Below, piece by piece: positions 1-36,913 of a stretch of DNA of 36,913 nucleotides (positions within the stretch are counted from its first letter, which is position 1; every line of letters begins with the position of its first letter). The notes beneath the pieces are model-generated. The model was not told where the DNA came from. It saw only the letters and a program-made list of their open reading frames with translations, and ran no database searches. The DNA is from Cyanobacteriota bacterium (GTDB lineage Bacteria; Cyanobacteriota; Cyanobacteriia; PCC-6307; Cyanobiaceae). The DNA lies in assembly GCA_026389265.1 (NCBI GenBank), contig JAPLIE010000053.1:1-36913 (forward strand), in the 5' to 3' direction. The translations under genes and the position numbers were made by a program.

Positions 1-1
1 T

Positions 2-469
2 TATCACAACGGCTCGGTCTGGCCCCATGACAACGCCTTGATCGGCCTCGGGCTGGCCCGCTACGGCCGCACCGCCGACGCGATGCGCATCTTCAGCGGT
101 CTGTTCGACACGGCCCGGGCGATGCCGATGCTGCGGCTGCCTGAGCTCTTCTGCGGTTTTCCCCGCCGGGACGATGAGGGACCCACGCTCTATCCGGTGG
201 CCTGCAGCCCCCAGGCCTGGGCCAGCGGCAGTGTGTTCGGCTTGCTGGAGGCGATGACCGGCATGGCGATCGGCCGCGATCCCGACAGCGACCGGGTGCA
301 GGTTCGCTTTCGCAATCCCGTGCTGCCCCTCCCGGTGAACCTGCTGGAGATCAGCGGGCTGCGGCTTGGGGAGGAGGAGATCGATCTGCAGTTGCATCGC
401 AGTGAGCACGACGTGGGGGTGCTGGTGCGGCGGCGCTCGCCGGGGGTGGATGTGGTGATCCTCAAGTGA
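2..469 (+). CDS. Glycogen debranching enzyme-type protein, C-terminal part (partial)
   Basis: The reading frame is open from the first bases, so the gene begins outside the window; about 155 codons are seen, ending in TGA at 467-469. The first residues read YHNGSVWPHDNALIGLGLAR, a signature of the (alpha/alpha)6 barrel of amylo-alpha-1,6-glucosidase-type enzymes (GDE_C family), which act on alpha-1,6 branch points of glycogen or related glucans. The middle part (LYPVACSPQAWASGSVFGLLEA) is also typical of this barrel, and the last 60 residues form a beta-rich tail. The family is recognised from motifs; the exact substrate cannot be told from the C-terminus. It is co-oriented with the Crp-type regulator that begins about 110 bases downstream. 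Confidence 0.75.
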   Translation, partial: YHNGSVWPHDNALIGLGLARYGRTADAMRIFSGLFDTARAMPMLRLPELFCGFPRRDDEGPTLYPVACSPQAWASGSVFGLLEAMTGMAIGRDPDSDRVQVRFRNPVLPLPVNLLEISGLRLGEEEIDLQLHRSEHDVGVLVRRRSPGVDVVILK

Positions 470-534
470 TGCGGCCTTGATCGCAGCTGAGCTTGTTGCG
501 AGCAACTTGCAAAAAGACCGGGGTCTTGTTTAGG

Positions 535-551
535 TTGCGAGTCATTCGCAA
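535..551. promoter_or_regulatory. Fur-box-like inverted repeat upstream of the Crp-family gene
   Basis: TTGCGAGTCATTCGCAA is a perfect 6-bp inverted repeat with a 5-bp spacer, ending 28 bases before the ATG at 580. Its arrangement resembles bacterial Fur boxes, and the gene lies next to an iron importer. A second short palindrome (GTTGC-GA-GCAAC) lies at 495-506. Binding by Fur is an inference from shape and context. Confidence 0.4.
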
Positions 552-579
552 TAGGGCCTCCCGCGCCGCCCTCCCCTCG

Positions 580-1176
580 ATGTCCTTCCGCTTCCTGCCC
601 GACCAGCCCATCGCCGTCCTGCGCATGCCCGCCGGCCAGGCCGTGCTGCTGGATCCCGCCGCCCGGGGCAGCCGGGACAGTTGCCTTGAGGTGCTCGAAG
701 GCATCGCCCGGGTGTATTGCCCCTGCGAGGAGACCGAAGGCATGACCCTGGCCTTCCTGCAGCCGGGCGACCAGCTCCGCACCGACCGCCTCTGCAGCGA
801 GGGGGTCTGCGTGGAGGCGCTCACGCCGCTGCTCTTCCGCAGTGACGCCGAGCCGCTGGCAGGTCACGGCTTCGATCCGGTGAATGAATGGACCCTGCAG
901 CTGCTGCGCATCCGCCACCTCGGCAGCGCCGAACAGCGCCTCCATGCCCTGCTGGGGTTGCTGGTGCGGCGCCTGGGCCGCCGCTGCGGCGACTGGTGCG
1001 ACCTACCCTTCCGCCTCACCCACGAGCGGATCGCCGAGCTGATCGGCACCACCCGGGTCACCACCACCCGGCTGCTCTCGCGCATCCGCCGCGAGGAGTT
1101 GCTGCAGGTGCCCAGCGGCGAAGTCGGCCTCAGGCTCGCACCGGCCCTGGTGGAATCGGCGCCGCTGGCGGCCTGA
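580..1176 (+). CDS. Crp/Fnr-family transcriptional regulator, IdiB-like by context
   Basis: About 198 residues from the ATG at 580 (MSFRFLPDQP). The upstream in-frame TTG at 493 would add 29 basic, unstructured residues and swallow the palindromes, so 580 is preferred. Residues 1-90 form a cNMP-type beta barrel (LEVLEGIARVYCPC, LAFLQPGDQL). The C-terminal part is a Crp winged helix with LTHERIAELIGTTRVTTTRL as the helix-turn-helix. In Synechococcus elongatus the Crp-family regulator IdiB is encoded near idiA (futA-like) and activates it under iron limitation. Here the gene faces a futA-futB pair, and a Crp-type palindrome sits upstream of futA, so a role in iron-starvation control is a reasonable inference. 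The cysteine pattern does not show an obvious Fnr iron-sulfur cluster. Confidence 0.8.
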   Translation: MSFRFLPDQPIAVLRMPAGQAVLLDPAARGSRDSCLEVLEGIARVYCPCEETEGMTLAFLQPGDQLRTDRLCSEGVCVEALTPLLFRSDAEPLAGHGFDPVNEWTLQLLRIRHLGSAEQRLHALLGLLVRRLGRRCGDWCDLPFRLTHERIAELIGTTRVTTTRLLSRIRREELLQVPSGEVGLRLAPALVESAPLAA

Positions 1177-1202
1177 GAAGGCTGCTGCCTGAGAAGGCTT
1201 CT
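1171..1202. repeat. 16-bp tandem duplication across the stop codon of the Crp-family gene
   Basis: The unit GCCTGAGAAGGCTGCT at 1171-1186 is followed directly by GCCTGAGAAGGCTTCT at 1187-1202, with one mismatch. The first unit contains the TGA stop of the regulator. It looks like a slippage duplication with no evident function. Confidence 0.6.
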
Positions 1203-1394
1203 GCATCAGAGAGAAAACCTCCGCCAATCCCAGGCCACCCTCCCGGGGCCTGTCGTGGGGCACCTCGCCATCAGAGCCAGGGGCCGGCAACCGATCCAAG
1301 CTCCTCACACGCGAAGCTCAAGGGCCCTGGATCGCAGCCGTGGGTGTTGTTCGGCAGCCCCCCAAGCCCCCTGATCGGGCCCTGCCGCAGAATC

Positions 1395-3245
1395 TCAGCT
1401 CCCCAGGCCGCCCAGGGCACCGTGGTGCTGCTTGCGCCCGGCGGATGAGGGCTGCCGGTCTTCGCTGGCCGGCGCAGGGTTCCGGCTCCGCCGTTCCAGT
1501 CCTGGCACCAGCGCCAGGGAGGCGACCAGTCCCAGGGCCAGGATCAGGGCGGCGGGAATCAGGGCGGCCCCGAGGCGTTCATCGCTGGCGTACTGGTAGA
1601 CCCGCACCGAGAGGGTGTCGGAGTCAAAGGGGCGCAGGGCGAAGCTGAGCGGCAGCTCCTTCACCACATCCACGAACACCAGCAGGGCGCCTACCAGCAG
1701 CGGCCCCCGCAGCAACGGCAGGTGAACCCGGCGCAGCACGGCCCACCAGGTGCAGCCCAGGCCGGTGGCGGCCTCATCGAGGCTGGGGGGAAGCCGCTCA
1801 AGGGCGGCGTCGAGGCCTTGGCGGGCCACAGCCAGAAAGCGATCGGTGTAGCCCCACAGCAGCAGCAGCAGGGGAGCCACCCCCAGGGGGGCGCCGAGCA
1901 GCAGCAGGGCCAGGGCCAGCACGGCGCCGGGTACTGCGTAGCCCATGCCGGCCAGGAAGGCGAGGCGCCCCAGCCAGGGCTGGGGGAACCAGCGCCGGCC
2001 CAGGGCCAGCACCAGCCCCGCCGCCAGGGTAAGCAGGGCGGCGGCGAGGGCCAGGGTGAAGCTCCGCAGCCCCAGGGCAGCCAGATCCGCGCCATCGGCC
2101 CCCTGGAGCTGGTCATGGCTCAGCAGCATCCAGGCCAGGGGCAGCCCGAGGCTGAGGGCCGGTGGTATCAGGGTGACCAGCTGGGCCAGAAGGGCCCGCC
2201 AGCCGGCCAGGGTCCAGGGCATTCCCGCCTCGCTATCGCCACCGGCCAGCCAGCGGCGGCTGCGACGGCGCAGCTGGCGTTCGCAGGCCACCAGCAGGCT
2301 CACAAACACCAGGGTGATCAGGGCCAGCCCCACGGCGCCGCGGGGATCGCCATCGCTCTGCCAGCGCTGCAGGATCGTGCCCGAGAGGGTGGGCACCCCG
2401 AGCAATTCCACCGCCCCCAGCTCATTCACCACCTCCATGCCGGAGAGGGCCACGCCGGCGCCGATGGCGGGGGCGGCCATCGGCAGGGCGACCCTGCGGA
2501 AGCTGCCCCACGGACCCACCCCGAGGCTGCGGCAGGCCTCGAGCTGGCGCTGGCCGCCGGCGCTGAAGCTCTCGGTGGCCAGCAGAAACACATAGCTGTA
2601 GGTGCCGAGCACCAGTACCGCCGCCGCCCAGAGATCGCCGTGCAGGCGCAGGCCGAAGCGGCTGCCCCCATCGATCAGGGTGGCGGCCAGCAGGTAGGGG
2701 GGAACTGCCAGGGGCAGCAGCTGGGCGATGCGCAGCAGGCGGCGCCCCGGAAAGCTGCAGGCGGAGGTGAGCCAGCCGTTGGCGGTGCCGAGCAGGGCGC
2801 CGCCGAGGCCCACAAGCAGCACCAGAGCAGCGGTGTGGGCGAGGGCTTCGCCACCGCCGGTACCGAGGCCGAGTCCGGCCAGCATCCCAGGAACCAAGAG
2901 GGAGCCAGAATCCCCGGCAGCCTCTCCCCCGGCAGTGGCTTCACCCCCGGCGCCTGCCCCGATCCCCCCTAGAAGGGCGTAGGGGCCGAGGCCCAGGATC
3001 GGCAGCAGGGCCAGGCTGGCCACCAGGAGGAGGAGCAGCAGCAGGGGCCAGCGGCCCCGGCTGAGGCTGGCCCCCAGGCTCAGGCCCGGGCCTATGCGGA
3101 CGCCGGCGGCGAGGCTGTTCCGCCATGCGGAGCCCGTTCTTGGGCCGTCACGCCAGAGCGGCCCGCAGCTGGACTCTCCCTGGCTTGATGGGGCAACGGG
3201 CGCTTCCGGTACGCTTCCGCGCCCCTGCGCAGGCTTCAGGGCCAT
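1395..3245 (-). CDS. futB: Iron(III) ABC transporter permease FutB-like (two fused permease halves)
   Basis: 616 residues with many hydrophobic segments in two homologous halves, as in the FbpB/FutB/SfuB permeases that move ferric iron across the inner membrane. Each half carries an EAA loop for docking the ATPase: EACRSLGVGPWGSFRRVALP in the first half and EAATGLGCTWWAVLRRVHLP in the second. The N-terminus is a long polar leader (about 65 residues), and a Gly/Ala-rich insert (GGEATAGGEAAGDSGS) lies in the first periplasmic loop. The start at 3245 overlaps the end of futA by 10 bases, showing translational coupling and one transcript. No futC ATPase gene is present in the window, so the ATPase must be encoded elsewhere, as is usual in cyanobacteria. 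Substrate assignment rests on the adjacent futA. Confidence 0.85.
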   Translation of the reverse strand: MALKPAQGRGSVPEAPVAPSSQGESSCGPLWRDGPRTGSAWRNSLAAGVRIGPGLSLGASLSRGRWPLLLLLLLVASLALLPILGLGPYALLGGIGAGAGGEATAGGEAAGDSGSLLVPGMLAGLGLGTGGGEALAHTAALVLLVGLGGALLGTANGWLTSACSFPGRRLLRIAQLLPLAVPPYLLAATLIDGGSRFGLRLHGDLWAAAVLVLGTYSYVFLLATESFSAGGQRQLEACRSLGVGPWGSFRRVALPMAAPAIGAGVALSGMEVVNELGAVELLGVPTLSGTILQRWQSDGDPRGAVGLALITLVFVSLLVACERQLRRRSRRWLAGGDSEAGMPWTLAGWRALLAQLVTLIPPALSLGLPLAWMLLSHDQLQGADGADLAALGLRSFTLALAAALLTLAAGLVLALGRRWFPQPWLGRLAFLAGMGYAVPGAVLALALLLLGAPLGVAPLLLLLWGYTDRFLAVARQGLDAALERLPPSLDEAATGLGCTWWAVLRRVHLPLLRGPLLVGALLVFVDVVKELPLSFALRPFDSDTLSVRVYQYASDERLGAALIPAALILALGLVASLALVPGLERRSRNPAPASEDRQPSSAGRKQHHGALGGLGS

Positions 3246-4360
3246 CCGGCCACCCGCATCAGCTCCACGGCCTCGCCGTTGCGGGCACCGAGTTGCTCGA
3301 TCGGCACGCCATCACCGCGCACGGGCCCGAAGCCCTTCAGCAGCGGATCGGTGCCGCTGCCCGCCAGGGGATATTCATGGTTGGCCTGGGCGTAGCCGGT
3401 CCCGCCGCCCTCCGGTGAGGCCAGGAATTCCAGCAGGCGGCGAGCTGCCTCTGGATGGCGCGCATGGCGGGTCACGCCGGCGCCGCTCACGTTGATGTGG
3501 GCCGGATCGGGCACCAGCACCTTCACGCCCTGCATCAGCGCCTTGTCCTCGGCGCCGCTCTCGCCGGAGAGTAGGCGGGCCACGTAGTAGCTGTTCACCA
3601 CGCCCACGCCGCAGTCACCGCGGGCCACGGCCCTCGCCAGGGGGATGTCGGAGCTGAAGAAGGGGGGCTTGAGGTTGGCGATCAGGCCGGCGAGCCAGCG
3701 GCGGGTTTCGGCCTCGCCCCGCAGGATCAGCTGGTCGGCCACCAGCGACTGGTTGTAGACGCTGCGGCCATTGCGCAGGCAGAGGCGGCCCTTCAACTCG
3801 GGGCGGGCCAGGTCGGCGTAGGTGCGGATCAAGGCGGGATCCACCTGCTTCGGGTTCACCACCACCACCCGCACCCGGCGGGTGAGGGCGCTCCAGCGAC
3901 CGGCCGAATCACGCAGCTCGGCGGGCACCTCCCGGCGGATGGCCTCGGAATTCACCGGCTGGAAGAGGCCCTGGTCGGCGGCCCGTACCAGCCGGGCGGC
4001 ATCCACCAGCACCAGCAGGTCGGCAGGAGTCCGGTCTCCTTCGGTTCGCACCCGTTCGATCAGGGCGTCGTCCTTGCCCTCCAGCAGCTTCACCTGGATG
4101 CCGGTCTGCTCGGTGAAGCGCCGGTAGAGGGCCTGGTCGGTGTTGTAGTGGCGGCCCGAATACACCCCCAGGCTGATCGGGCCGGCGGAGGGGGCCCGCC
4201 CTTGGCTGCAGCCGCCCAGCAGGGCAATCAGCCCAAGCCCCAGGGCCCAGGGCTGCCGGCGGAAAAGGCGCCGCGGCGATGCGGGGGGTACTCCGGGTAC
4301 TGCTGCAGGAGCAGGTCGGTGACGAATCGGGGCGGGCATCCGAGGGACCGGAGGCGGCAA
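3236..4360 (-). CDS. futA: Ferric-iron-binding lipoprotein/periplasmic protein FutA (IdiA-like)
   Basis: 374 residues. An arginine-rich leader and hydrophobic stretch end in a lipobox (LIALLGGC, Cys 51), so the protein is probably lipid-anchored at the outer face of the inner membrane. SGRHYNTDQALY opens the mature domain as in FutA1/FutA2/IdiA. Candidate iron ligands are His71, Tyr72, Tyr202, Tyr258 and Tyr259. The spacing 72-202-258 (130 and 56 residues) equals the 55-185-241 spacing I recall for Synechocystis FutA1, which strongly supports ferric iron as substrate. It is first in an overlapping futA-futB operon. The ATG at 4360 gives a long N-region; an ATG seven codons later is an alternative. 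A Crp-type palindrome lies 58-73 bases upstream. Confidence 0.9.
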   Translation of the reverse strand: MPPPVPRMPAPIRHRPAPAAVPGVPPASPRRLFRRQPWALGLGLIALLGGCSQGRAPSAGPISLGVYSGRHYNTDQALYRRFTEQTGIQVKLLEGKDDALIERVRTEGDRTPADLLVLVDAARLVRAADQGLFQPVNSEAIRREVPAELRDSAGRWSALTRRVRVVVVNPKQVDPALIRTYADLARPELKGRLCLRNGRSVYNQSLVADQLILRGEAETRRWLAGLIANLKPPFFSSDIPLARAVARGDCGVGVVNSYYVARLLSGESGAEDKALMQGVKVLVPDPAHINVSGAGVTRHARHPEAARRLLEFLASPEGGGTGYAQANHEYPLAGSGTDPLLKGFGPVRGDGVPIEQLGARNGEAVELMRVAGWP

Positions 4361-4417
4361 TGTTCCAGGAACCTAGGCAGATCGCCCAGCGCACTTCGCA
4401 CGAATGGACCGGGACGC

Positions 4418-4433
4418 TGTGCTTTTGGTCACA
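4418..4433. promoter_or_regulatory. Crp/Fnr-type operator upstream of futA
   Basis: TGTGCTTTTGGTCACA matches the Crp-family consensus TGTGA-N6-TCACA at nine of ten fixed positions (the left half-site ends in C). It lies 58 bases upstream of the futA start. The only Crp-family gene in the window is the regulator at 580-1176, which makes it the first candidate to bind here. Confidence 0.5.
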
Positions 4434-4630
4434 TCGTGGCAGTCGCTAAACTCAAAAACCAAGGTCGCCTTGAATCAGTGCTGCTAAACAGGTTCGCTGG
4501 GGGGAGAGCGTTGAGCTGGAGAACAATCGAATGAAATAACCGCATTTCTGCCGGTTGTGGATCAATTATTGCTGGATCAGCTTCTCGGCAAGGAGCCGCT
4601 CGCTGGCCTGACGGTAAGCTACACCGCTGC

Positions 4631-4774
4631 TCAGCGATGGTTCCGAACCCGGACCGGGACAAGAACCGGAGCCATAAGACCGCCGCCGCCGTTGTCGTCG
4701 TCGGAGCCGAAGGCCAGCCAAACCACGTAGCCGAGCAGTCCTATGGCAACCAAGGTGAGGAGGAATTCGTTCAT
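4631..4774 (-). CDS. Small single-span membrane protein (47 aa)
   Basis: Starting at the ATG at 4774 the frame gives MNEFLLTLVAIGLLGYVVWL, one clear transmembrane helix. It is followed by an acidic and glycine-rich linker (FGSDDDNGGGG) and a basic tail ending VPVRVRNHR. The layout is typical of short cyanobacterial membrane peptides, but I recognise no family. The frame is open further upstream to 4948, but that part overlaps the next gene in another frame and looks non-coding. No strong ribosome binding site is visible. Confidence 0.5.
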   Translation of the reverse strand: MNEFLLTLVAIGLLGYVVWLAFGSDDDNGGGGLMAPVLVPVRVRNHR

Positions 4775-4835
4775 GCCCGGCCCTGCAGTGGTACCTAGCT
4801 TAGCGGGGGTGAACAGGGGTGTCGTAGCGGTTGCT

Positions 4836-5030
4836 TCATGTCGGGCGCTGTGGAGGCACCGGCAGCGGGCTCTGGTCAGAGCGAGAGATTTCGGCTTTGA
4901 TGAGCTGAACCACCAATGCTGAAAGTGTGGAATCACTCTCATGGGCATGGAGTTTCAAGCGTTTGTGTAATTGGCGTGAAAGGCTGATTGAGAGGCGGGT
5001 CTGCTCGGATTCTGGTGAAGAGGAAGTCAT
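4836..5030 (-). CDS. Ribbon-helix-helix-like small protein (64 aa)
   Basis: From the ATG at 5030 the protein reads MTSSSPESEQTRLSISLSRQ and continues with LHKRLKLHAHESDSTLSALVVQLI. A short amphipathic strand (TRLSISLS) followed by two helices fits a CopG/Arc-type ribbon-helix-helix fold, used for DNA binding by small repressors and antitoxins. The C-terminal 15 residues are proline-rich. No toxin gene is adjacent: the next gene downstream encodes the small membrane protein at 4631-4774, 61 bases away. The fold is inferred from pattern only. Confidence 0.5.
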   Translation of the reverse strand: MTSSSPESEQTRLSISLSRQLHKRLKLHAHESDSTLSALVVQLIKAEISRSDQSPLPVPPQRPT

Positions 5031-5186
5031 GAATGCAGGCAGATTAAATGTTGCCCAGCTGCACTCAGTCTGCCCGGTTGCCCGGACATCCACTCGGTAG
5101 ACCCGTAGGCGGCTGGAGTGTGTGGGCAATAGCTGCTGCAACGATGCCTCAAGAGAATGCGCTCAGATTTGCCGGGGGCTGCATTT

Positions 5187-5200
5187 CACCCAATTGGGTG
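5187..5200. repeat. 14-bp perfect palindrome CACCCAATTGGGTG
   Basis: A perfect palindrome in the 274-bp gap between the RHH-like gene and the LuxR-type gene. The gap otherwise shows no gene I can support. It is a possible operator for either neighbour; no function is shown. Confidence 0.4.
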
Positions 5201-5304
5201 GAAGCCATCGGAGCAGCCGTGGGTGTTATGAGCCGAAGACGCCTCAGTCGTGAACCTGTCATGAACAATCGTCACCACATGATGGCTGGGTGGTAGCTGA
5301 GGGG

Positions 5305-6030
5305 CTAGCGGCTGACAATCCTCGCCAGGCCGAGCTTGAGCAGCTTGCTTGCCGCCTGGGTGCGGGTGCTGGCACCGAGTTTCTGGCGCAGCCTCTTGCT
5401 GTGGCTGCGCGCGGTTTCGTAGCCCACGCCGAGCTTCTCGGCGATCTGGCGATCGCTCAGTCCGTCCACCATGAGCTGCACCATCTCCATCTCCCGCGGC
5501 GTGAGCTGGGGGGCTGGCTCACGCCACTGCTCCGCATGGGTCCGCCGCTCGGCCATGGCCGCCAGCACGGAGCGGGAGCGGAAACGTTGGTTCAGCGCCA
5601 GCTTGCGGAACAGGGTGATGACCGGCTGGTCCGGTTCAAAACAATCGGCCTGGTTGAACACGGCATCCGCCGTGGACAGGCCAGCCTCCACCAGATCGTC
5701 GTGCCTGTCATCCACGATGAGCACGGTGCGGATATCGGGAACCACCGCGCGGGCCTGGGCCACAAGAGCCAGGCCCGATCCCTGTTCCAGTTGCTCCGTG
5801 ACGATCAGGATTCCGGGACGGGTGCGTGCCAGTTCCTGCAGGGCCTCATCTTGGGTGGTCACTAGAAAGGAGGCCCGTGAGCGATCTAGGGCTGAGTGGA
5901 GAAATCCCATCAAAAGAAGGCGATTAGCAGCTGCAAAACCGGCCTGAGGGCGAATCTCACTCGTTAGAAGCCAGGAAGCCCACGCTGGATGATTCCTTCT
6001 CATGTTTGCTAGAAAAGGGAGAAGGTTCAC
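5305..6030 (-). CDS. LuxR/NarL-type response regulator
   Basis: About 241 residues from a GTG at 6030; an ATG at 6003 gives 232 residues and is equally plausible, as neither start has a good ribosome binding site. The N-terminal two thirds resemble a receiver-like fold (LLMGFLHSALDRSRASFLVT, PGILIVTEQLEQGSGLALV, IRTVLIVDDRHDD). The C-terminal part is a GerE/LuxR helix-turn-helix: LTPREMEMVQLMVDGLSDRQ then IAEKLGVGYETARSHSKRL. The receiver part has no unmistakable phosphoacceptor aspartate in the usual ILxD context (ILIVTEQ takes its place), so it may be an atypical receiver controlled without phosphorylation. The gene stands alone between two minus-strand genes; no histidine kinase is nearby. 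Confidence 0.75.
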   Translation of the reverse strand: MNLLPFLANMRRNHPAWASWLLTSEIRPQAGFAAANRLLLMGFLHSALDRSRASFLVTTQDEALQELARTRPGILIVTEQLEQGSGLALVAQARAVVPDIRTVLIVDDRHDDLVEAGLSTADAVFNQADCFEPDQPVITLFRKLALNQRFRSRSVLAAMAERRTHAEQWREPAPQLTPREMEMVQLMVDGLSDRQIAEKLGVGYETARSHSKRLRQKLGASTRTQAASKLLKLGLARIVSR

Positions 6031-6112
6031 GCTGATGTTGGGGGCTCTTATCAGGCTGGAATTTTAGGGATGCAGTGCCGTTCAATTACAGACCGGATTG
6101 GGAAGTTCAAGA

Positions 6113-7489
6113 TCAGCCGAAGCCCTTGCCCGCATCCTTCGCCACGCAGGCCTGCAGCTGGCGGCGCAGGGTGGGGTGGTCGAGGCCCTTGCCGATCAGC
6201 ACCAGCTGGTTCTTGCGGGGGCCGCTCCAGTCGCTGTCGTCGAGCGAGAAGCGCTTGCCGGCCAGGTGGAACACGTGGCGCCGCTCGCTCTCGTTGAACC
6301 AGAGGATCCCCTTGGCGCGGAACACCCCCTGGGGCATCTGGTTGTCGAGGAAGTTCTGGAACTTGCGCAGCGCAAAGGGGCCCTCGCTGGCGAAGGAGAG
6401 GGAGGTGAAGCCCTCGATTGTCTGGTGGTCGGGATGGGCGCCGTGATCGTGATCGTGGTGATGGTGGACGTGATCATGGCGATGGCCGTGGTGGTGACCC
6501 TCGTGGCCGGGATTGGCGTGGCCGGGATCGGAGTGACTGTGATCGGCGTGGGCCGCATCGCCATGACCGGGGCCCTCGGCACCGGTGTGCTCACAGTGGC
6601 CGTGATCGTGGTCGCAGGCGCTGTGATCCTGCCCGTCGTGATCATGGGCCCCATGGGCATGGCCGTGATCGTGCCCGTGGCCATGATGCGCGTGGTCGTG
6701 TCCGGTTTCGGACTCATGCACGCAGACGCCGTGGTCGTGGTCGCAGGCCTCGTGGCTCTGCTGGTCCACCACCTTGTCGCTCTCGAACAGCCCCACGCTG
6801 AGCAGCAGAGGTAGGGGCACCTCCCCCTTCACCGAGCGAAGGATGCGGGCCTCGGGCTTGATCGCCAGCAGCTCCGCTTCCACCGCCGCCAGCCTTGCTT
6901 CGTCGACCAGATCGCACTTGTTGAGCAGGATCATGTCGCTGTAAACCACCTGGGAGCGCGCCACCTCGCCCTCGAGGATCTCGGGGCCGAAGTTTTCGGC
7001 ATCCACCAGGGTGATGATCGAATCGAGGCGGGTCAGATCGCGCAGGTCGCTGCCCAGGAAGGTCATCGCCACCGGCAGCGGATCGGCGAGTCCGGTGGTT
7101 TCCACCACTAGATAGTCCACCTTTTCGGGCCGCTCCAGGATGCGATACACGGCCTCCAGCAGCTCGCCGTTGATTGTGCAGCAGATGCAGCCGTTGCTGA
7201 GCTCCACCATGTCGTCACCCGTGGCAACGACCAGGTCGTTGTCGATGCCGATCTCGCCGAATTCATTCACCAGCACGGCCGTTTTGAGGCCCTGCTGGTT
7301 GGTGAGGATGTGGTTGAGCAGCGTGGTCTTGCCCGCGCCGAGGAAACCGGTGAGGATCGTCACCGGCAAGCTGGTGGGCAGGGCCTCCATCACGGCATCG
7401 ACGCCTGCGGCGACCTGGGTGCCGGAGGCAGCGGCGACCTGGGTGCCGGAGGCAGCAGCGGCCGGGGCTGGGGGGCGGGTGGTGGTCAT
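6113..7489 (-). CDS. COG0523 (CobW/ZNG-type) GTP-dependent metal chaperone with long His-rich insert
   Basis: 458 residues. Walker A GFLGAGKTT is at 48-56, the metal-binding CICC motif at 101-104, the switch region VVETTGLADP near 128, and the guanine-specificity motif NKCD at 190-193. A CobW C-terminal domain begins near residue 358. Between the domains, residues 246-355 are a low-complexity insert full of His-Asp-His-Gly runs, far longer than in most relatives, probably a zinc (or cobalt/nickel) store or sensor loop. It is divergent from a znuA-type gene, 62 bp start to start, which argues for zinc handling rather than cobalamin synthesis. The N-terminus carries an in-frame duplication of AAASGTQV; Met34 is an alternative start. 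I could not see a Zur box in the short divergent gap. Confidence 0.85.
   Translation of the reverse strand: MTTTRPPAPAAAASGTQVAAASGTQVAAGVDAVMEALPTSLPVTILTGFLGAGKTTLLNHILTNQQGLKTAVLVNEFGEIGIDNDLVVATGDDMVELSNGCICCTINGELLEAVYRILERPEKVDYLVVETTGLADPLPVAMTFLGSDLRDLTRLDSIITLVDAENFGPEILEGEVARSQVVYSDMILLNKCDLVDEARLAAVEAELLAIKPEARILRSVKGEVPLPLLLSVGLFESDKVVDQQSHEACDHDHGVCVHESETGHDHAHHGHGHDHGHAHGAHDHDGQDHSACDHDHGHCEHTGAEGPGHGDAAHADHSHSDPGHANPGHEGHHHGHRHDHVHHHHDHDHGAHPDHQTIEGFTSLSFASEGPFALRKFQNFLDNQMPQGVFRAKGILWFNESERRHVFHLAGKRFSLDDSDWSGPRKNQLVLIGKGLDHPTLRRQLQACVAKDAGKGFG
7407..7454. repeat. 24-bp perfect tandem duplication in the 5' end of the COG0523 gene
   Basis: The 24-bp unit beginning GCGGCGACCTGGGTG occurs at 7407-7430 and again at 7431-7454 without mismatch. 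It is in frame and duplicates eight residues (AAASGTQV) upstream of the GTPase domain, where it should be neutral. Confidence 0.75.
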
Positions 7490-7551
7490 CGGGAGGGGGG
7501 GCTCAACGGCCGCAGGGTCGCCAGGGCCGACGCCCTGCCACGACGATAGAC

Positions 7552-8712
7552 ATGGATCACCAACCCCCGGCCATGCCCCATTGGTTCCTCCCCGGCCGCC
7601 CCGCAGCCCGCCCCACAGCCCGCTTCGTCCGCTCCGCGGTCCGCTCCGCCGTCTGCTCTGACGCCTGCACCGCCCGCACCGACGCCCTTACCGCCCTTAC
7701 CGCCTGCACCGTCCGTACCGGCCGCACCGATGAGCGTAAGCGCCACCGGTTTCCTGGGGAGTCCAGCGCCGCCGCCCTGCTGCTCCGCTCCGCGCTGCTG
7801 TTGCTCCTGCTGCCGGGCTGCACGCCGCAGCCGCTGGGGCGGGGCACGCCGGCGGGCCGCAGCGGCGGCGACCTCCTGCCGGTGCTGGCCACGGCTGCGC
7901 CGGTGAACCTGCTGGCCCAGGGGGGCGGGGTCGGCTGCGCCCGGGTCGAGCCGCTGGTCTCCGGCGCCCACGACAGCCACGATCTGCACGCCACCCCGGC
8001 CGATCTGGTGCGGTTGGGCCGCGCCCGGGTGCTGGTGATCAATGGCCTCGGCCTGGAGCCGGAACTGCCGGCCCTGCTGCGCTCGGTGGCCAATCCCTCC
8101 CTGCGGCTGATCGACAGCAGCCGGGGCGTGACTCCGGTGCTGGTGCAGGGGCGCCCTGATCCCCACATCTGGCTCGATCCCCGGCGGGCGCTCGTTCAGG
8201 TGGAGACCATCCGCGACGGCCTGGTTGCCGCCGATCCCGGTTGCCGGGACCGCTACACCGCGAACGCCCGTGCGCTGCGGGTCTCCCTGCTGGACCTGGA
8301 TCGGGAGCTGGCCGCCCAGCTGGCCCCCTTTCGCGGTGGGGTTGTGGTGGGCCCCCATGCGTTCATGGCCTCCTTCGCCGATCGCTACGGCCTGCGGGCC
8401 GAGGGCCTGGTGGCCACCCCGGAGGTCAGCCCGAGCCCAGGCGACCTGCGGCGCGCGCTGGCGCTCCTCGCTCCACCCGGCCCAAGGGCGCTGGTGCAGG
8501 AACCGGGCGAGTCCGCCGGCTCGATCGAGGCCCTGGGCCGCGATCTCGGGCTGGAGCCCGTGCCCTTCGATCCGATGGAGGCCGGCTTTGCCGGGGCCCC
8601 TCCGCCCACGGCCTCTGATCCCCTCGGGCCCTACGCCACGGTGCAACGGGGCAATGCACGCCAGCTCGTGGCAGCGTTCCAGGCCTCCCTGGCCCGCGGG
8701 CAGGCTCGCTGA
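7552..8712 (+). CDS. znuA: Zinc-type ABC transporter substrate-binding lipoprotein ZnuA-like
   Basis: 386 residues. A hydrophobic run (LLLRSALLLLLLPGC) ends in a lipobox cysteine at residue 90. The metal site of cluster A-I proteins is recognisable: the His cluster GAHDSHDLHATP in the first lobe, PDPHIWLDP in the middle, PHAFMASFADRYGL in the second lobe, and a final acidic segment QEPGESAGSIEALG. These bind Zn2+ for delivery to a ZnuB permease. The His-rich loop between strands is short. The roughly 70 residues before the signal peptide are unusual, made of Ala/Thr/Arg repeats from a CCGCNCC-like DNA tract; no better in-frame ATG or GTG exists apart from the ATG at 7573. No znuB or znuC lies in the window, so partners must be elsewhere. 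It is divergent from the COG0523 chaperone. Confidence 0.85.
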   Translation: MDHQPPAMPHWFLPGRPAARPTARFVRSAVRSAVCSDACTARTDALTALTACTVRTGRTDERKRHRFPGESSAAALLLRSALLLLLLPGCTPQPLGRGTPAGRSGGDLLPVLATAAPVNLLAQGGGVGCARVEPLVSGAHDSHDLHATPADLVRLGRARVLVINGLGLEPELPALLRSVANPSLRLIDSSRGVTPVLVQGRPDPHIWLDPRRALVQVETIRDGLVAADPGCRDRYTANARALRVSLLDLDRELAAQLAPFRGGVVVGPHAFMASFADRYGLRAEGLVATPEVSPSPGDLRRALALLAPPGPRALVQEPGESAGSIEALGRDLGLEPVPFDPMEAGFAGAPPPTASDPLGPYATVQRGNARQLVAAFQASLARGQAR

Positions 8713-8830
8713 AGGGTGGGGAACCGGAGCGCAGCCCCTACCGTTTGTGATTCGACCTCGCTCTGATCGGACCGCCACCGTTCAGCTCTGCAGGGTCTGT
8801 CCTGCAAGGCGACCTCGCAGCGCACTGCCA

Positions 8831-9301
8831 TCAGGTGCGGATGAACCAGGCGGGGGTGGCGGTGTAGGAGGCGGCGTTCTTCTCGTTTTCGCGGGCCTCG
8901 ACCCGCCAGCAGCAGCTGCGGCCGCCGTCGCGCTCGCGCAGCAGGGCATTGGCCCAGCCCCACACCAGTTCGGCGGTGCTTTCCATACCCACGTTCGCCA
9001 TCACGCGCAGGTCGAGGGCACCCTGCTCATGGAGCGACTGCCAGGTGGTCAACAGGGGGTCGTCGGCGTTCACCAAGAAGGTGTGGTCGAACTGTTCAGC
9101 CAGGCGCCGTTCGAGCTCGCCGAGGCTGGAAAAATCCACCACGAAGCCGTGCTGATCCAGGTTGATGGCGGCGAACCACACGGTGAAACTGCGGCTGTAG
9201 CCATGCACGAAGCGGCAGTGACCGCTGTGGCGCCACTGGCGGTGGCAGCAGGGGTAGCCGCTGAAGCGCTTGCTACAGGTGTGGGCGGCTGGGGCATCCA
9301 T
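8831..9301 (-). CDS. queD: 6-carboxytetrahydropterin synthase / PTPS family (QueD-like)
   Basis: 156 residues from the ATG at 9301 (MDAPAAHTCSKRFSGYPCCH). The frame remains open upstream to 9544, but that part is antisense to the hisIE leader and looks non-coding. FSGYPCCHRQWRHSGHC followed by RFVHGYSRSF supplies the Cys and His residues of the zinc site and catalytic centre of the 6-pyruvoyl/6-carboxytetrahydropterin synthase family. VVDFSSLGELERRLAEQFDH and a late ME-STAELVWGWA glutamate segment are also family features. In bacteria the family makes 6-carboxytetrahydropterin for queuosine, or pterins. Which reaction applies here is not certain, as the gene is not beside other que genes. It ends 118 bases from znuA (convergent) and is divergent from hisIE. 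Confidence 0.8.
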   Translation of the reverse strand: MDAPAAHTCSKRFSGYPCCHRQWRHSGHCRFVHGYSRSFTVWFAAINLDQHGFVVDFSSLGELERRLAEQFDHTFLVNADDPLLTTWQSLHEQGALDLRVMANVGMESTAELVWGWANALLRERDGGRSCCWRVEARENEKNAASYTATPAWFIRT

Positions 9302-9572
9302 GCCCAAACCGTACCGAGGAGCGGAGCCGTTTTGGCGCTTCCCCGGGGCATCGGCCGGCTGGTGAAGCACTGTGTCATCGGCTGTCTCGCGGCCTTGGTG
9401 CTCACCTTTGCCTTCGCCGGTGGCTGCTGGCCCGGCATGTCGTTGCGGGGTGTCCATGCGGTGCGGTGGGTTGAGCCGCCCGTCCCTGGTTACGGTGCGG
9501 CGGACCACCACCACGTTGCGCAACACCCGGGGTCGTCGGCCCATCGCCTCCCCCCCTCCCCTGATCCGATCG

Positions 9573-10313
9573 ATGCCGTCTCCGATTTCTGGTGCTCAAT
9601 CTGGAGCTTCTGGGGCTCCCTCAGGGGCTCCCTCAGGTGCTCCTTCCCCCCTGCCGGATTCCGCCTTCGCGGCGGCCCTGCGCTTCAACGAAGCCGGCTT
9701 GATCCCGGCCGTGGTCCAGGACTGGCTCGATGGCGCCGTGCTGATGGTGGCCTGGATGAACCGGGAGGCCCTGGAGCGTTCCCTGGCCACGGGGGAGGTG
9801 CATTACTGGAGCCGCTCCCGCCAGGAGCTGTGGCACAAGGGCGCCAGCAGCGGCCATTTCCAGAAGCTGCGGGGCCTCCGCTACGACTGCGACGCCGACG
9901 TGTTGCTGCTCAGCGTGGAGCAGGTGGGGGAGGTGGCCTGCCACACGGGCGCCCGCAGCTGCTTCTACGACCAGGGCCCCGCTCCCAGCGGCGGTGGGCC
10001 CGGCGCCGCTCCCCCTCCGGCCGATGCCTGCACGGAGCTGATGCGGGTGATCGAGGCCCGGCGCGATCATCCCGAGCCCGGCAGCTACACCAACAAGCTG
10101 CTCGAGGGCGGCGACAACCGCATCCTCAAGAAGATCGGCGAGGAGAGTGCCGAATTCGTGATGGCCTGCAAGGACGGTGACCCCAGCGAGATTGCCGGCG
10201 AGGCGGCCGATCTGGTGTTCCATCTGCAGGTGGCCCTGGCCCACCACGGTGTGGAGTGGCGCCAGGTGCAGGCGGTGCTGGCGGCGCGGCGCGGCGCCCC
10301 GCGGCGGGAGTGA
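9573..10313 (+). CDS. hisIE: Bifunctional phosphoribosyl-AMP cyclohydrolase / phosphoribosyl-ATP pyrophosphatase
   Basis: 246 residues from the ATG at 9573 ([20 protein letters not shown]), which skips about 67 non-conserved upstream codons. The short leader has a GAPS tandem repeat. The HisI domain (about residues 28-140) shows [36 protein letters not shown] and the metal-binding DCDAD ... [10 protein letters not shown]. The HisE domain (about 155-240) shows [19 protein letters not shown] and [18 protein letters not shown], an all-alpha NTP-pyrophosphohydrolase-like fold. The enzyme performs steps 2 and 3 of histidine synthesis in the cytoplasm. A small membrane protein gene begins 3 bases after the stop and may be co-transcribed. 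Confidence 0.93.
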
Positions 10314-10316
10314 GCG

Positions 10317-10721
10317 TTGACCTCTCGTTTTCCTGCCACGCTGCGGGCCCGCCAGGAGGCCGCCATGCGCCTGCGGCTCAGCGAGGGTTCTGGTCGCCGC
10401 TGGCTCTGGGCCGCCGGCTGCGCCCTGCCGGTCTTGGGGCTGCCCCTGCTGCTCTGGCACGGCCGCCGGCATCGCACCCTGATCCCCTTTCTCTATGGCC
10501 TCACCACCCAGGCGATCGGGGCCTTCCTGCTGGCCACGGTGGCCAGTTCCCTCTGGGCTCCCCAGGCGCCGCTGGGGGCTGATGAGCCACGAGCCGACGC
10601 CCACGGCGCCACACCCCTGGCGCTGGTGCTGGCGGCTTCCGGCTGCTTTGCCCTGGGTCACCGGCAGGGCCAGGAGAAGGCGGCCCGCGATGCCGTCACC
10701 TGGTTGCGGCTGGATGGCTGA
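10317..10721 (+). CDS. Small membrane protein of unknown function
   Basis: 134 residues from a TTG at 10317, or 118 from the ATG at 10365. Two or three hydrophobic segments are visible: WLWAAGCALPVLGLPLLLW, FLYGLTTQAIGAFLLATVAS and PLALVLAASGCFALG. A basic loop (HGRRHRT) separates the first two. The three-base gap to hisIE suggests translational coupling. No family is recognised; the gene looks like a lineage-restricted cyanobacterial membrane protein. Confidence 0.6.
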   Translation: MTSRFPATLRARQEAAMRLRLSEGSGRRWLWAAGCALPVLGLPLLLWHGRRHRTLIPFLYGLTTQAIGAFLLATVASSLWAPQAPLGADEPRADAHGATPLALVLAASGCFALGHRQGQEKAARDAVTWLRLDG

Positions 10722-10769
10722 GGCCCCGCACCCAGGCGCCGAGCTGCGCCAGGGGCTGCTGCGCACCGC

Positions 10770-11294
10770 TCAGAAGGAGTCTTCCGTCTGGCCGGCGAAG
10801 CGGCCGGCGTAGCTTTCCGTGCCCTCCAGCTTCTGGAACACGAACTGGCAGATGGCGGTGCCGGAGTGCACGGCCAGGGGAGCGGGGCCGAAGTTGCTCA
10901 TCTCCAGCACCTGCTGGCTGTCGATCCCGGGGCCCATGAAGGGGGCGCTGATGTGCACCATCAGGCCTAGCCGCGCGAAGCGGCTGCGACCCTCGAGCCA
11001 GCCGCACAATCCGGGGCCCAGGCGCAGGCGCTCGCGGGTGATGCCCAGCACCGTTTCGCCCGGCATGATCAGGATGTGATCGCCGTCGGGCACGGTGATC
11101 TTGTCGGTGAGCTGCCGGTAGTCGGTGTCCTCGCCCACTTCGATTACGGCGTGCACCTTGCGGAACACGCGGAAGCTGGGGGCGAGGGTGAGGTCCACCG
11201 AGGCGGGGCCCACCAGCTCGGGATCGAAGGGTGTGATCGTGATCGCGCCCTGCTCGATCGCCTCCAGGATCGCCCCTCTCCCGAGCACGGCCAT
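10770..11294 (-). CDS. dcd: dCTP deaminase
   Basis: 174 residues of the trimeric dUTPase/dCTP deaminase fold. VGPASVDLTLAPSFRVFRKV near the N-terminus, PGETVLGITRERLRLGPGL, then GWLEGRSRFARLGLMVHISA and the active-site strand QQVLEMSNFGPAPLAV follow the Dcd order. The glutamate in VLEMSN corresponds to the catalytic Glu of E. coli Dcd. It deaminates dCTP to dUTP, feeding thymidylate synthesis. The protein is slightly shorter than E. coli Dcd. The start MAVLGRGAILEAIEQG matches the usual N-terminus. It is convergent with the small membrane protein gene. Confidence 0.85.
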   Translation of the reverse strand: MAVLGRGAILEAIEQGAITITPFDPELVGPASVDLTLAPSFRVFRKVHAVIEVGEDTDYRQLTDKITVPDGDHILIMPGETVLGITRERLRLGPGLCGWLEGRSRFARLGLMVHISAPFMGPGIDSQQVLEMSNFGPAPLAVHSGTAICQFVFQKLEGTESYAGRFAGQTEDSF

Positions 11295-11538
11295 GACTCA
11301 CTCATCTCGGGTGGGCAGGGATGAATTGTCTCAGGGCGGGGTGCTGATCCCCTCAGGTGGCTGGTGGGCAGCAGGGGTGTTGCCGCCCCCTTGACCGCCT
11401 GGCGGATGCGATCCCGCCGGGCTCGATGCCATCGGGCTGTTGTCCGGGTGCCCGGTTGCACGGTTGCGGCATCGGGCGCTGGGCGGGGGCGATCAATGCC
11501 GCACCCCCCGTAGGGTGAACGCGTGCCTGGAGCCTGGA

Positions 11539-11766
11539 ATGACGTTCGAGCAGTTCCGGCTGTTCCTCTCGCGGGTGCAGCGCGACCCGGCCCTGAGGCG
11601 GCAGGTGGAGGAGGCGATCACCGCCGATGAGGTGGCGCGGCTGGCTCAGGATCTGGGCTTTTCGGTATCCGGCAGCGACATCCTGCGCTTCTCCGGCCAG
11701 TCGGCTGCGGGAGTGCGGGTGACGCGCATCGATCATCCGGGCGAATATCCCGGCCGCTACTACTGA
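11539..11766 (+). CDS. Nif11-like leader/small protein
   Basis: 75 residues from the ATG at 11539 (MTFEQFRLFLSRVQRDPALR). This N-terminus, with the following QVEEAITADEVARLAQDLGF and the SGSDILRF segment, is the Nif11 domain found in nitrogen-fixation-associated small proteins and in leader peptides of cyanobacterial RiPP precursors. The C-terminus (ITRIDHPGEYPGRYY type, here VTRIDHPGEYPGRYY) lacks a Gly-Gly leader cleavage site and Cys-rich core, and no LanM or protease gene is near, so this is probably a stand-alone Nif11 protein rather than a lanthipeptide precursor. Confidence 0.75.
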   Translation: MTFEQFRLFLSRVQRDPALRRQVEEAITADEVARLAQDLGFSVSGSDILRFSGQSAAGVRVTRIDHPGEYPGRYY

Positions 11767-11793
11767 TCCTCAGCACCCCATGACCCGCCCCCC

Positions 11794-11964
11794 ATGACCC
11801 GGTATGTGATCTTGCGTGATGACGGCCTCAGCGATGCCATCGCCGGCCAGCTGTTCCCCAGCTACGACGAGGCCTACATCGTTCTCGAGCGCTATTACGC
11901 CGACTTCTGCTGTTCCGATGAGCGGGAGTCTTACCGGATCGAGGCGGAGGCCGCCGCGCAGTAA
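11794..11964 (+). CDS. Conserved small acidic protein (56 aa), left copy
   Basis: Reads MTRYVILRDDGLSDAIAGQL then FPSYDEAYIVLERYYADFCC and SDERESYRIEAEAAAQ, with a TAA at 11962-11964. It begins 28 bases after the Nif11-type gene. No family name is known to me. It must be a real gene or a recent one, because a second copy at 20099-20246 keeps the reading frame with only a few amino-acid changes (P to A, E to Q, E to V twice). The second copy lacks the first seven codons. Confidence 0.65.
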   Translation: MTRYVILRDDGLSDAIAGQLFPSYDEAYIVLERYYADFCCSDERESYRIEAEAAAQ

Positions 11965-12230
11965 AGATGCAGCCGCCGGAGTGGGTTGCGATCACCACGG
12001 GCGGCCGTTGAACAGGGCGCGAAATCGCTTCCCTGCACCGAGAGCCAGGCGATGGCGCTGGTGATATCCAGCACGGCGGCCTCGGCGACCTGCTGGCGGG
12101 CCGCCTCGGCGAAGCGCCCGGGCCAGGGCCAGGTTCTCGCCATGGCTGGCGCTGATCACCAGAACCTCGGGGCTGGGCAGAGGCTGGCAGATCGGCGCTG
12201 GGCTGTGAACGCAGGGCTGTTAGCGCAGGG
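11817..12230. repeat. Left copy of the segment that flanks the restriction island
   Basis: Aligned by eye, this segment matches 20099-20950 in the same orientation: first the small-gene body and AGATGCAG (11817-11972 against 20099-20254), then pieces of the reductase region with three internal deletions. The match ends three bases before the hsdS stop codon, so the island starts at the edge of the repeat. Confidence 0.75.
11973..12160 (-). pseudogene. Wrecked copy of the NADPH-dependent FMN reductase gene
   Basis: On the minus strand the fragments AARQQ-AEAAVLD-TS and AIAWLSVQGSDF can be read, both present in the intact enzyme at 20304-20831. Against that copy this one lacks about 210 bp at the 3' end and exactly 147 bp in the middle. 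Two single bases are missing, in CACGGGGCGG and in GCGCGGAAAT. The region holding the start codon is also lost. The 147-bp deletion joins two occurrences of CGCTGGTGAG that are still present in the intact copy, the classic sign of slipped recombination. No product is possible. Confidence 0.8.
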
Positions 12231-12232
12231 GC

Positions 12233-13795
12233 TCAGCCCACCGCTTCCAGCAGCTCCTGGCCGTCGTCGTCAGCGTTGCCAATGGCGCCGAGGCTGCGCT
12301 CGTGGGCCAGCTGGGCCTGAAAGCTGGCGGGATCCAGCTCCGATGCCGCCAGCAACGCCCGCTCGCTCAGGGCGCCGCATTCGCGCAGCAGCGTGGCGAG
12401 CCGATCGGGTGTGACGGGGGCGGCAACAACAGGGCTCGAAGCCGGGTTGGCTGCAGCCTGGCGCCGACCACGCCGCGAGGGTTTTCCTGTAGCAGCTTCC
12501 GCCTGGCGGGCCGCCCGGATCCTCTCCAGCAACACACTCGCCGGTTCATCGTTGGGGTCCTGGGGCACCAACTCGCCGCGGAAGGCCTTGGCCAGCAGGG
12601 CTGGGGTGAGGCGATCGACGACCTTGCGGGCGGCGGTGAGGCGGGCTTCGAGTTGGTCGGCGAGGGTGAAGAGGTGCTGGGCGCGGCGGACGATTTCTTG
12701 CTGCTCCTCGATCGGCGGCAACTGAAATGGATAAGCAGCCAACTTCTTGGCATTGATATTGGATTGGCTGACACCGTCCGACTTGACTCGCCAACAGTAA
12801 TCGCGGGCCCGAGGACTATTGAGGCTGAGATTCAGGAACTCGGGATCAAGGGAAGGTGCACAGCGGACTCGGATTAGATAGCCCGCGTAGATGGCCGGCT
12901 GCTCTCCACGATAAATCGCGGTCTTACCAACAAGCTCAGGACTATTGGTACGGTTGAACAGGACGTCGCCGGGGTCAAGCATGTACTTGACAATCTCGGA
13001 CAAGTCAGATGTGTAGATAAGGTCTTGCCAGTCAATCTCGCCTGCCTGGATGTTGCCCATACGCAGAACAGGGATCTCGCCTTCGCTCTGCGACTTGGCT
13101 GACGTCCCGTAGTTGAGGCCTTCGGCATGGTCTCCAAGTTGTACATCTGGCCAGTCAACATCGGCTCCCCTCTCCTCCCTCCACTCCTGCGTCAACTCCC
13201 CCGAAGTCGCCGCCGCCAGCACGGCCTGGCGAAAGCGCTTGAGGATCGCCGCCACGCCATCGAGTCGCTGGCGGCTGGCATCGACGGCGGCGAGGGTGGT
13301 GTCGAGCTTGGCGGCGATGCGGCGTTGTTCGTTTAGAGGGGCAAGAACTAATGGCGCCTTTAGTCCTGCCTCAGTGCCAAGCCTTGGCATGTTGATACCA
13401 TGGCTGACTTCTGATGTGTACTCGAGGAACTCAGGGCTCTTGAGCCAGTAAAAGATATAGCCATCAGTGAGATGTTCGCCAGGCGAGAGGGGGATGATCT
13501 CGGTTGAGCAATAGCCAGGGGCATCAGCAAGCAGAACTTTGTTCAGATACGGACGCAGCTTCCCGTAGAGCACGTCTCCCGCGAAGAAAGTGTTTTTGGT
13601 GCTCTTGCTTTTGCGTTCAGAGAAGTAATGCCTTTGGACTAGCCTGGATGTGTCTTTTTCAATGTCTTCGAGCTCCAGAACCCAGGCATCATCGCCAATG
13701 GTCTCTGGTTCGGCTTTGATTGTCTTGCCGTATTCGAGCGCATCGCCAAGCAGGCACGACTCCCACCCCACCGGCAACTCCCGCCCCTCCATCAC
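12233..13795 (-). CDS. hsdS: Type I restriction-modification specificity subunit HsdS
   Basis: 520 residues. Two target-recognition domains (about residues 1-150 and 205-365) alternate with conserved helical regions: QRRIAAKLDTTLAAVDASRQ and onward, and QQEIVRRAQHLFTLADQLEA followed by PALLAKAFRGELVPQDPNDE. This is the canonical HsdS plan; the subunit chooses the bipartite DNA target for HsdM and HsdR. A C-terminal extension of about 85 residues (from near 435, Ala/Arg-rich then helical) is beyond the normal end, and the gene stops three bases from the repeat that flanks the island. The start is GTG at 13795 (GTGA overlap with the hsdM stop) or the next codon, an ATG. It is last of a four-gene overlapping operon. 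Confidence 0.9.
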   Translation of the reverse strand: MMEGRELPVGWESCLLGDALEYGKTIKAEPETIGDDAWVLELEDIEKDTSRLVQRHYFSERKSKSTKNTFFAGDVLYGKLRPYLNKVLLADAPGYCSTEIIPLSPGEHLTDGYIFYWLKSPEFLEYTSEVSHGINMPRLGTEAGLKAPLVLAPLNEQRRIAAKLDTTLAAVDASRQRLDGVAAILKRFRQAVLAAATSGELTQEWREERGADVDWPDVQLGDHAEGLNYGTSAKSQSEGEIPVLRMGNIQAGEIDWQDLIYTSDLSEIVKYMLDPGDVLFNRTNSPELVGKTAIYRGEQPAIYAGYLIRVRCAPSLDPEFLNLSLNSPRARDYCWRVKSDGVSQSNINAKKLAAYPFQLPPIEEQQEIVRRAQHLFTLADQLEARLTAARKVVDRLTPALLAKAFRGELVPQDPNDEPASVLLERIRAARQAEAATGKPSRRGRRQAAANPASSPVVAAPVTPDRLATLLRECGALSERALLAASELDPASFQAQLAHERSLGAIGNADDDGQELLEAVG

Positions 13796-15273
13796 ACCAA
13801 CTCCTCCGCCTCTTCCCCCAGCTCCGCCAGGATCGCCCGTAGATCCTCCAGTGCCCCTTCCAGCTCCAGCATCGCTTCCTGGGCCAACACCGCCGGCTCC
13901 GGTAGGTCGGCGCTGTCTTCAGCCGAATCATCCTTCAGCCACGCCAGATCGAGGCTGTCGCCCCGGGCGGCGATCTCCTCACGGTGGAAGCACTGCCAGC
14001 GGCCCTCCGGTCCCGTGGCGGTGCGCGGCGCCAGGCCCAGGGGATCGGGGCCATAGGCCTCCTCGAACTCGGCGAAGTGCTCGCGTGTGAGCGGGGTGCG
14101 CTTGCCGAAGGCCGGCATGTTGGCCCGCAGGTCGTACACCCACACCTCCTTGGTGGTGCCCCGATCACCCGTGCCACGGGTGAAGAAGAGCACATTGGTC
14201 TTCACGCCCTGGGCGTAGAAGATGCCGGTGGGCAGGCGCAGGATGGTGTGCAGGTTGCACTTGTCCATCAGATCGGCGCGGATCTGTTTGCCCACGTTGC
14301 CTTCGAACAACACGTTGTCCGGCAGAACCACCGCCGCCCGGCCGCCGGGTTTGAGCGCCCGATAGATGTGCTGCAGGAAGCAGAACTGCTTGTTGCTGGT
14401 GGGGAAGGTGAAATCCGGCCGATTGGGCATGCCACCACCCTTCTTGGTGCCGAACGGCGGATTGGTCAGGATGAGGGTGGCTGGCGGCAATGGATTGACG
14501 TCCTCGCTGAGGGTGTCGCCATACCAGATGCCGTACTGCTTCGGCCGTGAATCGAGCCCGTGCAGCATCAGGTTCATCAGCGCCAGGCGGTGTGTGTCCT
14601 GCACGTGCTCCATGCCGAAGAAGGTGCGCTCGTAGAACCTTTTTTGCTGCGCCTCATCCAGCTCGAACACATCCTGCTGCTCGCGAATCCAGTGCTGCGC
14701 GGCGATCAGAAAGCCGCCGGTGCCCGCCGCCGGATCCTGGATCACATCGCCCAGCCGCGGCTGCATCACCGCCACCATCGCATCGATCAAGGGCCTTGGC
14801 GTGAAGTATTGGCCGGCACCCGATTTCTTCTCCTCGGCGTTCTTCTGCAGCAGGCCCTCATAGAGATCACCCAGCCCCTCCTGGCGGGCGCTGTACCAAT
14901 CGAGCTTGTCGATCTCGCTCACCAATTTCGTGAGCGTGACCGGTTTTTTGATGAACGAACTGGCGTTGCTGTAGATCTCCTGCACCAGCGGCGAACTGCC
15001 GCTCTCGCTGCTGCCCAGTTCCAGCAGCAGCAGTTGGTAGTGCTTCATCTGCCTGGGACCATCGAGGGTCTCCAAGGCATCCCAGCGCCATTCCTCGGGA
15101 ATCCCCTGCTCCTGGGCCGTTTCCTTGGCCATCTTCAGGAACAACAGATAGGTGAGCTCCGTCACGTACTGGTGATAGGTCACCCCGTCGTCTTTGAGGA
15201 CGTTGCAGAGGTTCCAGAGCTTGCCGACGATGTCGTGGGTGTGGCTGTTGCCGGGGGAGCTTGTGGCCATCAC
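13792..15273 (-). CDS. hsdM: Type I restriction-modification DNA methyltransferase subunit HsdM
   Basis: 493 residues. An N-terminal HsdM_N helical domain (about 1-130: LWNLCNVLKDDGVTYHQYVT) precedes the N6-adenine methyltransferase domain. The SAM-binding motif DPAAGTGGFL is at 180-189 and the catalytic NPPF at 271-274. GQYFTPRPLIDAMV (155-168) is the usual lead-in. With HsdS it methylates adenine in both halves of a bipartite site. All catalytic motifs are intact, so the methylase is probably active even if restriction is not. The last 60 residues form an acidic helix. The start (GTG at 15273, then ATG) overlaps the stop of the upstream PIN gene by four bases, tying the two genes together translationally. 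Confidence 0.92.
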   Translation of the reverse strand: MMATSSPGNSHTHDIVGKLWNLCNVLKDDGVTYHQYVTELTYLLFLKMAKETAQEQGIPEEWRWDALETLDGPRQMKHYQLLLLELGSSESGSSPLVQEIYSNASSFIKKPVTLTKLVSEIDKLDWYSARQEGLGDLYEGLLQKNAEEKKSGAGQYFTPRPLIDAMVAVMQPRLGDVIQDPAAGTGGFLIAAQHWIREQQDVFELDEAQQKRFYERTFFGMEHVQDTHRLALMNLMLHGLDSRPKQYGIWYGDTLSEDVNPLPPATLILTNPPFGTKKGGGMPNRPDFTFPTSNKQFCFLQHIYRALKPGGRAAVVLPDNVLFEGNVGKQIRADLMDKCNLHTILRLPTGIFYAQGVKTNVLFFTRGTGDRGTTKEVWVYDLRANMPAFGKRTPLTREHFAEFEEAYGPDPLGLAPRTATGPEGRWQCFHREEIAARGDSLDLAWLKDDSAEDSADLPEPAVLAQEAMLELEGALEDLRAILAELGEEAEELV

Positions 15274-15668
15274 CAGGCCTCCAGGGTGAGTTCGTCCACA
15301 TGGGCAAAAGCTTGATCCGCCGTGACCAGGACACAGCCTTCGCTGAGGGCATGGCTAGCGATCAGCAGGTCCAGCGCCGCCAGCGGCTTGCCATGGCGTT
15401 CCAGTTCGGCGCGTAGCCGGCCATAGATCCTGCTGCAGGCTTCGGTCCAGGGCAGGATCTCCAGGGTGTCGAGGGTGGACTCCGCCAGCGCCCGCAACCG
15501 CGTCGCCGTCGGCCGCTTCTCCAGGCCGTAGCGGATCTCGGCCACCACAATCGCCGACAGGCAACAACGTTGCTCACGCACCCAGCCATCCAGGCGTGGC
15601 GAGCGTCGTTGGAGAAAGGCGCTCACGGCGTTGGTGTCCAGCATCAACCTCCTCTTCCCTGCAGCCAT
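15270..15668 (-). CDS. vapC: PIN-domain ribonuclease toxin (VapC-type)
   Basis: 132 residues. LMLDTNAVSAFL gives the first catalytic aspartate, AIVVAEIRYGLEK the glutamate, and LAALDLLIASHALSEGCVLV followed by TADQAF the last acidic residues: the PIN quartet in the right order. VapC toxins cut tRNA or rRNA until bound by VapB. The ATG at 15668 overlaps the antitoxin stop by one base (TGATG), and the stop overlaps the hsdM GTG start by four bases. The toxin therefore sits inside the hsd operon, not just beside it. Confidence 0.88.
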   Translation of the reverse strand: MAAGKRRLMLDTNAVSAFLQRRSPRLDGWVREQRCCLSAIVVAEIRYGLEKRPTATRLRALAESTLDTLEILPWTEACSRIYGRLRAELERHGKPLAALDLLIASHALSEGCVLVTADQAFAHVDELTLEAW

Positions 15669-15928
15669 CAGGGAAAGTCCACCGGTTCTGGAGCACTGGT
15701 GTCATGCAAGCCCTCAAAGAAGGCATCCAGTTCTTCCCGAAATCCAGGCTCCTGCAGCAGCACATCCCTGAGCTCCAGCAACTCCTTCGCCGAAGCCCGC
15801 ACCGGCGTGAGCACCACCGCGCCGCTCTCGGGATCGCGATGCACCTCCACCTCCGTGCCCTCGAAGCGGAATTCGGCCGGCAACCGCACAGCCTGGCTGC
15901 GGCCGTTGCGGAACAGCTTGGCGCGCAT
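15668..15928 (-). CDS. vapB: VapB-type antitoxin (AbrB/SpoVT swapped-hairpin)
   Basis: 86 residues. [20 protein letters not shown] with [20 protein letters not shown] is the AbrB-like DNA-binding fold typical of VapB/MazE antitoxins. The C-terminal half ([20 protein letters not shown]) is the flexible toxin-wrapping part. It is the first gene of the operon vapB-vapC-hsdM-hsdS, and such antitoxins normally repress their own promoter, so it may set the expression of the methylase as well. No clear operator was found in the degraded sequence upstream. Confidence 0.85.
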
Positions 15929-15974
15929 GGGACCCTCTCGCCGTGGTCGATACCGAGACTAGATCAGGTGGCGG

Positions 15975-16151
15975 GTTTGAGCCGAAGGATCGCAGCGGCT
16001 CACTGGCCAAGCTCAACGGCCAAGCTCAACGGCATGCTCGGGCTCTCGGGGTTCACATCCATGCGCTGTCGGCCAGGGCCGACACCTCCAGCGGCGCCAG
16101 ATCGGGCCGGGTGGGGTTACTGAGCGAGAACGTGCCGCGGATCAATCCCAT
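15975..16151 (-). pseudogene. Remnant of a small clan AA aspartic protease-like gene
   Basis: From an ATG at 16151 the minus strand reads MGLIRGTFSLSNPTRPDLAP and LEVSALADSAWM, then a stop. The wording (MGL..GTFSLSNP, then LEV.ALADSG) resembles the N-terminus of small retropepsin-like proteins often found in cyanobacterial toxin-antitoxin islands. The catalytic Asp-Ser/Thr-Gly is damaged to ADSA and the frame breaks. Further down the sequence contains a 13-bp tandem duplication, GGCCAAGCTCAAC at 16005-16017 and 16018-16030, itself frame-shifting. The identification is from memory of the family pattern and is moderate to weak. Confidence 0.4.
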
Positions 16152-16160
16152 GGCGGCAGG

Positions 16161-16826
16161 TTAGCCAGCCCAGATCTCCTCCAGCTCCAGCACCAGCCCC
16201 GGCAACACGTCGCCACCCTCCAGGCGCGTGGCGTTCTCGAGCCGCCGCGGTGCCGTGGGCTCGCCGGCTTTGGGGCGGGCCGGCCAGATCTCCACGGCCC
16301 GCTGCACCGGGAACAACAGCCAGCCCAGCTGGGCGCCATTGGTTTGGTAGAGCGCCATCTTGCGGCGCAGGGCTTCGGCGCCACGGGGGCCTGAATCCGA
16401 AGCACTGGCCAGCTCGATCACCAGATCGGGGCAGAGGGGTGGGAACGTGCGCCGTTGCTCAGGGGTGAGCGCCTGCCAACGATCAAGCTTCACCAGGGCC
16501 AGATCGGGGCTGAGCACCGAACCATCGGCGAGGCGAAAGCTGGTGGAGCTGTCGAACAACTGCACCGGCAACGAGCACTGGCGCGCGGCCAACCCCAGGG
16601 CCAGGCCGAGGTTGTAGTTGCGAGCGCCGGTCTCGCCTCCGGTGGGAGTCATCGTGATCAGCTGGCCATCGGCCGCCAGTTCCAGAACCGCGTCAGGGTT
16701 GGCGTCGCACACCAGGGCGAACTGCTCGGGCGTCAGCCGCAGATCCTGCGGCAGCAGCAACGGCGTCAGCCCGTTGCCAGCCGCTTCGGATGCAGCTGGG
16801 GCAGCAGCAGGTGGAGCGATCGTCAA
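16161..16826 (-). CDS. Uma2-family (DUF820) PD-(D/E)XK-like endonuclease, copy 1
   Basis: 222 residues when started at the TTG at 16826, chosen because it aligns with the ATG start of the paralogue at 24268 (TIAPPAAAPA against PLAPPAATAP). The frame is open to 17030, but that extension runs through the toxin-antitoxin promoter and coding region on the other strand. Family features are LELAADGQLITMTPTGGETG, SVLSPDLALVKLDRW and CPDLVIELASASDSGPRGAE, which carry the acidic residues of the putative nuclease site, plus GWLLFPVQRAVEIW and the end LVLELEEIW. The Uma2 family is very abundant in cyanobacteria and its role is not settled. It is one of two paralogues in this window. Confidence 0.75.
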   Translation of the reverse strand: MTIAPPAAAPAASEAAGNGLTPLLLPQDLRLTPEQFALVCDANPDAVLELAADGQLITMTPTGGETGARNYNLGLALGLAARQCSLPVQLFDSSTSFRLADGSVLSPDLALVKLDRWQALTPEQRRTFPPLCPDLVIELASASDSGPRGAEALRRKMALYQTNGAQLGWLLFPVQRAVEIWPARPKAGEPTAPRRLENATRLEGGDVLPGLVLELEEIWAG

Positions 16827-16905
16827 CTCCCCTGGGTCGTCGATGAACCTGAGTCGCCAATGAATTAAGCCTAAGCGGGTTCGCTGATCCAGCGGACAAG
16901 TTATC

Positions 16906-16924
16906 TGCATGCACAACGCATGCA
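16906..16924. promoter_or_regulatory. Probable operator of the FitAB-type toxin-antitoxin pair
   Basis: TGCATGCACAACGCATGCA is a perfect 7-bp inverted repeat around a 5-bp spacer, 35 bases before the antitoxin ATG at 16959. Toxin-antitoxin operons of this type are normally autoregulated at such repeats. It also lies in the path of the divergent Uma2 gene. Confidence 0.55.
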
Positions 16925-16958
16925 TGAAGCCTACAGTTGATCGGTGCTTGAGGGCCTC

Positions 16959-17204
16959 ATGCCATCCCTGCAGATCCGCGACCTGCCGGAACCGCTTCAC
17001 CGGTTGCTGCAGCACCGCGCCCAGACCCACAAGCGCAGTCTCAGCCAGCAGGCCCTGGCTGATCTGGAGGCCATCGCCGGCGGCGATCCCCGTGAACGCC
17101 GCCGCCAGGTGCTCGATCGCATCTCCCGACGGGGCCCGATCACTCCTGCCCTGAGCGCGGATCCGACCCCGGAGGATCTGATCCGCGCCGACCGCGAGCG
17201 CTGA
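16959..17204 (+). CDS. FitA/VapB-type ribbon-helix-helix antitoxin
   Basis: 81 residues from the ATG at 16959 (MPSLQIRDLPEPLHRLLQHR). The strand SLQIRDLP followed by a helix and AQTHKRSLSQQALADLEAIA is the FitA-like ribbon-helix-helix DNA-binding domain. The C-terminal tail (SADPTPEDLIRADRER) is the unstructured acidic/basic segment that enters the PIN active site. The stop overlaps the toxin start by one base (TGATG). The pair points away from the Uma2 gene and toward hsdR, with which it is convergent. Confidence 0.85.
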   Translation: MPSLQIRDLPEPLHRLLQHRAQTHKRSLSQQALADLEAIAGGDPRERRRQVLDRISRRGPITPALSADPTPEDLIRADRER

Positions 17205-17596
17205 TGGCCCTGGCCTGCGTGCTCGATGCCTCGGCGGCCGTGCGGCTGATCCTGGCTGACCCCGCCGCCGCGGATCTGGCCGAGCGGGTCGGTGGGGCCG
17301 CGCTGGTGCTGGCTCCGGAGCTGATGCTCACCGAGCTGGCCAACACCCTCTGGAAACTCCAGCGGGCAGATCGGCTCAACGATCTCGACCCTCAGGAGCT
17401 GCTGGCCGAGGCCCGCGAGCTGGTGGATCGGCTGGAGCCGGATCGCCACCTGCAGGCCGAGGCCCTGGCGCTCGCCTGCCACCTCAACCATCCGGTCTAC
17501 GACTGTCTCTATCTGGCCCTGGCCCGGCGGGAAGCGGCCAGCCTGATCAGCAGCGATCGGCGCCTGAACGCCCTGGCCCAAAGGGTGTTGCCCTGA
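17204..17596 (+). CDS. PIN-domain toxin (FitB/VapC-type)
   Basis: 130 residues. CVLDASAAVRLILADP supplies the first catalytic Asp, PELMLTELANTLWKL the Glu, NHPVYDCLYLALARREAASL the third acidic residue, and SSDRRLNALAQRVLP the final Asp region. Length and order fit the FitB/VapC PIN family of ribonucleases. It is translationally coupled to the antitoxin before it. It differs clearly from the PIN gene at 15270-15668, so the island carries two independent toxin-antitoxin modules. Confidence 0.87.
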   Translation: MALACVLDASAAVRLILADPAAADLAERVGGAALVLAPELMLTELANTLWKLQRADRLNDLDPQELLAEARELVDRLEPDRHLQAEALALACHLNHPVYDCLYLALARREAASLISSDRRLNALAQRVLP

Positions 17597-17610
17597 GCCC
17601 GGGCGACACC

Positions 17611-19776
17611 TCAGGCCGCCCACACCTCCCGCTGGAACTGCTGCAGCACGCCATCAAGCTCGCCCCCGAACAGCTTGTTCAGGCGCGGCCAGCCGCCGCC
17701 TTCGCGGCGGAACAGCAGGACGTCGTCGTCCAGCGCTTCGCGATCCACGATCGTGATCGCCTTGGTCTGGTTGGCGATGCGTTGCAGCCAGTCGCGCTGC
17801 GGTTTGCTCCAGCTCCTGGAAGCCAGGATCCGCTGCAGCGCCCGCTCCACCCGCTGCTCATACGGCATGAGCGGATCGCCGAGCGCCGCCTGGCGGATCC
17901 AGCCCATGATCGAGGCGACCATCTCCTGGTTGGTGGTGTCCCGCCAGGCCGTGGCCAGGGTGGTTTCGCTGTAGCCCCGCTGATCCAGCGCCAGCTTCAG
18001 CTCGCGCAGATCCTTGCGGGTCAGCTCCCAGGGTTTGGTGAGCACCGTGGTGAGGGCGGGCAGGTCGTTGCCCGGATCACGCACAAAGGCGCTGAAGCCC
18101 TCCAGGTAGTCCTCCGGGCGCTTCGCCTCGCCGTAGCCCCGTTCGATGGCGCGCAGTTCATCGTCGTGTTCGGAGAGGAACTGCGGTTCGGCCCGCACCT
18201 CCCACTGGGCATCGAGCAGCTCGCCCAGCCCCTCGATCCGCCCCAGCCAGCCCCTGGCCTCCGGCTCCGGCAGCAGCTGCAGGCGGCTGATAAAAGCAGC
18301 GGGTTCCTCGCCGCTCAGCAAGCGAAAGCGGGCCTCGGCGTTTTCGCTAAGATGCCGCTGCTTTCGACGCAATTTGGCAATCAGCTGCTCGCGCACCAGC
18401 TGCCAGTCCTCCCCCTCGGTGCTCTGCAGCTCCTCCAGCAGCTGGGAGAAGGGGATCTTGGGGTTCACCACCACCGGCTTCATGTCGGTGAAGGTCTGCA
18501 ATGCGTCATACAGGTCCACCGCATCGAAGATGCGGAAGCTGTCTTTGCCGATTGCTTCGCACAGGCGTGTGGCGCGGCCGATCATCTGGTCGTAGAGGAT
18601 GCGGCTGTTCACGCGGCGCAGAAACACGATATTGCAGATCTCCGGTACATCCACGCCGGTGGTGAGCAGGTCTACGGTGACCGCTACATTGGGAAAGGCC
18701 TCATTCTTGAAGCGCCGGATCAGCTGCGCGGGCTTGTCGCTGCTGCCGGTGATCTTTGCCACCGCTTCATCCGGCACACTGCCATAGCGCTGCGCAAACG
18801 CTTCCTTGAGCAGCAGCACCACCAGATCGGCGTGTTCATTGCTGACACAGAAGATCAGTGTTTTGAAAGGCGAAAACGGATCGAGTTCATCGGCCAGCGC
18901 CTCACACACCACCCTGTTAAATGGTTCGGTGATCACCTCGCGGTTGAAGGCCTCCACATCAAACTTCAGCTCATCCGGGGTGGTGAACAGATCCAGTAGG
19001 CCCGTGCGCGGATCCAGGATCTGCACCTCGTCGCCCGCCTCCCAGCGGATGCCTTCGCTGGAGAGCTTGGTGCTGATCCGAATCGGCGGTTCATGGTCCA
19101 CCAGGTAGCCATCCACCACCGCCTCGCGGTAGCTGTACACAAACACCGGCCGGCCGAAGATCTGCACCGTGTGCAGCGCCGGGGTGGCGGTGAGCGCCAC
19201 CTTCACGGCATCAAACATCTCCAGTACCCGCCGGTACTTCGACACGTAGTCGTTGAAATCGCGGAAGCGCAGCTCGCGATCGCTCAGCTCCCGATCCAGT
19301 AGGTAGCCGCGGTGGCATTCATCCACCACGATCAGGTCGTAGCTGTCCACCGTGGGGCGGCCCTCCTCATCCCCCAGCAACAGCCGCTGCACCATCGCCT
19401 GCACCGTGGCGATGTGCACGCGTGTGTCGCTCTCCACCACCCGTTCGCCCAGCTCCTTGATGCCGTAGATGTCGGCGAAGCTCTGCAGGCTCTCCATCCG
19501 CGTTTCCTTGAAGGCATCGCCGGCCTGGATGCCCAGCTCCTCCCGATCCACCAGGAACAGCACGCGCCGGCGTGCCTCATCGCCCAGATCCGTCTCCAGC
19601 TGCGCCAGCTCTCGCTTCAGCTCGGCAATCACCAGCCCCCGCCGAACGCTTTCAGCCTTCAGGGCACCCCTAGAGCGGTTGGCGGACACGAGCGCCGCAC
19701 CGCATTCCTGATAGGTGCCCTCAAGAGCCTCGGGAGCGGGAGATGGGGGAAAGTCGCTGGCCGAGCGAAGGACCAT
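17611..19776 (-). CDS. hsdR: Type I restriction subunit HsdR, N-terminally truncated
   Basis: 721 residues. From residue 70 on it follows the superfamily 2 helicase/translocase part of HsdR: RRVLFLVDREELGIQAGDAF (motif Ia area), LIVVDECHRGY (DECH box at 152-155), ALTATPALHT (196-199), TVDLLTTGVDVPE and QMIGRATR (motif VI, 397-404), then the C-terminal helical domain that binds the methylase. What should precede residue 70 is missing: the PD-(D/E)XK nuclease domain and the Walker A (GTGKT) loop. The first 69 residues look unrelated to HsdR. The start at 19776 (MVLRSASDFPPSP) has a cognate in the decayed copy at 24581. Without Walker A and nuclease it should neither translocate nor cut. It may be a pseudogene still carrying a long open frame. 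Confidence 0.8.
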   Translation of the reverse strand: MVLRSASDFPPSPAPEALEGTYQECGAALVSANRSRGALKAESVRRGLVIAELKRELAQLETDLGDEARRRVLFLVDREELGIQAGDAFKETRMESLQSFADIYGIKELGERVVESDTRVHIATVQAMVQRLLLGDEEGRPTVDSYDLIVVDECHRGYLLDRELSDRELRFRDFNDYVSKYRRVLEMFDAVKVALTATPALHTVQIFGRPVFVYSYREAVVDGYLVDHEPPIRISTKLSSEGIRWEAGDEVQILDPRTGLLDLFTTPDELKFDVEAFNREVITEPFNRVVCEALADELDPFSPFKTLIFCVSNEHADLVVLLLKEAFAQRYGSVPDEAVAKITGSSDKPAQLIRRFKNEAFPNVAVTVDLLTTGVDVPEICNIVFLRRVNSRILYDQMIGRATRLCEAIGKDSFRIFDAVDLYDALQTFTDMKPVVVNPKIPFSQLLEELQSTEGEDWQLVREQLIAKLRRKQRHLSENAEARFRLLSGEEPAAFISRLQLLPEPEARGWLGRIEGLGELLDAQWEVRAEPQFLSEHDDELRAIERGYGEAKRPEDYLEGFSAFVRDPGNDLPALTTVLTKPWELTRKDLRELKLALDQRGYSETTLATAWRDTTNQEMVASIMGWIRQAALGDPLMPYEQRVERALQRILASRSWSKPQRDWLQRIANQTKAITIVDREALDDDVLLFRREGGGWPRLNKLFGGELDGVLQQFQREVWAA

Positions 19777-20098
19777 GGGTCATCGACCGGGTGAAGAAAG
19801 CATGATGAATCTGAACAACCTTAGCCTGATCAGGCTAAGCGAGAATGCCTTGGTGTTTCCAGTGGCTTATGCATGTTCTGCATTGATAGGTAGTTTTCTG
19901 CAGGCGCTACGACCTGATTACCTAAGTCCAGACTTCTTTTCAACCTCATCGCCATCCCCCCACCCAGCGCCTACGCCCTCGCCATCCCCGTCACCAGCCA
20001 GCCAGCGCACCCTGCATCACGCCATGCGCGGCTCCCGGGGGGTGCCTCCACGCGGCTGACGGGTCTCATCACCACCCGGTCCGGTTCGCCGCACTGGG
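19777..20098. other. Non-coding junction between hsdR and the right flank
   Basis: No gene supported. The first 165 bases are distinctly AT-richer than the surroundings. An 85-codon frame from 19802 (MMNLNNLSLIRLSENALVFP) ends inside proline/serine codons of the repeat and is probably chance. The segment contains the 20-bp palindrome at 19820-19839, a run of CATCCCC/CCAGC tracts, and most of the 128-bp repeat. Confidence 0.5.
19820..19839. repeat. 20-bp perfect palindrome upstream of hsdR
   Basis: CTTAGCCTGATCAGGCTAAG is perfectly self-complementary over 20 bases, centred on a TGATCA, 44 bases upstream of the hsdR start. It is not followed by a T-run on either strand, so it is more likely a protein-binding site than a terminator. 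Confidence 0.6.
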
Positions 20099-20104
20099 TG
20101 GTGA
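19977..20104 (+). repeat. 128-bp dispersed repeat, copy A
   Basis: Begins CCTCGCCATCCCCGTCACCA and ends CGCACTGGGTGGTGA. It matches 24601-24727 in the same orientation with four substitutions and one single-base indel by eye. In both places the start region of an hsdR gene lies directly to its left. Copy A runs straight into the beheaded small gene. Confidence 0.8.
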
Positions 20105-20246
20105 CGGCCTCAGCGATGCCATCGCCGGCCAGCTGTTCGCCAGCTACGACGAGGCCTACATCGTGCTCCAGCGCTATTACGCCGACTTCTGCTGTTCCGA
20201 TGAGCGGGAGTCTTACCGGATCGTGGCGGAGGTCGCCGCGCAGTAA
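20099..20246 (+). pseudogene. 5'-truncated right copy of the 56-aa small gene
   Basis: Codes for DDGLSDAIAGQL then FASYDEAYIVLQRYYADFCC and SDERESYRIVAEVAAQ, the same frame and stop as 11794-11964 but without MTRYVIL and the ribosome binding region, which are replaced by the end of the 128-bp repeat. The upstream sequence offers no good start codon in frame (GTG at 20098 reads VTASA in another frame). It is probably not expressed. Confidence 0.7.
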
Positions 20247-20303
20247 AGATGCAGCAGAGCTAGCAGACGAAGCATTCAGTAGCCGTGCCAGCGAGGGATG
20301 GGC

Positions 20304-20831
20304 TTAGGGCTGCTGGGCAGACAAGTGGCGCAGGCGGCTGATCAGGTCGGCGATCGAGTCGTCGGCGGCCGGATAGCTGCGGTTGCTCACCAGCTGGCGA
20401 CCGACCACTTGGGCGCCCAGGTGGGCCAGCTGCAGGCGCAGGGCGGTGAGCACGGTGTGGCCGCCGCTGCCGGAGTGGGTAGCGATCACCACGGGGCGGC
20501 CGTTGAACAGGGCGCGGAAATCGCTTCCCTGCACCGAGAGCCAGGCGATGGCGCTGGTGAGCACCGGCGGGATCGAGCCGTTGTATTCGGCGGCGCAGAT
20601 CACCCAGCGGGGCGAGGCGACCAGCCGGGCCTGTAGGCCGGCCAGGGCCGCGGGTGCGGCTGCTCCTTTCAACCTGGAGGTGAACAGGGGCAGATCCACG
20701 CTGGTGAGATCCAGCACGGCGGCCTCGGCGCCCTGCTGGCGGGCCGCCGCGACGAAGCGCTCGGCCAGGGCCAGGTTCTCGCCATGGCTGGCGCTGATCA
20801 CCAGAACCTCGGGGCTGGGCTGGGCGGGCAT
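20304..20831 (-). CDS. NADPH-dependent FMN reductase-family flavoprotein
   Basis: 175 residues. VLVISASHGENLALAERFVA binds the FMN phosphate, VICAAEYNGSIPPVL is the signature of the NADPH-dependent FMN reductase/ChrR/azoreductase family (usually PEYNGS; here AEYNGS), and RPVVIATHSGSGGHTVLTAL completes the flavodoxin-like core. The protein should reduce flavins, quinones or similar electrophiles in the cytosol. The typical family length is about 180. A broken copy of the gene lies at the other side of the restriction island, so this is the surviving partner. Confidence 0.82.
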   Translation of the reverse strand: MPAQPSPEVLVISASHGENLALAERFVAAARQQGAEAAVLDLTSVDLPLFTSRLKGAAAPAALAGLQARLVASPRWVICAAEYNGSIPPVLTSAIAWLSVQGSDFRALFNGRPVVIATHSGSGGHTVLTALRLQLAHLGAQVVGRQLVSNRSYPAADDSIADLISRLRHLSAQQP

Positions 20832-21198
20832 GGCGTCTGGGAGGGCGGAGGGAGAGGGGCCGGCGTAGCCGGGGGCAGGGGTCGGCCGCCGGGAGGCGAT
20901 CGGGGAAAGGCTGGCAGATCGGCGCGCTGGGCTGTGAACGCAGGGTGTCAGCGTCGTCAGCCCCGATCAACGACAAGGACAACGGCCTGGTTCCCCATCA
21001 CCACCCCCAGAAGCCCCTTAGTCCGTCCCAGCAAGCCACTACAGACCGAGTGCAGGCCCCCCGGACGGACCCTGAGCCTGACGCAGGACCCGCCCTGCAG
21101 CCCTCCCTGGGTCCAGCACCGAGAAACCCAGGCCGGCCCCTGCTGCTGAGAGGCCATGGCGTCCGCCTTGCCTAAGGTTGGGTCCCCTTTTCAGTCCC
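20832..21198. other. Gap between the FMN reductase and arylsulfatase genes
   Basis: No gene supported. Bases up to about 20950 belong to the segment duplicated at the left end of the island (shared GGCTGGCAGATCGG and GGGCTGTGAACGCAGGG). The rest is C-rich with CCCAGAAGCCCC-type tracts and holds the divergent promoters, which I cannot place. Confidence 0.5.
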
Positions 21199-23565
21199 AT
21201 GGCCCCAGAGCAGGATCTGCCCCGGACTGTGCTTCCCATTCCCGACCGGGAGCACCAGGGCCTGACCACCTTTGATGCCAAGGATCCCGACACCCACTAC
21301 CCGCCGATTCAGCCCCTGCGGCCTCCCGCCGGCGCGCCTAATGTGCTGGTTGTGCTGCTGGATGACGTCGGTTTCGGCGCCTCCTCCGCCTTCGGCGGCC
21401 CCGTGCACACCCCCACCGCCGAGCGGTTGGCGGCCCAGGGCCTCAAGTACAACCGCTTTCACACCACCGCCCTCTGCTCCCCCACCCGAGCGGCCCTGCT
21501 CTCCGGCCGCAACCATCACTCGGTGGGCTTTGGGGCGATCACCGAGATGGCCACGTCGGCTCCGGGCAACAACTCCCTGCGCCCCAATACCTGCGCCCCC
21601 CTGGCTGAGGTGCTCAAGCTCAATGGCTACGCCACAGCCCAATTCGGCAAATGCCATGAGGTGCCGGTGTGGGAAACCAGTCCGGTGGGGCCGTTCAACA
21701 GCTGGCCCAGCGGCGGCGGTGGCTTTGAGTATTTCTATGGCTTCATCGGTGGCGAAACCAACCAATATCAACCTGCTCTCTATGAGGGCACCACACCGGT
21801 GGAGCCAGACCGCAGCCCCGAGGAGGGCTACCACCTCACTGAAGACCTCTCCCGCAAGGCCCTGCGCTGGGTGCGGCAACAAAAATCATTAACGCCCGAT
21901 AAGCCGTTTTTCGTCTACTGGGCCCCCGGCGCCACCCATGCTCCGCATCACGTACCGGCCGAGTGGGCCGACAAATACAAAGGCAAATTTGATCAGGGCT
22001 GGGATCAACTCCGCCTGGAAACCCTGGAGCGCAAAAAACGACTCGGAGTAGTGCCACCCGACACCCTCCTCACCGAGCGCCATGGCGAAATCCCAGCCTG
22101 GGATGAGATCGCCGACGACATGAAGCCTGTGCTGGTGAGGCAGATGGAAGTGTATGCGGGTTTCCTGGAACATGTGGACCACCACCTCGGCCAGCTTGTG
22201 GACGGCCTGGCCGATCTTGAAATCCTGGATAACACCCTAATTTATTATATTCTTGGCGATAATGGTGCCTCTGCAGAAGGGTCGCTGCAAGGCACCTTCA
22301 ATGAGATGATCACACTCCAGGGCTTCGGCCATCTGGAAACAGCCGACTACCTGCGCGAACGGATCGACCAGTTCGGCGGTGTCGAGGCTTACAACCATTA
22401 CGCCGTCGGCTGGGCCCATGCCATGTGCACGCCCTACCAATGGACCAAACAGGTGGCCTCCCATTTTGGCGGCACCCGCAATGGCACCATCGTGCACTGG
22501 CCCGCTGGGATCCAGGCCAAGGGGGAGTTGCGCAGCCAGTTTCACCATGTGATCGACCTGGCCGCCACGGTGTTGGAGGCGGCCGGACTGCCGCAACCCC
22601 TGTTCGTCAATGGGGTGCAGCAGAAACCGCTGGAAGGCGTGAGCATGCGCTATTCCTTCAATGAAAAGGATGCAGCCGAGCGGCATGAAACCCAGTATTT
22701 CGAGATGATTGGCAACCGGGGGATTTACCACAAGGGCTGGACTGCCGTCACCCGTCACCTCACCCCCTGGAAAACCGGAGCCGTTCAACTTCCCGCCTTT
22801 GATGACGACGTTTGGGAGCTCTATGACACCAATAGCGATTGGAGTCAGGCCCGCGATCTAGCCCAGGAACAGCCAGCCAAGCTCAAGGAGCTGCAGCGTC
22901 TTTGGCTGATCGAGGCCACCAAATACAACGTTCTGCCATTGGATGATCGCTTCGCCGAGCGGGCCAATGCCACCCTCGCCGGTCGCCCCCAGCTCGCCAA
23001 GGGCAAGCGCCAACTCCTGTTTGGTGGTATGGGCCGCCTCAGCGAAGGATCGATCATCGACTACAAAAATGCCTCCCATGCGATCACGGCCGAACTGGAG
23101 GTGCCGGCCAAGGGTGCCGATGGCGTGATCGTTGCCGTGGGCGGCAGCATTGGTGGCTGGGCGCTCTATGCCAAGGCGGGTCAGCTTCGCTACGCCTACA
23201 ACTTCTTTGGCCTCACCACCACCATTGTGGAGGGGCAGCCGATCCCGCCTGGCCGTCATCAGGTTCGCGTGGAATTTGCCTACGATGGCAACGGCATCGC
23301 CAAGGGTGGTGGCCTGAGCTTGTACTTGGATGGCAACAAGGTTGGTGAGGGTCGGATCGAGCAAACCGAACCGTTCGTCTTTACGGCTGACGAAACCCTC
23401 GATATTGGTTTTGAATCCGGCAGCAGCGTAACCTCCGATTACAGCAGCAACCGCTTCAGTGGTGAGGTGAACTGGGTGCAGATCGATGTGGGCGAGGACG
23501 CCAATGACCTCGACCATATCCTCAATCATCAGGAGCGACTCAAGATCGCCATGGCACTCCACTGA
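21199..23565 (+). CDS. Type I (formylglycine) arylsulfatase
   Basis: 788 residues from the ATG at 21199 (MAPEQDLPRTVLPIPDREHQ); a TTG seven codons upstream is a weaker option. The alkaline-phosphatase-like core opens with NVLVVLLDDVGFGASSAFGG (calcium-binding Asp 55-56) and the CSPTRAALLSGRN motif. Its Cys 93 should be converted to formylglycine, which hydrolyses sulfate esters. QFGKCHE, THAPHHVPAEWADKYKG and ILGDNGASAEGSLQGTFNE supply further metal and substrate residues. The last 150 residues (from about 620) form a beta-rich appended domain with GGGLSLYLDGNKVGEGRIEQ. No signal peptide is visible, so it seems cytoplasmic, and no formylglycine-generating enzyme gene is in the window. The size fits the large PF00884 arylsulfatases of bacteria. 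Confidence 0.9.
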   Translation: MAPEQDLPRTVLPIPDREHQGLTTFDAKDPDTHYPPIQPLRPPAGAPNVLVVLLDDVGFGASSAFGGPVHTPTAERLAAQGLKYNRFHTTALCSPTRAALLSGRNHHSVGFGAITEMATSAPGNNSLRPNTCAPLAEVLKLNGYATAQFGKCHEVPVWETSPVGPFNSWPSGGGGFEYFYGFIGGETNQYQPALYEGTTPVEPDRSPEEGYHLTEDLSRKALRWVRQQKSLTPDKPFFVYWAPGATHAPHHVPAEWADKYKGKFDQGWDQLRLETLERKKRLGVVPPDTLLTERHGEIPAWDEIADDMKPVLVRQMEVYAGFLEHVDHHLGQLVDGLADLEILDNTLIYYILGDNGASAEGSLQGTFNEMITLQGFGHLETADYLRERIDQFGGVEAYNHYAVGWAHAMCTPYQWTKQVASHFGGTRNGTIVHWPAGIQAKGELRSQFHHVIDLAATVLEAAGLPQPLFVNGVQQKPLEGVSMRYSFNEKDAAERHETQYFEMIGNRGIYHKGWTAVTRHLTPWKTGAVQLPAFDDDVWELYDTNSDWSQARDLAQEQPAKLKELQRLWLIEATKYNVLPLDDRFAERANATLAGRPQLAKGKRQLLFGGMGRLSEGSIIDYKNASHAITAELEVPAKGADGVIVAVGGSIGGWALYAKAGQLRYAYNFFGLTTTIVEGQPIPPGRHQVRVEFAYDGNGIAKGGGLSLYLDGNKVGEGRIEQTEPFVFTADETLDIGFESGSSVTSDYSSNRFSGEVNWVQIDVGEDANDLDHILNHQERLKIAMALH

Positions 23566-23602
23566 GAATTCAGTCCTGGGAGTGGCGATCCACGAGGATC
23601 GT

Positions 23603-24268
23603 TCAGCCCGCCCAGATCTCCTCCAGCTCCAGCACCAGCCCCGGAAACAACGCGCCGCCCTCCAGACGCATCGCTGCTTCTAGGCGCTGGGGGGCTGGTT
23701 CGTCGTCCTCCCCATCGATCTTCCAGATCTCCACCGCCCGCTGCTCCGGGAACAGCAGCCATCCGAGCTGGGCGCCGTTGGCGATGTAGGTGGCCATCTT
23801 GCGGCGCAGGGCCTCGGATCCACGCGGACCCTGATCCGAGGGACTGGCCAACTCGATCACCAGATCGGGGCATAGGGGTGGAAGGCCGCGGCGTTGTTCA
23901 GGCGTGAGCGCCTGCCAGAGTTCCAGCCGCACCACCGAGGCGTCCGGGCTGAGCACGGAGCCATCCGACAGACGGAAGCCTCCCGAGCTGTCGAACACTT
24001 TCCAGGTTCCCTGGCCCAAGGCCCAGATCTGCAACCGGGCGATCAGCAGGCTGTTCCGAGAGCTGGTGTCTCCGCCGGTGGGGGTCATGGCGATCAGCTG
24101 GCCATCAGCCGTCAGTTCCAGCACCGCCTCGGGGTTGGCCTGGCATACCAGCTCAAACTGATCCGGCGTCAGCTTGAGGTCCAGGGGCAGCAGCAGCGGC
24201 GGCAGGCCGTCAGCCGCGAGCGCGGTGGGAACCGAAGGGGCTGTGGCAGCTGGTGGGGCAAGCGGCAT
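23603..24268 (-). CDS. Uma2-family (DUF820) PD-(D/E)XK-like endonuclease, copy 2
   Basis: 221 residues from the ATG at 24268, clearly paralogous to the gene at 16161-16826 along its whole length: LLLPLDLKLTPDQFELVCQA, LELTADGQLIAMTPTGGDTS, SVLSPDASVVRLELW, CPDLVIELASPSDQGPRGSE and the identical end LVLELEEIWAG. The 3' flanking bases (CCCAGATCTCCTCCAGCTCC) are also the same in both. The acidic residues of the putative nuclease site are kept. To its right is the rotted hsdR copy, just as copy 1 lies on the same side of the intact hsdR. Confidence 0.78.
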   Translation of the reverse strand: MPLAPPAATAPSVPTALAADGLPPLLLPLDLKLTPDQFELVCQANPEAVLELTADGQLIAMTPTGGDTSSRNSLLIARLQIWALGQGTWKVFDSSGGFRLSDGSVLSPDASVVRLELWQALTPEQRRGLPPLCPDLVIELASPSDQGPRGSEALRRKMATYIANGAQLGWLLFPEQRAVEIWKIDGEDDEPAPQRLEAAMRLEGGALFPGLVLELEEIWAG

Positions 24269-24392
24269 GGCCCCGGCGGCAGGGTCGTTTTAGCCTAAGG
24301 GGGATGGCATAGCTCAGTAGGGATCTCCTTGCCGTTGGTCTGGGCATGCCGCCGGCCTGCCTTACAACGCCAGGCCCTTGGCCACACTGAGC

Positions 24393-24581
24393 GGAAGGTT
24401 GGGTGCGGAAGAGCAGGTCATCGTCGTCGAGCGCTTCGCGATTCACGATCGTGATCGCCGTTGGTCGTAGGGCACCAGTGGATCCCCGAGGGCTGCTCCT
24501 TGCGGCTGAGTTCCCAGGGCCGCTGCAGCACGGTGGTGAGGGCCGGCGCGGGCATCGGTGCCCGCCCGAGCGAAAGGGCAT
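24393..24581 (-). pseudogene. Decayed second hsdR gene
   Basis: On the minus strand, in three different frames, one reads MPFRSG near 24581 (compare MVLRSA, the start of the hsdR at 19776), then PALTTVLQRPWELSRKE, ALGDPLVPYDQR and AITIVNREALDDDDLLFR. The intact hsdR has PALTTVLTKPWELTRKD, ALGDPLMPYEQR and AITIVDREALDDDVLLFR in that order. Three large deletions have removed everything else. The upstream sequence CGAGCGAA...GGGTCATCGAC is also shared, so this is a true paralogue that began at the same place. Confidence 0.85.
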
Positions 24582-24600
24582 GGGTCATCGACTGGGCCGG

Positions 24601-24727
24601 CCTCGCCATCCCCGTCACCAGCCAGCCAGCGCACCCTGCACCACGCCACGCGCGGCTCCGGGGGGTGCCTCCACGCGGCTGACGGTTCTCATCACCACCC
24701 GGTCCGGTTCGCCGCACCGGGTGGTGA
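24601..24727 (+). repeat. 127-bp dispersed repeat, copy B
   Basis: Near-identical to 19977-20104 (CCTCGCCATCCCCGTCACCA to CGCACCGGGTGGTGA). It abuts the decayed hsdR start on its left and is followed by 97 bases with no visible gene before hsp20. The match ends where copy A runs into the small-gene remnant. Confidence 0.8.
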
Positions 24728-24824
24728 GGGCCGAATCTCCAGGGGCGGTTGGCACGACCCGGGCCTGGGTCCAAACCCCCGACAGTGATTTCACCGGGGC
24801 ACGGACCCCGCCCAACCCTCGCCA

Positions 24825-25277
24825 ATGCGAACCATGTTGTCCCTCCGCACCACCTCTCCCTTCGATCTGTTCGACCGTCTTGAGCAGCAGCTCCAATCCG
24901 CCGAGCGCGTGCCGGCCGCCGAGGTGCAGGAAACCGAGGATGCCTACGAGCTGGTGCTGGAACTGCCCGGGGTCGACAAGGAGGCCATCGATGTGAAGGC
25001 CACCGACCGCTCCCTGGTGATCAGCGCCCAGCGCCGCAATCCCCGCCAGGCCGCCCCGGCATCCGCCGAGGGCGCCGCTCCGGTCCCGGCTCCTGAGCCC
25101 GCCGGCCGTGGCCTGCTGCTCAGCGAGTTCCGCTACGGCACCTGGAGCCGCAGCTTCCGCTTCCCCGCCGGCATCGACCGCGACCAGCTGCAGGCCACCT
25201 ACCGCGACGGTCTGCTGAGCGTGCGGGCTCCCAAGGCCCAGCGCGTCTCCACCGTTTCGGTGAAGGTGGAGGGCTGA
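24825..25277 (+). CDS. Small heat-shock protein, Hsp20/alpha-crystallin family
   Basis: 150 residues from 24825, or 147 from the ATG at 24834 (MLSLRTTSPFDLFDRLEQQL), which looks like the usual cyanobacterial start. The alpha-crystallin domain runs from about 29: VPAAEVQETEDAYELVLELP with GVDKEAIDVKATDRSLVISA, a Pro/Ala-rich loop (PASAEGAAPVPAPEPAG), FRYGTWSRSFRFPAGID and DGLLSVRAPKA. It is an ATP-independent holdase that binds unfolding proteins under heat or light stress. The C-terminal IXI motif is replaced by VSTVSVKVEG. I see no heat-shock CIRCE element in the short upstream gap. Confidence 0.9.
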   Translation: MRTMLSLRTTSPFDLFDRLEQQLQSAERVPAAEVQETEDAYELVLELPGVDKEAIDVKATDRSLVISAQRRNPRQAAPASAEGAAPVPAPEPAGRGLLLSEFRYGTWSRSFRFPAGIDRDQLQATYRDGLLSVRAPKAQRVSTVSVKVEG

Positions 25278-25408
25278 CCGCTTCCCGGATGCGCTCACCG
25301 GATGCGCTCCCCGAATCCGCTCCCCGCACGGCGGATACAGCCGGGTGTTCCAGGCTGCGGCGCGCCTCCCCTTGGCTGGCTACAGCGGGGGCCGCTTCCG
25401 AGAGATCG

Positions 25409-25999
25409 ATGAACGCCCTCCAGCTGCAGCCCGCCGATGTGGTGCTGGTGCGCCATGGCGAGACCACCTGGAGCCGGAGCGGCCAGCACACCGGCGCCAC
25501 CGACATCCCCCTCACGCCGCAGGGTGAGGAGGCGGCCCGCCGTCTGGCGCCCCTGCTGACGCCGGTGCCCTTCGCCACGGTGCTGTGCAGTCCGCTGCAG
25601 CGGGCCCGCCGCACGGCCGAGCTGGCCGGCTTTGCGGATCGTCTGGTGCTCGATGGCGATCTGGTCGAGTGGAACTACGGCGCCTATGAGGGCCTCACCA
25701 CGGTCGAGATCCAGGCCCGCGTGCCGGGCTGGCTGGTGTTTCGCGATGGCTGCCCCGACGGGGAGGTTCCCGCCCAGGTGGGGGAGCGGGTCGATCGCGT
25801 GATCGCCCGGCTGCGGAGTGGTGATGGACCAGCGCTGGTGTTTGCCCATGGCCACCTGCTGCGGGTGCTGCTGGCCCGCTGGATCGATCTACCGCCCAGC
25901 GAGGGCCGTCGCTTCTTGCTCGATACCGCCACCCTCAATGTGCTCAGCCACTACGGCGGATCTCCGGCCCTGCGCTGCTGGAACGCGCCGCTGGATTGA
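25409..25999 (+). CDS. Histidine phosphatase (phosphoglycerate mutase-like)
   Basis: 196 residues from the ATG at 25409; upstream in-frame sequence to 25289 is not conserved-looking. VVLVRHGETTWSRSGQHTGA holds the catalytic RHG histidine, LCSPLQRARRTAELAGF the Arg, LVEWNYGAYEGLTTVEIQAR the Glu that acts as acid, and LVFAHGHLLRVLLARW the second His. This is the full phosphoglycerate mutase-superfamily site. The EWNYGAYEG segment and the length match small broad-specificity phosphatases (PhoE/CobC-like) rather than glycolytic mutase. It follows hsp20 by 131 bases and converges with the HAD gene after four bases. Confidence 0.87.
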   Translation: MNALQLQPADVVLVRHGETTWSRSGQHTGATDIPLTPQGEEAARRLAPLLTPVPFATVLCSPLQRARRTAELAGFADRLVLDGDLVEWNYGAYEGLTTVEIQARVPGWLVFRDGCPDGEVPAQVGERVDRVIARLRSGDGPALVFAHGHLLRVLLARWIDLPPSEGRRFLLDTATLNVLSHYGGSPALRCWNAPLD

Positions 26000-26003
26000 A
26001 GCC

Positions 26004-26951
26004 CTAATCGGTTTCGAAGATGGCCTTCCAGTCCTGCTTCATGTCCACCACGACCCAGCCGCGTGTGGGGGCCTCGCGAAGGGCTGCAACAAGCTTGCCG
26101 GTGCTCTTCGTGTTGGCGTCATAGGCATATTCGCGTTCAGCGTCGGTATGGTGCACAATCAGGCCGAAACTAGGGCGGGGGTTGTTGATCGTGGTGTACT
26201 GCAACATGGCGTGGTCGCCATCACTGTTCCCACAACAGATGACCGGTCGCCGGCCGATGAACTGATGAATCCCCACTGGCTTGCCTGCATTGTCATTCAC
26301 GAACAAATAGTCGAGGGTTTTCGTGAGCACCGGGCCGCTGTCGCGTAGCTCGTATGTCGTCCGGGCCGTGGAGCCCACAACCTGCTCCGGAGGGATGCCG
26401 TACACACGTTCCACCCAGACGCGTATGAAGTCGACGCCACCACCGGAAACGATGAAGTTCTTGAAGTCATGGGCCCGCAGATAGCTCAGCAGTTCCTGCA
26501 TCGGCAGGTAGGTGAGTTCGTCATAGGGCCTGCCGTAGCGCGGATGTCTGGCCGAGGCGAGCCAGGCCTCCACGGCGACACGAAACTCGTCGGTCGTCAT
26601 CCCGGTGTGGGTGAGCGCCAGGATCTGCATCAGGCCATCGAAGTGGTCGCCTTCCAGTAGTTTGCCAAGATCGCCGGCCAGGGCGGCCTGCACCATGGGA
26701 ACGGCAGCAAGCGCGGGCTCAACAAGGATGCGGCGCTTCAGTTCGTCGATGGCAAAGGCTGCCTGAAACGGCATCGGATTCTCCGGCCAAAGACAGCCGT
26801 CGTTATCAAACACGGCGATGCGTTCTGCCCATGGCAGGAAGTCGGGGGATCCAGCCGTTGTCACCCTGGCGATGAAGGCGAGGATCGCCTGTTTACCGGC
26901 GCCATCGTTCCAGGAGGGGAGGGGATCGGCAGCGGTGGTAGCTATAGCCAT
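26004..26951 (-). CDS. HAD-superfamily hydrolase, phosphoserine phosphatase-like
   Basis: 315 residues. Motif I is IAVFDNDGCLWPEN (nucleophile Asp49, acid/base Asp51); most relatives have FDNDGTLW, so a Cys stands where Thr is usual. FKNFIVSGGGVDFIRVW is motif II (Ser), KTLDYLFVNDNAGKP supplies the lysine region, and VICCGNSDGDHAMLQY motif III/IV (GNSDGD). The helical cap lies between residues 60 and 150. Proteins of this subgroup are often found beside arylsulfatases; here the sulfatase is 2.4 kb away with other genes between. No signal peptide. Substrate unknown. Confidence 0.82.
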   Translation of the reverse strand: MAIATTAADPLPSWNDGAGKQAILAFIARVTTAGSPDFLPWAERIAVFDNDGCLWPENPMPFQAAFAIDELKRRILVEPALAAVPMVQAALAGDLGKLLEGDHFDGLMQILALTHTGMTTDEFRVAVEAWLASARHPRYGRPYDELTYLPMQELLSYLRAHDFKNFIVSGGGVDFIRVWVERVYGIPPEQVVGSTARTTYELRDSGPVLTKTLDYLFVNDNAGKPVGIHQFIGRRPVICCGNSDGDHAMLQYTTINNPRPSFGLIVHHTDAEREYAYDANTKSTGKLVAALREAPTRGWVVVDMKQDWKAIFETD

Positions 26952-27009
26952 GCTTAGATGAGGTAGTCGTTCGGGCCGGTGCGGGGACCGACAAAGCTGT
27001 GCGTATAGT

Positions 27010-28308
27010 TTACTGCCGGTTGGCTGATCGCCTCGTCATGGGTTGTCGTGTTTGAGCAGCTTTTTCGAAGATATCGGCAACCTGGCCGACCCCACCTGAT
27101 TCTTGAATGATTTTTTGCATTCGCTGAGCATGATTACGGTAGCTTGATTCTGAAAGAACCTCCGAAATCGCTGTGCGAAGTGAAATTTCGCTAAGCTCAC
27201 TAAGTTTCAACATTTTCCCGGCTTTTGTTCGTGCCAGCCTTGAGGCAATCCCGGGTTGTTCATTGGTGATCGGAATCGCTACAAGCGGAACGCCACAACC
27301 GAGGGCGGTCAGCACGGTGTTCATCCCTGCATGGGTAACAACAACTTGTGAACGCTCAATTAGTTTTTGATGGGGCGCAAATGGCACAATGATGGGATTG
27401 CCAGGAAGCTCAATTAATGGCGCCTTCGGATTTCCTAGCGAGATAACAAGCTGAACATCCAATGACAAACAGGATTTGGCAATACATTCAAAAATTTCAG
27501 GGCGCTGGTTTTGTAGTGTTCCCAATGAAGCATAGATCAGGGGTTTGCCATTCAGTCGCTCAAAAGGAAAGTCGGTATTATCGAAACTAATGGGTTCTGT
27601 TCCCGCTGGATCCTGAAAGCGCCCAATATAATGAAAATGATCTGGCAGGTGTTCACGAGGAAAGTCAAAAGCCTCTGGAAGTTGACACACCTGGGCCAAA
27701 GGTGAAAAGGCATCCTTACGCTTTTGGTATGGAGGCAAGTTCCATTCGCGGCGCTGCTCAACAATCACTTGCCATAAATCGCGGGCGAGGAAATCGACCA
27801 GTGCGTTCCCACATCGATTACGCACGCGAGCCCAAGGTGTTGTTGAGTAAGCCCAGTGAGTTGAGTAGGGAGGCACGCCTGGCTCACGGTTGATCAGCAT
27901 TGCATTGCACACCGTGATGAAAGGCAAGCCAAGGTAGTCGGCAACGCTTGCCATTGATGAGGATATTTGATCGATGATGAGTACATCAATCTTTGCTTTT
28001 CGGATTGCTTGTGGTGCCTCGCGAAAAAACATTTGTGTTTCCCGCTTGAAAAAATCAATAGAGAATTTAAGCCCTGCCTTCCCTGTTAGCTTTCCTAGAG
28101 TTCTGTAAGCAGAGTCGATGCTTCCCATGGGATAATCAGATGTACCAATTTCCTGGGTTGTGAGGTTAAGATTCGATACTTTTGCTAAAGCATCAGGAAC
28201 CCCAAACAGGATAACGATGTGACCACGCCGCTGAAGTTCAAGGGCGATAGCGCACATCGGGTTCAAGTGTCCGATAGCGGGTGGACAGAAAAGGCCAAAT
28301 CGTGTCAT
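27010..28308 (-). CDS. GT1-type glycosyltransferase, zeaxanthin glucosyltransferase-like
   Basis: 432 residues with the two Rossmann lobes of the GT-B UGT/MGT family. N-lobe: MTRFGLFCPPAIGHLNPMCA with IALELQRRGHIVILFGVPD, the usual acceptor-site His in GHLNP. C-lobe: GKPLIYASLGTLQNQRPEIF and the sugar-nucleotide signature VVTHAGMNTVLTALGCGVPL followed by VAIPITNEQPGIASRLA. The wording is closest to CrtX/zeaxanthin glucosyltransferase-like proteins, suggesting a lipid or carotenoid acceptor, but this is inference. Base composition is lower in GC than in the first 26 kb, so the gene may have been acquired. The last 15 residues are a basic tail. Confidence 0.82.
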   Translation of the reverse strand: MTRFGLFCPPAIGHLNPMCAIALELQRRGHIVILFGVPDALAKVSNLNLTTQEIGTSDYPMGSIDSAYRTLGKLTGKAGLKFSIDFFKRETQMFFREAPQAIRKAKIDVLIIDQISSSMASVADYLGLPFITVCNAMLINREPGVPPYSTHWAYSTTPWARVRNRCGNALVDFLARDLWQVIVEQRREWNLPPYQKRKDAFSPLAQVCQLPEAFDFPREHLPDHFHYIGRFQDPAGTEPISFDNTDFPFERLNGKPLIYASLGTLQNQRPEIFECIAKSCLSLDVQLVISLGNPKAPLIELPGNPIIVPFAPHQKLIERSQVVVTHAGMNTVLTALGCGVPLVAIPITNEQPGIASRLARTKAGKMLKLSELSEISLRTAISEVLSESSYRNHAQRMQKIIQESGGVGQVADIFEKAAQTRQPMTRRSANRQ

Positions 28309-28537
28309 TGAGAGTGCTTGTGATGGTTTGATCTAAAGGTAAACTAGGTGTGTAACTACTGGTGAATCGACCTGAATACCTTGCCGCCTGGACTTTAGCT
28401 TCGAAACCTAGATGCCAAGCCATAACAAAGCGTCAATTCATCAATTGAACGACTCACATGGTCTAACGTAGAGGTAAATGCTGCGCGGAGCCAAGGACCC
28501 TTGGCTGTAGTGCGCCCGGTTGACCCTAGGCTAGGTC

Positions 28538-29116
28538 TCAGGTTGTAAGTGAACTCCGCAAAAGGTAGTCCCAAACTTGCTTCACTACAAGCGGCCCAGA
28601 GTGAAGTTTGATGAGATCGTCTCCGATGTCGTCTCCAATACCTGCCTGAACTTCAAAGAGCTGGTCCCGCGCCTGTGGTTCGGTGACGAGTACCTCACGA
28701 TTCTGAAGCAGCGTTGATTTGGCTTCGTCCTCAATAACCTGCTTCATCTGAGGGTACTCGTACTTCGGCGCCTTTGATCCAAAGTTATAGTTAGCGTATT
28801 CGCGGAGATCCTGGAGTTGCTCGTACAGATCCAAGAAACCGCGTTCTAGTTTCCGTGTTTTACAGAGATGGGTTTCGACAAATGATCGAAGCTGGCTGTG
28901 CCTCAGTCGAGTCATCTTTTCTTCGGGCAACGATTCGCATAGCCAAAGCATTGAAACCGCAGAGTGAAAGCAGACGTAATAGAAGCCCATGCAAGGCAGG
29001 AGAGTTCCCTGTGTCTCTTGCAATGTTGCTTTGCTGCTTTCATTAAATACGACTGCGGCAAGAATGTGCTTTGCTGACCTGGTAACTCGCTTGTGCGGCA
29101 GCATGGTAGACATCAT
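28538..29116 (-). CDS. HEPN-like protein of unknown function (192 aa)
   Basis: All-alpha by eye. SAKHILAAVVFNESSKATLQ, GFYYVCFHSAVSMLWLCESL, then HSQLRSFVETHLCKTRKLER and DLYEQLQDLREYANYNFG. The FYY.CFHSA helix followed by a later LREYANY helix resembles the HEPN/UPF0332 pattern (AYYA.FHAA ... R..ADY), found in ribonuclease toxins, RNA-processing factors and defence proteins. I do not see a strict R-X4-6-H motif, so catalysis is uncertain. The start at 29116 (MMSTMLPHKRV) is an ATG, with two more Met choices within five codons. GC content is low, as in its neighbours. Confidence 0.5.
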   Translation of the reverse strand: MMSTMLPHKRVTRSAKHILAAVVFNESSKATLQETQGTLLPCMGFYYVCFHSAVSMLWLCESLPEEKMTRLRHSQLRSFVETHLCKTRKLERGFLDLYEQLQDLREYANYNFGSKAPKYEYPQMKQVIEDEAKSTLLQNREVLVTEPQARDQLFEVQAGIGDDIGDDLIKLHSGPLVVKQVWDYLLRSSLTT

Positions 29117-29214
29117 GACAGATGAAGTCTAACGTTCAAGCTAAGCTGGAGCCAAAAATATGGCGCGTTGGTGCTCAGATAGAGCGAAGAGCTAGGGCTT
29201 GGTGAGAGACTGCT

Positions 29215-29712
29215 CTAAGTATTTCTGCAGAGAATCCTCAAGCGTCTGGAAGAGTCGCGTTCATTTAAGTGGCCACGAACCTCGGCAGGGCTATCCCACC
29301 AGAGAATTTTTCCGCCGGCTCCAGTGCCAGCCAAAGCACCTCGCACCTCATTGTTGACGCAAGACAACCTAAGCGGCACCGTTATGGTGTTAGTGTTGGC
29401 AGGTATATTGACCTCAATGCGAGCTATTTGCGTATTTCCAGACATAATAGAAGGACGGATTCGAGGAGGTGGTGGTCCTTGCGTGCCACGGATCACAGCG
29501 TTCTGGGCAATGCCATCTCGAACAATTCCTGCAGAAAGCGTGTAAATTGCGGACCCACCATTCCGAATGGTTTCTGGACCGTCAAGCGTTACTGATGAGA
29601 CAGAGAATCGAATGTCACGCAATGGTGGCGTGCCCCCCATTCCCATCAAAACAGGAACAGTGGCTAGTGCAAGGACAGCGAATAGAAGTCGAGTTCTCAA
29701 TTGAGTCTCCAT
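29215..29712 (-). CDS. Secreted protein of unknown function
   Basis: 165 residues starting METQLRTRLLFAVLALATVP, a basic N-region and hydrophobic core with likely cleavage near VLMGMGG. The mature part is beta-rich (IRFSVSSVTLDGPETIRNGG, IEVNIPANTNTITVPLRLS) with two well-spaced cysteines, one near 138 (LSCVNN) and one at the end (LRILCRNT), perhaps forming a disulfide. It reads like an Ig-like or beta-sandwich secreted domain. No family recognised. Lower GC than the chromosome around it. Confidence 0.6.
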   Translation of the reverse strand: METQLRTRLLFAVLALATVPVLMGMGGTPPLRDIRFSVSSVTLDGPETIRNGGSAIYTLSAGIVRDGIAQNAVIRGTQGPPPPRIRPSIMSGNTQIARIEVNIPANTNTITVPLRLSCVNNEVRGALAGTGAGGKILWWDSPAEVRGHLNERDSSRRLRILCRNT

Positions 29713-30210
29713 TTAATAAGTTGCCACTTGTATGTAAACATGACAAGTAGATCAAAGGACTACCCGTTGCTTTGGCGGCACAACAAACATGTGCGTTGTA
29801 CCGTGCGGGCCACCAAGGAAGTGTGTGATGTTATCGAAACAGTCCTAAGCTCCTCCTAATTGTAGCCGGATCCGTATAAGCTGTCAACACTGCCTTCTTA
29901 TTCCGTGTTAGACACGAAATCTCTGGCTTGCTGTCTCCAGTGCCCATTGCGCTGCAGGGGCTTTGCTAGGCGTGTGTCAGTTGGTGGACGGTTTAGATGG
30001 TCTGTCGAAAGCACCTTGCGCAGGCACGAGACCAAATACTTGCCATCCGCAGAGAAGCGTCATGTATTCCTCCAGGCTTTGAGTCCACCCAACGCTGCCC
30101 ATAGTGGCAGGCAGGGAGCCTGAGGTGGTGTAGCAGATGGTTGGTAGAGGCCTGTTCATACGAGGGGCTTGTTCGTAGGACCTTAGGTGTAGCAGCAAAC
30201 GCATCGTATT
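29713..30210. other. AT-richer intergenic stretch between the secreted-protein gene and the TIR-TPR gene
   Basis: No gene supported. A 75-codon minus-strand frame (30204-29977) and a 72-codon plus-strand frame (29905-30123) overlap each other, and neither has a recognisable motif or composition. The stretch holds the upstream region of the secreted-protein gene and the 3' end of the TIR-TPR transcript. I saw no T-run hairpin. Confidence 0.4.
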
Positions 30211-33066
30211 TTAGTTTAGTGAACGCAGCGCATTATCAAACCAACCCAACCAATCCTGATTTGCGTGCAACTTTCCTGCCTGCTTGAGTGCTGAAAGCAG
30301 CTTTAGGCCTCGGGAAAGATACTCCTTCCGTTGCTGCACTGTCACAAGTGATTCAAGGCTACCGAGCTTGGCGCAGGATACGGCTACATCCACTTGCCAC
30401 CCCGTGTTCGCCGGATCGCGCTTCGCAAGGCCTTCGGCGATCGCCAGCCTCGCCTTGTAGGCCGCCAGCGCCCCTGGCCCATCCCCCTGCGCCACCAGCA
30501 CATCACCAATCTTGATATTGCTCACCGAGAGATCGCGCTGCCACTCCGTGTCGCCCGGATCGCGCTTCGCAAGGCCTTCTGCGATCGCCAGACCCGCCTG
30601 GTAGGCCGCTAGGGCCCCTGGCCCATCACCCTGCGCCACCAGTACATTGCCAATCTTGGTATTTGCAACAAAAAGATCGCGATGCAACTGCATGTTCGCC
30701 GGATCGCGCTCTGCCATTTTTTTTATGGTTACCAGTATAGCCTTATAGGCGTTAAGTGCTGCAGAGCCATCACCCTGTGCCATCAGGACATCAGCTACCT
30801 TGCAATGGCTGATGAGGAGATCGCGCTGCCACAGCGTGTTCGCCAGATCGCGCTTCGCCAGGCCCTCTCTAATCGTCAGCCCCGCCTGGTAGGCCGCTAG
30901 TGCACCTGGAGCATCACCCTGCGCCAGCAGCACATCGCCAATGCGGTCATGACTCACCGAGAGTTCGCGCTGCCACAGCGTGTTCGCAGGATCGCGCTTC
31001 GCCAGGCCTTCGTGTGTTGTCAGCACTGCCTGCACAGTTTGATAGGCTTTCTGCGCTGCAACGTCATCACCCTGTGCCATCAGAACATCAGCTAACTTGC
31101 TTTGTCTGATGGGGAGATCTCGCTGCCACTCTATGTTCGCCGGATCGCGTTTCGCCAGGCCTTCGGCGATCGTCAGCCCCGCCTGGTAGGCCGCTAGTGC
31201 ACCTGGAGCATCACCCTGCGACAGCAGCACATCGCCAATGCGGTCATGGCTCACCGAGAGATCGCGCTGCCATTCAGTGTTCGCGATATCGAGCTTCGCC
31301 AAGCCTTCGGCGATCGCTAGACCTTCCTTAAAGGCTACCAGTGCGCCTGATCTATCACCCTGCGCCACCAGCACATCACCAATCTTGGTTTTGCTCACAA
31401 AAAGATCGCGCTGCCACCCCGTGTTCGCCGCATCGCGCTTTGCAAGGCCTTCGGCAATCGTCAGCCCCGCCTGGTATGCCGCCAGTGCCTCAGGACTATC
31501 CCCCCGGGCCACCAGCAGATCACCAATCTTGTTGTTGCTCACATAAAGATCACGCTGCCACTGCGTGTTCGCCGGATCGCGCTTCACCAATCTTTCTCTG
31601 ATCGTCAACCCCGCCTTGACGCTTGCCAGTGCCCGTGAACCATCACCCTGCTGCAGCAGCATATCGACAATGCGGCCACTGCTCACCGAGAGATCGCTCT
31701 GCCACTGCGTGTTCGCCGGATCGCGCTGCGCCAGGTCTTCAGCGATCGCCAGCCCCGCCTGGTAGGCCGCCAGCGCCCCTGGCCCATCACCCTGCACCAC
31801 CAGCACATCACCAATCTTGTTGTTGCTCACCGAGAGATCGCGTTGCCACTCCGTGTTCGCCGGATCGCTCTTCGCCAGGTCTTCGGCGATCGCCAGCCCC
31901 GCCTTGTAGGCCGCCAGTGCGCCTGACCCATCACCTCGCACCACAAGCACATCACCAATCTTGGCTTTGCTCACAAAAAGATCGCGCTGCCACCCCGTGT
32001 TCGCCGCATCGCGCTTCGCAAGGCCTTCGGCGATCGCCAGCCCCGCCTGGTAGGCCGCCAGCGCCCCTGGGCCATCCCCCTGCGCCACCAGCACATCACC
32101 CCGGCCATTGAGCCCCCAGCCTTCCAGGCGTGGATTTTGGGCAGCCTTGGCCTGCAGGATCAGCGCAGTGAACACAGTGCCTGCTTGATCCAGTTCTCCA
32201 GCGCTGATCCAGGCATAGCCCAGTTGCATCGCGGCAACCAGATCTTCGGGATTGGCCTCCAGTGCTATCTGGAAGTAACGCACATCCTTGCAGAGATCAC
32301 CCCGCACCACCGCCAGGCTGGCCACATTGCGGGCGGCATCCGCTTCCCGGCGGCCCTCGCTGGCCGCTAACCGCTCTGCCGCCAGCCTGAGCCGCCGGCT
32401 GGCTTCCACCTCCTGCTCAAACGAGGCTTCTGCAAGCAGCGTGTCGCCGTTGGCCAGTGCCGCCAGCGCTGCCTTCAAGGCTGGCCGTTCCTCTGGATCG
32501 GCACCGGCGGCACGGTGCAACAGGCTCTCCAGCGCTTGTTCTTCACCCTGCCGGCCCACGGCACCAGATGCTTCTGTGGCTCGCGCCATTGAGAGGCCTT
32601 GCTGAGCACCACTCATCAGCGCCATCCATTCCTCCAACTCCGGATGCACTGGCAGCCCAGTTGCGGCAGCGATGGCTTCGATCAAGCGGCGCGTGTCGTC
32701 ATCCCAGCCGCTCTCGCTGAGGGCCAACACATTCCAATCACCCAGCAGGGGCCGCAGGCTCTCCGGTAGCTGATTAACGGGGATCTGAGCCAGCTGGACG
32801 TCCTCCACAAGCAGGGGGATCACCGTGAGAAGCTCCTGATCGCCGCTGGCCAGGGCTGTCTCCAGCTCGTGGCGCACCATGTCGTTGGGATCCTGCAGGC
32901 GTGGCAGGTTGGTGGCGTCGGCCCAGCGGCGGCCGATGACGGCCACACAGGCCTTACTGGTGGCCAGAGCCTCCTCTATCTTGTGGCGCCATTTGCCCGC
33001 GCCAATACTCGCCACATCACGAAACACCTGCTCTCGGCCAAAACCGATTCGCAGCCAGTCCCACAC
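30211..33066 (-). CDS. TIR-domain protein with twelve TPR-like repeats
   Basis: 951 residues from a GTG at 33066. The frame is open upstream to a TAG at 33151-33153 and there encodes SCIFISYRRDDARGASGR, the first strand of a TIR domain, so the real protein probably starts earlier, perhaps at the ATT at 33147. The TIR domain continues with WDWLRIGFGREQVFRDVASI, ALATSKACVAVIGRRW and NDMVRHELETALA, whose Glu is a candidate NADase residue. A helical linker (140-320) leads to twelve repeats (323-901), 48 residues each except one of 51, with the pattern GDVLVAQGDGPGALAAYQAG then LAIAEGLAKRDPANT-WQRDLSVS, then a 50-residue cap. TIR proteins with a repeat sensor are a common layout in bacterial defence and signalling; ligand and role here are unknown. 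Confidence 0.8.
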   Translation of the reverse strand: MWDWLRIGFGREQVFRDVASIGAGKWRHKIEEALATSKACVAVIGRRWADATNLPRLQDPNDMVRHELETALASGDQELLTVIPLLVEDVQLAQIPVNQLPESLRPLLGDWNVLALSESGWDDDTRRLIEAIAAATGLPVHPELEEWMALMSGAQQGLSMARATEASGAVGRQGEEQALESLLHRAAGADPEERPALKAALAALANGDTLLAEASFEQEVEASRRLRLAAERLAASEGRREADAARNVASLAVVRGDLCKDVRYFQIALEANPEDLVAAMQLGYAWISAGELDQAGTVFTALILQAKAAQNPRLEGWGLNGRGDVLVAQGDGPGALAAYQAGLAIAEGLAKRDAANTGWQRDLFVSKAKIGDVLVVRGDGSGALAAYKAGLAIAEDLAKSDPANTEWQRDLSVSNNKIGDVLVVQGDGPGALAAYQAGLAIAEDLAQRDPANTQWQSDLSVSSGRIVDMLLQQGDGSRALASVKAGLTIRERLVKRDPANTQWQRDLYVSNNKIGDLLVARGDSPEALAAYQAGLTIAEGLAKRDAANTGWQRDLFVSKTKIGDVLVAQGDRSGALVAFKEGLAIAEGLAKLDIANTEWQRDLSVSHDRIGDVLLSQGDAPGALAAYQAGLTIAEGLAKRDPANIEWQRDLPIRQSKLADVLMAQGDDVAAQKAYQTVQAVLTTHEGLAKRDPANTLWQRELSVSHDRIGDVLLAQGDAPGALAAYQAGLTIREGLAKRDLANTLWQRDLLISHCKVADVLMAQGDGSAALNAYKAILVTIKKMAERDPANMQLHRDLFVANTKIGNVLVAQGDGPGALAAYQAGLAIAEGLAKRDPGDTEWQRDLSVSNIKIGDVLVAQGDGPGALAAYKARLAIAEGLAKRDPANTGWQVDVAVSCAKLGSLESLVTVQQRKEYLSRGLKLLSALKQAGKLHANQDWLGWFDNALRSLN
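30364..32100 (-). repeat. Array of twelve 144-bp coding repeats
   Basis: The TPR-like part of the TIR gene is a tandem array: eleven units of 144 bp and one of 153 bp (the eighth, with three extra residues). Units 1, 2, 3, 11 and 12 are nearly the same; units 4, 8 and 10 are the most diverged. GGCGATCGCC (HIP1-containing) recurs at the same place in several units. The similarity suggests recent unit duplication or gene conversion. Confidence 0.85.
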
Positions 33067-33353
33067 ACGTCCGCTGGCTCCGCGGGCATCATCGCGGCGG
33101 TAGCTGATGAAAATGCAGCTGCGATCAGCAGTATGATCGGTATCAATGACCTACGGCAGCTAGTGAATTCATCGTAGCCGTAGAGTAATATGTACAAAGG
33201 GATGGGCGGGATCTCAATCCTCCCAACGTTATAAGGATGCTATCCATAAACCACGGCGGTGCTCCTGCAGCTTTCCGAGAATCACTCCCATGCCGTTGAC
33301 CCAGCCCCTCCGCAGGGCGGACTCGCTGCCTTCAAGGCAGGACGGCCCCCCAC

Positions 33354-33797
33354 TCAAGGATTCTTCGGCACCAGGGCCACAGGGATGACCACCCCTTGCC
33401 GGTTCTTCGCGGCCGATTCTGTGAGCCACTGGGCCACCACGGGGGTGGAGAGCATGCGGGTGAGCAGGCGGCACTCCAGCTCTCGGTTGGTATCGTCCCC
33501 GCTGGCGATCACCACCATCACTTCACCGGAGGGGATGGTTTCCCGAGCCAGGATCGAGAACAGGGGCTCGGGCAATAGGGCGCCCTGGTGCAGATCCTGG
33601 ATCACGTGAATCAGCTCATGCCGGAGGATCTCTTCCTGATCCATTCCCTGGGCCTGGATGCTGGCGGCGCAGAGAAAGACGACGGCCTGTTCGCGGTTCC
33701 ATCCACCCATCAGCATGGGTTTTTGGGCACATCGGGGATCCGAGTGGGTCACGGTGAGGCCGGCAGCAGCTGCAGCTGCGATCAGGAGCTGGATCAA
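33354..33797 (-). CDS. Small secreted protein with an HExxH zinc-protease-like motif
   Basis: 147 residues. MIQLLIAAAAAAGLTVTHSD looks like a short signal peptide. The central helix EEILRHELIHVIQDLHQGAL contains HELIH, the HExxH zinc-binding motif of zincin peptidases, followed by a region that could give a third ligand (Glu in ECRLLTRML, about 55 residues on). PRCAQKPMLMGGWNREQAVV and VVFLCAASIQAQ carry two cysteines. Similar short 'DUF'-type proteins occur in picocyanobacteria; activity is not shown. Its start is 16 bases from a Pho-box-like element, which suggests phosphate control. Confidence 0.65.
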   Translation of the reverse strand: MIQLLIAAAAAAGLTVTHSDPRCAQKPMLMGGWNREQAVVFLCAASIQAQGMDQEEILRHELIHVIQDLHQGALLPEPLFSILARETIPSGEVMVVIASGDDTNRELECRLLTRMLSTPVVAQWLTESAAKNRQGVVIPVALVPKNP

Positions 33798-33812
33798 TAG
33801 AGGGGTGCGGGT

Positions 33813-33876
33813 GGTTAACGACAGGTTAAGGCGGGGAACCCGCTGTGGGGCGAGCTGTCTTAACGTCTTGTTAACC
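33813..33876. promoter_or_regulatory. Pair of inverted Pho-box-like elements
   Basis: On the minus strand 33830-33813 reads CTTAACCT-GTC-GTTAACC, and on the plus strand 33859-33876 reads CTTAACGT-CTT-GTTAACC. Each is two 8-bp TTAA-centred repeats separated by 3 bp, the arrangement of cyanobacterial Pho boxes (PyTTAAPyPy(T/A) repeats bound by SphR/PhoB). The two face outward, one toward the HExxH gene and the other toward the plus-strand methyltransferase gene. Confidence 0.5.
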
Positions 33877-34171
33877 GCTCAGTCCGCAGCGCTCATCGCC
33901 GGTGGGAAGAGCTTTCGGCTCGGGCGCTTCAGTCCCGATCCAGCTGCTTGCAGCTTTCGAGCAGCCGGTGCTGCCGCCGACAACCTGGTTCCTGGTCTGC
34001 GAGCCGATCGGCCAGCCCAAAGCCGGGTTCGCTGTGTAGGAGCTGAGCTGGCTGAATGGATCGCCAAGGCTCTCCGCTGCTGCATAGCCGCCGCTCAGAG
34101 GCAGGCGCCCGCCTCCGAAGGAGCCCCGGGAGCTGGGGGGTCAGGATGGCGCAGCTGTCCTGCCGCTGCCC
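33877..34171. other. Gap upstream of the DUF938 methyltransferase gene
   Basis: No gene supported. A plus-strand stretch reading FEQPVLPPTTWFLVCEPIGQ, then PKAGFAV and a stop (ending near 34040), looks protein-like, but the frame has no good start and is too short to call. Otherwise the gap is GC-rich and featureless. Confidence 0.35.
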
Positions 34172-34795
34172 GTGCGTTTCTCCGAGGCTTGCGAACGCAA
34201 CAAGGAGCCGATCCTGCATGTCTTGCGCCAGTGGCTGCCGCCGCAGGCGCGGGTGCTGGAGGTGGGCTCCGGCAGCGGCCAACACGCCGTGCATGTCGTC
34301 CGGCAGCTGGCCGGCGTGCAGTGGCAGCCCAGCGACCGGGCCGAGTACCTGGCTGATCTCAGGGAGCGGATCGCCCTGGAGGGCCGCGAGGGCCTGGCCC
34401 CCGGTGCCCAGCTGGCGGATCCGCAGGAGCTGGATGTGGACCGAGCCGAGCAGTGGCCGCGGGGTCCCTACGAGGCGGTGTTCAGCGCCAACACCACCCA
34501 CATCATGGAGGCGGCCTCGGTGCCCTGCCTGCTGGCTGGCGCGGCGCGGGTGCTGGCGCCCGGCGGCCTGCTGCTGCTCTACGGCCCCTTTCTTGGCGGT
34601 GGAGTGCCCACGGCGCCCAGCAATGCTGCCTTCGATGCCCACCTGCGCAGTCTCGATCCGGCCATGGGGCTGCGCGATGCCCAGGCGGTGAACGAGCAGG
34701 CGCTCAGCCTTGGCCTTGAGGCGTTGGCGGATGAGGCGATGCCGGCCAATAACCGCACCTTGGTCTTTCGGAAGCGGGGGGCGGCGGTGGGCTGA
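34172..34795 (+). CDS. DUF938-family SAM-dependent methyltransferase
   Basis: 207 residues from a GTG at 34172 (MRFSEACERNKEPILHVLRQ). FSEACERNKEPIL is the hallmark N-terminus of DUF938 proteins; ARVLEVGSGSGQHAVHVVRQ is the SAM-binding motif I, and VFSANTTHIMEAASVPCLLA with LAPGGLLLLYGPFLGGGVPT are motifs post-II to III. The substrate of the family is not known to me. The gene follows the plus-facing Pho-box-like element by about 300 bases, but whether that element is its promoter is unclear. Confidence 0.85.
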   Translation: MRFSEACERNKEPILHVLRQWLPPQARVLEVGSGSGQHAVHVVRQLAGVQWQPSDRAEYLADLRERIALEGREGLAPGAQLADPQELDVDRAEQWPRGPYEAVFSANTTHIMEAASVPCLLAGAARVLAPGGLLLLYGPFLGGGVPTAPSNAAFDAHLRSLDPAMGLRDAQAVNEQALSLGLEALADEAMPANNRTLVFRKRGAAVG

Positions 34796-34947
34796 GGCAT
34801 GGGGCCGTGATGTGGGCACAGCCATGGGGCTGAGGCGCTGGGCTGCTGCTCGGCTTGCCAGTGTGGGCGCGGCTGGGAATGATGGATCCAGGGCCCTGCC
34901 GACTGGAGGGGACTCCATCCGCCATCCCATTACCCCGCTGATTGCCC

Positions 34948-35358
34948 GTGGCCTTCGTCAACGAAGTCGTTTCCGACGCCGACATCGACGCCTATGGCCT
35001 CCCCTTTGAGAAGGGCAAGGGCCATTGGTGGACCCGCGACAAGGAGCGGGATCTTTATTTGTGGGGTGGGGAATATGGAAATCCAGCCTGGGGAGATGAA
35101 GTGGAAGGACGCTTTAGTCTGTTTATTGATGGCAAAACGCTTCGACTTGCACTTACATTTGGTGTTTGGTCAAAAAACTGGCATGTGAGGCCATTTATTG
35201 TCACTTGGGATCAACTGCTATGGATTGATCCTCCAGATTGCTGTGGCATTGATCGATCAAGGGTGATTGATTTGCTTCAAGAGGCGCTAGTTGCTTATGG
35301 CCGGGATGGCAGAGAAAATCGAAACACGCCAGAGAGGATTGTACGTTTCGGTTTCTAA
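34948..35358 (+). CDS. Hypothetical protein with GC-mosaic sequence (136-138 aa)
   Basis: Starts at the GTG at 34948 or the TTG at 34942: VAFVNEVVSDADIDAYGLPF, then EKGKGHWWTRDKERDLYLWG, GRFSLFIDGKTLRLALTFGV and a helical end, VIDLLQEALVAYGRDG. About the first 35 codons are GC-rich like the host; from about 35050 the third positions become AT-rich. No family recognised. The small size, the aromatic-rich body and the place just upstream of a large glycine-zipper protein would suit an immunity-type protein, but that is only context. It ends at 35358 with TAA. Confidence 0.5.
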   Translation: MAFVNEVVSDADIDAYGLPFEKGKGHWWTRDKERDLYLWGGEYGNPAWGDEVEGRFSLFIDGKTLRLALTFGVWSKNWHVRPFIVTWDQLLWIDPPDCCGIDRSRVIDLLQEALVAYGRDGRENRNTPERIVRFGF

Positions 35359-35669
35359 GCTATTTCGGATTCGTTTCTCGATCGAACTTCCGCCTTGGCA
35401 TGGAATCAGCTGGTTGGCGTCGGTCGATTTCGATTCGGTTCGTGACATCCATTTATTCTGCAGCGCCAGGAGTTGATGGATTTGCTTCCATTAACGCCCT
35501 GGTGTCGGTGGATCCATCCATCCGCACCCTGGTGCATCAGGTATCCCTTGCTTTCCGAGGTTCCACGATCGTCCACCGAGCCGAGTCTGTCCGCCCCAGG
35601 GAATGATCGCTGCATGGCCGTTGCTCGTGGGGCAGCGGGCTGAACTCTTTCCTTTCCCTTTCCTCTGCC
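35359..35669. other. Gap before the large partial gene
   Basis: No gene supported. A 68-codon plus frame (35400-35606) has no motif, and 35640-35668 is a pyrimidine-rich tract (CTCTTTCCTTTCCCTTTCC) just before the ATG at 35670, so no Shine-Dalgarno sequence is present for that gene. Confidence 0.4.
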
Positions 35670-36913
35670 ATGGCCATCACAGCCGAGGCGGCCATGGCTC
35701 GCCTGGCCGACGTGCACACGATTGACCAGCTCACTGCCCTGATCGATTTGATCGATGTGGAGGTGTCGGGTGGACGAACCATGTTGTTCAGTGGTCAGCT
35801 CACCCTGAATGACGGGCCAGGGAAATACGCAATCAGATCGTTTGATGTGGCGGCCTCACTGGCTGCTGATCACTCCGAGCTTTTGTTTATTAATAATTTT
35901 CCGATTGGTAAGTTTTTAGATGTTCAGCGAGGTAGTAGCACGGCCAATGAATTGCTAATTGCGAAGCTAGACCAATTGTTCTCTGGAGATCGTGAAAAAA
36001 TTCTCGCCTACTTCTACGGCTCCCGCGATGCCAACGGCAATCGGATCCCCAATGGCATCTGGGACCGGGTATCGGCCCGCTTCGCCGCCGCCGCCAGCGG
36101 CGAAGTGCTCACCCTCGCTGCCGGCGCCCGGCTCGATGGCGTGTTCGCCCAGAGCGAACTGGCGGTGCTGCTGGCCAATCCCCGCGTCACGCGGATCGAT
36201 GGGGTTCCGATCAGTGTGCTGCGTGGGCTCAACCTGCAGCAGGCCTTCGAGCTGATCACCGCCAACTCCGAAATCGAGTTGGCTCATCTCCGCGTGGCCG
36301 TGGATGCCTCCGGCAATCCGATCCTGCGCCAAGGGCTTCTCCAGATCGATAGCCGCCCCTTCCTCGCGGATCTGCCCCCCGTGGCTCCGCTCCCCCTGCC
36401 GGAGGGGGCCACCTACCGCCCCCTCGGCACCTTCCTGCCCCCCGACCGCTTCCGCAACCACCAGCAGGTGCTGCAGAGCTACCGCCCGCTGCTGGTAGCG
36501 GAGCAGCAGGCCCTCAACCGCCCCGATCAGATCCTGGAGCGGGTAGCGACCACCAAGCTGCTCAGCCGCCTGGATGAGGGCTTGCTGGTGCTGGGTCTGG
36601 CCATCGCCGCGAACGATGCCCACGCCGCCCTGCAACGCGGCGACCAAGACGGTGCCCAGGCCATCCTCAGCCGCTGGGCCCGGGAGACGGCCGGTGGCCT
36701 AGCGGGGGCGCGGCTCGCCGCGCACCTGGCCACCCCCCTGCTCGCCGCCGGGCCGATCGGGGCCCTGGCGGCCGCCGGCGTGGTGGCTGCCGGTGGCTTC
36801 GCTGGTGCCCAGCTCGCCGGCGGACCCGCCGGTGAGGCGCTCCAAGCCGCCTTCAGCCGTGCCCTGGCCGACTGGGCTGAGGCCGCCATCGCCACGCTTC
36901 AGAGCCTCTTCGG
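35670..36913 (+). CDS. N-terminal part of a large protein with a glycine-zipper segment (partial)
   Basis: Open from the ATG at 35670 (MAITAEAAMARLADVHTIDQ) to the window end: 414 codons, no stop. Residues 1-110 (LSGQLTLN-type beta strands, LLFINNFPIGKFLDVQRGSS) are encoded by AT-rich codons between 35830 and 35990. Residues 110-250 (FYGSRDANGNRIPNGIWDRV, LLANPRVTRIDGVPISVLRG, LQQAFELITANSEIELAHLR) and the rest are GC-rich. A proline-rich linker (LPPVAPLPLPEGATYRPLGT) leads to helices and then a Gly/Ala-rich hydrophobic zipper (ETAGGLAGARLAAHLATPLL, AGPIGALAAAGVVAAGGFAG), as in secreted repeat or polymorphic-toxin-like proteins. No signal peptide. Identity unknown; the C-terminus lies outside. 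Confidence 0.7.
   Translation, partial: MAITAEAAMARLADVHTIDQLTALIDLIDVEVSGGRTMLFSGQLTLNDGPGKYAIRSFDVAASLAADHSELLFINNFPIGKFLDVQRGSSTANELLIAKLDQLFSGDREKILAYFYGSRDANGNRIPNGIWDRVSARFAAAASGEVLTLAAGARLDGVFAQSELAVLLANPRVTRIDGVPISVLRGLNLQQAFELITANSEIELAHLRVAVDASGNPILRQGLLQIDSRPFLADLPPVAPLPLPEGATYRPLGTFLPPDRFRNHQQVLQSYRPLLVAEQQALNRPDQILERVATTKLLSRLDEGLLVLGLAIAANDAHAALQRGDQDGAQAILSRWARETAGGLAGARLAAHLATPLLAAGPIGALAAAGVVAAGGFAGAQLAGGPAGEALQAAFSRALADWAEAAIATLQSLF

Follow-up and report, generated by a model that had tools for sequence, protein, structure and literature searches.

An ATT codon at the inherited start position of a cyanobacterial TIR-TPR gene

The stretch of DNA analysed here, referred to as the window, spans 36,913 nucleotides of contig JAPLIE010000053.1 from a member of the Cyanobiaceae. 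Its minus strand carries a long open frame for a TIR domain followed by tetratricopeptide repeats (TPRs), and this frame raises a simple question: where does translation of the complete protein begin? Judged from the reading frame itself, no standard in-frame codon (ATG, GTG or TTG) can start a complete TIR domain. We consider it likely that the original start of the gene, at 33147, changed from a standard codon to ATT, and that the full-length protein is now made as a trickle or not at all.

Layout of the frame and the protein it encodes

Read on the minus strand from the upstream stop, the codons run TAG (33153–33151) GTC ATT GAT ACC GAT CAT ACT GCT GAT CGC AGC TGC ATT TTC ATC AGC TAC ... 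CGT GTG (33066). This listing confirms the claim of an earlier note on this DNA that no ATG, GTG or TTG occurs from the TAG at 33151–33153 to the GTG at 33066. The same note had placed FISYRRDDARGASGR at 33067–33111, and the frame does encode it there. The protein belongs to the Pfam profile TIR_2 (PF13676) with a score of 34.4 bits against a cut-off of 28 (E = 3.5e-8), and position 1 of the profile falls on residue 12 of the ATT-started protein. Initiation at the GTG at 33066, which is residue 28, would therefore leave out the first TIR strand. Across the TIR family, this strand counts as essential to the fold. Structure prediction of the TIR domain from a three-row alignment gave a mean pLDDT of 46.4 and was too poor to use. 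In the C-terminal part several TPR models scored above their Pfam cut-offs, identifying the product as a TIR-TPR protein.

Table 1. Features of the TIR-TPR locus, in positions of the window.
Feature	Position	Strand	Remark
TIR-TPR open frame	30211–33147	minus	978 codons from ATT (30214–33147) plus stop 30211–30213
In-frame upstream stop, TAG	33151–33153	minus	
ATT at the inherited start position	33145–33147	minus	aligned with orthologue GTG; 11 codons before first TIR strand, as in relatives
First standard start codon of the frame, GTG	33064–33066	minus	inside TIR domain, past first strand
TIR domain	32785–33114	minus	Pfam TIR_2, residues 12–121 counted from ATT
Glu94 codon	32866–32868	minus	aligned with Glu of DWVHKEIVTAL in SARM1
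TPR-coding tandem array	30395–32100	minus	144-bp units, 11.8 copies
9-codon reading frame, ATG 33172	33143–33172	minus	its TGA overlaps ATT by one base (ATTGA)
Gap-free block with orthologue	33049–33228	minus	180 bp, 87.2 percent

Among solved structures, six sequence matches were obtained at E ≤ 0.01, all of them SARM1 TIR domains, with a best E of 0.0016. Glu94 of the window protein aligns with the glutamate in DWVHKEIVTAL of SARM1, which we take to be the catalytic residue, and is present in all five alignment rows (the window and four relatives). The likeness to the SARM1 TIR domain, an NAD hydrolase, consists of this sequence match and the aligned Glu94; the similarity is weak and, unlike SARM1, the window protein is bacterial and joins its TIR domain to TPRs. 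Going by the alignment, it may be a TIR-TPR protein of the kind suspected of NAD cleavage.

In architecture the protein can be likened to the group 6 TIR proteins, which the available text of PMC7075850 describes as having an N-terminal TIR domain, many C-terminal tetratricopeptide repeats and more than 700 residues. All of these traits are shared with the window protein, whereas group 6 is described there as mainly actinobacterial with its own box motifs and the window protein is cyanobacterial. Additionally, the SAVED_TIR model of PADLOC matched over 73 residues at the start of the TIR domain (E = 3.3e-4), but there is no SAVED domain among the Pfam matches of the protein. The sole NCBIfam match, to the RbcX model, scored 21.7 bits against a cut-off of 150 and was taken as chance.

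Elsewhere in the window, positions 12233–19776 carry type I restriction-modification genes (specificity, methylase and restriction subunits) together with a Uma2-family gene and a PIN-domain gene. The restriction-modification genes lie about 10–18 kb from the TIR-TPR gene, a neighbourhood that fits a defence role for it but is no proof of one.

Start codons in the orthologue and other relatives

The nearest orthologue lies in a Cyanobium genome at the same chromosomal place as the window gene (loci L009 and L049 are the same place). The shared surroundings match at 84.5 percent over window positions 33965–36913, at 91.3 percent over 33301–33894 and, on the other side of the gene, at 92.5 percent over 26410–28347. 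In an ungapped 180-bp alignment, a GTG of the orthologue stands exactly opposite the ATT at 33145–33147. The earlier note had seen in this ATT a natural start position and had suggested that orthologues be checked for an ATG lost at 33147. The first idea held, and the check was positive for a standard codon: the syntenic orthologue starts with a GTG that aligns gap-free with the ATT.

The distance to the TIR domain points the same way. In three of the five close relatives (L048, ATG; L049, GTG; L052, GTG), the sole standard start before the first TIR strand lies 11 codons upstream of it, and the window ATT is likewise 11 codons before this strand. L051 has an ATG at 12 and a TTG at 11 codons, while L050 starts earlier, with an ATG at 21 and a TTG at 18 codons plus another TTG far upstream. 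The orthologue GTG opposite the ATT and the shared start distance indicate a codon change on an old start and no lost 5′ piece. As aligned, the ATT occupies the inherited start and it is the codon itself that has changed. The earlier suggestion of a broken 5′ end thus survives as a change of codon and fails as a loss of extra 5′ coding sequence, none of which was lost. A frameshift or nonsense mutation severing an upstream start was also rejected, since the orthologue aligns gap-free through the start and has no longer N-terminus.

Among homologous loci, all 33 that could be assessed have a standard start after the upstream stop and before the first TIR strand, which makes the window gene unusual among its relatives. 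The survey was given 42 loci, from which repeats of the same places had been excluded beforehand; 9 of the 42 either yielded no match or were not covered at the N-terminus. The start position is conserved in the orthologues, none of the five close relatives keeps the non-canonical codon, and ATT was found at this start in one genome only. Close relatives are present in three named records, of which two are Cyanobium (BJHE01000066.1 and sp. Morenito 9A2) and the third is an uncultured cyanobacterium MAG. The gene is rare: counting the window's own genome, matches occur in 4 of 42 genomes of the genus, in 15 of 400 of the family (several of them weak) and in 45 of 388 of the class, where all but the own and one other (G422) are only 30–45 percent identical. 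The locus shows cleanly how a start codon can change while its position stays, and a gene caller restricted to ATG, GTG and TTG would start the gene inside its first domain.

An assembly error or minority variant, with a standard codon in the true genome, would also account for a single odd start. The assembly comprises 3.49 Mb in 214 contigs, one of which is the window in full, and has an estimated contamination of 3.02 percent; one or two differing bases would be enough. However, the codon lies well within its contig, and the ATT is no isolated odd base, since codons next to it differ from the orthologue as well; we consider this source of the ATT very unlikely.

Alternatively, ribosomes might enter from the short upstream frame that begins with the ATG at 33172, either by a +1 frameshift before its TGA or by stopping and restarting at ATTGA. 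The ATG at 33172 is also present in the orthologue, and in the window the stop of the short frame falls on the ATT. The orthologue, however, has its GTG and needs no such route, its short frame continues beyond the GTG, and the four remaining close relatives have start codons that lie directly in the TIR frame. In addition, no Shine-Dalgarno pairing was found, and slippery features were judged by eye. Entry from the short frame seems extremely improbable to us. Given the starts of the relatives, a frameshift is not needed; the +1 shift from the ATG at 33172 was rejected as unnecessary, and the frameshift entry listed in the earlier note loses its footing because the relatives' own start codons are already in that frame.

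The two chromosomal places differ in length on both sides of the gene. In L049 the flanking matches abut, and about 1.8 kb of the window (28347–30146) has no counterpart there; the two small frames within it, 28538–29116 and 29215–29712, matched nothing in Pfam, PADLOC or NCBIfam. On the upstream side of the TIR gene, opposite window positions 33228–33301, L049 has about 2 kb more, partly unread, where the window has about 72 bp. By eye, this extra DNA holds a frame resembling a GMC-type oxidoreductase.

The ATT as a start codon

The anti-Shine-Dalgarno duplex energy at the window leader is +0.5 kcal/mol, which means no pairing. The four relatives tested gave −2.5, +1.4, +0.1 and +0.7 kcal/mol, and because most of them also lack pairing its absence here is weak evidence. 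Strong Shine-Dalgarno support, which is seen in Staphylococcus cases and may be unneeded in cyanobacteria, was not found at the ATT. A scan of 33100–33420 for promoters and terminators found none. Just past the ATT, at 33122–33139, we observed by eye a perfect 6-bp inverted repeat (CGATCA, a 6-base loop, TGATCG). The repeat is imperfect in the orthologue, and several bases near the start differ together.

Non-standard starts are known from other bacteria. The available text of PMC5472188 describes E. coli infC, with ATT (AUU), and Streptomyces sigR, with GTC, as translated under IF3 control, and documents non-canonical starts that are repressed by IF3. In the cyanobacterium Nostoc 7120, proteogenomics assigned ATT and ATA starts to some genes, according to the accessible part of PMC8557916. 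The window gene resembles infC and sigR in having a non-standard codon at the start position. In contrast to those codons, which the text of PMC5472188 presents as regulatory via IF3, the window ATT occurs in one genome and no supporting leader feature was seen. Similarly, the AUU start of Staphylococcus cvfC1 is conserved and comes with an extended Shine-Dalgarno site, as described in the portion of PMC13009471 at hand, whereas the window ATT has neither. The infC gene of the window's own genome has an ATG just before its apparent conserved N-terminus (judged by eye), so the classical ATT feedback lacks a local precedent. That infC had been considered as a precedent for an ATT start and was dropped, as an ATG is available there. 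In the literature searched, no work joining a TIR domain with a noncanonical start codon was found.

These comparisons bear on a further possibility, namely that the ATT works as a weak start favoured by selection, one that would hold a potentially self-toxic TIR protein low, by analogy with the infC ATT or the sigR GTC. The ATT sits exactly on the start position and the long frame is open; additionally, both the cyanobacterial ATA and ATT starts (reported in PMC8557916, as far as its text was available) and the IF3-repressed starts (likewise for PMC5472188) speak for it. Against it, all five close relatives have a standard codon and no Shine-Dalgarno site is found here, unlike the conserved AUU and the extended site described for cvfC1 in the available text of PMC13009471; moreover, this genome's infC has its ATG, and neutral evolution on the window branch is not rejected (see below). 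A selected weak start therefore appears doubtful. The infC-type throttle put forward in the earlier note does not fare better, given the standard starts of all five close relatives, the unpaired leader and the ATG of infC. An evolved ATT throttle is conceivable, but it finds no support here.

We instead favor a mutation of the start codon at 33147 from a standard codon to ATT, with the position retained. Ribosomes would then start at the ATT rarely or not at all, the full-length protein would drop to a trickle or nothing, and any full-length product would begin at the ATT. The allele would be attenuated or on its way to becoming a pseudogene. The ATT probably silences or strongly lowers the protein, and the change is probably recent because 978 codons are still open. 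All this has the look of a minor mutation of an ordinary sort: the gene is of a known kind with its start codon changed, and a new mode of control is unsupported.

The sister copy and selection on the gene

The orthologue, hereafter the sister copy (L049), carries a 91-bp deletion within the TIR domain that shifts its frame; window positions 33049 and 32958 both map to L049 12555. From stop to stop, the frame with the GTG at its start is 46 codons long (L049 12457–12576), and behind the deletion lies an open frame of 485 codons from its own GTG (L049 12540–13997). The four other close relatives are open over 774, 747, 834 and 755 codons stop to stop. The deletion in the sister copy indicates that an intact TIR domain is being lost in this pair of species.

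A codon branch model was fitted to 325 columns, 293 of them with the sister copy. The model gave omega values of 0.07 for the background, 0.89 for the window and 0.09 for the sister branch (lnL −4706.77), where the background value is lowered by deep branches that are long and probably saturated. Fixing the window omega at 1 had no cost (lnL −4706.77 in both cases), and thus neutral evolution is not rejected, while fixing it at the background value was rejected at a cost of 9.5 lnL units (2ΔlnL 19.1). The fit is nearly as good with a single omega of 0.37 shared by the two sister branches (cost 0.5; 2ΔlnL 0.94), and neutrality on both of them was rejected (cost 5.8; 2ΔlnL 11.7). With the window at background, the sister omega hit the upper bound (20), indicating that these two branches, both short, are difficult to tell apart.

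In pairwise comparisons, the neighbouring UDPGT-like gene had an omega of 0.28 and the rest of the TIR region one of 0.43. Given the value of the neighbour, the relaxation is modest and cannot be assigned to the window alone. For the first 32 codons including the start, the pairwise omega was 1.78, based on about 10 changes, a number too small to weigh. By parsimony over the first 330 codons from the TIR strand, amino-acid-changing and silent changes numbered 15 and 6 on the window branch, 4 and 9 on the sister branch and 6 and 9 unassigned, small numbers that serve as a pointer only.

We also estimated the chance that 978 codons stay free of stops under free drift. At 0.10 substitutions per codon, corresponding to the whole window branch, this chance is 0.02–0.04 with indels uncounted, and at 0.05 substitutions per codon it is 0.14–0.21. 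Because stop-free drift over the whole branch is improbable, constraint probably acted on the frame during some of that period.

Taken with the deletion in the sister copy, a recent start-codon mutation in a gene that the species pair is losing or taming is the most economical reading. A more elaborate version, in which a defence-type TIR NADase had its start recently converted to ATT as a selected damper with an IF3-controlled trickle and the sister lineage tamed the gene by the TIR deletion, strikes us as unlikely. If the ATT is really used, the sister alleles (ATT start and TIR deletion) would be a natural pair for studying whether costly TIR effectors are tamed by bacteria at translation initiation.

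Compared with the sister copy, the window has the longer array of 144-bp TPR units: its frame counts 978 codons from the ATT, that of the sister copy 485. This difference in array length suggests gain or loss of repeats.
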